Shown here: piece after piece, positions 1-64,000 of the stretch | Numbering within the stretch: position 1 is the stretch's first letter | Layout of the letters: each line of letters begins with the position of its first letter | Assembly: GCF_000151315.2 (NCBI RefSeq) | Contig: NW_011887303.1 | Coordinates: 10,001 to 74,000 of the forward strand | Source of the DNA: Capsaspora owczarzaki ATCC 30864 | Lineage: Eukaryota; Opisthokonta; Filasterea | DNA length: 64,000 bases | Direction of reading: 5' to 3' | Made by a program: the position numbers and the translations under genes | Notes under the pieces: model-generated | What the model was told of the DNA's origin: nothing | Database searches by the model: none | The model's input: only the letters and a program-made list of their open reading frames with translations

Positions 1-3000
1 TCATGGGTCGTTGCCAGCAGTGCCTCTTGGTCTTGCACCACTTGCAGAATGAGCCAATCTTCATGGACTAGCCACGGCGGACCACACGAGGACAATCCCG
101 TACCAGGTGCCGGTGTGAAGGCGGCGGCAGCCTCCCCCAGTACGTCCAACCGACCGGAGGGGCCGACAGCGCTGGGCATGGGTGTGGCGGCATGGGCCAA
201 CCCGGGTAATGTATCACGGCGGCGCTTGACAGAAATTCCACTCTCAAACTGTTGCTGTGGCGGCGGCGGTCGCTTTTCAGCAAGACCTCGCAGAGCGTGC
301 AGCTGGGACCGAGGCAGACTCCTGAGCTCATGCAACCGATCATTGGCAACCGCTTCGCGCGCCTTGGCCGCCTGTGCGCGGCGGTACTTGGCGATGGTTT
401 TGGCTGCAGGCTGGAACCGTGCGAGGCCGTCGCTATACAACGGCAGGTAGAGCGAATCGAGCGCTAAATGTTGTCCATCGTCGCTGTCGTCATCCGGCTG
501 GTAGGTCACCCAGGCGTGCTCGGGCTGGGGTGACGAAGACTCTGCGACGTTGTCAGCGTTGCCTTCGTCTGCGTCTGCGGTTTCTGCTTGTGCGGCTGGT
601 CCGCCAGTCTCGTTGCCCAGGTTGTCCTGCTGTCCACCTCCCGGGTCAGTGATGTGGCGCTCCCGAAAAAAATGGTGGTGCGAACGAGCTTCGCTGCGGT
701 CCTTGTCGAGAATGAGACCAGCACCCGCGGTGGTGGTGGTGGTGTTGGTGGTGCTGGTGGTGGTGGTTGCGGCCTGCTGGTTGGAGTCACGGCGTCGATG
801 TTCGGAATCCAGTGTCGTCAGGCCGCTCAAAGCGTTGCCGCTGGTAAGGTTGTTGACACTGACATCAAGGCCGTGAATTGGAAAATTTCCAGCCTCTCTC
901 CGAAGCTGGGCGTCGCTTGGGTTATTCCCGGCGACATCGTCGCCACGCCGGTAGAACACGAGGTCGTTGTTGCTGCTGTCCAGACTCGGGTGGATGGGCA
1001 GGCCAGCACTACCAGATTGCACACCGTTCGGCGCCTGGCCGGCACTCGAAAGAGCGTCGCGGCCATCAGAACTGTCGCTCACACCTCGGCGGTCGACAGA
1101 CAAGAGTGCTTCTGTCGCTTGACGCATGGCCTCCAGGCTCGACAGCTCTTGCAGCTTTTCGTGTTGCAGCTCGGTGGGATGGGCGGGGTCGTGCTCGAGC
1201 GTCACAACCGTGAGCATATCGACGTCGCGCAAATCGGATGTGGTGACAATCGAGGATATGGGCGTCGTCCAAAACTCGTACATGTTTTCGAGGTAGCGGA
1301 GAGCAAATCGCATGACACCGGTCAGCTGCTGCTCAATGCTGGAAAGTTCAGCTGCTTGTTTGGCGCTTGCGGCATCCGCAGCGACACCGCCTGAAGGAGA
1401 TTCTTGGGCAGAATCGCGCGTCTTTTCCACCTCCATCGAAACAGGCTGTGCTGTTGCACTCGACGAGTGCTCGTTGCCGGCATCGTCAGCAGCTCGGTGC
1501 TTGTTGTGGTGGTGGTGATGGTGCTGCCCAGCCTCGGCATCCACCAACGGAATCGCCTCGTTGAATTCAGACAGCTCGTCGGCTTGCTCGCGACGCAGCT
1601 GCAGGGAAGCAATGCGGTCAGACTCGTCCTCGACAGAAGCAAGCGTCTGGGCGATTTGCTTGTCAGTCAGCTCGGGACCCGAGCGTGCCGGCTTTCCGGT
1701 TGATTGTTGCTGGTGCAGCACAAACGTCGAACTCGAAATGCCCTGCTCGGAGCTGGATGCCAGAGAGGCATTCAGCCCCGCATGGTCGCTAAAGAGATCA
1801 CGCAGGTCGCCTTGCTTCAAAAAGTCTGGCGTAAAGCCGCCATCGTTGATCACCATGCTGTCAAGCAGACGCTTTTGATTGGCGCGACGCAAAATATTCT
1901 CCTCAATCGTGCGCTCGCTGATGAGGCGGTAAATGTGCACGTCCCGCGTTTGACCAATACGATGTGCTCGATCCTGCGCTTGTGCATCCCACACAGGGTT
2001 CCAGTCGCTGTCGTAAAAAATGACAGTGTCGGCGCCGGTGAGATTGACGCCCACGCCACCGCTGCGAGTGCTCAGGATGAAGCAAAAGATGCGCTTGTCG
2101 CGGTTGAAGCGCTCCATGAGCACCTGACGCTGCTCAATTGTGGTCGTGCCGTCCAAGCGAAGATACACGTAACCGTGAAAGTTCAAGAACTGCTCGAGCA
2201 CGTCAAGAACGCGCGTCATTTGGGTAAAGATGAGACACTTGTGGCCGCCAGCGCGCAAATCTCGCAGCAACGTATCCAGCACCTGCAGCTTGCCGCAGTC
2301 ATACTGAATCAGACGCTTGTCTGGGAAGGCTGCGCTCATGGCATTCGCAACGGGATGGAATGGCACCGTCAGTGGTGCGACCGCCGAGCCCACAACGTTG
2401 GCGAGCTCGTCTTGAGCCACTTGCACGGAAGGCGGAATGTGCGGAGCATGCAACAAGGCGCTGCCACCCGCGACCGAGGCCGGAGGCACGTACATGACAA
2501 AACGTGACACCACGGGCATCATGTCATCGACGCGCTCATCGACCGAGCGCACCAAGCAGCGGAGCTTGCTGAACGATGCACGAACATCCGCTGATGCAGC
2601 AGAGGGCGCCGTGACGCGAGGAGAAGCGTCCATCAGCATGGTGGAAGGCTGAACGGACGGAAACTCGCACAGTGCCTGCTCAGCTGGGTTGATGGCGCCG
2701 TTCGGCGACAGCTGCACGGCAGAAATCAAGTCCGAGCCGTACAAGGGCCGACGCGCCAGCCGACGCCTGGAAGTTTGAAAAAGACGCTGGACGCGATTCA
2801 AGCGCTCGGCATCCCGCAAGGCCTGCAGCTCTGACGGCAGTTTGCTTCCAGAAGTTGGCACGTTCGACAGGGAGGAGAATCCGTTGCTCGACCCCACCGA
2901 ATGCACTTGGAGAAACTCGTCCAGCGACCCGAAAGCCAGACGTTCAGCTTCGGCCTCAGCCCACTTGCTCGTGGAGCTGTCAAAGTCCACCAAGTTCAGG

Positions 3001-6000
3001 TTGAGAACGGAGGTTGCGAGCAGACCATCGCGGAACGTGTCATCCAACAGAGACGCCGCTGTTCTAATCGCAGGGCGAGCAGTTCGAGCGGCAGTGCCGT
3101 CGTTGTCGTCGTGGTCGTCGTTTACGACAGTGTGCTCGGAATCACAAGATTGCTCGGACGCCCACAACGCCCACAACGCCAGAGGCGACCGCGTTACACT
3201 CGTATTGCCGGCATGCGACAAGACGCAAGTCGACCGAGTTTGGCCCGCAGCAACGCCATGGGAAAGGCCAAGGACAGCGCAAGCGAGGTTGAAGCAACAG
3301 TGAGCCGCGGGGTTGCAAACGGCGTAATGATGGGCCGCGTTTCAAACAGGTCTGGATGACTGCATCAGGACGTTGATGATGGAAACAAAGTTGCCAGATT
3401 GTAACGTCTCCTTGGTGCCGACGTTCGACATGAAATCATCGTACAAGAAACGCTGACGCTTGGAAAGACGGCACGGAATAATGTGCTCATACTTTGAGGG
3501 CATCTGCTTTTCCACGTCCGCCTTGATGCGGCGAAGGATGAATGGACGCAGCACCTTGTGGAGCCTGTTGATGAGCTGCTGGTTCATCACCTCGTTGCCT
3601 TCAATCATGCTGCTGAGAGGATTGGCAAACCATTCGCGAAACTCCTTGTGCGACGCAAACACTTGAGGCATCAAAAAGTGCATCAGCGACCAGAGCTCCA
3701 TGAGGTTGTTCTGGAGGGGCGTGCCAGTCAGCAAGAGCCGTCGCTCGGCCTTAAAGTTGAGCAGCGTTTGCCAGCGCTGGCTCTTTGGGTTTTTAATGTT
3801 TTGTGCTTCGTCCAGGACAAGATAGACCCACTCCTTGCGTCGAAATACGGCATGGTCAGTCACGACGAGCTTGTACGAGGTGATGCAAACGTGGAAAGCG
3901 TTCTGCTTGGACCAGCCGTTTCGCTTCTCCTTGCGCTCACGCGCCGAGCCATAGTATGTCAGAACCTTGAAGCCGGGACACCACTTTTTCAGCTCCATCT
4001 CCCAGTTGAGCATGACACTCGTCGGCACAACGATGAGGTGCGGTCCCCAGATGCCACGATCGCAGGCGAGATGCGCCATCATGGCAATGGTCTGAATGGT
4101 TTTGCCCAGACCCATTTCATCAGCCAGGATACCGTTGAGCTTCTTGTCGTACATGGTAGCCAGCCAGTCAAGTCCGATGTGCTGGTACTCGCGCAGCGGG
4201 TACTTGAGCAGGAATGGCACTCGCGTTTTGACGGACGTTGTCGACAGGCTAAAGCCGGTGGGTTGAATGCTCTGAGCTGCCGCAGCAGCTTCATTCAGGG
4301 CATGTTGGCTTGTATCATCGTCAATCTCAGTGTGGCGACGGGAAGAGTCGCCATTTCCTTGCAAAAACGACAGCAAGTCCTCATCTCGAGCTGTCGCCTT
4401 GGGATTATTGTCAGAGTCAGAGTCAGAGTCAGAGTCAGAGTCAGAGTCAGCGTCAGCGTCAGCGTCGCTTGATGCCGAGTCGTCGTCGCTCGTGACGTCC
4501 TCATCTGCATCAGCGTCCGAGTCTTCTTTGGCGCTCGAGTCCTGCTTGGCATGGGCGCTCTTGGGGTCAGTCGAAGTGACTTGCGATGCGTCACTGTTCG
4601 GAGAAGCATCGGCCTCGATGCGCCGAGATTTGGAGACGTGAGCGGCCTGGGATGGTGTGCGAGCAGCAGTTGACGCACTCGAGTCGTCGTCCGAGTCGTT
4701 TCGACGTCGCTTGCGAGGGCCAGCCGTCGTCGATGTGACCTCGGTGGTGGCGGTGGGGTCGTCCGTCGTTGTTGCAGGCATGTAACCATACCGTTGCAGA
4801 AGCAACTCGATGGGCAGATCTTGCTCGTCGTCAGCCATGAGCTCGGCGAGCTCATTCTCATCTTCGCCTTCCTCGCCAGCATCCTGCTGGAGTGTAGTTT
4901 CGTCATCTTCTTCTTCGTCGTCTTCGTTCATGACGACATCCGCGTCGTTTGCATCGTCGGGATCGTCCTCCCCGGCCTCCGCGACGACAGCGCCAGCTCC
5001 GGCTGGAGTGCCCGCAGCAGGTGGTGGTGCAGAAACGACGGGCACCACAGTCCCGCGGTTGGATCGCCGCAGCGACCGCCCGCGTTCATCTGTGGACGAG
5101 ACAATGGTGACGGTCGGCGCGGTGGTCGAGAGGCCTTCGGCCAGCTGCTCGGAAAACTTGTCTGCCTGACCAACAAGGAGTTCGAGTTGCTTGTCCATTT
5201 CAATGCGTTGTGCTTGCTTGAGCTCGGCTTGTTGCTTGAACTGGGCCACCTTTTCCATGCGCTGCCAAAAGCGGCGCACCGCTTTCGCGAGTTCGGCGCA
5301 GACCTTTTTGCGTCGGCTGACCTCTTGGCGCTCGGCGCGCTGAAGCTGCTCCTTGGCGTCCTCGAAATGGCGCTGGACCATGCGAACCAACTTTTTGCTG
5401 CCGTTCAGCTTGACTTTGCGTTCGGTGGCGAAATCTTTGGCCATCCACGCCATTTCAGCCAGCATGTAGTCCCAGTGTGCACGAGGCCGCGCTGGCTCTT
5501 GCAATTTTGGCAGCCGGTTGACAAACCACAAATTCTCGCGACGCAGCGCCGCCACTCGCGCCATTGTATCCACCTCATGGCGAATGCGATCCTCGAGCAC
5601 CTCTCGCGACGGCTGGTCTTCGTCTGCATGAATGGCAGCAAACGTTGCGGCAAAATCGCGTCGCTGGGGAGGGGCGGTCTGCTCCTGTCGGTGCCGCAAG
5701 AGTTGCTGGATGTTGGACGCGCCCGAGGAGAACAAACCAGACGTGGTGACGTTGGAAAAGCCGGGGCTGACGACACCGGAGGCGCTCGGCGTGATGGCAG
5801 CCGAAGTGGCCAGTTCTGGAACGACACTGGCAGCGTCTCCAAGCAGCGCCATGACCTCGCGCTTTCTTGAGCTTGTTCGTGCTGGTGTACGTGTTGGTGG
5901 TGTCGCTAGGGCGGCTGTTTCAGACAAGGCCGGAGAGTGCAAGTTCGAGGAGGTCGTGTCGGCAGACGCTGCTTCCGAGATGCTGGCCGCGGCGTCGGTC

Positions 6001-6575
6001 GCAAGATGGTGCGCAGCCGCCACATTCAAGCTCACAGAGTGGGATGGTGCCAACCCGGATCTTCGTGTGTGCAGTCCTCCTCCTAACGGAGATGCTGTTG
6101 ATGCTGGTGCTGCTGCACTAGTGTGTGAGTTGGGGGTCAGCCGGGTTGGTGTCGACACTGCACCGCTGGATGTTGCCGAAGAAGCCGGAGCCGTATTCGT
6201 TGTCGTTGTCGTCGTCGTCGTCGTCGTCGTTGAAGTGCTTGTTGCTTCGCCCTCCAGTCGCTTGGCTGCCGCCAGGAGGTGGTCTTGCGCTTTGGCGTCT
6301 GCTGCCACGTCCCAGTTTGGGAAATCCAGCATCGAGTGGTGGTGCTCCAGATAAAACAGCTCTGCCTTCTTGCCGAGGCACATTTGCTTGGACAGCTCAA
6401 ACAGCTGATGCTTTAGTGCGATCGCTTGTTGACGCAGTTGTGCGATGGGCGCAAGCGATGGTGCCGCGTCGCCGCCGGTCGCAACGTGTGTCGCGCTCGC
6501 CGGCAACGGAGCAGCAACGTCCGACACCTCGCCGACATCCATCGGAGCGACGTCCGACGGTGCTGGCTCAGACAT
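1..6575 (-). CDS. SWR1: SWR1/SRCAP/EP400-class chromatin remodelling ATPase (3' partial)
   Basis: Catalytic ATPase expected to exchange H2A.Z into nucleosomes as the core of a SWR1/TIP60-type complex in the nucleus. The start is the ATG at 6575 (MSEPAPSDV); the frame upstream is low-complexity. Exon 1 runs 6575-3198, exon 2 from 3063 past the window edge (donor GTAACG, acceptor TTAG, phase 2). An HSA domain (actin-related-protein binding) lies near residues 360-440, with HWDYMLAEMAWMAKDF. An acidic Asp-Ser run follows near 705-725. ATPase lobe 1 starts near 788, with DEMGLGKT and the DEAQ box VLDEAQNIKNP typical of this class. A long insertion separates lobe 2, which has RSGGVGVNL, DSDWNPVWDAQAQDR and HRIGQTRDVH. 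The edge (PWLVHEDWLILQVVQD) looks like the start of a SANT repeat, as in EP400/Domino. About 17 nt seem missing near 3357 (see findings), so the frame shifts there. Family certain; SRCAP versus EP400 unresolved. Confidence 0.9.
4402..4462 (+). repeat. Coding hexanucleotide repeat (Ser-Asp)n
   Basis: Tandem copies of tcagag followed by tcagcg. On the minus strand this encodes the alternating Asp-Ser/Asp-Ala acidic run of the SWR1-class protein, between the HSA domain and the ATPase. Such tracts usually vary in length between strains. Confidence 0.85.
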
Positions 6576-6939
6576 GTGCAAAAGTGTGTGTGTGTGTGTC
6601 GTTTTGGAGCGGAGAGCTCGGTGTGAAAGTGGCTCTGAGCGTGTTTTTCGTCTGCGCGAATCCGTGTCTAGCGATCGATCTATCCTGTGAGCCAGAGTGT
6701 GGAGGAGTGTGTGTGCAAAGTGGAGCACAGTTCGAGAGTGGCCAGTCAGTGAGGGTAGGGAGCAGAAACAAGCAGAAAAAGAGTCAGACAAGAGTGAGCG
6801 CTTCAGTGACAACTGCCATGTGTGATGGTTGGGGATAAGCAGGGCGAGTTTGCGCTGCATCGGATGAGGATGGATGGAAGGCGAAGGCGAAGGCGAATGG
6901 AGAAGGCGCAAGTGAGTGGCCGTCCATTGGGCGTTGTGG

Positions 6940-6978
<39 letters not shown>

Positions 6979-7848
6979 CTGTTGTTTGTTGATGTCCAAC
7001 CTGGTCAGGGTTCGATGCACTGACACGCTGTGTTGATGGACGCGTCGAGAGTGAGGCCGATCGGACGGCGGATGAGATCTGGTGATGGCAATCGAGGGCC
7101 AACAACAGCGTGCTCAATGCAAAGCCCATACAAATGAGAATACTAATGCAAAACCAATACAAAAAAAAAAAAAAAAAAAAAAAAGGCAGCGATCGCAATA
7201 TGAATTCATCCAATTCGCTCGTGTTGCTGTTTGCTTGGACTGCGATGCGTTTCGGCGACGGGATGCTCGCGATGCGCGTGCGGGTGCGGGTGCGCGTGCG
7301 GGTGCGGGTGCGGGGTGGGGTGGGGCTGGCAAAAGGCGGTGCAGCCGGGACAATGCAGCAAATCAAAAAGCTGTGGCGAATGAGCTGCTCACTAACCCGC
7401 AATGGACAACTTAAAACTGCTTGGGCAGATTTGTTAGCAGCCAGTATAAAGTAAACTTTGCTTCAAAAAGCGAATGCTGCAACCAAAAAATGAAGAAAAA
7501 AATGAAAAAATAAAAAATAAAAAACAGCACTGAAAAAATCAATCAATTTGGATTTTGGCGGGAAAAAAAAAAAAAAGAAAAAAAAAAGAAAAAAGGAAGT
7601 CAAGGCAAAAATGGCATCGCAATTGTGACGAAGCAGCAGACAAGCAAAAGAGCAACGTAGGAACCGAACACCAGTCAAAAGGCGATGTGCGGCAGCGCGA
7701 GCAGAACACAGAAAAAAAACGAACGAAAAACGAAGAACAGGCACCTCGCTCAGCTCACGCAGCTCAGACGCATGTTGTGGCTGCGAGTCCCTCTTTGACA
7801 AAACCCAGCTCAAAGTCAACCACATCCAACAATTGAAAAAGCCCAGAA
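6576..7848. promoter_or_regulatory. Intergenic: upstream region of the SWR1-class gene
   Basis: About 1.27 kb between two minus-strand genes. It holds a (CT)n microsatellite at 6942-6976, an A-run around 7159-7184, a GC-rich (GGGTGC)n-like block near 7275-7320 and A-rich tracts at 7480-7590. I see no conserved coding sequence. It should hold the SWR1 promoter and the 3' UTR of the HAD gene. Confidence 0.5.
6942..6976. repeat. (CT)n microsatellite
   Basis: Uninterrupted CT dinucleotide run about 370 bp upstream of the SWR1-class start codon. Confidence 0.95.
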
Positions 7849-9185
7849 TCATTGTTGTGTTTGCGCGCGCTCTTGCGAAAGAATCCAATCCAAGGCCTCC
7901 TTCACGCCGTGACAGACATGGGTTGCGGGGTGCTCGTCGTGGTTGCCTGGACCCGTGAAACAGCCTGTACGCACGAGGATGCTGTGCCAGCCCGCAGTGT
8001 TGGCGCCCTTGATATCGGACAATGGGTTGTCGCCAACGGCGTACACTCGCGCAATGCGAGCGTCGCCGGAGGAGGCGCCGGCGGGGGTTGCACCACCCTC
8101 GGAGGCGCTTCGCTGTGCAATATCGGCAGCTTGGGCTTCAAGCAGGCGTCGCGCATAGTCGTACACACTGGGGTACGGTTTGCCGTACAACGAGCTGACC
8201 AGCGTTCTGCCGGTCGACTCGAGGAAGACCATCTCGAGACAGCGACGAAACGCACCAAGGGTAATGCGTGGCGTCGCATGCAGGGCACCATAGTCAAAGT
8301 CTGGATTGCCCGAGTGCAACTCCACAAATTGCGGTTCGTTCGGGAGCAGATCGTTGTGGCGACCGGCAATCCGACCATCCCGCGACCGAAGCACATCGGT
8401 GCAAATCTGCAGAGCCGACTCCCAGTCCTCTGGTGACTGGTACAGCAGCACGCTGTGGAAGGGCTCTTCCAACTCCAGCGCCTTCTGCCGCGCAGCCAGC
8501 TCGTCGGTCGTCAGCGTCGCGCTCGTCGCACCAGGCGCCTTGCCCTTCACGGGAACCAAGAATGGGTACTTTTGCAGGAACTCCTGGACTGTCGCAATGT
8601 TGGTAAACCCGGACGAGCGAGCCAGCATGACTGCATTGTCGTGTGAGTGCGAAAGAACGAGCACGCGCGGCTGCTTCTTCTTCTTCTTGTCCTCGTCGTG
8701 CTCTGAACCAGCAGATGGAATGGACGATGTGGCTGTTGCAGCTGTCCCGTCGGGTCGCCTTGAAGCAGCCCAGATCGCTGGCAGTTCGCAGAGCGGCGAG
8801 CTGGCCAAGACCACCTGGTGCGGTGGCAACTCGAACGGGAGGTTGAGCGTCTTGCGCAGCTGCTCTGCCTTGCCCGCCTCGGTCGTGCCCGTGCCGTTTG
8901 TCAAGTAGACGTGTGGGACGGTGATCCGGTGCGGCGGCGCGGGCTCGTTCAGTGCAAGCAGCACGTCGCGTGCGCCAGGCAGCGGCACATACGCCCCAGC
9001 GCCCGCCTGGAACAGCACGCCGTCTGCAGAAACAACGAAATGGTGTTGGGGGTTAGGGTTGGTGGTTGCAGTGCGATATGGAGATTGATCGCGTCCATTG
9101 GCAATGGGTGAGTGAACTGGTAGAGCTCGAAACCACAGCAGAACCGCAGAAACTCACCAATGTCAAACGCAATGCCGAACGACAT
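7849..9185 (-). CDS. HDHD5: HAD-superfamily hydrolase, HDHD5/CECR5-like
   Basis: HAD-fold phosphatase-like protein of about 400 residues; the family is mostly mitochondrial and its substrate is unsettled. Exons are 9185-9158 and 9023-7849. The first exon is only 28 nt (MSFGIAFDI plus one base), and the splice rebuilds HAD motif I as FDIDGVLF. The intron has GTGAGT and CTGCAG ends. Motif II is LTNGTGT. The cap region includes LYQSPEDWESALQICTDVL. The C-terminal motif VYAVGDNPLSDIKGAN is the HAD motif IV and is very close to the VGDNPMSD segment of animal CECR5. Length and motif order match that family (about 420 residues in human). All acidic motif residues I can check are present, so it looks catalytically competent. 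A starch- or sugar-specific HAD is unlikely given the cap sequence. Confidence 0.85.
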
Positions 9186-10706
9186 GAGCGGGATTGTACT
9201 GGAACAAAGGAGTGGACTGAACACTCAAACTAGCCTGAATCTACATGTATCAAGCCGTAAACAGCCATGGAGTGTGCTTTTGTTTGCGTTTGAAAACTGC
9301 AAGTCTCAAAACGGCGATGGTCACTCACGACACCCTTTTGATCTGTGTGATGACTCGGTGTCGAATCAAGTCGATCGAGTAGGCGCATTTTTTGGCTTCC
9401 ATCCCCGCAATACTGCTTGAGGGGTGGCTCGATCCGCAAATTCTTACCGCTGATGAATGAACGCGGAAGTTTGTAATAAATTCATTCTTCTCCCTTCCTG
9501 GCTGTATGGCCGCATCACAACATGGAAACCTGCTTAATATGACACTATGTATGCACTTTTATCGGTTTATGAAGGAGGAGGGGCGAAAAGTCGAGTTTGC
9601 GATCGTCAAGTTTTCAATTATCAAAATGTTTAGTTGCTGGTTGTCATTTTTCACTGTTGCCGATTCCCGCCAAATCCACATCGTGCCATTCGCCAGCAAC
9701 ATCACTCTATGGTTGGAAAATATCACCATTAACCCAGTATTTTGGTCGAGAGGCGTTCTAGTAACTATTAGAAGGCGCGAGGTGGTTTCGAGTTTGTGCG
9801 AAAGCAAAGGTGCCAAGCCGAGCGGTCGTCGCACAGTAATCCACCATCCGAGGTATTCAGTGCACACAAAGTCATATTTATGAATTGAATTGAGATGTTT
9901 CATGGCGCACGGCACTCGCCTGCTCACTCTACATGCCATCAAAATGAACGATTTGTTTTTCTTCAAAATTTTGTTTTGTGGTTCGTCCACACTTCGTTGA
10001 GGGTCACGGTTTCGAGAAGCCGACGCACTACTACAATACAGTCGATGGTCAAGCCCGCATATACCTCGGGATGTCGCGCACGAGATGAGGATGGACGTCT
10101 ACAGGTAAATTTGCAAAATGACAAACAGCAACAACCAACAACACACGCATCATACCTCAAACTCGGCAACTGGATCACAGAGCACGTCTGTACCGTGCTT
10201 TTCTAGTTCAATACTGTTCTTTCGAACCATCGCGTCATCTTGCGGATGTGATCACGTCGTATTTTGGTGCTGCAGGCATTTTCGTTGAAACCGATTTTCA
10301 GCATCGCGCTCTCAATCATCCGCTTTAGAGTTATCGTCAGAGTTTTCAGCGTCATCAAGCCTCGGCAACATCATTGGCTTCTTGCTGCGCGATCCTGACC
10401 ACTCGGCATTGCGGCCTCTCCGCTGTCGCGCGAGGTTGTCGAGCTCGCGCCGTCGAAACGAAACGGCTGCACAAGTGCTGTTTGTGATCATTCCCGCCCT
10501 CCTCCGCCCAGCCCTCAGTCCACAGCCGCATCTCAGCCGTCCTCGATATACCAGTGTTTATCTTGATCTCGCCTTGCACGTCTTTTCCGATTGTCAAAGT
10601 GTTTGACGTTTCGTTTTTTTGGTTTTTGGTTTTTTGGTGTTTCAGTCTTTTTTGATTTTTTATTGCTTTTATTTTTTTCTTTTTATTTTTTATTATTTTT
10701 ATTTTT

Positions 10707-10738
<32 letters not shown>

Positions 10739-12389
10739 CATTCTGCGAACGAATCTCTTCTTCCCCTGCTTCGTCCGCCAGCTGCAGTCTCGCAGTCCTT
10801 CCCACCCGGCTTCCACAGTGTCCGAGCCTGAGCGATGCGCGGGTGGCGTGCTCGGTCGCCTTTCCCCTCCAACAATCTCCTCCTAAAGAATGATGATGGT
10901 TGAGATTGACCAAATTGAACGATTGTGTGCATTCATTCATTCATTCGGGGTCGTCAAATTGGTTGCAGGAGGCGATGCAACTGGGACAAGGGTTCGGGGG
11001 GTAAGGCACGCCGCAGATCCACCCAACACAGCGGCACAAAAGCAGGGCGTCGACAGCGCGCTAGGGGCGGCTTTGACGAGAGAGCGCACTGAAATAATAC
11101 AAAAAAAAAAAAAAAGACCAACGTTTATTTTTTTTTTTTCTGTTTGCTTTGCATTACGAATGAGTGGACATTTTGGATTTGGGATTGGATTTTTTTTTTT
11201 TTTTTTTTTTGTTTTTGGTGGATGCCTGGCTCAAGTGCTCGAACTGTCAAGCAGCAACAGCAACGAAAGCCCCCAAACCCGAGCCCTCTCCTTTCGTCCT
11301 TCCCTGCCCTGGTTGCCCGTTTGGTTGGTCGGAGCGATGAGTGGATGTCCCCTTGTTCCGTCGCCTTGTTCCCTTCTCACCACACACACACACACACGCT
11401 CGCTCTCTCTCTCTCCACTGCAATGTCTACTCTCCTTCATCTCTCATTGCTTTTGCTCTCGTCATTCCCGCCCAATTGCGGGGCGCCCCCCCCCCCCACC
11501 CCCTCCCTTAGGCTGCGTGTGGGGCAAGAAGAGAGGCTGGGATTTCGAACGTTGTTTGCCAACCCGCCCCGACCCCGAAACCCGCTCCTCTCCCGCCCCA
11601 CTCACCCCGCCCTCCTTTCCAATGCCCACTCCTTGTCTCACGTCCATTCGGCGCGTGTTGGGGGCCCCGCCGACGCTGCTCCTCCCAAAAACACAAAGTG
11701 ACACACATTTGAGCGAGTCGTTTTTTTTTTTGGTTTTTATTTATTATTATTTATTATTTATTATTATTTATTATTATTGTATTTATTATCTTGATGTTCA
11801 TTATGATGATTCCCCCCCCCCCTTTTGCTGTTCTTTGTTCGTTCGAGTTCCGGACGTTGACCGCTGTGTCGTTGATAATGTTGATACGACAATCCTCTCT
11901 TTGTGCAGGCTGAACTTCGACCACATCTTGGTTGTTCGCACAAAATCTTGTTTGGACTTTTTCGCTTCTTTTCTCAGTTTTTTTTGGTTGTTTTTTTTTC
12001 TGTTTTTCTGAGTTATTCTGGTGGGGACGCTTTTTGTGAGACGCCCTCGAATGATGCAAAACACGAGCAAAAAACAAACAACTGCAAGATGTCCATTTTC
12101 GTACTTGCTGGATCTCTCGCTCACTTTGATCATCCCGCTGCCATTGATATTGGTTCTGATGATACAGAGAGAAGAAACAAACAAAGGTCCTGGATCCACC
12201 TGGCGCCATTTCCTCCCCCCCCCTCCCGGTTGCAACCTTCCAGACAACGGGTGGCTGCTGGACAAGTCCTGGACAAGTCCCACACTCGAATCATTCTCCA
12301 ACCCCTTTTGTTTGCGCGCTTGTCGACCCAAAACGCTCTCGCTTGCTCACGAACACGGCCAAAAGCAGAGTACATACGTGCTGGCAACC
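9186..12389. promoter_or_regulatory. Gene-poor divergent promoter region (HDHD5 / KSR)
   Basis: About 3.2 kb between the divergent HAD and KSR starts. The only long open frames are low-complexity (Phe/Ser/Lys runs from T- and A-tracts) and carry no recognisable domain. It contains long poly(T) and poly(A) tracts at 10700-10730, 11100-11215 and 11720-12010, C-runs near 11490 and 11813, a CA run at 11381-11398 and a TTA-rich block at 11740-11790. An inverted repeat sits near 9798-9836 (gtgcga / tcgcac). I recognise no tRNA or snRNA. Confidence 0.45.
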
Positions 12390-15300
12390 ATGGCCAAGCC
12401 AGTGCGCAATTCGTCCAACGTGATTGAGACGGCAGTGATGGCCAAGGCGCTGCACCAAATGCAGTCAATACAAAAGCTCATTGACATTGAATCCAAGTCG
12501 CTCATCGAGCTGCGAGAACAGGCGCAATCGACCGACATTGTGCGGCACGAGATCAAGACACTCGAGGACAAGCTCGCCAACCGGTTTTCAAAGCAGGTGC
12601 ATTTGCGGAGATACTACAACCACTACCTGCAAAATCGATCGCAGCCGGAAAATCAAGACGCCATAACGTTTGAATGGCAATTAGGCACCTATCCAGACCT
12701 AGCCCTGTGGTGTCGTGTGATTGGTTTGGATCCCGAACGGGCCAAAGTGCGAATTGTATGCGGCTCACTGCAGCCTGCCGCTCCAGTCGCATCCAGTCAC
12801 TCTGGCCGCGGTGCAGAGCAAGTAGAACAGGTAATTATTTTTGACCGTCCCATCTCCTCTCTCTCTTTCTTTTTGAAGGGAAAGTGCCACCGTGGTTGTC
12901 TCTTTGCGTTTGTTCCGATCTCACTTTTTTTTTGTTTTGTTGTGGACTTTTCGGGTTGCTTGTGTGGCCTCTCAGCGAATCCAATCACAACACGTCGACC
13001 TCCTGTCGCTGGTCCGAAATGAGGAAGATGGAGTGCTAACACACACTTTGCTTACCGATTTAAGCCTCGATGCAACGCATGCCGAGCTTGCCTCTAATTC
13101 GCTGCGAAAAATTGTGAAGGCGTTGCGGACACCCCAAACGTCACGGTCGTTCTCACGAGGTAACGAGCACAGCTTGGGCAACGTGTTTGCTTCGCTCGAT
13201 TCATCGAGCTCCACCGATCCAAGCTCCGATGCAGGGGAGCATGGCGATGGTGCGACCTCACCGCTGCCCATGTCGCCGCCAACGTCGCGCCGGAAAAATT
13301 CAACCACGGCAGACGTTTCCCCAACATTGACGTCGCCCTCCAACAATAGCTCTGTTGCCTCTTCGCGACGCCCCTCGCTCGCCAGCCAACAAGCAGTGAC
13401 CGGGAGTAGTTCGGCCGGTGTGCCGACGCCCATCTCCCCGACCTCGACTTCGGCGCCTGGCTATAGTCCTGCTGCCAGCGTGGGTGTTCATCTTCCTGCC
13501 CATCTTGCGACTCAGCGCTCCGTGTCCATGGATGCAGGGGCGCCTGTGCGAGTGGGCCAGCCTGGCTCTCTCATTACCGGGCAAGCTGCTGTTGCGGACG
13601 TGACGTCGCCCACGCGACGAGGGCTTCCCAACCACCTGTCACCACCTCCATTTCTCACTGCTAGCTCCCTCCCTTCTAACGCAATGTCGGATGAGCTTTC
13701 TCCGGTGTCCAGCGAGTTGCCCTTGTCTCCGTCTGCTGTGACTAGCACCTCACCGACCGCATTGAATAGTTACGATGATGCCGCAAATGGCGCAAGTTAT
13801 GCTGCTGCCTCGTCTTCTTCTTCTGCCGCCGCCGCTGCTGCTGCATCCTCTGCGTCAGCTGCCGACTCACTACTCAACAAGCGGATTTCACACTCGATCA
13901 AACATCGCTTTTCCATGCGCACATTCATGCTTCCGTCGCCTTGCGACTATTGCCACAAGCTGTTGCTTTTCGGCGTCATTTGCAAAGACTGCGAATTCAA
14001 AGCGCACCACAAGTGTTCCAAGTACGTGCCAGCATCGTGCGGGCTGACGACAGAAATGGAGGACTACTTCAAGTCTCTCATCACCGTGCCTGCGCGATCA
14101 AACACGCACGACGATTCCGATCCCTCTGGCCTGTCTAGTGCTGCGCACGACGACTTGTCGACTGGCTCGGGGAGCAGCCGTGCTCGCAAGCTCAAAAAGG
14201 CCCAGTCTGCCCCGCAGCTACAGGCCTTCTGGCGCGATGAATTCAACGCAGCCTATGCTGCAGCCATCGCTCAGAGCAATCAAAGCAGCGGGCCAGCCAG
14301 CGGCACTGGGCCCTCCTCGCACGAAGACGACGGCGGCGCTGTCAGAACTGCTTCCACATTGCTCGCTACCGCGCTTGCATCCGCTGCCCAAGCTGGACCC
14401 GCCCATTCACCTTCTGCGCAAACCATTCCTGCTCATCACTTGCCATTATCCAAGTTGTGGGTTCGCCGTCACGGCACGAATCCCGACTTCAATGCCAACG
14501 GCTTGCTGTCGCAGCTCCACGACTCCCAACAACAACAACAACAACAAGGTATTGTCATGCCAAGCCTGGCAGCCGTCAAGGCTGATCTCAAAGGTCAGCA
14601 CCAGGGTCCGCTTTCGCCTGTCGGCGCCCATCATCCTCTCCGTCGTCTGAGTCACCACCGCCCACAATCGGCATCCGCTGCGACAAAGCCGTTCGTCTAC
14701 GAGCCCCACGAGGTAACGTCCGATTCGTCGAGTTACGATATGGAGCGCAGCAGCGATTCCAGTCTTGGCGAACCCATCGGCGCTGATGGTGGCGGTGTTG
14801 GCGGCAGCGGCGGCGCTGGTGGTGGTGGTGGCGGTAGCAGCTCTGCAGATGGGGATAGCCCGGCACGCCTGGGACCACCCAAAAGCTCGGGCACAATGCG
14901 GCGCACCTTCTCGGCGACTCCACCGCTCGACCTGTTGGCGAGTGGTGCGGTGCAGATGAAGACGCGACCCCGAACTTCGTCGGAGCCCCGCGAAATGTGG
15001 GCCGTGGCCGAAGATGAGCAAGACGAGGATGGCGCAAACGACGACCTGGCCGACGATGATGACGATGACTTTATGCTCTCTGGGCGTCGTGTGACGCTCG
15101 ATCGCGCCAAAGCTCGTCTTCTCGAAGATGCCGTTGCTGTTGCCGCGACGGCCGCGGCGACCGGCGACCCACCCACCTATGCGCGTCCCTCGCCGTTCAA
15201 CAGCAAGACACGCAACTCGTTCGCCGAATGGGAAATTCCATTCTCTGAGATTGAGCTCGGCGAGAAGATTGGCTCGAATGTGGATGGTGCAGTGCACCGT

Positions 15301-16170
15301 GGAAAGTGGCACGGTCCTGTCGCGGTCAAGCTCATCAGCGTGGCCGGCTTGCCCACCAAAGGCCAAATCTTGGCCTTCCGACGCGAAGTGGCCGTCCTAC
15401 GGCGCATTCGACATGAAAACATTGTGCTGTTTATGGGCGCGAGCACCGTTTTCCCCAATTTTGCGATTGTCACAAAGTTTTGCGAGGGCGAGTCGCTCTT
15501 CCGCCACATTCACTTGCTCGAGACGGACTTTTCTCCGATGCAGTCTTGCGAAATTGCTCGCCAAGTGGCCCAGGGGATGGAGTACCTGCATGCCAAGAAA
15601 ATCATCCACCGCAATCTCAAGACCAAGAACGTGTTTCTGGAAAACAATGGCAAGATTGTCATTGGTGGCTTTGGGCTGGCCACGGCGTCGCAGTGGAACA
15701 ATAGTCCTCATGTCAACAAACCGCGCGACAACGTGGCGATTGTGGTCGAGCGCAAGGGGTCTGTGCGGCACATGTCTCCCGAAGTCTTTTCCGCTCACGG
15801 CGACCCCTTCACAATTGCATCCGATGCTTATGCGTATGGTATCGTGCTGTTCGAGCTCATGACGGGCCATCAACCTTACGAGAGTCTGCGGCCCGAGCAG
15901 GTCATCTTCAAGGTGTCCAACGGCGCTCTGCCTGACGTGTCGTTGGTCCGCAAGGACTGCCCCAAGGAGGTGGTTGAGATCATGCTCGACTGCTTGTCAC
16001 GCACCATGGACCGAAGACCTACCTTCAAGACCGTGCTTGACGTGCTCGAGCAGTTCCCTGTGGTGAAGCTTTCGCGCGCCACCCGCGACCGAATTCAGTC
16101 TGACGCTGCTGCACTTCAGCTCGCCCAAAACCAGAATGCTCTCCGACGTGTCAACACCACTCGTCGGTAA
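12390..16170 (+). CDS. KSR: KSR: kinase suppressor of Ras, pseudokinase scaffold
   Basis: Scaffold expected to bring Raf, MEK and ERK together at the membrane. Exons 12390-12830 and 12976-16170 (GTAATT..CTCAG, phase 0) give 1211 residues. The N-terminal 200 residues match the KSR-specific CA1 coiled-coil/SAM region: QKLIDIESKSLIELREQ corresponds to QKLIDISIGSLRGLRTK of KSR1. An atypical C1 zinc finger lies near 452-501 (CDYCHKLLLFGVICKDC, then HHKC). The linkers are Ser/Ala/Pro-rich with a 14-3-3-type RTSSEP near 814. The kinase-like domain covers about 902-1182. It keeps the beta3 Lys (VAVKLI), but the HRD motif reads HRN (IIHRNLKTKN) and DFG reads GGFG, so catalytic and Mg-binding Asp are both absent. 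The CA1 region distinguishes it from Raf. It is convergent with the kinase gene to its right. Confidence 0.93.
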
Positions 16171-16833
16171 CACTTGCACAGCAATTTTTTTGTGCTTGCG
16201 TGTCGCTGATTATCAGTCGCCGACAAGGCCACCCTGCCAACCCCCCCTTTTTTTTAACCTTTTTGAATTTTCAGCTTCATTCTTTTGTTGTTGCCGCCGA
16301 CCGAGCTTGCGATTTCGTGCTTTTGTAATTCATCCCGATTTTTCTGACTACTCCATACATCTCATCATTTTTCTGTTGTTCATCCGCGAGTTCAACTTGC
16401 CTTTGTTCGAAACAAAATGCACCCTCCCGTTTTACGCTTCCCCTCCTCATCCGCAATTGAGCAATCAACAAAGGTTTTTACTCAAAAAAACAAGAACAAG
16501 CACAAACAACCAGAATGACAACGACCAAAAAGCTACAAAACTGCAATAACGCAAAAAATGGAGGGGGAGGGGGGGGGGAAGGGAAACCGACAAAAATCAA
16601 AACGAAACCGTATGAAATGGCACACAAAGAGTGCAAGAAAAGAGAATAGACGCCGTGGGCGTGTAAGTGCAAAAAGTCAAAACAGCAAAGTGCACGAATG
16701 CACGAATGCAGACATAAAGCGAAAAAAAAAAAACAAACAAAATACAAACAAAACTTGACAAACAAAACTCTACAAAACGCCAAAGCGCCCCGCCTACAAC
16801 ATCGAACTCAAACAGTAAATGAGGACGTCGTTT
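16171..16833. other. Convergent intergenic region
   Basis: About 660 bp between the stop codons of KSR (+) and the KA1 kinase (-). It has T-rich then A-rich halves and a G-run at 16561-16580. No conserved coding sequence seen; probably the two 3' UTRs. Confidence 0.5.
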
Positions 16834-19800
16834 TCATCGAGCGTCAAGCTGGTTGGAAATTTGGTTGTAAAGCTCCTTGTACACCCAGAGCGAGCCCGAC
16901 ATGCGCTTGATGCTGATGCCATAGAGCGACAAGAGCCAGACCTTGCAAATCTCAATTTCGAAAACCACCTGCTCATTTTGAGCCGAGTGGTAGGTGCATA
17001 GCAGCACCCAGCTGTCCACCTTTTCAAAAGGTAGGAACAAGCTGGTGAGAATGCGCGTGACGTCGGAGAGCAATTCCGCTGGCGGCTTTTTGGCCGATGT
17101 CTTGGCAAGGGTGAAGATGCGCACAGATCGAATCTCGTCCTCGGGTCGCCGGCTGGAGTCCACGGAGGAAGAAGATGCATTGCTCGAGCCGCGTCGGCGC
17201 CCAACGTCAAACAGCGAGCGAGAGCGCTTCCCATCCGGCGTGCCCCCAACGACAGGTGTGCCGTCCGGGTTGAAGGCGGAGCTGCCGACGGCCGGGGACG
17301 ACGAAATGCCTTGCAGCGTTGGGCGCCCTGCCATCTGAGGGGAGACAGAGTACGAGCGCGGCTTGCTGCGTTTGCCGCCTCGTCCCACAGTGGCACTCCC
17401 AAGTAGCAGGTTGCGCTTGGCTTCAGCCGAGCTGGTGAACGAGCCAGGAGGTGACACTGGCGGCATGTCGCTGGTGCTGTGCCCACGGATGGGCGTATTG
17501 GTCAGCGACATGGACTTTGGCGGAGAGGTAGAGAGATTAGCGTTGAAGGCTAAATCCATGCCAGCCAGTGTGGGTGATGTGGCAATCGCATCGTCCGCCG
17601 TGCCGTTGGCATTGGGGGACAAGGACGCCGCGGGAATGTTCACGGGGAGGGTCTCGGACGGGAGAGGGGTCAATTGATCGTGGTGCTCATCCGCATGAAT
17701 GCCCTGAGGATCGTCATGATTCAACGGATCAACTGCAAACGTCGGGGAGGTGGGAGAGGTGTTGCCCACATCGCCGCCATTGGCACGCCCAGAAATGCCC
17801 GGAGACAACGGTGCTGAGGCGGAGGAGGAGGAGGAGGAGTTGCCCGACACCATGGGCAGGAAATGTCTCAACATGGACTGCCCAATCGACAACGACCGCG
17901 AAAACCGCTTGGACATGGGAGTGCTGCCACTGGAGAGGGTGCCAGTGGCCATTGGGGACAATGGCGGACCATTAGCAGACGCAGCCGCCGCAGACGCAGC
18001 CGCCGCAGCAGCAGCAGTCATGCTGCCCGAGGCAGTCGGCATGGGAGAGCCGAGCATGGCGGACGAGCCCATCGTGCCCATGGACACGTTGGACGCAGAC
18101 TCGGCGCGACCAAGGCCCTTGCTGGGTTTTTCAGCCAGAGCGATCGTGCCGGGCAGGTCGTTAAAGCGGTAGATGGTCACGTTGCTGTCATACGCGATCG
18201 AGATGCACTGGTCCATTTGCTCCTCCTGCACCTCGGTGAGCACTTTTGGCGGCACTCGGACGGGCGGCTGCTCGTAACCCTTGTTGGTCCAAGGATGCTC
18301 GCGGATTTCGGACATGGTGATGCGCTTGTCGACATCGCGGACAAAGATTTTGCCAATCAAGTCCTTGAAGCTGTCCGACACATAGTCCGGAAAGACAAAG
18401 TCCACTTCCTTGATCTTCTTGTAGAGCTCTCGAATCGCCTTGGCCTGGAACGGAGGCTTTCCACAAACCATGGCGTACAAAACGACGCCCATCGACCAAA
18501 TGTCCGCGGGCGGCCCCGGATACTTGATTCCAGAGACGAGTTCCGGCGACGCAAACAGCGGGGTTCCGCAGAACGTGTTGCACAGGTCGTCCTGGTACAC
18601 ACGGCCCAGTCCAAAGTCGGAGATTAAAATGTTCTTGTCTTCCGACAGCAGAATGTTTTCGAGCTTGAGGTCGCGGTGCACGACGCGTGAAAGGTGGCAG
18701 TGGTCTGAGCACGAAGAAGAAACGAGAAAAACGTGACGTGTGACATGTGAGTGGAAAAGGAGGTGTGTGAGTGAGTGACATGTGAGTGGAAAAGGAGGGG
18801 TGTGTGAGTGAGTGAGTGAGCGAGTCGAGTGGGCAGCAACCAAGACTCACCAATAGCAGACACCATTTGTCGGAAAAACTTGCGTGCCTCGCGCTCTTTT
18901 AGCCGAGCGGTTCGCGCAATGTGGTCGATGATTTCACCGCCACCGGCGTGTTGCCTAATGTCACAGACCAAAACCCAAAACCCAAACCAAAGACAGCAAA
19001 AGGCGAGTTGAGTGTCCCCCCGACTCGTGAATCGCCAGAACACAGCCGTGCCCTCTCGGTGTTCCGCACTACTCACATAATGATGTAAAACTCGTCGTCC
19101 GTCTCAACGACGTGGTAGAGACGAATAATGTTGGGGTGGTCGAGCAGCTGCAGCAAGCGAACGTCCTTGGAGAGGTGTGACAAGTACGAGCTGCCCGTGC
19201 CTGCGGACGTGGGTCCTGGGGAGCCCGGATCGGTGCCTGCGCGCGGTGCCGGAGTGCTTGCCGACGACGAGTTGGCGCCTTCCGCGTCCTTTCCTTGTCG
19301 CTTGCGGATGATTTTGATGGCGACCTGAATAGAGGAAGAAATAAGCAACAACAAAGCAAGTTGAGTGTTTGAGTGGGCAAAGTGCGAGAATGTCAATCCA
19401 TACAACGTTAACGTTCAAGCGAATGGGTGTGTTTTGTGTTTTGTGTTTTGTGTTTTGTGTATTGTTTTTGCCCATTTTTCAGATTGAGCAATTTCTGCCA
19501 TTTTCGTTGGCTCAGAAGATGAGTCACTCTGTGCATATGAGCGCTGTTGCCGTTGCTGCTGCTGCTGTTTCCAATCCCCCCCCACCTCGCACAGAACCCC
19601 CAATCAATCTACATTGCAACAACAGCAACAACGCTCAAAGCTCAACGCTCAAGGCTCAAAGCTCATCCACAAACCAGCGTCACCGATTCAATCCTTGTTC
19701 AATCTCAACCCCCTCTCTCTTCCGCGATTTACCCCCCTCCCCAACCCCCCCCCCGCTCCACTTTGACTCTATTGCTTCCTCATCCTCATCCCCCGTTCTT

Positions 19801-20647
19801 CATCTTCCGCTCCTAACCCCTCTCCCCTCTCCCCCTCCACACAGCCCTCGTTCGGCAATTAAGTCGTTATCTTGAATTTTTTTTTTTTTTTTTTTTTTTG
19901 TTTCGTGAATTTTGTTCTTGTTAAAAACGACCCATTCTGATACTGGTTGCTTAACTCGCTCTCTATCTTCTGGTAGTCGTATCGCCCATACTCTCCTAGA
20001 CTCTTTTTTTTTCTTTTTTTTTCTTTTTCTTTTTCTTTTTCTTTTACCTTTTCATTGGTTTTGCGGTGCACGGCGAGCTTGACCTTGGAGAAGGCGCCCT
20101 CGCCAATGGTCTTGCCGATGCGGAACTCGTCTGCAATGCGCCTTGGAATGGGGAACGACGCGCTACTGTGCTGCTGCTGCTGCTGATGATGATGATGTTG
20201 TTGCTGCTGCTGATGTTGCTGCTGCTGCTGATGTTGTTGTTGTTGTTGTTGTGACGGCGGCTGCGAAGTAGGATACGATGCGGCGCCATTATTGGCGGCC
20301 TGCCCAGCCCCCGCTCCTGCTCCTGCTCCTGCTACGCCTGCTGCTGTGCTGCCGTAGTGGTGCTGGACTGCTGCTGCCGTTGTTGGCGTGGGCGTGGGCG
20401 GCGACACGGTGCGTGGCTTGGACGGATTCGGAGGAGGGTGCTCGCTGGCGGGCCTTGCTGCTGCGCCGTCATCCATTGCTGTCACTGTCGCTGTTGCTGC
20501 TGATGGTGATGCTGCCGCTGTGATGGGGCTGGCGTGTGCTTGTGACTGGGCTGCAGTCGAAGCAGCAGCAGCAGCAGCAGCAGCAGGAGGGGAAGGCGAG
20601 GAAGCTGAACTCGCCATTCGCAGCGGGCTCTCAAACGCCACCGACAT
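16834..20647 (-). CDS. CAMK-like Ser/Thr kinase with KA1 domain (KIN1/MARK/PAR-1-like)
   Basis: Protein kinase of the AMPK-related branch, probably polarity or cortex associated because KA1 domains bind acidic phospholipids. Exons 20647-20048, 19324-19077, 18954-18851 and 18704-16834 give 940 residues. The N-terminus is rich in Ala, poly-Gln and poly-His. The kinase starts near 175 with IGKTIGEGAFSKVKLAV and has VAIKII, hinge IMQHAGGGEIIDHI, VVHRDLKLENILL, ISDFGLG and an activation loop CNTFCGTPLFASPEL. About 37 Ser/Pro/Gly-rich residues are inserted between beta3 and helix C, and the helix C Glu appears as Asp (KDVRLLQLL). The last 100 residues form the KA1 fold (FEIEICKVWLLSLYGISIKR). There is no clear UBA domain, which favours KIN1 over MARK, but the subfamily stays open. 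Confidence 0.85.
18720..18840. repeat. Intronic tandem repeat
   Basis: Two to three copies of a unit around gtgagtggaaaaggaggtgt with GTGA-rich spacers fill the intron between exons 3 and 4 of the KA1 kinase. Confidence 0.75.
20168..20255 (-). repeat. Coding CAG/CAA and CAT repeats (poly-Gln/His)
   Basis: Imperfect triplet array encoding mixed Gln and His runs just before the kinase domain of the KA1 kinase. Impure codons suggest it is fairly stable. Confidence 0.85.
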
Positions 20648-21010
20648 CTTCTTCTCTTCTCTTCTTCGCTTCTTCTCTCTCTCGCTGCTGCGTTTCCAGA
20701 TGCGAATGCGAGAAGGGAGAGCGTGTTTGAGTGAGTTTGAAGGGTGCAGAAACACAAGTGCTTTTGGGTGCAAAGCGTTGGAAAAAAAAAAAAAAAAAAA
20801 AAGGAGTCGCAGAGTGGAAGAAAAAGCGAAAGAGGCGGAAAAAAAAAAAAAAAAAAAAAATAAAATAAAAAGAGTGGATTTTCGCAGCGCAACGCAAACA
20901 ACAAAAGAGCAAAAACAAGAGGAAAATCCTTTTGGTTGTGATGGATGCGCCACTCACATCATCATCGTCTCACCACAATGACAACGGCACACAATGGCAC
21001 TCCATTGAAA

Positions 21011-21042
<32 letters not shown>

Positions 21043-21723
21043 TGAGAATGCTCGCTCACCAAAAACAATCAACAAACGCACGCGAGTGAGTGCAAAAAAG
21101 CTGGGAAAAACAACAAAAACAGCACGTCTTCCAGTTTTTTTGTTTTTTTGTTTGATGGTTTTTTGGTTTTGGTTGATTCGCCTTCTTTCACTCTTCTTGG
21201 GCGTTGTCCTCTCGTCTTTGGCATTGGCTGCCTTCATGAACGTCGAATGCCGTGTTGCGATGTGGCGATGTGGCGACGGGCTGGGCAGCCAAAAGTCTAC
21301 AAGAAATTCGACAGCAAACCAGAAGCTTGACAACTTGTCGTCCATTTCGGCGAAAGTGCCTCCAACTCAGAATGACGCTCACCCCCAAAAATACATCCAA
21401 ACAGGTGTGTGCGAGTTGTTTGTCTCGGCTCGCTCTGCTGGTCGGTCGAATGGTGGAGATAGTCACCAGATGTATTTGACGCGAAAACGAGACAAGTTAA
21501 AAAAATCAAAATGGCAAAGAACACATAACAAAAAAAAGCTGAAAAAAAAGCTGAAAAAAGGAGAAACGACAAGATTTAAAACCAGCACCAGAATACACTG
21601 TAAAACCAGCACCTTCGGAAACACAAGACACTCACGCATGCAAGATAACAAAACGCGGGCGGGGGGGGGGGACAAATACGCTGATATTTTTGTTTTTTGT
21701 TGTTTGTTGTTTGTTTGCTTGTT
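20648..21723. promoter_or_regulatory. Intergenic: upstream of the KA1 kinase
   Basis: About 1.08 kb between two minus-strand genes. It carries two A-runs (20780-20802 and 20839-20860), a (GA)n stretch at 21009-21042 and a G-run at 21660-21670. The open frames are low-complexity. It is likely the kinase promoter plus the HIP1 3' UTR. Confidence 0.45.
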
Positions 21724-23583
21724 TTACTCGTTGCCAACATCGCCAGCAAGATGGTAGTGAACCTTGCGCAGCTCGAGCAGACGGGTGCGCTCTTGAGAAA
21801 GCTGCTGCTCGAGCTCGAGCACCTTGACTTGCTGGTTCATTTCCTGGCGCTTGGCCTGGGTGAGCGTGAGCTTGGACAAGTCCTGGACCTGCTTGTTGCT
21901 GGCCTGATCGGCCATGAGCTGCGAGGCGTTCTTGGCAGCGCTGACGAGGTTGCGCGTGGCGCCAGTCACATCGCGCGAGGCACCCATGAGCTCCTCTTGG
22001 GACTTGCTGTTGGCGGCCGACTTGACGCGCGACGAGGCGACGAGCTGCGCAGTGGAGGCAGCGACCTCGCCGGCGGCAACCATGAGCTCCTCAAACTTGC
22101 CCATGTTGTTGACAACCTTGTCGGCGTTGTCGACGAGCAGCGTGGCGCCCCAGCCGACCGCTTTGGCGGCCGAGATGAGACCCTCGGTCCATCGGTGGTT
22201 TTTCTTGTAAAACTCGGTGGCGCTGGCCGAGCCGCGGCTGGCAGCAACAACCTCCTGCTGCACAACGGTGGACTTTTGGATGAGAATGCGAATCAAGTCC
22301 ATGAGCTGCTGGGCCGAGGCAAGAATGCTCTCGTTCACGTCGAGCTGGATGCCAGACTGCGTCTTTTTCGACTTTTCGAGCATCTCTTGGATGCGACGAG
22401 CAGCATCGTTGATGGCCATAGCGGCCTCCGACATTTGCTTCTCGACGGCGTCGCCAAGCGAATCGCTGTCCTTGATCTCGCGGGGAATGAGGCCTTCCGT
22501 GATCTTGGCGAGCGAGTCGGCAGCCTCGCGGAACTTGGCAGCGCCAGCACCCACCTGCTCGGCGGTGAACTTCATCGAGTCATTCTCGTTGTTGCAGTGC
22601 AGCGTGTCAAAGTAGGCGAGCGCGGCCTGGCCGGTCGAGCGGCAGTGCGCGATAATGCCATCGGCGACCGTCTGGTCGGCAGCAAGACGCGTCGTGCCCT
22701 TCGAGTTGTTCAGCAGCTCGGCAAGCATGTTGGCAAAGACGGACGCGTTGCCAAGCACGTCGAACGGCACTTCGTTGGTCCCGGCTGACGCCACCGGCGC
22801 AAACGCAGCGAGGGCCTCCGAGAGCCGTTGGTTGACGCCCAGCGTGTTGTGAATGTTCTCGTCGACCGACTGCGCCGTGCTCGACGAGCTGCCGGGGTTT
22901 TGCGGGTTTTCCAGCTCTGCCAGCGCTTGGCGGATGATGCGCTTCGAGTCGGCGACGGCGTGGGCGAGGATGCGACGACGCTCCTGGGCGACACGCTGCT
23001 GAGCCGCTTCCGACTCTTGCGTCTTGGTCTGCAGATCGTGCATCAAGGACTCGAGGCGCGCATTGGCAGAGCGCAAGCTGCTGAGCTCTTGCGCGTGAGC
23101 ACGGTCGGCGTTCTCCTTCTCCTCCTTGGCACGATTGGCAAAGGCCTCAAACTCGCTGACTTGGCCAACCTTCTTGAGGGCCTCAAGATGCTCCTGACGC
23201 AGCTTGCTGTACATCTGGAAGACCTTGTTGTACTTTGACTCGGCAGCCTCGACCTTCTCCTTGAGCTCGTTGGCGCCGGATGTCTGGGCCGTCTGCAGCA
23301 GCTCCTGCAGGTCGTTCAGACGCTGCTGCAGCGACGAGATGAGCATCTGGTCTTGCTGCGAGCGGGCAATCAGCGACTGCACCTGCGCCTCCAGCTCGGC
23401 AATGCGAGCGCGCAGTGCCTCGATAATCTTGTCGCGCTCGTCGACAAACTCGAATTGGTTGGGCATGGCGTCAAAGTCCTCGAATTTGCTGCGGTCAAAA
23501 CGCAGGAGGCGGCGGGGGGGGGGGAAAGAGAGAGAGAGAAATGAAGGAGATGAGATGAGTTCCTGAAACTTGACAGGATGATC

Positions 23584-23615
<32 letters not shown>

Positions 23616-25117
23616 ATTGAAACTTCAAGTCACTTACTTGACTGGAGCTGGGGCGGCAACCTTGGCCGGCGGGGGCGTGGGCGCGTTGGCGTACTTGGTG
23701 ATAAAGTCCGGGGGCGAATCCAGCAATGGGATTTGGACAAGGTTGGTCAGGAAGCGAAGGTTGCGCGCCTCAAAGTAGAACTTTTTAATGCGCGGGAACT
23801 GCTCCATGAAGCGCTCGCGATGGGCAATCAGCTCGTCCTCGGGGGTTGAGCGATGGAGGGTGGTGAGAATGTCCTAGCCAAGACGGAAAAAAAAAAAAGA
23901 GTCAGCATCAAAAAACAAGGACAAAAAAACCAACAAAAGTGGCTGCTTCACAACCCATTTATCGAAAAAGGGGGCTTCTGCATTCAATGCCATACCACGA
24001 CAATGTTGTACAGCGAAACAGACTCGGGGATGAGCGGCAGGAAGGCAGCTTCGCGGCACTCGTTCTTCTCGGACGCACGGTCGCCAGAGAGCGAGTTGAG
24101 GACGAGGCCAACAGTCGCGAGGATCTTGTCCTGCAGGATGAAGCAAGCCATCACAAGGCGGGTGGCCGAGCCGAGATCGCTCATGGCGCTCGACTTTTTG
24201 AAAGCTGCACAACAGCCAAGAAGAAGAAGAAAAGTGTCAGTCAGCAAAGGTCGCGTTTCTCTGGATCACACACGTCAGGTGGTGCATACCGTCGAAATCG
24301 AGGTTGCCGGGAATGTCGGTGTGTTGGTCGTGGAAATCGAGCTTGCTGATGAGGAAGCGAAGGTAGCCCGCAATCAGAGGCGAGAAGATGTGACCTTTGC
24401 TCTCCCACATCTGGCCGAGGGAAGCGAGCACGCCCTGGTTGCGCACGAGTTCACGCAGCACCTGTTGTTCATTGGTGATGAGGGTGACGAGGGTGACGAG
24501 GGTTCAGTGAGCAATGAAGAAGCAGTGTGAAGCAGCATCCCACCAGCACCACTGTCGTCATCGTCGTCGTCGTCGTCGTTGTCATTCGGGTTGGTGACTA
24601 CACCAATGCTGGGGCGTTGCTCTTCTTACGTTGGGGTGGCCGTCCTGGAGGATCTTGTGGAGTGTGATGAGGGCCTTCCAGCACATGATGGGCTGGGTGC
24701 CGAGGGGCAGCTTGCGGAGGGCAGCCCAGAAGACATCGCTGCCGTTCTGGTTCCAGGTGGAGATGATGGCCGCTGTCGAGGGAGAAGCAGAGAGAGAGAG
24801 AGAGACGAGAGTGAGAATGAGCAATCGGTGAGCAATCATACGAAGGGTTCACTGTTTGGGAACGCAATGGTAGGATTTAGTAGCCGAGATGTGGCATTTC
24901 AGTAACGTAGGAATCTGGTTAAAATTCCAAAACCCCTTCAAAAACCGGTTTTTTTTCTTTCTTTTTTATTTTTTCACCCCTTTTTCCCTCTTCCTTGCTG
25001 CTGCTGCGTTGTTTTCACAGTCGTTCTCATTACCACGCGCGCTTATTTTTGTACCATTCATACGTCCGTTCCCCCACCTTTTTGCCTTCCCTTCCTTCCA
25101 ATCTTCAAACGAACTTT

Positions 25118-25149
<32 letters not shown>

Positions 25150-25671
25150 GAAATTCCATACTGACGCTCTTCACTTATTTTTCGTTCTTCGTCATTTCAT
25201 TTCATTTCATTTCATTTCATCCATCAAAGCGAGACCCGCGTTCGTCTTGAATGAAAAGGCAAAGCGACTTGAAATCAAAAGCAACAAAATCGCACAACAG
25301 TCGGACGCTTGGCTTCATCGTGACGAAAAGAAGAAAGAAGAAAGAAGGGGAGAAACAAAGAAAAAAAAAAAAAAAGCCGTTTCCTCGCTCTCTTTGTTCA
25401 GTCAGTCAGTCAGTCAGTCAGTCAGTCACAGTTGCGTTTGCATTGCCACACGCACTTGACTCGATGGCACTGGCACTCCATGACGAGACTACTACTACTA
25501 CTACTACACTGGGACTACTACTACAAACTGCGACGTGCGATCTGACGCTGCTCCCCAGCGATGGAACTTACTGCGAATGTGCTTGACTTTGGGCGCAGTT
25601 TCAGAGGGCGAGCAGGCCTTCGTCAGGTGCTCCTCGCTCTCCTTGATCACCTTATCGCGTTCAGCAGACAT
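21724..25671 (-). CDS. HIP1: HIP1/HIP1R/Sla2-type endocytic adaptor (ANTH, coiled coil, I/LWEQ)
   Basis: Adaptor linking PIP2 membranes and clathrin to actin at endocytic sites. Six exons (25671-25572, 24772-24630, 24461-24290, 24204-23996, 23873-23638, 23488-21724) give 874 residues. The ANTH domain fills the first 280 or so: it opens with a DKVIKESEEHLTKACS helix and contains KALITLHKILQDGHPNV, the segment shared by ANTH proteins. Exon 5 ends it with LVQIPLLDSPPDF, as in HIP1R (LIQIPRLPEGPPNF). Residues from about 300 to 500 form a heptad coiled coil. The C-terminal I/LWEQ (THATCH) actin-binding domain covers about 690-865, with RWTEGLISAAKAVGWGATLL. It is somewhat shorter than human HIP1R (1068) because the central linker is short. 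All domains look intact. Confidence 0.93.
25196..25220. repeat. (TTTCA)n repeat in HIP1 intron 1
   Basis: Five or so copies of the pentanucleotide inside the roughly 800-bp first intron of the HIP1 gene. That intron also holds a long T-run (25122-25149), an A-run (25362-25376) and a (CAGT)n run at 25400-25427. Confidence 0.85.
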
Positions 25672-26763
25672 TTGCGTGCTTGTGTGCTTTTACAAGAAGA
25701 AGACGAAGAGAAAAGAAACCAAAGTGGATCAAAAAGCTGAAAAAAAAAAACAAACTAAGACTGACCATCTAATCTGTCTGTACTGCATCTCATCGCCGAT
25801 TTGGAGATGAAGATGCAGAGATCAATTCAGGCAAAAGTTAAAAAGTGACGCACTCGCTGGCAAGCTGGAAGCGATGGATCGTGTAAGGGGTTGGAAGGGT
25901 TCGTTGGGGGGAGGGGAAATAGGAATCCACTGCACTACTGCGCGTGTGTGCCCCCATGAGGTCAAGCAATCACAAAACTCCAACAGTACGAACAAAAACA
26001 GCAGCTTCATTGACAAATAGAAATGGTAGGGTTGAATCACAAAGGGGTACGTGCTCGATAGAGCGCACCAAAATCATGACTGTCCGAGTTCGTTCCCTTG
26101 CGACACTGCCTCTTTTCTGCTCACGATTCCATCTCCCGAAGAGCAAGAGGCTCAGCCGCGTCGAGAGGAAATGATAGCACAACGCGAGGAAGAGCAAGCA
26201 AGCGCATTTGGTCGCTCAGATCCGAGGATTGTGGGACGCGTCACCTTTTCCCTTCTTTGGCTCGTTCTTCTGTCGTCCCTTTCCCCCCCCCCTTTTTTTC
26301 ACCTTTCCCCCTCCTGTATGATGCATGTTAAGTGTGCTGCGTGCTCTATTCCATTTCGATTCCCCCCCCCCCCCCCGTTCTCCACCTCCTAGCGCGATTT
26401 GCCCAACTGCGGCTTTCGGTTCGTGCGTTTGCCGTTCGGGCTACTTCGATTATGGTTATCACTTTGTCTTTCACACAAAACTACTTGGGTTCAATTCCCT
26501 TCTCAGCCCACGGCGCTATCAGGAACTATTAAAAAACCTTTCTCTCTTTTTTTTTTTTTTTGGTTGAAATTTCCCATCTCCCTTTGTGTGATCAAGGCTC
26601 AATGCGATTTCAATTGCCGCTCTCCCTGCCTCTCTCTCTCTCCCCCTCTCTCTCTTTTCAATCTCAACTCGTCCTACCTTCGCATCAGAACTTTACTCTT
26701 GTTTTTTTCTATTTCTTCATACAGTACAGTACAGTACAGTCCAGTACAGTACAGTACAAAAAA
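25672..26763. promoter_or_regulatory. Divergent promoter region HIP1 / PISD
   Basis: About 1.1 kb between head-to-head genes. It has mostly AT-rich spacers with C-runs near 26283 and 26363, a T-run at 26550-26562 and TC-rich stretches just before the PISD leader. No coding sequence recognised. Confidence 0.5.
26721..26758 (+). repeat. (ACAGT)n pentanucleotide array at the PISD start
   Basis: Seven near-perfect copies of acagt (one ccagt variant), ending six bases before the PISD start codon. It must lie in the 5' UTR or overlap the transcription start. Confidence 0.9.
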
Positions 26764-28371
26764 ATGCTCGGTCGGCTTGCGTTGCTGCGACTCGGCTCAG
26801 CGGCTCAGACAGCTGCACGCATCGGCGTTCCTCGACCACCACTTGTTCTACTTCCATCCTCATCCTCATCCTCACCATCCTCATCATCATCCTCGTCATC
26901 CTTCTCTCAAGTGCTGATGCCGCGCGCAGGTCGATCCATGGCGACCTCAACAGCCACCAGCCAGGGGTCTGGCAGCAAGTCCAAGCAGCGCCACTGGCCA
27001 GCGTGGCTCGCGCCGTCCGCGATCGTGTGCGCGGGCGTCGTGTACGTCCAGCACGAGCGCGCGCTGTTTGAGAACGAGCAAGCACGCCTGGTCGCAACCG
27101 AGGGCCCCGACGCAGTGCTCGCGTCAACCGAGGCGCAGCGCAGGCAGTCCGTCCAGGTCACCCTGCTCAGGACGCTGCCGACCCGCGCACTCTCACGCGT
27201 CTGGGGCGCATTCCACGAGCTCGAGCTCCCCGTCTGGATCAGGGCGCCAGTCTACAAGACGTACGCCGCCATGTTTGGCTGCAACCTCGACGAAATGGCT
27301 CAGAAGGATCTCAGCGCCTACCCGAATCTGAGCGCCTTCTTTATGCGCCATCTCGTCGAGAATGCGCGTCCCATTGCGTCGTCGCTCATGGTCAGAGCAC
27401 ACCACCCCCCATTTTGTGGGAGAACCTTTTTCTGCATTGGCACTGACTGGGTTTTTGATTTTGTCCCGTCGTCAACACATAGGTCTCGCCGGCTGATGGC
27501 AAGGTGCTCCACTTTGGCGTCGTGGACGATGATGTGATTGAACAGGTCAAGGGCGTGCCGTACTCGCTGCAGCACTTTTTGGGCGAAACACCAAAGACAG
27601 AGCGGGCAGATCGCACCGGCCACTCCAAGCCTGGCGACGCCAAGAAGCTCTTCCACATCATCATTTACCTGGCTCCTGGTGACTACCACCGCTTCCATTC
27701 CCCTGCCCAGTGGACTGCCACCAAGCGCAAGCACTTCCCTGGTTCGGTTTTCTTTTCCTTGTTTTTTTTTTTGTTTGTTTGTTCGCTCTGTGACAACTAC
27801 TGGCACACTCAAGCTCCTAATTCTGAATTTTTGACTGATTGTCTTTGGCTTTTGCTTTGATTTGCAACAGGCGAACTCCTGTCTGTCGCTCCTGCCGTCG
27901 CCGAAATCATTGCTGGCCTGTTTGCCTTCAACGAACGTGTTGTACTGCTCGGCAAGTGGGCACATGGATTTTTCTCATTCTCAGCAGTCGGTGCCTACAA
28001 TGTGGGCTCGATTTTGATCAACATGGACAAGGTATTTTGATTATTATTTTACTTTGTTGTATTGCAACAGGGTTTTCACAACCTCAGCTCACCCTTTCTT
28101 GAACTTTTTTTTGTCTCAGGACTTGATGACCAATCGCGGCACCAAGTACTCGCGTCATACTGTGTTTGATAAGGAATTGGGCGCGATTGCCGTGGGCAAA
28201 GGCGAGGAGATTGGCACGTTCAATCTTGGCTCGACCCTGATTTTGATTTTCGAAGCACCTGCTGATTTCCAGTTCAGCGTGTCCAACGGCCAAAAGCTGC
28301 AGGTTGGCCAGCCCTTGGGAGATGTCGTGTCCAAGGAGGCCAAGCCATCGTCCTCGGGCCGTTTCTGGTGA
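26764..28371 (+). CDS. PISD: Mitochondrial phosphatidylserine decarboxylase
   Basis: Converts phosphatidylserine to phosphatidylethanolamine at the inner mitochondrial membrane with a pyruvoyl cofactor. Exons 26764-27390, 27483-27741, 27871-28031 and 28120-28371 give 432 residues. The N-terminus is an Arg-rich mitochondrial presequence ([19 protein letters not shown]), followed by a single membrane span ([14 protein letters not shown]). Family motifs are [12 protein letters not shown] with the catalytic His region, YRFHSPAQW (from [12 protein letters not shown]) and [12 protein letters not shown]. The C-terminal LGST near residue 384 is the self-cleavage site that makes the alpha chain and its pyruvoyl group. 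LGST is typical of mitochondrial rather than vacuolar/Golgi enzymes. All key residues are present. The first intron donor is GTCAGA. Confidence 0.95.
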
Positions 28372-28702
28372 TGGATTGTTTTTGGTTGGACGGATTTTGG
28401 GATTTTGCGATTGTTTGTTGTACAACATTTTCCGCGAGCGCCTCTCCTCCATCTCTGCCTGCACTGTCAATGCGTGTCCATGTTCCATGACTGTATTGCA
28501 GTCTGAGTCTTCTTCCAGTGAGCGTTTTCTTGCATTGACAGACAGCAACCTCTTTCCACCGATTTGACTGGGGTTTTGTTTTGAATGCTTTCTTCCAATG
28601 CACAATCCCAACTCAACCCCTACGACTCGTAGATCTACTTTACTTGACATTTTCCCCGTTCATTCTTCCTTCATTCATAGCTCTGCTTTGTCAGTCAATG
28701 CA

Positions 28703-31572
28703 ATGACGATGAGTGCTTCAGCGCCAATCTCGCTCAGTCACCACACTGCGCGCACTGCTGCCGCCGCCGCCGCCGCGTCGTCGTCGTCGTTTGGTGCTAT
28801 TAACAGCAGCAGCAGCCACAGCATTCTGGATGTGCCTGGACGCCTTGAGCGGCTGCTGACAGAGACGCAGGTTGCCGCTGCGGACGGGACGACCGACAAG
28901 GGCCTTGCGACCGTGTCACTGCGCTCGCTCTTCACGCTGCTCCAGCACGGTCCGTTCAAAATGATGATATTCCTGAATGAATGACGATGTATTTGAAGAT
29001 GAGCGGATCATCATGCAATTTTTGTTAGGAAGAGTATGAAAAAAACGAGAAAAAACGACAAAAACTCACTGTTTCTAACGTTGGATCTTTTGTTTTTTGA
29101 ATCTTTTGGTATGAAATAACGCTCGAATCAACGACGACGACGACGATACGGAAAATGGCTGGATAATCTTCGACCCTGATCAATGCAAAAAAACAAAAAA
29201 AAAAAAAAAAAACATGCTAAACACTGCGGGACATTGCACGACCCATTTGGCCGACAAATCGCATGGAATTGCGAACAAAACCGAAAAAACGCTACCATTC
29301 CGAAACCGCTGCTGCACACGACTTTATATCTGCCGGACTACGTGCGGCGTCCTTCGATGTGGCTGCATTTGGACAAAATGCTACCATTGCAAAAACAAAA
29401 AAAATGCTGGCAAACTCATTGGGCCTTGGCCTGGTTGCGTAAACCGCTACCCGACCAACGTTTGTCAAATTCTACCCCCGTAACCGCATCTATGACTGGC
29501 TGGACAAACGCTACTACTACTGTACAAACCGCTAACGACATCTGGAATCACCTTCACATGCTGGACAACGCTCCCCCCCCCCTTCTTGCTGACATGCAGC
29601 CGAAGCAACGAAAACGCTCCCGCCGCCGCGCGCATTCAGCTTCCTGTCAATGGCAATCGAGGGTCGCACGACGAATGCCCACCACGCCCAGTTGAGTCAT
29701 CATCCTGACTTGACATTTTTTAATAGGAGGGTGTTGATTGAATTGCGAAAGAATTTCTCACTGTCAATGGTTTTCTTGTTGTTTTTTTGTTTATGTTTTT
29801 TGTTTGGACTCGTCAATCTTTTCCAGACTCAAATGCTCATTCGACGTGCTCATTTTAAGCAACGGATGGTCGATCGTGCCGCTGCTCAGCGACAAGGTCG
29901 CGCTCGTGTCTGCCATTGTGCAGCGCCGAAACCTGGACGGATCGCTTCCGCCGGCCGCTCAGGAGCAGGCAACAACAACCACCACCACCACAACAACAAC
30001 AACAACAACAGCGTCAACACCTTCCGTCATGCTCGTGAATGCACAGCACTCGCTCGTCACGTGTCGGGAAGGCCGTTACTCGGTGCAGCTCGAGGTGCTC
30101 GCGCCTTACACGACGGCGCGCGAATCGGGCATCAAAATCGACGTGCTCAACGGCTGCTCTGCGAACGAGCTCTTCTTCACCGTGGATGACCCTGACGTCG
30201 ACATTTCCGTCGAGCCATGTCTGCGCCAGGAGGTGCTGCGCGCCACTCCGGCGACGACGGCCATCCGATGCCAGTTGCCTCCAACAACAAGCGTCTCGGT
30301 GCAGTGGACGCGCAAGATTGTTGACGCGGTTGTGAGTGCGGCCACCAAGGAACAGTTGCCACTCTCTGCCGTCGTCGAACAACAGCACCTCCTTTCCGTC
30401 GGCGAAAGCCTTTACGTGGTGCTGTCGCAGTTTGACTATACCATTCACAACGGGTCCATCTCGGTGATTGAGCTCAGCATGGACGCCAATCTGCGCATCT
30501 TGAACGTCGAGACCTCCACCGGCGCGCTCAAGCGCTGGGACGTCACCACCGTGCAACCGACCGACCCCCATTTCGCCGAAGTCAATCCTCCGTTTGAGGA
30601 CGAGCCCGAAACCAAGGGCAAGCGACCTGCGCGAGCCCGCCAAGTGCTCAAGGTGGTGCTCGAGTACGGCGTGGAAAATTCCTTTGAGCTGCGCGTGTCG
30701 TCCGAATGCGTGCTGCCGTCCACCACCTGCTCGTTTGGCCTTCCCATTTTCCGGCACATCCGTGGCCCCGTCACGCGCGAGAAGGGCTACATGGCAGTTG
30801 AGTCCATGACCAACATTGAGGTCGAGCAAACCGCGCAACAGAGCGCTTCCGTCATTGACATTTCCGAGCTCCCCACCGAGCTCCGCAAGCGTCACACAAA
30901 CCCTTTGCTTCTCGCGTACAAGTATCTGGTCCCTTCCTACACGGTGGAGCTGAGCATCAAGAAGCACCAGGATGTTGATGTTCTCGTCGCAACCATCGAC
31001 CAGGCGCAGTTCGTGGCCACCGTCACCGAAGAAGGCAAAATCATGCACAAGCTCACCTTCCGCGTCCGCAACACGCAGCAACAGTACCTGCGCATTGCAC
31101 TGGCACCCAGCTGCGAGATCTGGTCGACGGTCGTGTCGGGCCAGCCCGTCAAGCCCGCCCGCGACAACCTGACTGACGATGTCATGATCCCGCTGGAAAA
31201 GGTGTCGGCCTCTTCCAAAGGTGGTGCTCGCGGAAGCAATCACTCGACCTTCTTTGTTGAAATTGTCTATGTCAAGCGGCCCGGTGGTCTACCCTCCGCC
31301 ACGTCCGAGCCAGCTGCACGCGCAGCCGCTGCTCGGCAAACCCTCACTGGACCCAGTCCCGCGGCTGCTGCCAGTCGCGACGTGCTGCTTGGATCTCGCG
31401 AGGATGTTCGGCCTGTCGCATCCGAGTTTGCAATGGGCCGCACTGGCGAGCTGTCTGTCGTCTTCCCTCGCGTGGACATTCCCATCAACCATTTGTTTGT
31501 GACCCTGTACTTGCCCACTGATTTCATCTACGCCGAGTTTGAGGTGAGTGTGCGGGAGGGCGTTTCCCTTGG

Positions 31573-31626
<54 letters not shown>

Positions 31627-32096
31627 CGTTTCCAGCTCATTTGTGTGGTTTTGCGTGCGTAGGGCGATATGAAAGAAACCCAATGGTTCTCCGTCTCACC
31701 TTCAGAGCCTGGACAAGACGATCTGAATGTGATGGCTGGCCTCCTGGCGCCAAGTGGCCGCGCCGGTGCTCCTTCTCGTAGCATGGCTCGTCCCTCTGCT
31801 TCGTTGGCCATGTCCAACGCCATCATGCCCTCCCAAATGTCGACCCGTGAAGTGGTTCAGGAGGAACCTCGCTCAGCGCGTCATGCCAAGCTGGGTGTTG
31901 TGCCAGTGAAGGTGGAGATGGTGACGGAAGGCGCGCAGTACCGTTTTGAACGCCTGTTGGTTGTTCAGCAACCCATTCGGATTAGCGTGCCCTACAAGCG
32001 AGTGGAGCGACGCGACTGGAAGCCCCGACGCGTTGATTCCGCGTGCATCGCAAGTTGGTGTTCAGTGTTGTGTGAGACGGTTGTTGTTGTTTTTGC

Positions 32097-32150
<54 letters not shown>

Positions 32151-32238
32151 GTTTTGTGAGTTTGTCAGAGTTTGTCCGAGTTTTATCAGAGTTTGTCTGA
32201 TTTTGTTCTTGTTTTGCTTTTTTTTTTTTTTTTTGTAG
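28703..32238 (+). CDS. Uncharacterised beta-rich protein of about 760 residues
   Basis: Not a family I can name. Likely exons are 28703-28953, 29827-31543 and 31663 onward. The 873-nt first intron is unusually long here; its donor is GTTCAA, chosen because it joins LLQHGP to LKCSFDVLILSNGWSIVPLL in frame. The protein has no kinase, zinc-finger or membrane motifs. It alternates short hydrophobic strands and charged turns, like stacked beta-sandwich domains (FDVLILSNGWSIVPLLSDKV, KLTFRVRNTQQQYLRIAL). I have the impression of similarity to large hypothetical proteins of planctomycetes and myxobacteria, unverified. A poly-Thr run lies near 29973-30011. The 3' end is uncertain: reading continues through a (TTG)n run to a TAG at 32238, but a GTGAGA donor at 32071 could splice to a short hydrophobic tail. 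Confidence 0.6.
29041..29700. repeat. Degenerate GCT(A)-motif repeats inside a long intron
   Basis: Within the first intron of the uncharacterised gene, A-rich blocks followed by cgct or tgct recur about nine times over 400 bp. Two of them share gctaccattnc (near 29290 and 29385). There is no matching protein frame. Confidence 0.45.
31573..31624. repeat. (TG)n microsatellite in intron 2 of the uncharacterised gene
   Basis: Pure TG run of about 50 bp directly after the GTGAGTG donor. Confidence 0.95.
32097..32150. repeat. (TTG)n microsatellite
   Basis: About 18 TTG units near the 3' end of the uncharacterised gene. If translated it would give a poly-Val tail, which is one reason to suspect it is intronic. 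Confidence 0.95.
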
Positions 32239-32356
32239 ACACTTTGTTGCCTCAAACCTTGATTCTACTTTGTATTCTTCCTTTTATTTGTTGCCTCAAA
32301 TCTTGTTCCGACCTTCTCAGATTCACTCGTTTTATTATTCCTTTCGACTGTCAACC

Positions 32357-33344
32357 ATGATGATTGGCGGCGCACCAAAGCGCGGGCGGCCGAGCCACGC
32401 GTCGCTCGTTGCGCAGGCAGCAATCCAGGCCAGCAACGCAGCCCACCAGCAGCAGCAGAACTCTGCTCGACTCAGTACCCTCATCCACGAGCAGGCCGAG
32501 CGGGCGCGCGCCAACATGCACGAGTACCAGCAGCAGCAGCTGGCCTCCCGCTCGCACGCCGCCTCGCTGTTCGGCTCGTTGCACGGGCCTGCCAGCAGCA
32601 GCAGCAGCAGCAACATCAACAACAGCACGAGCAGCGGCTTGCAAGCGGACGGCTCGCTCTCGGCGGTCGCTCCCGACGGAACGCGGCTCGTCCGAACCTG
32701 GTAAAAGATGATTTGAAGATTTGTTTTTGGCGCCAAAATCCAGCGCCAACAGCCTACATCCAACATAGACGATCTGTTCCGAGGCTTTTTCGGCTCTTGG
32801 TCTGACTTTGCTTTGTGATCTTGTTTATAGGGTGAAAAAGTGGGTCGATGTTGCGCACTTCCGGACGTACAAATGGGTGCCGGGTAAAGAACAACCAAGA
32901 AACATGTTGACTTGCCGAGATATGTTTTGATCATACATACATGGACGGGTGTTTGACTTGACTCTGGTGTGTGTGGTTGGCTTGTTTGAATTCTGGGCTT
33001 GATTTGTGGGCTTGCTTTTCTCTGTGGCAGAACTGCACCCTGATCGGCGTGATCGAAAACGCGCAATTCCGGCCGTTGCCCGACCGGTCACCAAGATGGC
33101 GCGCCAGGAAGAGCCAAACGACGCTGACGATAACCAAGAGACGGATTCGGGCGCGCCGATTCTTGACGAGGCACAAGCGATCGCGAGTCAGGCCTCCGAG
33201 GCGCGGCAGACCCAGCAGTCGATTGCTACTTCCATCGCTCAAGAGGCTGCGGGCATCATCCACGCGCGCGGACTGAAGCGAGAACTCAACGATGAAGATT
33301 CAAGCGACGCGGAATCTGATCCGAAAGATGAGTCTGCCGTCTAA
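32357..33344 (+). CDS. BCL7: BCL7-family protein (SWI/SNF complex subunit)
   Basis: Small accessory subunit of BAF-type SWI/SNF remodellers, nuclear. Exons 32357-32700, 32831-32883 and 33031-33344 give 236 residues. The conserved BCL7 signature is rebuilt across two introns as RTWVKKWVDVAHFRTYKWVP, matching [20 protein letters not shown] of animal BCL7 proteins; exon 2 (53 nt) encodes most of it. The tail is acidic and ends LKRELNDEDSSDAESD, comparable to the acidic, lysine-poor C-terminus of BCL7A/B/C. Unlike animal BCL7, where the signature starts near residue 30, it lies here after about 113 Gln/Ser/Ala-rich residues. The GRPSHAS segment near the start resembles an AT-hook core (KRGRPS), which animal BCL7 lacks. 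The gene starts only about 120 bp after the previous gene ends. Confidence 0.85.
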
Positions 33345-33738
33345 CGCCCTGCCCGCTATTCGTAGCTGTGCAGTTGGCTTTCGATTTCGCTTGTTTTATT
33401 ATTTTGTTTTCGATTTTTTTTTTTCCGTTTGGGTGGTTTGATTTGTTTGATTTGTTCATGGGATCTCGTTGATGTCAATCTGAAACTGATGTTGCACTGG
33501 ACGTTATGTATGTTGTTGAACTGTATTTCATTCAAAGAGCCGAAGTCGTTGCTGCTTTTCACACAACAATCCACTGCATGTCTATTTCTTCTGCCACGCT
33601 TGCTCACCGACTAATGAGCACGAATGTCGAGAAGGGATGAGGAACAAAGACGAGGCGCAAACCAACCCAGTTTCTGAGAGCTTAGCTAGTCTCCCTTTTT
33701 TTTTTTTTTTTTTTTTTGAAATTTCAAAAGATCTTTGA
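33345..33738. promoter_or_regulatory. Intergenic between BCL7 and the LRR gene
   Basis: About 390 bp, AT-rich, with a T-run at 33698-33717 shortly before the LRR start codon. No gene seen. Confidence 0.5.
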
Positions 33739-36104
33739 ATGTTGTCCTATGATGATATGACCGAGCGACAGCGCGAGGTGTACGACTACGTCAAGAATGA
33801 GGTCGTCCTAATGTAATAGTAGGCTGCATTTATTGAAACAGTGTGATAGCGCGGTGTGGACTGACGAAATTGGAGAGATAGGCTTAGCGGCGCTCGCATG
33901 AACGAGGCAGAAGCACAGGCCGTTGTTGAAGGGCTCAAAGTGAACACGAAGCTGATCTTCCTCTCGTAAAGGATCTGACTGTGACTGAAGCTTGCGAGTG
34001 GGTAAACCAGCAGCGTGTTAGAGAGTGGCTCACTGATGGATGGGATGTGGGCACAGGCTGAGTGCGAATCCTATTGCAGCGGTGACGATAGCTGACTTGC
34101 TCAGAGTGAACAAGACGATCCAGAACCTCTTGTAAGGCATTTCACTCTTATTGTTGCATGAGAATGAGTGAGAGCAAGAGGGTATTCAGAGTGGCACACT
34201 GATGGAGGAGATGGACAGTCTGCAAGAGAATCAGATTGGCGATGCTGATGCTGTGGCAATCGCTGATGCACTCAAAGTGAACACAACGCTGAATGATCTC
34301 GAGTGAGTCAGCTCTCTTTGACGGATGCATGCGAATGAGTGATTTCAGGCGAGGGTATTCAGAGAAGTGCTCACTGATGGAAGGAATGAACAGTCTGAAA
34401 GTGAATCAGATTGGCGATGCTGGTGCGGTGGCCATCGCTGATGCACTCAAGCTGAATATGACGCTGAAAAAGCTCAGGTAAGTCATCTCGCTTTGAGTGA
34501 TGCATGTGAGTGGGTGATTCAAACGAGTGCTCACTGATGGAGGGGATAGACTTGATGAGAATCAGATTGGCGATGCTGGTGCGGTGGCCATCGCTGATGC
34601 ACTCAAGCTCAACACGACGCTGGCAAGGCTCCTGTAAGTCCTCTCACTTTGACTGATACATGCGAGTGGGTAAACCAGCAGAATGTTGAAGAGTGCTCAC
34701 TGAGGGAAGGGACGGACAGTTTGGTTGAGAATCAGATTGGCAAAGCAGGAGCGCAGGCGATTGCTGAAGCACTCACAGTGAACACGACGGTGACTGAGCT
34801 ACGGTAAGGCATCTCACTGTTACTGAAGCATGAACGAGTGGGTGATTTCAGCAGCACAGGGCATTCAAGTGCTCACTGATGGAGGGGATAGACTTGATAA
34901 GAATCAGATTGGCGATGCTGGAGCGCAGGCGATTGCTGAAGCACTCAAAGTGAACACGACGCTGACTGAGCTACGGTAAGGCATCTCACTTTTATTGATG
35001 CATGTGGGTGGGTAAACCAGCAGAACATTAAAAAGTGCTCACTGATGGATGGATGGGATGGACAGTCTGCACCAGACTCAGATTGGCGATGTTGGAGCGC
35101 AGGCAATCGCTGAAGCACTCAAAGTGAACACAACGCTGATCGACCTCCAGTAAGGCATCTCACTTTGACGGATGCATGTGAGTGAGTGATCCAACGAAGG
35201 GCATTGAGCACTCACAGGTGGGAGAGGATTGTCAGGTTGTCTGGCAATCAAATTGGTGACATTGGAGCGCAGGCAATCGCTGAAGCACTCAAAGGGAACC
35301 CGACGGGGATCACAGTCGAGTAAGTTGCCGTGTGCTTTGCTCGTCTTGGCCGTATCTTTGGTTCGAAGTCTTCCAACTCACCATTTGGGCGACAGTCTAA
35401 ACTCTAATTGCATTGATCGTGCCTTTGTTCAATTGGTTAAACAGGCACAGAAAACCAAAAACCGTGGGCTTTACCTTTCGTATGTTGGTAATTTCGAGAT
35501 CATGGAGCTACCGTACTAACTGCTTTTTGTGATCGCTTGTTCCTTGCACAGCAACGACACTCAGTTCAACCCACTTGTATTCTCTTTACTTCCACGATTG
35601 GCGAGTACTGAAGACATCCAAGCAGTTCTCGGCATGCTGACCAGCGGGTTGGAGCTGGAGAATCAATCCCAATCTCTACCAGCTCTACCAACCGAGATTG
35701 CCGAGCTCATTATGGACGAAGCGTATTACTGGCAAGGCGTTCAACACGCCAAACGAATGCATGGTGACCAGCACTATACTTTGACAGTCACCGTGCCTCG
35801 GAGCGTCATCGGAAATTCGATCCGCGTGAAAACAATTCAAGTGCTTCGTGAGTGGAAGTTGTGTCCCGACACCATCAGTGACTGTGTTTTCGACTTAACT
35901 GTCCAGGATGAACAAGGTGCTGTTCGATACGAATGTCTTGTGCAGCCGACTTTCGTCGATTCAAACCTCCTCCAGCTTGCGACAATCTGGCCAGCCAATC
36001 ATCCTATCCTCCGGCAAATGCGCGAGGGTTGGCAAGTTCGAGTTGCACGCAGCAAGTCTAACGAATATGTGCGATTTGAAGCGCTTTATGTCGGGTATGT
36101 CTAA
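33739..36104 (+). CDS. Ribonuclease-inhibitor-type LRR protein, one repeat per exon
   Basis: Cytosolic-looking LRR protein of 485 residues; partner unknown. Exons: 33739-33812, 33882-33965, 34057-34131, 34219-34302, 34394-34477, 34550-34633, 34720-34803, 34892-34975, 35066-35149, 35236-35319, 35396-35479, 35552-36104. Exons 2-11 each encode one 28-residue repeat (84 nt; exon 3 is 75 nt) and all boundaries are phase 2. The consensus is L..NQIGDAGAQAIAEALKVNTTLTEL, as in RI/NLRC LRRs. Introns between repeats are also related (gtaaggcatctcact... ctcactgatggag). There is no signal peptide or membrane span. The C-terminal 184 residues (LPTEIAELIMDEAYYW, then a beta-rich half) form an extra domain I cannot name; it loosely recalls C-terminal domains of fungal LRR or F-box-like proteins. 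Summing all exons gives a complete frame, which supports the model. Confidence 0.85.
33882..35479 (+). repeat. Tandem array of exon-plus-intron LRR units
   Basis: Ten units of about 140-180 bp, each an 84-nt LRR exon plus a related intron. Units starting at 34394, 34550, 34892 and 35066 are the most alike. The array arose by repeated duplication of one exon with its flanking intron. Confidence 0.85.
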
Positions 36105-36480
36105 AGTGCAGCCTTTGGAGCAAAACGCCTTTTTTCCCCCTTTTCGAATATGTTGAACGTTCCCAACAGTGTTTCAGCAGGTTTAAGTGTTCGACCTTCT
36201 TGAGAGATGAGACAAAAGCCTCGAATGAACAGGCTGAAATGCAATTGGCTTCTTGTCGACCGACTCACATTGATCGAACAAGATGAAAAACCGCACCTTT
36301 GGCGCTGTGCTGTCGTATCAGTGTGTAAAGTCAGGAATGAGAGCTCGAGGCAGAGAAGACCAACTTTAACTTTATTGGAGCAGTGCGAGCGCAGGGCACT
36401 GCCTGGGCTGTACTGTACCGATGAGGTTTGAAGAAAGCTCGTTGGATTAAATACAAAGCGAACAAAACATGTCACGACCC
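36105..36480. other. Convergent intergenic region
   Basis: About 375 bp between the LRR stop (+) and the SPIDR-like stop (-). I see no gene; presumably overlapping 3' UTRs. Confidence 0.45.
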
Positions 36481-39400
36481 TTATGTCAACGTAAGCGAGG
36501 TGTACACATCGGCGGTGAGACAGGACGATGTTGCAGTTCCGATGACTTTGGTAAACGCCACATCCCATGCCGCAAGCACAAGATGAGGGTTGGCGAGAGG
36601 AACTGCAGCAACCAGGCGCTCCCAAAAGTCGGCGCGGACGACGCAGGCATCTTTGATAATGAGCTGCATTATGCTGGTCGGTGCAGCGTCTTCGCTTGTG
36701 GTGTCTGCGAGGAAGAGTTGTAGAGAGCGAACCGGAGCAGTCGCGTCCAGACCCGGCAAGAGGGCGACCCGCACAAGACGCGCTTGAACATGGACGCGCT
36801 GTGCCGGAAGAGACGACAAGAGGAGAGCTGAGAGTGACATTGGTTGGTCACGACCAGAAGAATGCCGCGACACGAATGGGGTTTGGAGATGCAAGCTTGG
36901 CTGGGGCACCACGGCGTCCTCCACATTCGAAGCCGACGAGCCAAACACTAGTGTGTAAAACACAGTCTGCTGTAAAGGATTGGCGGTGTTGTCAAAGTTG
37001 CTTTTGCGCAATGCAGTGAGCATGGAGTGCAGCGCTGGGTCGGTGGCAACCATCTTTTTGTTCTTGATGCGCAACGAGTGAAAGGCAAATGCAGCGTCCT
37101 CCGTAATGGTGCTCAGTACGCTGGTGCTGGCTGAGACTGGAAACTCGACTTCACAGACACCTCCACCCTCCAATTGAAGCAGACAGCAGGTCAGCGTACC
37201 AGCGGCGGTACGAACAACGAGAGACTGCTGCCACCGCTGATACTTGCGCCGCACCCAGCCACGGATGTTGACGACGGCCAGTAGCGGGTTGATTTCAGCC
37301 AGCGGCGTGTACACTGTCAAGGGAGCGGCAGGAGGTGCCGACAGCACGTCGTCGCCCTGATCAGCAGCAGCATCAGCAGTGCTGGTGGACAAGTCTGGGA
37401 ACAATCGCATGGGCTTGAGTTTGGTCAGCGGACGCGAGGCACCAGGGCTGGCTGCAGATGCTGATGCAAGAGCCGATGGCGGCGTTGTGGCCTTGTTATT
37501 ACTGTTAGGGCCTTGCGACAACATGCCTCCCTTGGGTGTGGACACGACTGCTCGCGAATCCGCTCCAAACATCGCTGTGGATGACCCGAGGAGCGGAAGA
37601 AGAGGGCCACGAATGGCATTTCGTACCCACTTGCTTGGACTATGCGGCGATGTGGGGTGGATTGGAGGAGCGTCCGCTGGGCTACTGGCCAAGAGCTTGC
37701 AAAATAGCGGTCCGATGATGAGGGGAATGCCAGTTCCTTGTGTGACAATTTCACGCCTGTTTAGAGTGTGAGTTAGTGAGTGTGTGTGTGTGTGGGGGGG
37801 GGGGAAAGGGAGGAAAGACAAAAGAAAACAGAGAGTCAGACGAAAGGTCAAAAGTGCCCCAAACAAAAAACGATACAAAAAAATAATTCACACTTGCCAT
37901 GGCGGATGCAGCTCAAGCTTGCTGCCGAGGGTCAAGGACAACCGTCGACACGTCACCAAGTCCATCAAAATGTCCACCACCGCAAAAGACTGCTGCGAGA
38001 GCTGCTGAGAGGGCTGAGAAGGAGCAGCAGTCGAGAGCTTGTTGGCCAGATTCACGGTAAACACGCGCGAACGCGTCGTGCCAGAGACGACCTTGCATCG
38101 CACAAAGTAGCAGTGGCATTGAACAAAGTCTTGCAGCAGCTCGACGACAAGCAAATCTTCGAGCGGCACGCTCGGAACGGCGGCCTGCATGGCAGAGGTG
38201 AATGACGGTCCCAAAGCAGACGCTGTCGCGCTGGCCATGCGCCGGTTGTTGTACTGCCAGAAGGAAAGCTCGGACCGTTCGGCAAGAGCCAGTTTTTCGA
38301 GACGCTCGGCCAACCCCGCTGGCACAAGCTGGACGCGCTTACGGCGGTGCGAGCTGCTGGGTGACATGTCCGAAGCGTCCACGCCGCTCGCGCCATGGTA
38401 GTCCTTGCGAGGCGTTCGAAAGCTGCTGCTGCTGCTGCTGCTCGCTGGGTCGGTCAGCTTGAACCAGGCCGCACCGGCAGAGAGGGTGGTGGCACCGTCA
38501 CCGCTTTCGTTTGGAGCGCGTGGAGGCGGGGTGGACGGGAAATCGGCATGCTCCCCTGCATCTGTTTGGTCATTGTCATCAAACTCGAGCGCATCACTGT
38601 CATAGTCGACGCCAGGCGGAAGAGCCGTGCGAGCGGAAGACAATCCCGCAATCGCCGCGCTGTTGTTTGCCGAGTGGTGGGACAGATCAAAGAAGCGCAT
38701 GGCCGCAGGCGTCGTCGTTGCCATGTCCACTGCGAGCTGTAGCGTCGAGGGCGGCGGTTGTTGGGTGTGTGGGGTGGCGGGCATCAACGGCACGCCTGAA
38801 TCCAAAGCGTGATGCTGGTCGTCGTGCTCGAGCGCGCCAATGTCAGAGAGTGCGTCGTCGTTGGCCAGATCCAGTGCTTTCTTGGCGGAGGCGCCACCAA
38901 AGTTGAGATTTTGGGACAGGGCAAAGGAGAACTTGGAAAACGGCGTGGTTGGCTTCACTGGCTGACTCTTTAAAATAAACGGGGTGTTGGCCTGAGCAAC
39001 GGTGAGCGGTGCTGGAGAGCACTGCTGCGGTTGCGAATCTGCTGTGGACGGAAAAGGCTGCTGCTGAGATGGCTGAGACGAGAACTGCGCCTGAGAAGCA
39101 GAGAAGGCCGCGCCGGGAGTGAAAATGTCAGAGGATTGCGTTGGGAGGGCACCCAGCAGCAGTGCCGAGTCGTCGCAGGCATCTTCCGGACTCGAATCAT
39201 TAGAAAAGTCGTCCAGCATGTCGTCGACTTGGAGCTGTGAAGCAGGAGGCAAAAACACCCAAGCAAGCCAACGAGAAGAACAAAAAACAAACCAAAAACA
39301 AAAACAAAACAAAACAACAGCAAAAAGTGACGAGTCAGTTCCCCGACCTCAGGCGTTTTGTTCAAAGCAATCGGCGTCCCAGTCCTACCATCCCTGGCAT

Positions 39401-40207
39401 TCGCTCGCGTATGATCGGGACTGCAGCGGTGATTGACAGCGGTCAGGAACGTCCGAGTCACTTCCCAACACCAATTATCAATCTCCGATGCAAGCTCACT
39501 TACATGAGCCTGGCTGCGTCGGCAGCCGACTGAACGGACTAAAGCTTCCAGACGCCTGGTAGCTCGATGGCAGCTCGGCTCGTGGCGTTGGCGTTCCGTG
39601 CATTGTGCGAAGTCGGAACTGGCTTCGCGGGTCAAACTGCGAGCTTGGTGCGTCGTTTGGCGGCGTGCCTCGGTGCAAATCAAATCGCTGACCTGCATGC
39701 TGCATTTCAGAGCAAGTGGTGCGGGACGACTGTCTTGGCTGGTCTGACTGGGATTTGGCGGGAAACAGCGCCAAAGTTGCAGCAGTTTGTTCCGCTTGGT
39801 GGTCTCCGTCATCATCATCATCAGCATCATCATCTTTGTCCTGGCGCTCGTCCTCGCCATCGTCATCATCGTGACGTCGTCGTGTGTGTTCTTGCTTGAC
39901 TCGCACGGGCGGCTGGCGATGGGACGACGTGCTTGCAGACCGCCGCCGCGGGCTTGGCGTTTGCATGCGAGCAGCGTCGTCCTGTTCCGTTCGCGACGCC
40001 CGCAGCGCCTCCCGCTGCGCCTGTGCGGCACCAAGCCAATAGTAGCAAACACACAAAAAACGCACAAACAGTACAAAACAGTACAGCCAGAGTGAGTACG
40101 TGCGCGCGTGTGTGTGTGTGTGTGCGAAAAACGAAATGGCAAAACTGTGGCGGGATTTGGTTTTTTACTCGAAACGCATCGTATGAAACGGGCTGCCACT
40201 CGCTCAT
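36481..40207 (-). CDS. Large Ser/Ala-rich protein, possibly SPIDR-like DNA-repair scaffold
   Basis: Predicted 1068 residues, identity uncertain. Exons 40207-40169, 40020-39504, 39420-39389, 39234-37892 and 37756-36481 sum to a whole frame. The first exon encodes MSEWQPVSYDAFR; exon 3 is a 32-nt microexon, needed to bring the N-terminal frame into LQVDDMLDDFSNDSS. The first 600 residues are largely disordered, with an acidic Asp-rich run and many Ser/Pro. The ordered part begins near ERSELSFWQYNN, then VVELLQDFVQCHCYFVRCKV and KLELHPPWQVREIV followed by IPLIIGPLFCKLL. That order (a Trp near an LxLAERSxLSFW helix, then an HPPWQ strand and a Cys-containing strand) recalls SPIDR, the RAD51/BLM scaffold. 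The C-terminal half contains OB-like strands (VVNIRGWVRRKYQ). The SPIDR call rests on memory of the family, not a search. Confidence 0.55.
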
Positions 40208-40561
40208 TGTGGATTGTGATGTGGCGAGAAAACCCAGAATTTGAAGTAGAAAAAGACTGAGACAAAGAAGCGCGGCAATGAACGTCAAACGCTTCATCGC
40301 TTTGACCACACAAACCATCTTATCTTACATGGACGACCGCTTGTTGCTGATGGCTGGATTTTGTTTTTCGAAAGTTCGACCCAACTAACTGTTCATTGCA
40401 CCACAACGCTTCGTGCCTCTCATAGAACAATCATGCTACATAGTACATGTATTTCTTGACATTGCATGCAAGGTTTTTTAAAAAAACCACAACCATAATT
40501 CTCATCAAAAAGGAAGAGGCAGCGATACGCAGGCACTAAAACAAAAAGCGTCGTGCTGCTG

Positions 40562-43500
40562 TTAAAGCAACGCACCAATGTCACGAACCGGCTGATTGGC
40601 AGCCAAGTTGGTAAAGTAAGCGGCGAGACCTGCAAATCGGGGACGGGCCTGCGGGTTTTCTTCCCAGCACGATTGCACCATCGCATAGAGGTGGGGTGAG
40701 CAGTTTTCAGGTCGGACCAGACGCTTTCCATCGTCCAGATACGCAAGGACTTCGCGACCATTCATCGCCCCGTACGGCACAGCTCCGTACGAGAATGCTT
40801 CCCCTGCGTTTGCGTTTGCGTACGGATGGAAAACACGGTGGTGAATGCATGGAGGCTTCCAACCAATCGGTCGCAGACAACCACGGGCATGCAGTTTTGA
40901 CTTACAAGCCAGCACACCATAAGACCAGACGTCGCTTTGATGCGTAAACTTGCGATAGTTGAGACACTCGGGAGCCATCCACTGCAGCCAAAAAACAACC
41001 AAAAAAACCAAAACAAAACAAAAAAAAAAAAAAAACAAAAAACAAAACAAAAAACAAAACAAAAAAAAAAAAAACCCCCCACAACAACAACAAATGAAGG
41101 TATCAAAACACGCCATGCAGTGAGTAGTATGTGACAACAAACATCGTCCAGGCGGCCATCCACGTTACCTTCACTGGCAAACGTCCTTTGTGCTCCATGC
41201 GGTAGTAGTCCGTCTCCTGAGCCAACGCGCGGCTCAAGCCGAAATCGGAAATCTTGACGGTCAAGCCGTGTCCCACGAGACAGTTACGAGCCGCAATGTC
41301 GCGATGCACAAAGCGAATCGACTCAAGGTAGCCCAAACCCGATGCAACCTGCGCAAGGGTGTGGGCAAACTCGTTTTCGGTCCAGGCAATGTTCCTCTTC
41401 TTTGACTTTTTCAGCACGTCGCGCAGGTCGCCGTACGGCAGCAATTCAAGGACACAGAGATGCGGCTCAGCTTCCAGCAATGTGGCAATCGCTCGAACCA
41501 CATTCGGATGGTTGAACTGCGAAACCATGCGTGCCTCCTCGATAAACTCGTTGTGAGACTGCGGAGAGGCATCCGCCTGGATGGTCTTCACGGCTACTTC
41601 CAGGTCAGACTGCATGGGGTCGTGAAGCAGGTACTGTGCGTCGGTTGGGACCAATGCGCGCGGCAAGAGTCCCCGAAGCACAACGCCAAATGCGCCAGAA
41701 CCTAGTTTCTCGCCCAGAACAAGTCCGTTGCGTAAAGTTTGAGTGACCTTGGCCGCCGACATGTAAATTCGAGAGCCGGCATACTCGTACGGGTGGCTAT
41801 CACCTTGTTGGGGCGAAGCAGCATTGTCATAGGTGGATGACCTCTGCGGCGGCGCAGAAACATAGGCGTAAGCGCTGTCTGTTCCGCGCGATGAACTGAA
41901 GTTGGCAGAAGCATACTCTGGTTGAGGTGCTGCTCCCACCGCAGAATACAGCGGGTCTGTAGTCGAATTGGCGTAAATGTCGCTGGACGGGGTTCCGAGG
42001 GAGGTGGACCGCATCGGAAAGGTGTCGGTTTTGCCGGTGCTGATCGCGTGGGCTCGGTTGCGGCGTCGACGATAGAGCACAACCGCAACAATCAGTGCCA
42101 CAACGACAAGCACGCCAACGATTGCACCAATGACGCCTGTCGCGGACGAGGCCGAAGCATCCGGAGAGCGGTTGTTGGCAGCATCAGAAGCGGCAGAAGC
42201 AGAAGACGCCGAAGCGGCCGAAGCCCGAATGGGTGCCAAAGACGAGGAAACGATAGAAGCCGAGGCAGCGGATGCAGAAGATGCGGTCGCTCGAATTGGT
42301 GCTAAAGACTTGGAAACGACAGAAGCAGAGACAGCCGATGCAGAAGCTGCTGACGAGCGGAGGGACGCTAGAGACGTAGAAACGACAGACGCCAGAGTGG
42401 CAGCCGAGGTCGAGGCCGCAGATGCATAGCCCGCGGCCAAAGACGAAGCCGACGAGAGCGGAATGCAGCTTCCATTCATGGGGGTGAAGCCAGTGGAGCA
42501 GACAGTGCAGAGTGGCGTGCTCGAGCAGTAGAGACAGTTGTCACTGCAACACGAATCGTTCCCCGCCGCAAAGCAAGTCGCGCAGATCGAATGGCAAACT
42601 GTTCGAGATTACGAAGCAAAAAGGTGGCGGCGATGACAATGCTTGCAGTGAATAAACCAATTCAGCGCTCCGAACTTTTGAAAAACCAGATCGCGCCGAA
42701 CACGAGTCTTACCAGTGGGGTTGTTGACATTGCCAAAGGTGCTCGGAGGAGCGTTGGTGCTTCCAAACGCAGTAAAGTTGTTTTGACCTAGGTAGACAGA
42801 GCTCAGCATCGTTTGCCCCTGGAAGAGGCCAGGTGGCAGTGTCGTCAAACCATTGTTGGAAAGTCGCCTGCTCGTGACCCCAAGGCGTGACCCCAAGGCG
42901 CAATCCCAAGGTGGGCGATCGGTGAGAAATGCGGAAAAGTTTCAACCAAGTTTGGATTGCATTCTGCTTACAAGGTGGATAGCTCCACTCCGTTAAATGC
43001 ACCGGGTTCGATCCTTGTGAGTGTTGGCGTGGCAGTAAACGTCCTGAAAAGCAAGCAGATCAGTCATTTTGTGCTTTCGTTTGGCATGGGATCCAAGACA
43101 GCTCAAGTTCCGAGCGTCAAATCTTTACAGAGTCATATTCGAGAGCCCAGAAAAGGCATTGGCAGGGATGGTTGTCAAAGCAGATGCCTCCAATTTGCTG
43201 CACGCACAGAATCGTCGGTGAGTAGGATTGCAGAATCGATAAAATGATGAGCATGCAACGAAGACAGCCCGCTACGGTTGCGCACAAACTGATGGAGTTG
43301 GGTGCTCCTTGAAACAGATTCGCCGGAAGGGACTTGACTGAACTGGTGCGGATTGACCTGGAGATTGGGGAGAGGTTTAGGAGGCGCAACATAGGAACAG
43401 GAATGTTTGAGGTGAGCCATCGATGCCTCGATCATTGCGAAACAGTGAACGGAAAAAACTCTGGTTACACAACAACGTTCGGCGGCAGCCCACCGAACAT

Positions 43501-44602
43501 GCCAGCCGTCAAGCTTGTGATCCGAGTTCGATCAAGATACCTGTCGCCAAACATTAAGTGCACAACCAGTACATAGGTTCAACTGTACGCCAATTCTTAC
43601 AAGAAGGTCAGGGATGGGAGTCCATGAAATGCGTTTGCGACAACCGAGGTGAGTTTGGTGTCCGAGAGGTCGCTATTCCAAGGCCAACACAGAACGGCAC
43701 AACAGTTTGTGCCTTCGATTCAATTTTGGCTCAGTCTTTCAAAAGCGCAGTTCGTCTTACAGCACACTCAACGATGACATGCCGTTGAACTGCGATGCGA
43801 CCAACTCTTTCAGCTCACTCCCAGTGGCATACTCTTCGTAGCTCCCCAAATGCCTGTCGAACGCAGCGTGAGTAACGGCCGAATGAACGCAAGTCTCAAC
43901 AACAACAACAACAACAACGCGGACGGACAATGTGGTCACTGCAGACAATCCAGAGAACAGACCAGCAGCGAATTTCGTGACACGAATGCCCGCCAAGTTT
44001 CTGAGTGATACGATTGAAATGAGCGAGCTGAGACAACAGCGGGATTGCGATTCTCAACTGGTCGGACGTACAAAGTGTGGAGTGCGTCCAGATTTGCTCC
44101 AAAGGCACTCATTCCAATGGTGGTGATGGGGCAGTTCATCAAGGATCTAAAACCAAAACCGGATTGAGGTCGACCGTTTTGCAACAACTTACAACAACAA
44201 AACGCAAGGCAAAACATTGTCGGATTCGTTACATGGAAGTCAATCGGGTGAGCGAACTAAATGCGCTGTTCGGGATCGATGTAATGGCGGTGTTGGTCAG
44301 ATCTCTGCATGATTTGTGTGGGCGATCCCAGATAAAGGTGAGTCACCCACTGCAGGCTCACACAGGCTACAACTGCTGCAAATTTGTCAAAGTGCCACTG
44401 ACATGAGTTCGACGGTGGCAGGAATTCCCGTGGGGATTGAGGTCGTGGTGGCTGCCGGACAGCCGCTCACACTTTCGCTCGTGCACGTGGAACAAGCAGA
44501 GCAGGCGATGGCATTCGCGCCAAGTGGATGAGCAGCCAAAACCATGGCGCTGATGGCGAGCACAATGGCGAGCATGGGAATGCGAATTCGCATGCTAAAC
44601 AT
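40562..44602 (-). CDS. LRR receptor tyrosine kinase
   Basis: Single-pass receptor tyrosine kinase, 919 residues, 14 exons: 44602-44403, 44304-44233, 44146-44072, 44000-43929, 43841-43761, 43672-43601, 43540-43469, 43357-43286, 43197-43129, 43043-42972, 42867-42713, 42598-41169, 40981-40906, 40803-40562. Exon 1 holds a signal peptide (MRIRIPMLAIVLAISAMVLA) and a Cys-rich cap. Exons 2-11 each carry one LRR of about 24 residues, all phase 2. A cysteine box follows (CHSICATC, CCSDNCLYC), then a Ser/Ala stalk. The membrane span is near 491-513, ending YRRRRN. The juxtamembrane has two YxN motifs (IYANS, TYDNA), candidate GRB2-type sites. The kinase starts near 629 (GEKLGSGAFGVV) with VAVKTI, FVHRDIAARNCLV, ISDFGLSR, tandem YY in the activation loop and LPVKWMAPECL. 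All catalytic residues are present. ATG 44593 is an alternative start. Confidence 0.92.
42065..42135 (-). other. Predicted transmembrane segment of the receptor tyrosine kinase
   Basis: Encodes GVIGAIVGVLVVVALIVAVV followed by Tyr and four Arg, a textbook single span with a positive stop-transfer side facing the kinase. Confidence 0.9.
42180..42440 (-). repeat. Ser/Ala stalk with 22-residue internal repeats
   Basis: The extracellular stalk of the tyrosine kinase contains about three copies of a unit like SLAPIRATASSASAASAS, i.e. roughly 66-bp DNA repeats. It is probably rigid or O-glycosylated and sets distance between LRRs and membrane. Confidence 0.75.
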
Positions 44603-45071
44603 GCCCCGAAACACATCAAGGTGAGTACTCGTTGGACAATATCAAAATCAAATCACACCCAGTCCTTCATATAGTGTTGACAGGCATGTTTGTTGTTGTT
44701 GATGTTGGACGCGTTTGTTGTTTCAAACTTGCCCGTTGTTGGCTTATTTTGATTTGTATTTTTTTTTGTTTGTTTTTTTGTTTATGGAGACTGCATCGTG
44801 TTTTGAGAAGCACTGAAGACTCTCGTTTCACCCTCGCGCTCATGCTCGCGCTCGCCCTTGCGTCTCGAATTCATGTAGGATGACATGTTGCTTATGGCCG
44901 AGTCGGTGTCAGTCGTGTAGTCGTGTGGGGGAGTGAGAGCGAGTGGCAACAAGGAACAACCTGCTCCGCTCCCTTGAGAGCAGCGCACAAACCCGATGTG
45001 GCCAATTCTATCGCTCACCGCGACAACAAATCCATGAATGCCTAGAGTTTGCGCATGGTTGGACGGAGAGC

Positions 45072-45157
<86 letters not shown>

Positions 45158-45525
45158 GAGAGAAGAAAGAGAGAGAGAGACAGAGAGAGAAAGATGCGGA
45201 GAGATGGATCAGAAACACATAAAATCAAAGAGAGACGAACGGAGCACTCTCAGGGAACAGCGCGGGTCAACAGGGAGCGAGCGTAGAAGCGAGCGATAAA
45301 GCAGACTACCTAGACGATGGCCGAGGCACTGCCGTGGATACAGCAGACGGAAGGCAGCACACAATGGCCATTCAAACAGAAAGAATACAAACAGGATCAA
45401 CGGCGGCAAAACAAAACAATGCTCTTAAATTCAATTCAAAAAAAAAAAAAAAAAAAAAAAAAAGAGTAGCAAAACAAACAGTCAGGAAAACAAAAATAGA
45501 CTGAGACACACACACTCTAAACACT
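42255..45525 (-). repeat. Duplicated receptor cassette, copy A (tyrosine kinase gene)
   Basis: This segment, from upstream sequence through the stalk of the tyrosine kinase gene, aligns with 49785-53185. Coding exons, introns and promoter all match, with only a few differences per 100 bp by eye in many parts. Near 44030-44170 versus 51475-51615 I count about one difference. Copy A alone has a long (GA)n expansion at 45074-45154 and a shorter (CAA)n at 43897-43918. Confidence 0.9.
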
Positions 45526-45912
45526 GTTCGTGTTATGGATTGATGTGCGTCTGTATTTGGAGTGTGTTCACTCGTCGCTTTGTAAAAGTGAAGTCTCTTC
45601 TTCCCTATCATTAGTCCCACCATCAACTCATTACTCATGTCTTCGTGGAACGATCTCTGATCACAGCAGTTCGTCGGGCTGGAAAAAATAATTCGAAACC
45701 GTATTGTTGTCATCTCTGAACTTCGAGACAACCTCAGAAAAGAATCACGAGCAAAGCAGAACAAAGACTCACGATCAAAGCAGAAGAAAGACCACCGATT
45801 AAAGCGAACGAAGACCAAAACATAGCAGAACAAAGACCAACGATCTAGCAGAAAACACAAAACCACACTTCACTGACAAGAACAGCAACTACCGGATCAC
45901 CATGTTCCTCGC
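44603..45912. promoter_or_regulatory. Upstream region of the receptor tyrosine kinase
   Basis: About 1.3 kb. Most of it is the 5' part of the duplicated cassette (shared anchors: ccttcatatagtgttgacag near 44661, gccgaggcactgccgtgg near 45319). The rest is T-rich or A-rich and holds an A-run at 45438-45464. No separate gene seen. Confidence 0.6.
45074..45154. repeat. (GA)n microsatellite
   Basis: About 80 bp of nearly pure GA upstream of the tyrosine kinase. The matching site in the other copy (about 52600) reads gagagcgacaacgaggg and has no expansion. Confidence 0.95.
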
Positions 45913-48900
45913 TCACTTGGCCTGGCTGTTCTTGCGGTTCTTGCGGTGGCGGCAATGATCCACCCACGTCAGGATGGCAGTCATGATGAACACCTTCACC
46001 GTGGACGAGATCAGGACTGACTGAATGATGGACACACAAGCAGAGATAAACCACATGCGGTAGATGTCGTCGTCGTCAAAGGTTTCACTGAACGCCCAGA
46101 AAACAGTCAAAAAGATGCCGGTCGCGCTGAAGACAAAGCACAAGAAATAGGCCACATATTGCCAGGCGTGGGGAATGCGCCACGCGCTCCAACGGTCGGC
46201 GAGAGAGCGCTTGCGAGGCTTGGAAACGGGCTTTTCGTCGTAGCCAAAGTTGCCCACCGAGGAGATCGAGGAGAGCTCCATGGCGCTCTCCAGGTTGGCC
46301 ATCGTTGTGCGCACCTGGGTCGGGTATCGGAACGAGTGGCGGAAGAGCTCAATGATCAAGGTCGAGAGAGGGAAGATGATGAACGTCGAGATGATGCCGT
46401 TCACAATGCTGATGGCAAGCGACTCGGTTTCAAAGCTCATCTGGTTGTAAATGAGCGTGTTGAGGCCCATGCACATCAGCAAGGTCGTTGTGCCAACAGT
46501 GGCACGCGCCACATGCGAAAAGTTTCGATCCAGATGCCTCTTGACAAAGATGGAGAGATAGATGTGGCGATTCTTCATGTTGAGCACCAGTCGCTCTTTG
46601 AAAGGCATGATTGGCGTCTTGTCATCCTTGCCACTGGAAGAAATGTTCAAAATCTCGGCCACAGCATCGTCTTGCGCAAATTCCTTGTCGAGCACGCTGC
46701 CGAGCTTGGACGACGCGTCCAACAGATCGCGCTTGACACGACGGTCATTCCGAATGGCAAAAGGCAGCAGAATGAACAGGTAGACAAAGACAATTGCGGC
46801 CAAGAAGACTACCAGCCACGGGCGCTCGGCAATACGCTCGCTCAGGTGCCGAGTAACATCGTCAAAGTCGATCGGATTGATTTCGAAAATGGCAAACGCA
46901 GTCAAATGCGTGCAATTGCACAGAAGGGAATCGGTACCGTTCGAGACAACCGAGCAGCCCTTGTGCGAAAACTTGCCCGTGGTTTCGTTGCGGAACATGC
47001 ACACAAGCGTATTGTTGGGATTGACCAGAGGACGGAGCACGGGGATTCCAATCAGAATCGGATTGTTCGGATCCAGATTGCCCACAGAAATCTCGTTGCC
47101 ATCGGCGTCAGTGAGGCGCAGCGAAAAGGTGTCTGAGGCTTGCTCGTCGGTCGCATTGTCGTAAGCGAACGGGTTGTTCAAGTGGTGGACGTACTCGACA
47201 CCAACCACAGGGGCTGAGCCTGCAGCGTACGAAGGCACGGTAAAGTTGGCGCCGGCAGTTCGAGAAATGGGCGATGCGCCAAGGTTGTTTGAGTCGCGGT
47301 TTTCGTTGCGAATGACGATATCGTGGGTCTCGATCACATCCACATCGCCAGGGGCACGATTGGCACGGGCAGCCGAGCCAAGACGTTGCAGCACATCGAA
47401 CGCCAGCGCCGAGAATTCGCGCGACGCAGGGGAATTGTTGCCCGTTTGCAGCAACGGAATGGCGCGCAACAGCGAGCCGAGCGTCGCAGCCAAGTTGACT
47501 TTTGCGGCCTCCTCGATACCAACCGTGCGCAACAGACCCGCAACAATACGAAGGGCTCCGAGAGCGGTGCCCAGACCCTCTGTAGTGAGCTCGTTCGGGA
47601 AGCGCGTCAGCTCAAAGAACAAACCGAGAGTGTCTGTCAAATCTTGCGGCGTGACGGCATCCGCAGTCTCCGCTTGGGTGGCATCGACGATAGCCACAGC
47701 ACCAGTGATCAGCTGCGAGCGAATCTCTCGGCGACTGCTCGTGTCCGCGCCAGTACCAGCATCGGCAATGGCGTTGACAAGCGTCGATGCAAGGGCAATA
47801 CCCGAGCGCGACTGATCCGAGTTGAAAACACTCTGGGCTTGATTCAAGACAACCTCACGCGCGGCCGAATCCGTGTTCAGATTGCCGGGAGGAGTGACGG
47901 TGAAGACCAGAGTCTGGGAGAACTGGCCACCGAACGGCGAGGATGAGCGGATGGTCACCAGCATGGTGCCCGGCGGCAACGAGTCAATGTAGAAGAGTCC
48001 GGCTTGCGCAGACGCCTTTGGGAAGAAGGAAGTGCCATCCGATGTGCCGCTGGAAGACTGGGGCCGTGAGAAGAACAGGCGACCCATGTCCGTCACGCTT
48101 GGCGGGCATTGCAACGAAAACACGTCCTGCATGAAGATGCCAGAGTCGCTTCCATCAATGATGCAGCTAGCGTCGCTGCGGGGGGCTCGAACAAGGAAGT
48201 CGATGGACTTGTTCAGAGAAGACGAGACATTCGATGTAGACGTGTAGAATGTGGCAGTCACAGTCGCCGTGAGCACGGTCGCAACGGGCAGCTGGCTTGC
48301 GTCAAGTTGCAGTGAGGCGAGCGTCGAGAGGGAAGCATTGAATCCAGTGACAGACCAGGACGTCGTAACGCCATGAATGCAAAAGCCAGACCCAGTGCCG
48401 CCACAGACATTCGCTCCGCCAATGATGGATGAAAGCTCAAGGCGATCAGCTGCCTCCAGGTAAACGACAGCATTGGGGTAGTCGAGCCAGTTCTCTGCAA
48501 AGTTGAGGAAGGTGGAATTTGAGCCAACAGGCATCGTCACAAAGTACGGGTTGCTGACAGTCACACTCGAGCCGCGTGTAGTGCGGAACCGCAAGACATA
48601 GGCCTGGCCAGCAACAAAAGTGCCGCGAATGACAGCGCTCAAGGTCTGATTGGACGCGTCGGACAGAATAAAGGGTCGAACCGAGGATGTCACTCGGGCG
48701 GTGGGATTGCTGGAAGGCGCGACCTCGGCACTGTACGAGAAGGGAGCGAGGTTGCCGTCCTTGAGTCGAGACCAGCGAACCGAGACAAACCCGGGGCCAG
48801 GGCTAACCTCAAAGTTGTCGCTCGCAGTGGCTGCCCCGCATCCCAGCGCAGCAAATTGGGATTGGGTGGTTGACGCAGCATTGGCCCACCAGGTGTACGA

Positions 48901-51330
48901 ATCCGGGTCCTCGGTCTGGCACGCGTCCAGCGTGCTGTAGGCTTGAACGACAACATTGTCCAGGAATGGCTTGCAAGTCTGGCAGACGGAGATGGAGGAG
49001 AAGACGCAGCTGGTGCGCATGCGAAGCACATAATCAGCAACGATTTGCCCGCAAATGGTATTCAAGTTGAGGCCAGGGAACTCGATAGCAGCGTTCGGGA
49101 AGTTGGTAATGTTGACCGCCGAGGAGGAGCCACGATCAATTGGAGCACACTGACCCAACGTTCGAGTGCAAGTGTCGCCCAGCGTGCCACAGCGATAGCC
49201 GCCGGCGCACAGACTGCCAGTGGGACATTTCGAGCCCGAAGGCACACAGACGCCGTTGCCACAGTCGAGTTGGCCTGCACATTGAGTGCCGACCGGGCAG
49301 ACGAATGCAGTATCGTAGCACCCAGAAGTCATTGTGGTCGCAAGTGGGCAGGTCGTCATGTTGGAGACGCAGAGCGACCGGTCAGTGTTGCAACGGAGCG
49401 GAGTGGTCGAGTTGCAGCAGCCAGCAGCGGTGGCGTTGTTCTGGCAGAACGTGGTGATAGCTTGCGTGCATTCCGACGACAAGGCCGTTCCAGAGGGGAA
49501 GTTGCAGCGTTGGCTCATAAAGTTGCAGAGTGTGGCATTCTGGAACGGGCAAGCGTAGCCGCAAAAGTGCTGGCTGTTGCCATTGCAAGTGAAGGGACCG
49601 GTGGGGACGGTTTCGTTTCCAGAGCTGCCAGTCGGGGAGCTCGACACGGAAGGGCTGTACGAGGCTGTAGTCGTGAGAGTTTTGGAGCTGGGAGTGACGG
49701 TAGAGATGGAGCTTGCAGTGACCGTTGAGTTTGCTTGTGCCGTGGAGCTAGCAGCCGTAGATTCCGAAGCAAGGGATGCTGAAGATGCTGAAGCGATAGA
49801 CGCCGAGGCAGCGGATGCAGAAGCTGCTGTAGCTCGAATGGGCTCTAAAGACGTGGAAGCGACAGACGCCAGAGTGGCAACCGAGGTCGAGGCAGCAGAT
49901 GCATTGGCCGCGGCCAAAGACGAAGCCGACGAGAGCGGAATGCAGCTTCCATTCATGGGGGTGAAGCCAGTGGAGCAGACAGTGCAGAGTGGCGTACTCG
50001 AGCAGTAGAGACAGTTGTCACTGCAACACGAATCGTTCCCCGCCGCAAAGCAAGTCGCGCAGATCGAATGGCAAACTGTTCGAGATTACGAAGCAAAAAG
50101 GTGGCGGCGAAGACAATGCTTGCAGTGAATAAACCAATTCAGCGCTACGACCTTTGAAAAACCAGATCGCGCTGAACACGAGTCTTACCAGTGGGGTCGC
50201 TGACATTGCCAAAGGTGCTCGGAGGAGCGTTGGTGTTTCCAAACGCGGTAAAGTTGTTTTGACCTAGGTAGACAGAGCTCAGCATCGTTTGTCCCTGGAA
50301 GAGGCCAGGGGGCAGTGTCGTCAAGCCAGTGTTGGAAAGTCGCCTGCTCGTGACCCCAAGGCGGGCGATCGGTGAGAAATGCGGAAAACTTTCAACCAAA
50401 CCCGGATTGCATTCCGCTTACAAGGTGAACAGCTGTACTCCGTTAAATGCACCGGGTTCGATCATGGTGAGTGTTGGTGTGGCAGTAAACGTCCTGCAAA
50501 GCAAGCAGATCAGTCATTGTGTGCTTTCGTTTGGCATGGGATCCAAGACAGCTCAAGTTCGTAGCGTCAAATCTTTACAGAGTCATATTCGAGAGCCCAG
50601 AAAAGGCATTGGCAGGGATGGTTGTCAAAGCAGATGCCTCCAATTTGCTGCACGCACAGAATCGTCGGTGAGTGGGATTGCAGAAGCGATACAATGATGA
50701 GCATGCAACGAAGACAGCACGCTGCGGTTGCGCACAAACTGATGGAGTTGGGTGCTCCTTGAAACAGATTCGCCGGAAGGGAGTTGACTGAACTGGTGTG
50801 GATTGACCTGGAGATCGGGGAGAGGTTTAGGAGGGGCAATTGAGGAGTGTTTGAGGTGAGCCATCAATGCCTCGATCATTGCGAAGCAGTGAGCGAAAAA
50901 AACTCTGGTTACACAACAACGTTCGGCGGCAGCCCATCGAACATGCCAGGCGTCAAGCTTGTGATCTGAGTTCGATCAAGATACCTGTCGCCAAACATTA
51001 AGTGTACAACCAGTACATAGGTTCAACTGCACGCCAATTCTTACAAGAAGGTCAGGGATGAGAGTCCATGAAATGCATTTGCGATAACCGAGGTGAGTTT
51101 GGTATCCGAGAGGTCGCTATTCCAAGGCCAACACAGAGCGGCACAACAGTTTGTGCCTTCGATTCAATTTCGGTTCAGTATTTCAGAAGCGCAGCTCGTC
51201 TTACAGCACACGCAACGATGACATGCCGTTGAACTGCGATGCGACCAACTCTTGCAGCTCACTCCCCGTGGCATACTCTTCGTAGCTCCCCAAATGCCTG
51301 TCGAACGCAGCGTGAGTAACGGCAAGTCTC

Positions 51331-51365
<35 letters not shown>

Positions 51366-52029
51366 CGCGGACGGACAATGTGGTCACTGCAGACAATCCA
51401 GAGAACAGACCAATAGCGAATTTCGTGACAGAAATGCCCGCCAAGTTTCTGAGTGATACGGTTGAAATGAGCAAGCTGAGACAACAGCGGGATTGCGATT
51501 CTCAACTGGTCGGACGTACAAAGTGTGGAGTGCGTCCAGATTTGCTCCAAAGGCACTCATTCCAATGGTGGTGATGGGGCAGTTCATCAAGGATCTAAAA
51601 CCAAAACCGGATTGAGGTCGACCGTTTGTACAACAAAACACAAGGCAAAACATTGTCGGATTCATTACATGGAAGTCAATTGGGTGAACGAACTAAATGC
51701 GCTGTTCGGGATCGATGTAATGGCGGTGTTGGACAGATCTCTGCATGATTTGTGTGGGCGATCCCAGATAAAGGTGAGTGACCCACTGCAGGCTCACACA
51801 GGCTACAATTGCTGCAAATTTGCCAAAGTGCCACTGACATGAGTTCGACGGTGACAGGAATTCCCGTGGGGATTGAGGTCGTGGTGGCTGCCGGACAACC
51901 GCTCACACTTTCGCTCGTGCACGTGGAACAAGCAGAGCAGGCGATGGCATTCGCGCCAAGTGGATGAGCAGCCAAAACCATGGCGCTGATGGCGAGCACA
52001 ATGGCGAGCATGGGAATGCGAATTCGCAT
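45913..52029 (-). CDS. LRR, GPS and polycystin-1-like multi-pass membrane receptor
   Basis: Predicted 1721 residues, 12 exons: 52029-51839, 51740-51669, 51594-51520, 51448-51377, 51285-51205, 51116-51045, 50984-50913, 50807-50736, 50647-50579, 50493-50422, 50343-50189, 50075-45913. The first 430 residues (signal peptide, ten LRRs, cysteine box, Ser/Ala stalk) are nearly those of the neighbouring tyrosine kinase. Then come a second Cys-rich region (about 497-645; CGYACPFQNATLC, CGNGVCVPSGSKC), a long beta-rich region like the REJ part of polycystin-1, and a GPS autoproteolysis site near 1390 (LLCNCTHLTAFAIF, cleavage expected between Leu and Thr). Five membrane spans follow (LVVFLAAIVFVYLFILLPFA; IISTFIIFPLSTLIIELF; FLCFVFSATGIFLTVFWAF and others), matching the first five of polycystin-1. 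No PLAT domain and no pore-type C-terminal spans are seen. The large last exon is intronless. Confidence 0.88.
46880..46960 (-). other. GPS autoproteolysis motif
   Basis: Encodes a Cys pair and NCTHLTAFAIF directly ahead of the first membrane span. HLT is the canonical GAIN/GPS cleavage tripeptide, so the ectodomain is probably cut but held non-covalently. Confidence 0.88.
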
Positions 52030-53185
52030 GCTAGCAATTCCCCGAAGCACATCAAGGTGAGCACACGTTTGCACTCGTTGGACAACTATCAAAATCAAAT
52101 CACACCCAGTCCTTCATATAGTGTTGACAGGCATGTTTGTTGTTGTTGCTGCTGGACGCGTTTGGCGTGGAAGGACGAGTTTGATATTTCAAAATTTCGT
52201 TGTTGGAGTTTTATTTTAAGGGGGATGGCCGTTTTGGTTTTTGTTGTTTTTGTGTTTTTCGGTTTGCTTATTTCGTTCTTGGAGGTTGCATCGTGTTTTG
52301 AAAAGCACCACAGGCCTCCCTCCCCACAATAGCAGAACCACTCTCCCACAACACTGACACCGACTCGACCACAAGCAGCATGTCATCCTCATCCTCCCCA
52401 TATTCGGCGCAAGGGCGAGCGCGAGGGTGAGCGCGAGGGGGAAAGAGTGAGAGCGAGGGAAAGAGAGTGAGAGCGAATGGCAACATGGGGTAAGTCTGCT
52501 CCCTTGAGAGCAGGGGCACGAACCCGCTGTGGCCAATTCTATCGCTCAGAACAACAACAAATCCATGAATGCCTGGAGTTTGCGCATGGTTGGGCGGAGA
52601 GCGACAACGAGGGAGGGATGGGGAGACAGCCGAGAGCAGAAAACAGAGAGGAGACGGAGGTGGTCATGCGCGTTCGCGTGCCACCCACATCCGCGTCCTG
52701 CGTTGCCAATCCAGGCAAGGTGGATGAAGCGCCGACGTAAAGTGGGAAAGCACACAAGACACGCAGTTCGACAGCATGCTTCGCAGAGGAGTCTGCTGCA
52801 ACGAATAAGCGGTTGATGGGAACAAAAGACAACTAAAAAGCAAGGGGGGGGGAGGAAAACAAACGGAAAAAACAAGAAAAAGGAAAAAAAGAAAAGGAAA
52901 AAAAAAAGCATCAGAAAAACACAAAATCAAAGAAAAACGAACGGGGCCCTCTCAGGGAACAGCGCGGGTCAACGGGGGGCGTAGAAGCGAGTGATAGAGC
53001 AGTGCAGACTACCTGGACGATGGCCGAGGCACTGCCGTGGGTACAGCAGATGGAAAACAGCACACAATGGCCATTAAAATAATAAAATAAAAAAAATAAA
53101 AAGTAATCAAGACCAAAACAATAAAAAAAAAAAAAGCCAAGAAAACGAAAATAGACTGGGACACACACTCTGTTCGTAGGGCGGG
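49785..53185 (-). repeat. Duplicated receptor cassette, copy B (GPS receptor gene)
   Basis: Counterpart of 42255-45525. Homology covers the promoter, exon 1, all LRR exons and introns, the cysteine box and the first part of the Ser/Ala stalk, and fades near 49790 where the proteins diverge. The (CAA)n at 51330-51366 is longer than in copy A. Confidence 0.9.
51330..51366. repeat. (CAA)n microsatellite in an LRR-gene intron
   Basis: About 12 units in copy B against 7 at the equivalent place in copy A (43897-43918). Confidence 0.95.
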
Positions 53186-53757
53186 AAAAAGTTGCTGTCG
53201 AGTTGTCGGCTTTTATCGCTCGCTTCAAGCCATCTCATAAGTGATAACCGAGTCAACGAGGAACGAGGAACGATCATCCAGAACAGTCATCGTCATGGCG
53301 ATGTCATGCGAGAATGAGATCAGCAGGAAGCAGTGCACCAACTCGTCAAGTTGCCATTCCCGTCGCAACCTGCCGTCAGCGGAGAACCGCGTTGGCGGAG
53401 GGGGGGGGGGTGAACACGGTGTACAGCGCAGCGTCCAAAAAGTCCAACGGGCAGTGTGCATGACGATGGTGAGACGGAGAGCTTCGTCTTGATTGTGTTT
53501 ACATCATTTAGCTGTCTCTGAATTGTCGCTCCGTACGACAGTGTGCTGTCCCACCGCCTGCCAGCCGTCTACTTGTTTGTGAACCGCGACGGCTAGCAAC
53601 ATGTCTTTCGTGGTGTGTGGGTGGGGAATGCCCGATCCTTCCATTGTCCGCTCGGCTGATCATCTGTTCGAGTTCCTTTGTGAACTTTTGAGCACTTGTG
53701 CGTTATGACGACATCCAACTGTCTCATATCTTACTTTCTCTTTTCTTTGTTATTCTT

Positions 53758-53802
53758 AATAAAGCTTTAAACGTTTCAAACAAAAAAAAAAAAAAAAAAA
53801 AA
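53758..53802 (+). other. Poly(A) signal plus A-tract, possible retroposed 3' end
   Basis: AATAAA at 53758 is followed 18 nt later by about 22 A residues, the spacing seen at the 3' end of a reverse-transcribed mRNA. I cannot identify the source transcript or the 5' limit. Confidence 0.45.
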
Positions 53803-54653
53803 ACCCTGCCGTAACTTGAGCAGCACACGAACTCTCTCTCTCTCTCTCCCTCTCTCTCCCTCCCCCATGCTGAGTGCACGATTTCTAGGATTCTACTAGT
53901 AGATCTATTTGATCGATTGCTGGCAGACAAAGGCTCGATCTAAACAGCCGACCGGGAAACTCAGAGGTTGAAGCCCCAACTTACCCCCACTCCCACGCGT
54001 CTCTCATGTCGATTTAGAGCAGAATAAGGCGCGCGTGATGGTTGCGGTTGGCGGGAAATTGGACTGCGTGTCGGCTCAGTTGAACAGCAACGTCAAGCGA
54101 TTCGAGAGAAAACTAAGCGTCCTGCCTCGTGTTTCTGATCACAGTCGTCCCTTGTTTACCATCCCGCCGGCCGCTTCTCAAAGCAATTCCTCCCTGATAT
54201 TGTTTTCCGCGGGCGGGCGAGAAGGGGACGAAAAGGATGTGTATGAAGCATGCAGATTGGTGAAAGTTAACAACCGACTGCAAATTCAGTTGTCCCTTTT
54301 CATCGTCCAAGAGTCTTCCACGATAGTTTCCGATGCTTCATCCAACGCGCGCCTCTTCCCGGTCGACGTTCACGCTTAGAGTCTCTTAGAGTCTCAGCAT
54401 CCTGTTCCAGTCCTTTTTTTCTTTTTTTTTTCTTTTTTTTTTCTTTCTTTTCGCATCAATTGTAAATCACAACTCGTTCTGTTTGTTCGCTCTCTCGTTC
54501 TCTGCATCCTCAGCCACTCGTGATTGTCCCCCGTGCTTCTCTTCTCCCCCGAATTTCCCCATCGTTCTCCACCCTTCTCTCTCCATCTCCTGTCTGTCTG
54601 CTGTGTGAGGCTGTTGGAGCAGCTTTGGCTCGCCTTTGCCTTTGCCATTGCTG

Positions 54654-54658
<5 letters not shown>

Positions 54659-54721
<63 letters not shown>
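54659..54721. repeat. Poly(T) run of about 63 bases
   Basis: The longest homopolymer in the window; flanks are T/C-rich. Length is unlikely to be exact in any assembly. Confidence 0.95.
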
Positions 54722-56009
54722 CCTTGTCCATTTTGCTCCATTTGCTCTGCAAACTTGTTCTTGGTTTTGTGGCTCTTCCCTCGTTGATCTTTGGCTCGTT
54801 GACCATCATTCTTGCTGACACTTGCTTTCGTTGATGCACTTTTCGCTCTTGCCGAACGCAAGCGAAACTCGATCACAAACGCAAAACCATAAATAATAAA
54901 AAAAAAAAAAAAAGCGAAACGAAGTTTTTATTGTTGCTTTTTTTTTTTTTTTCAATGGTTTTTTTCTCTGTTTCGCCTTTTCGTTCTCAAACTCGCTCAC
55001 TCACTCACTCACGCGCGCGTCGCTTTCACCCTCGCCCCCCCCCCCACCCTTCCCCTCCTACCTCCGCTCAAGCACGTACACACGCACTCACGCGACTCAC
55101 ACGCGCTGTTTGCACTGCGTCTGTTTTCCACGTTTGTTGTTTGGTTCTTTTGTCCTTGTTTTTTTAATGTTGATTTTATTTTTATTTTTATTTTTATTGT
55201 TTGGTTCGTTTGTCCTTGTTTTTTTAATGTTGATTTTATTTTCTTTTATTTTTTTATTTTTTTATTTTTATTTTTATTTTTATTTTTGCTGCGGGTGCAT
55301 TGAGCAGCAAAACTGGGGTTTTGTGTGAAGCCACGCATCCGTGCGCTTGCGACCCTTGCATGCTATGACGCGCGTTGTTGGCTCGCGCGGTGGGCAGCAC
55401 CAGAAAGAGGGGAATGAGCGAGAGAGCGCGTTCCAATCACGAGCGGGCCAATCCATCGAAGCGTCCTGATCAATGACACTCGTTCTGCCCCCCCCCTTCC
55501 CTCTCTCCTCAGCGGATGACGTGGTGGTGTTATCTGTGCTGTGCTCAGCGACGAAAGCGGAGGGAGCGGAGGGGAGAGGAGAGAGAGATGAGCGCTGAGA
55601 GGCAAAGGGCAATGGTGCTTCAACCAAACAACCAGCCCCCTTCCCCCTTTCCCCTTCCCCCTTTCTCATTGCATTGCTTAGTATCACTGAGAATCGCACG
55701 AGTGTCACCTTAACTCTCGACTTTGAGAGAACTTTTATTGTCTGTTGGCTTTGCACCTTTTGTTTGATGCTTTTGTTTGTGGGATTACTCACTGAAGTCT
55801 GCTTTGGCAACAGACTTGTTCATTTTCACAAAAAGGCTCGTTGGTGGAATCGACGCTTGAACTAACACACACACACAAACACACATCCTGAAAACAAGGC
55901 CGATTTCTGGTGAGAATGCTGGTGCTCATTCGGTTGAAGGGCAATGCTGAACCGTACGCCAATTTCTCCATTCCGTGCCCCGCTGCAGATACACTCGACG
56001 CTCCATACG

Positions 56010-59264
<3,255 letters not shown>

Positions 59265-59454
59265 GCGAGCACTCACAAAGTTGTTTTGCTGGCTTTAGGG
59301 CTTTTTTGACATTTTGAACGTTTTCTTGCCAAACCCTCGATGAACTGTTCTGTTTGCCATATGTTGCGCATCCTGTTCTGAGATACTATATATACAATGT
59401 TTCTATGCTGCTGCTTGCTTCCAGTCGTCATTTCAGCAGCTTCAATCTTTGGGG

Positions 59455-62316
59455 ATGGCTCAGGCAGCAGCACTGCGATCAACGCTCCGTGCGCTCCGAT
59501 TGTCATCATCATCTTCTTCGCCGCCGTCGCTGCCGGTGCTCGCCCATTGTCATCATTATCATCATCATGAGCATCATCACTACCATCGTTCTCATCGTCA
59601 TGATGGAGTTGCATCATCGTACGGCGGTTCAACCGTTCATCCACCACCGCCGCCGCCAACCGTTGACGCGTCATCGCTGCCACTGCGTTTCCAAGCACCC
59701 CATCACCGTTCAAGCCCGGCTCTCTCCATTCAGGGGACGATGGCCATGACGACGACGACAGCGACGACAGCGACTCGGCGCGCTGTGCATTCGATCACTC
59801 GCAGTAGTGCTGCTCTTCCCGCCCCGTCCACCGCCGCAGCCCATCCCCCGCTGGTCCTGCCACCCACGCACAATGCACTCAATTTCGCTGCAAATAATCG
59901 CGTCCAACTTCGTCCGTCATTCCGCAAAATCACGTTCCATTCAACTTCAGGTTTGCAGTTCGATTTTTACTTTTTGTTTCTACCTCGGTTTTTGAGTTGT
60001 TTTTTTTTTTTTTTTTTTTTTTTTTGGTCATCGGTTTTGAAAGTCAACCGGATTGGATTCTAAGAATATTGAGTTTTGATGGACTTTGATTTGGGGGGGG
60101 GGGGAAACAAAAACCAATACGCAAACCAATCCTTGTGATCAGATCACTGGTTGGAAACGATTCCAAAACAACGCCAAAAAAAAACCGCCAAAAAAGTCTG
60201 AGAATCTGCGCAGTTTTTGTGGTCTTTACTGCATACAATGCGACGAATCAAGTATTCCCTTATTGTGTGGTCATCGTCGTGATCATTCCAATGAGCAGAA
60301 TAGTACTTACTCACCACCGTTGAAACAACGCCGATTCGGTTGCATCTAGGTTTGGCACCATCCGAACGATGGCGACCCGATCACGAGGAAGACAGGCACG
60401 AACGAGCATTGCAAAAGTCAGCCACGCCACCGGTGACATTTGGAGGCAAGTTGACGACGGCGCCGTCGCCGGCAAACGCGAGCAAACTGCACCGTGACGA
60501 GTTTGAGCGCACTGCGGGCGGTGCCACCTCCCAAGAGAGCATGGCCACGGATGAGCATGACGAGCACACCTCGCACCACGATCCCGCCGTCGTGCATCAT
60601 CACCATCATCACCATCACCACCAGCAAACACGTCGCAAACAGGCCGCGGCTCCCGTTGCCGGCGCCCTCACATCCACTGGTGCATCCAGCCTATCTGTCG
60701 GCACTGCACGACCAGCGTCGGCTTCTTTTTATGACACGTCTGTTGACTTTTATGCATCTCAGGTAACGCTGCGAAAATTCCAGACCGGCCCTTTCCCCCG
60801 GCTTATTTTGCTGCATGGCAAACTGACTCACTTGTTTGTTTGATTCAACACGCACCTCCTCCGCAAAGCCCGTCACGCGCATGACCATGAAAACCCTGTT
60901 CGAGTTTGGACAAAATCTAAAGAGCGACGAAAGCAGAAAGCTCTTGTTCGCCAAGTACTTGCAAAACGAGCTGCCCATTCGACTGGCACACCGCATCCGG
61001 GACTTCCAAAAGCTCCCATTCATTGTCGGGTGCAATCCACACATTCAAAGCGTCTACAGCTTGTACTTGCGCTCGTTCGACTCCCTGCGACAGTGGCCGC
61101 CGATCGAAACCATGGAGCAGGAGCGTGCATTCACCGAGATGCTCACGCGACTGGTCGACGACCACCTGAATGTCGTTGTCGAGTTGGGCAAGGGCTGCGT
61201 CGAAAGCAAGCGGTATATGCCCGTTGACAAGCTCAATCGGTTTTTGGACTTGACCTTGCAGTCCCGTATTGGCGTACGCATGTTGGCAGAGCAGCACCTT
61301 GCCCTGCACAATCAACAGCCAGGCTTTATTGGCATTATTTGCGAGAAACTGGTGAGTTAGAATGCCGGTTGTATGGAGATGGGCGTGGTGGTTTTTTGCG
61401 TGCCGACACACTGACAAAAATGCTATTTTTATCGTGGCACACACAGCCTCCCCGTGCCATTGTCGAAAAGGTCGCCGACATTGCGGGAACCATGTGCCAA
61501 CATCATTATGGAGTTGCACCGGAGGTGAGAGACTTGTCCATTTTTGTGTGTGTAGGGGGTTTTTATGTTCTGGAAGTGTTGCGACTTAAATTCATTCTTG
61601 GATTCCGTTGATCCGACGACGCAGGTTGAAATTCAAGGACACGTCGACACAGTCTTCTCGTACATTCCAGCGCACCTCGAATACATGTTGTTGGAGTTGG
61701 TCAAAAATGCAATGCGAGCGACTGTCGAGCACAACTGGAGTCGGCGTCAGCAAGGGTTGCCCAAGATTGTCGCCACCATTTGCAAGGGCACTACAGACAT
61801 TACTATTCGACTGAGTGATCAGGGTGGTGGCATTCCGCCGCACATTATGCCAGAAATTTGGACGTACTCGTTCACGACTGCAGATATGGAGACCATGACT
61901 CGCCCAGAAGAAGAGGACAGTGACAATCCCATGGACTTTGTCAATCTGATGGATGGATCTGCCTCTCATCGGTAAAGCAGTTGCTCGCGGGGTTTGGTGC
62001 TGTGGATTTGGTGTGGTTCTTTGTTTGGCTGACTGGTTTTTTTTGATTTGTGTGTGTTGTTGTTGTCGTTTGTAGGTATGGTCCGCTCGCTGGACTTGGA
62101 TTTGGTCTGCCAATGTCTCGTGTGAACGCCGAATACTTTGGTGGCTCGCTGAATATTTGCTCCATGTAAACAAAAAGCTCGATGCTGATGGGGTGTGAAG
62201 CAATCAACTGGGGCTCACTGTTGCGTCGCCGTTTTCATCACAGGCATGGCTATGGGTGCGACGTCTTCCTGCGGCTCAACCATATTGGAGACACGCTTGA
62301 GAGTTTTGAGATATAA
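59455..62316 (+). CDS. BCKDK: Branched-chain alpha-ketoacid dehydrogenase kinase (PDK/BCKDK family)
   Basis: Mitochondrial GHKL-fold kinase expected to phosphorylate and switch off the branched-chain 2-oxoacid dehydrogenase E1. Exons 59455-59950, 60350-60762, 60869-61351, 61447-61524, 61625-61971, 62076-62165 and 62244-62316 give 659 residues. The N-terminal 260 or so are low-complexity (His, Ser, Pro, Thr) and could include a mitochondrial presequence (ALRSTLRALRLSSSSSS). The four-helix regulatory domain has YLQNELPIRLAHRIRDFQKL and LPFIVGCNPHI, closer to BCKDK (LPFIIGCNP) than to PDKs. The ATP-binding domain shows the N-box ELVKNAMRATVEH near 514, G1 DQGGGIP near 554 and GLGFGLPMSRVNAEYFGG near 610. 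All are intact. Human BCKDK is 412 residues, so the extra length is the N-terminus. Specificity for BCKDH over PDH is inferred from the CNP segment. Confidence 0.9.
59545..59660 (+). repeat. Coding CAT/CAC-rich (poly-His) and Pro tract
   Basis: Imperfect TCATCA/CATCAT repeats giving His-rich then Pro-rich residues at the N-terminus of the BCKDK. A second poly-His run lies at 60596-60624. Confidence 0.8.
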
Positions 62317-62364
62317 ATGTGGTGTTTTCAATTTTGATTGCTCTGATGTATTTTAGAATCGGAT
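62317..62364. other. Very short convergent spacer BCKDK / CDC73
   Basis: Only 48 bp separate the two stop codons, so the 3' UTRs must overlap on opposite strands or be extremely short. Confidence 0.8.
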
Positions 62365-63927
62365 TTACAATCGCAAATAACTCAAATCACGCTTCGAGGT
62401 CCAGTTGTCCAGCTCTTCCCAGAACTGACGCACGGCCGTAGTATCAAGATGTGGTTTTCGTGGATTGACCTGCAAGAAGCAAAGAAGAAAGATGAGACGC
62501 AAATCCTTGAAGCAATCGAGGACAGGTACAGATGTGGATCTGCAACATACAACAAGCTTGGAAACGTCCCAGCTCTTGATGGTATCCTCCACCTTGCCCT
62601 CCTGAAGCATCAAGTGGAAGCCTTTCACTGGTTTTTTTTACAGTGATCATTGAGCAGTGAAATGAGCGGATGCGTGGGTGTGTCGCTCGTTCAAAACATC
62701 ACTTGCATTGCTCAAAAAGCCTTACCCTTCATGAAAAGCTCGGCAGGTGACGGCCACTTCCATCCCTTAAACTGCCATGCAGGACCGTGCGCAAATACCG
62801 CAACAACCCGTTTCCTGCAACGATTCATTCGAAAAACAAAAAAGAAGAAAGATAAAAATGAGACCCAACTGAACTGCAACTTGGACCTGCAAAACCAGCG
62901 CGACTTACCAGTCCTCAGGACGCAGCTTTAGCGTTGAATCAATCACTCGATAAGGCACTGCCTTGCCGTCGGCCTTTTTGCGAAGAACGAGCACACTATC
63001 TGAAGTGGGGCGGATTTGTTGCCTGTCTCGCAACTCTTGCCGCGAGACAAAGTGACTATTTTCAAGGAGCTCCTTGACGTTGGCGAGGGTGATGAGTGCG
63101 TCTTCCACGGCGGGCACGATGATGATGGGCACGAGATCGCGCTGTTGGGCTTCCGGCGCATTCGTTGCCGGCGAAGCGGCGGCGCGACTGCTCGGGCTGG
63201 CCAAATTGGTGCCGCTTGCATCGAGTTGGAACGAGTCGGCCACTGTTCAATGATGAATGAGGCAAGTTGTTGGTGAGCAAAGACAGAGCTGCAAAAATAA
63301 AAAGCAGAGGAAGAGGAGCATCGAAACACGTACAGTAGTCCTTTTCTTGGGTTTCATAACGATTGTACTGCTTGGGGCCGGTCGCAGAGCTGGCTGTTTT
63401 GGCGAGCTGCTCTTGGCGCTTTTTGATGTCCTGCATCACGTTCAGGACGCTTGAAAAGTTCTACAAAAAAAAAATCAGGGACAAGTCAGGGAAAATACCG
63501 CTACAGGTTTGTGAGGCAAGCTCTAGCGCACCTTTGACGCTTGCAAAACACTGGAGCGAGTTCGGAGGAGCTTTTCTCGTCGAAGAAGCTCCTTGACGAA
63601 CGCTTCGTCCGAGTCCTGCAGACCATTTGAAACTCGTTAGGGGAATAATGCGGTTTGCAACAAGGAGCTCGTACAAGCAATGGCTACACATACCACATCG
63701 AGAGGCAATTGATCGGCAGCCGCAGAGGCACTGTGGTTAAAGCCATCGAAAAGCATCGTTAGAACACCCTTTCGACGCCAAAAAACAAACAAAAAAAAAC
63801 AGCAACAACAAAAATAACAACCCCCCCCCCGCCACTTACGCGCTACCAGTGTCCATATCTGAATCCATACGAGTGCGCTTGTTCGAGTCTTGACTGCCAG
63901 GCTCGTCCATTGCGTGCTTTCGAGTCG
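62365..63927 (-). CDS. CDC73: CDC73/parafibromin, Paf1 complex subunit (5' partial)
   Basis: Subunit of the Paf1 complex that rides on RNA polymerase II and supports H2B ubiquitination and elongation. Exons visible: 63927-63840 (start possibly extends past the window), 63730-63694, 63615-63532, 63460-63334, 63242-62909, 62814-62726, 62627-62551 and 62469-62365. The phases agree throughout. The middle part reads [20 protein letters not shown], matching [20 protein letters not shown] of human CDC73. The C-terminal Ras-like domain is unmistakable: [68 protein letters not shown] and [17 protein letters not shown] correspond one by one to human CDC73. The N-terminal domain that binds other Paf1 subunits lies outside the window, so the ATG at 63910 is probably internal. 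Confidence 0.93.
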
Positions 63928-64000
63928 CTACAAAGAGACGAGCAGCAATATTCAGCGATTCATCAACTGAATCTTCTCGAGCCGTTCAAAATTGGGGCTT

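Follow-up and report, generated by a model that had tools for sequence, protein, structure and literature searches.

Two neighbouring genes of the unicellular filasterean Capsaspora owczarzaki ATCC 30864 carry almost the same leucine-rich repeat (LRR) ectodomain on different signalling ends, raising the question of how one extracellular head came to be joined to two outputs. The genes, here called A and B, lie within a 64,000-nucleotide window of contig NW_011887303.1 (positions 10,001 to 74,000, forward strand), and all genome comparisons were made within one assembly. Published actin promoter and terminator primers both match at a single locus of this genome, flanking an actin reading frame, as fits C. 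owczarzaki; the terminator 22-mer has another match on C10. A coYki arm and primer from the same paper gave no match, and the coYki place is taken to be absent from the sequence searched or left out of it. The variety of animal receptors is commonly attributed to domain shuffling, inferred among ancient genes whose parents and joints have long been erased. The locus described here belongs to a close unicellular relative of animals. Gene B is a recent chimera, open and joined in frame, and its two parents both persist in the same genome: its homology to gene A stops within a Ser/Ala-rich stalk, and its other half copies a gene on another contig (C11). Both parents, both joints, the reading frame, the divergence on each side and a likely later conversion tract can be read; the first-pass annotation had already called the locus a recent and readable example of domain shuffling.

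Two genes with one ectodomain

Gene A (40562..44593, minus strand) is an LRR receptor tyrosine kinase gene of 14 exons and 920 aa, with consistent splice phases, a single terminal stop and matches to the Pfam models LRR_8 and PK_Tyr_Ser-Thr; the exon models of both genes are phase-constrained splice models. Its ectodomain (42459..44593, minus strand) occupies exons 1-11 and the start of exon 12, and comprises a signal peptide, LRR N-cap, LRRs in phase-2 exons and a Cys box. A Ser/Ala-rich stalk with internal repeats, placed by translation and alignment at approximately 42135..42458 (minus strand), reaches to the transmembrane (TM) segment. Exon 12 (42598-41169) also holds the kinase N-lobe and the loops HRDIAARN and DFGLS, while the C-lobe is encoded by exons 13-14 (40562..41168, minus strand, including the introns before and between them). 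The kinase domain matches PF07714 (E 2.1e-86), in agreement with the annotated continuation of this copy into a tyrosine kinase, and the only hydrophobic segments are at residues 3-21 and 494-512. Gene A has the layout of a receptor tyrosine kinase, namely a signal peptide, extracellular domain, one TM segment and tyrosine kinase domain. GSGAFG, AVKT, HRDIAARN, DFGLS and APECL are all present, which we take to be the intact catalytic motifs, and gene A is predicted as likely to signal via tyrosine phosphorylation.

Gene B (45913..52029, minus strand; 12 exons, 1725 aa) joins an A-type LRR ectodomain to a Cys-rich, GPS-containing and multi-TM tail of C11 type. It has GT/AG splice sites with matching phases, and all 1725 codons are open, including throughout a last exon of 4163 nt. 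The two ectodomain halves had been proposed to form a tandem duplication, and both copies are found where they were annotated, in genes that are both on the minus strand: a BLASTN comparison of the window with itself aligned 49790-52164 with 42313-44717 (92.8% identity over 2420 columns, E = 0). The signal peptide, LRR exons, introns, Cys box and beginning of the stalk are shared, with 979/1015 aligned bases identical across exons 1-11 (96.5%) and 877/935 across introns 1-11 (93.8%). Over the ectodomain there are 37 differences in 1182 bases and a synonymous divergence of 0.045. Both genes have nine one-LRR exons (exons 2-10; 69-93 nt, phase-2 introns), and the annotated count of ten is a fair one because exon 11 holds the final LRR and its C-cap. 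Within exon 12, the Cys-box part is 97-100% identical, after which identity declines along the stalk to 85%, 78%, 65% and 40% in consecutive bins of 60 nt; this is the sharp fall that base-by-base alignment had been expected to reveal. The 92.8% block, the upstream blocks and these identity bins delimit the A-derived half of gene B (49798..53190, minus strand), extending from the upstream region through the signal peptide, LRR exons with their introns and Cys box to the start of the stalk.

The head and the kinase of gene A each belong to large families, with 142 matches in the genome to the LRR/Cys-box family and 193 to the kinase domain. Several kinase relatives carry the same kind of ectodomain, including the three highest in kinase identity (75, 73 and 73%). 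Among 13 distinct relatives compared, a set that leaves aside seven others at 67-72% kinase identity, six matched the gene A ectodomain; LRR heads are thus not universal among them, since seven gave no match, including the gene at C8:438204, which ranks first by E-value. The 2012 survey by Suga and colleagues is said, by its title, to have tyrosine kinases as its subject; gene B, having no kinase, would be absent from a kinome. Gene A, as one of many kinase-domain matches, resembles the members of the Capsaspora receptor tyrosine kinase expansion (Suga et al. 2012).

The second parent and its membrane module

Uniform recent duplication of a single gene was rejected, because the tail of gene B comes from elsewhere. 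Its C11-derived half (45701..49797, minus strand) contains the remaining stalk, a Cys-rich region, the GPS (near 46920), TM segments, the stop and about 212 nt of 3' flank. The source region (C11:562715-566866) belongs to a parent gene at C11:562895-567265 that has a GPS and membrane segments and no LRRs. Identity to C11 is 98.9% over 3966 columns (45785-49743), with 84-95% at the ends of the copied segment, and the tail differs at 29 of 3684 bases. The earlier picture of one cassette feeding two modules therefore stands for the ectodomain and needs revision for the rest, as the second half of gene B is itself a copy. The 5' and 3' parts of the gene match different genes (92.8% and 98.9% DNA identity), they meet at a single joint (49797) and the frame is kept.

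The relatives of each parent have separate architectures, with the ectodomain of A matched in six of 13 kinase relatives and the relative of the C11 gene lacking LRRs. This relative (C6; 73-86% identical DNA) has a signal peptide in common with C11; no LRR was found in either gene, nor was an LRR/Cys-box family match listed near either. These observations bear on the opposite polarity, in which an LRR and GPS gene like B was older and A took its ectodomain from B, C11 lost its LRRs, or both. Identity is symmetric and lends this no direct support, and the seven kinase relatives without an LRR/Cys-box match would be compatible with it. However, the architecture of the C6 gene, the LRR/Cys-box ectodomains of the three relatives highest in kinase identity, and the presence of the B tail at only three places in the genome compared with the large head family make such a reversal very unlikely.

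A misjoin of the A ectodomain to the C11 tail by the assembler, or a collapsed repeat, is hardly credible, because B differs from both parents, at the numbers of bases given above. In addition, a single contig holds both A and B, the frame is kept across the joint and the long last exon stays open. What speaks for an artefact is the reliance on a single assembly, together with a passage in PMC9170242 according to which C. owczarzaki cells may be diploid.

The first-pass annotation had described the second module as GPS/polycystin-like. The GPS is borne out: PF01825 matches the 1228-aa tail at E 1.3e-7 and its homologues at 1.6e-7 (C11) and 5.1e-8 (C6), and the four Cys residues and HLT are kept in gene B. 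The model was not listed when the whole of B (E up to 0.01) or its whole last-exon frame (E up to 10) was scanned, perhaps through HMMER filters reacting to the Cys- and Ser/Ala-rich start. Apart from the GPS, the polycystin likeness reaches only to membrane segments two and three, and there weakly. For PKD1-type TM2-TM5, a TM profile of the tail matched only polycystin-1 chains in the PDB (three sequences, E 0.098-0.11 over 82 positions), and gene B resembles polycystin-1/PKD1-like receptors in having a GPS with HLT followed by membrane segments. It differs from them in that no REJ, PLAT or six-TM PKD channel model was listed for the tail (E up to 10), nor for C6 or most of C11 (E up to 1), and in ending after four clear hydrophobic segments beyond the signal peptide, with a fifth seen by eye. 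Adhesion GPCRs offer a comparable partial likeness, as gene B has the C-terminal part of GPS/GAIN and, among PDB sequences, matches ADGRL3 best (E 0.0012). Unlike them, it has only four clear segments, and no seven-TM receptor model was listed for the B tail, C6 or most of C11.

Joints and the origin of gene B

The end of A-B homology and the start of B-C11 homology coincide at about 49797. Three-way alignment and a breakpoint score place this first joint at 49790..49805 (minus strand), with 49797 as best breakpoint, where Ser/Ala codon arrays occur in both parents. Homology between A and B therefore does stop within the low-complexity stalk, as annotated; the stalk was correctly located as the recombination joint, and the joint is now seen to run from stalk to stalk, because the C11 parent has a Ser/Ala stalk as well, in the same frame. 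At the second joint (45687..45701, minus strand, read by eye from alignments), the 3' flank of C11 comes within about 10 nt of the distal upstream region of A (about 45690), and the shared sequence, also read by eye, amounts to only about 3 nt (TCG).

The preferred reading, to which we assign a probability of about 0.7, is that gene B arose by tandem duplication of the 5' half of A combined with copying of the 3' half of C11, most likely through a single event during repair or replication. In this scheme, breakage or fork stalling within the stalk of A would have led to a switch into the Ser/Ala codon array of C11, which is similar. Some 4.1 kb of C11 would then have been copied, past the stop and across 212 nt of flank, before the copying jumped back to somewhere upstream of A. 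The outcome would be a duplicated 5' half of A with a templated C11 insertion between the copies. Later, gene conversion would have homogenized part of the B tail with C11, and an LTR of chromovirus type would have inserted upstream of A. In support of a single event, synonymous divergence is alike on either side of the joint, at 0.045 in the ectodomain and 0.042 in the distal tail (four-fold sites 10/218 versus 11/300; Fisher 0.66). Against it, divergence is uneven, with the distal upstream region more diverged than the introns and the proximal tail far too similar to C11, so that a single date of origin holds only if conversion or differences in rate are allowed for; the second joint, moreover, shares only those 3 nt or so of sequence. 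The stalk-proximal 650 codons of the tail (approximately 47650..49599, minus strand) show four differences from C11 in 1950 nt, with dS 0.004 against 0.042 in the rest of the tail and 1/390 against 11/300 differences at four-fold sites (Fisher 7e-4). This stretch is likely a later gene-conversion tract.

A history in two steps, in which the whole LRR receptor kinase was tandemly duplicated and ectopic recombination or gene conversion within the stalk then exchanged the second kinase half for the C11 tail, is considerably less probable. Conversion between B and C11 does seem to have occurred, and the two distal upstream blocks (31 differences in 291 aligned bases) are more diverged than the introns (58/935; Fisher 0.014), so the duplication could predate the ectodomain divergence estimate. 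Such a replacement would, however, have had to end just at the tandem junction, no kinase or A 3'-flank remnant was found between the B tail and the A upstream region at E up to 0.1, and the ectodomain and distal tail have similar synonymous divergence. Retrocopying of a C11 mRNA would account for the single intronless exon of the tail, near which an L1-like fragment (named by eye) lies. C11 is itself open without introns in the copied part, making intron loss uninformative; the copied segment has no A-run at its 3' end, and the copy begins inside a coding stalk and joins at a similar stretch, leaving a retrocopy highly improbable.

Gene B can be set beside two known systems. Jingwei-type genes are young chimeric genes with surviving parents, and gene B likewise has 5' and 3' parts near-identical to different parents and a new combination of domains. 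It differs in that the joining is at the DNA level, inside the Ser/Ala coding stalk of two receptors, with no retro step seen, and in that one parent is adjacent and the other on another contig. FoSTeS/MMBIR events are complex duplications with templated insertions, and share with this locus a tandem duplicate whose junction carries a templated segment from elsewhere, with short homology where the pieces join. The product here differs in being a chimeric receptor gene with an open frame, and its host is a unicellular holozoan.

Output, constraint and upstream regions

Judged from its sequence, gene B likely presents a nearly identical LRR head to that of A on a predicted GPS-cleavable membrane module, under an A-derived upstream region; it is predicted to be expressed and cleaved at the GPS, and may share a ligand with A. 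It is unlikely that B is made but does not signal, as a decoy or decaying duplicate. Chimeric genes are often short-lived, and dN/dS between the A and B ectodomains is 0.6-0.8 (three methods), which fits relaxed or diversifying selection and means that B could be under weak constraint. The open codons, intact splice sites and matching phases argue against decay, as does a tail dN/dS of about 0.17, though this value also reflects constraint on C11.

The case suggests that Ser/Ala coding stalks of low complexity, lying between head and membrane, serve as an exchange point: the promoter remains with its head while the output is altered. More tentatively, the stalk may be a standing recombination joint, with heads of one large LRR/Cys-box family repeatedly plugged, by way of their Ser/Ala codon arrays, onto tyrosine kinases, short tyrosine-rich docking tails and the GPS/multi-TM module, and gene B as the youngest readable product of ongoing tail exchange; the conversion that B and C11 probably underwent later points to continuing exchange of DNA between these loci. 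Such a system would keep the recognition head and promoter and swap the signalling end. C. owczarzaki is reported to be open to transfection and gene targeting (PMC6001378, PMC9170242), so that whether one head drives two outputs is directly testable. Among papers listed on Capsaspora receptors, tyrosine kinases, chimeric genes, domain shuffling and GPS/polycystin, no title or abstract describes gene B; full texts were mostly outside this scope, and the gene may already be published in a form that a search at this level does not reach.

The two genes had also been credited with similar promoters. The upstream region of A (44594..45530, minus strand, promoter/5'UTR side) is homologous to 52030-53190, with BLASTN blocks pairing 52465-52654 with 44931-45121 (82%) and 52910-53079 with 45208-45376 (87%), and eight differences in 120 bases next to the ATG. 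Similarity in the stricter sense is qualified by about 11% divergence in the distal blocks, by rearrangement (a piece of about 95 bp in opposite orientation and a large indel) and by a solo LTR in the copy of A only. An L1-like fragment upstream of B was set aside as the cause of the duplication: it begins near 53378, some 180 bp past the point where A-B homology ends, and so has no direct link to it. The 138-bp solo LTR (45531..45668, TG...CA) is flanked by a 5-bp target duplication, GTTCG (45526-45530 and 45669-45673), and a single GTTCG stands at the matching place in gene B. This spacer was considered as the remnant of a lost kinase copy and rejected, as it is a dispersed repeat with that target duplication and 42 matches in the genome including itself; in the two copies inspected it adjoins frames recognized by eye as gypsy-type.

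Two receptor genes with a shared ectodomain

Gene B (52029-45913, minus strand; 12 exons, 1725 aa) is, with a probability of about 0.95, a chimera that combines the ectodomain of its tandem neighbor, gene A (44593-40562, minus strand; 14 exons, 920 aa), with the tail of a gene on contig C11 of the same genome (27.46 Mb in 29 contigs searched; the window is C12:10001-74000). Capsaspora actin promoter and terminator primers given in PMC9170242 match this genome exactly at a single locus, where they flank an actin reading frame; the terminator 22-mer recurs on C10, and two coYki sequences from that paper gave no match. The two genes have one exon layout: the signal peptide and N-cap lie in exon 1, a single LRR in each of exons 2-10 (69-93 nt, phase 2 at both ends), and the last LRR with its C-cap in exon 11; exon 12 begins with a ten-cysteine box followed by a Ser/Ala-rich stalk. 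The phase-2 LRR exons could permit in-frame skipping, and PMC3870316 describes protein kinases as enriched among C. owczarzaki genes with regulated exon skipping. Past the stalk, A contains one transmembrane (TM) segment, a tyrosine-rich juxtamembrane stretch (10 Tyr in 114 aa) and a tyrosine kinase domain (PF07714, E 2.1e-86) with all five catalytic motifs sought, confirming the first-pass annotation of a tyrosine kinase receptor. In B, the stalk leads into a Cys-rich region and a GPS containing HLT; four hydrophobic segments are clear, and a weaker fifth is discernible by eye. By these features, A may be likened to a receptor tyrosine kinase and B to a GPS membrane module bearing an LRR head.

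Self-BLAST of the window bears out the proposed tandem ectodomain duplication, yielding a 2420-column block at 92.8% identity plus two weaker blocks upstream (82% and 87%). Aligned bases of A and B are identical at 979/1015 positions in exons 1-11 and 877/935 in introns 1-11. Beyond these two genes, the next-best identity to A's ectodomain in the genome is 62%, among 142 matches listed (106 of 263 candidates scored). Upstream, a segment of approximately 95 bp runs in opposite directions in the two copies (44822-44913 and 52353-52447), with GAGCGCGAG-type inverted repeats visible by eye at its edge, and a long GA microsatellite upstream of A (45066-45204) corresponds to different sequence in B. 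Further upstream of B, an L1-like fragment (53378-53803, by eye) terminates in a poly-A run; five of the six listed matches to its part 53378-53490 are oriented opposite to the rest of their own copy (the sixth has no listed partner), as would be expected of a 5' inversion in the window copy. Elsewhere, 33900-35325 comprises imperfect tandem repeats that resemble one another at ~74-80%; their longest match is offset by ~170 bp.

Second parent, joints and timing

When searched against the genome, the 1228-aa tail of B gave seven matches in three places, namely B itself, C11 and C6. The match at C11:562895-566578 is 99% identical over the whole query, and that at C6:890563-895821 is fragmentary (40-83%). 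At the DNA level, B 45785-49743 is 98.9% identical to C11 over 3966 columns, and flanking pieces at 84-95% reach 45701 and 49797. The C11 gene starts at 567265, the first Met of a signal peptide common to C6, and its 1457-aa product consists of this signal peptide (MRYSQLG...) followed by a stalk rich in Ser, Thr and Ala and by B's tail, without LRRs. The C6 gene (G000:C6:890551-896238; L049) is a GPS gene of 1896 aa that carries the C11 signal peptide, additional Cys-rich units and very long Gly-Ser runs, likewise without LRRs. Since B matches A up to, and C11 from, ~49797, it switches from A-like to C11-like sequence at one point in its stalk (joint 1). The best-scoring breakpoint, 49797, lies inside Ser and Ala codon runs present in the same frame in both parents. 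The earlier placement of the joint in the low-complexity stalk is hence supported from both the A and C11 sides, and base-by-base alignment shows A-B identity collapsing there, to background within ~240 nt.

At the other end (joint 2), C11 homology ends at ~45701, ~212 nt beyond B's stop, and A's upstream region directly adjoins. At E up to 0.1, searches returned nothing linking 45669-45930 to A's kinase half or 3' flank (39000-42300), and nothing resembling A's kinase half in 45000-54500. Close to this joint is a solo LTR (45531-45668; 138 bp, TG...CA) with a 5-bp duplication, GTTCG, at both sides. Its sequence has 42 matches in the genome, itself counted, and two copies elsewhere adjoin reading frames that by eye resemble gypsy-type elements; PMC4007536 attributes 5-bp duplications to all five C. 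owczarzaki chromovirus families. With the LTR removed in silico, A-B upstream homology extends by ~15-20 nt before C11 sequence begins (by eye). Only one GTTCG occurs at the matching place in B, indicating that the LTR most likely inserted upstream of A after the duplication.

If repair had switched template twice in a single event, the outcome would be the arrangement seen: A's 5' half duplicated in tandem, with the 4.1-kb foreign segment exactly in between. The first switch, from A stalk to C11 stalk, would have used the many Ser/Ala codons in common, and the second, from C11 flank to the region upstream of A, ~3 shared nt (TCG, by eye). Had the whole gene been duplicated first and half of the second copy replaced later, the replacement must have stopped right at the tandem junction; the one-event history is considered fairly probable.

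The case is, as first proposed, a recent and readable one of domain shuffling, with both joints located, both parents present in the genome and an ectodomain dS between A and B of 0.045 (NG86; 0.036-0.039 by two other methods). Between the tails of B and C11, dS is 0.021 overall, with codons 1-650 at 0.004 and codons 651-1228 at 0.042. In these two parts, differences affect 1/390 and 11/300 four-fold sites, respectively (Fisher 7e-4, an optimistic value because the cut at codon 650 was picked after inspecting binned differences along the tail); with all sites and part of the stalk, the same cut separates 11 from 25 differences (Fisher 0.004). The ectodomain differs at 10/218 four-fold sites, similar to the distal tail (Fisher 0.66). 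The simplest reading is a single origin of both halves of B, followed by a conversion tract beside joint 1. Weighing against so simple a history, distal upstream blocks of A and B differ at 31/291 positions compared with 58/935 in introns (Fisher 0.014), which may reflect faster evolution of the promoter side or partial homogenization of the ectodomains; in the latter case, a dS of ~0.04 would represent a minimum age.

Neither chimeric genes nor domain shuffling is unprecedented. This case adds a very young chimeric receptor in a close animal relative, joined within a coding low-complexity stalk, with the two parents, the two joints and a probable conversion tract all legible. A literature search of titles and abstracts, a scope outside which two main papers, one on the kinases and one on the genome of Capsaspora, fall, retrieved no description of chimeric gene B.

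Nature of the gene B tail

Pfam detects the GPS in the 1228-aa tail (E 1.3e-7) and lists it for C11 and C6, but misses it in whole B (E up to 0.01) and in the whole last-exon frame (45916-50085, minus; E up to 10). The motif is identical in all of these sequences, so the program's composition filters are suspected of hiding it when Cys box and stalk precede the tail, something to bear in mind when genes of this kind are annotated automatically. In a profile search against PDB sequences, the last 325 columns matched polycystin-1 chains only (three distinct sequences, E 0.098-0.11), in a stretch covering the second and third membrane segments. When the GAIN-like part was added, adhesion GPCRs were best (ADGRL3, E 0.0012) and polycystin-1 fell to E 0.21-0.23. 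Pfam scans of B's tail, C6 and most of C11 listed no 7-TM model, nor any REJ, PLAT or channel model. Given the weak polycystin-1 match and these Pfam results, the tail is termed a GPS module weakly resembling polycystin-1, not a polycystin; of the GPS/polycystin-like output initially described, the GPS part stands, and the polycystin-like part holds weakly, for the second and third membrane segments. That B signals, using a recognition head like A's, is a tentative proposal, slightly short of even odds.

Polarity and the LRR/Cys-box head family

A's ectodomain was compared with 14 kinase-relative loci (13 distinct genes; four loci with only ~1.5 kb of flank), a set separate from seven further kinase relatives at 67-72% identity. 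LRR/Cys-box matches occur in six of the 13 (C9:989100, C7:292441, C5:740819, C2:922910, C1:3748014 and C2:2113956), the first three of which have the highest kinase identities to A among the matches listed (73-75% over approximately the first 200 residues). The other seven show no ectodomain match, including C8:438204, first by E-value at 55% identity. Considering these heads on kinase relatives and the LRR-less state of both tail relatives, A and C11 most likely keep the older architectures, with B derived.

Of 76 ectodomain matches judged to extend at least partly into the Cys box, 26 or more are followed by a kinase match within 4.5 kb, at no fewer than 22 distinct kinase places; both are minimum counts, as 82 of 193 kinase matches were used, excluding C-terminal fragments and weak ones. 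Twelve loci were read (11 among the 76), comprising one with a kinase, ten with short Tyr-rich tails lacking a kinase and one partly masked. The head family thus already serves more than one kind of tail. Genome searches with A's ectodomain and B's tail revealed the GPS tail on no other LRR gene among the matches listed. The kinase-less receptors (L010, L012, L013, L014, L015, L017, L022, L025, L029 and L032) nearly all have a Ser/Ala stalk, almost absent in L025, and their cytoplasmic tails carry 7-8 Tyr in 130-143 aa (three counted), with YEDV, YAEA and YATI among the motifs. Receptors with such tails could possibly serve the sister kinases as docking partners or substrates. At G000:C15 ~102452-105013 (L009), LRR/Cys-box/stalk modules are arranged serially in very long, partly masked open frames.
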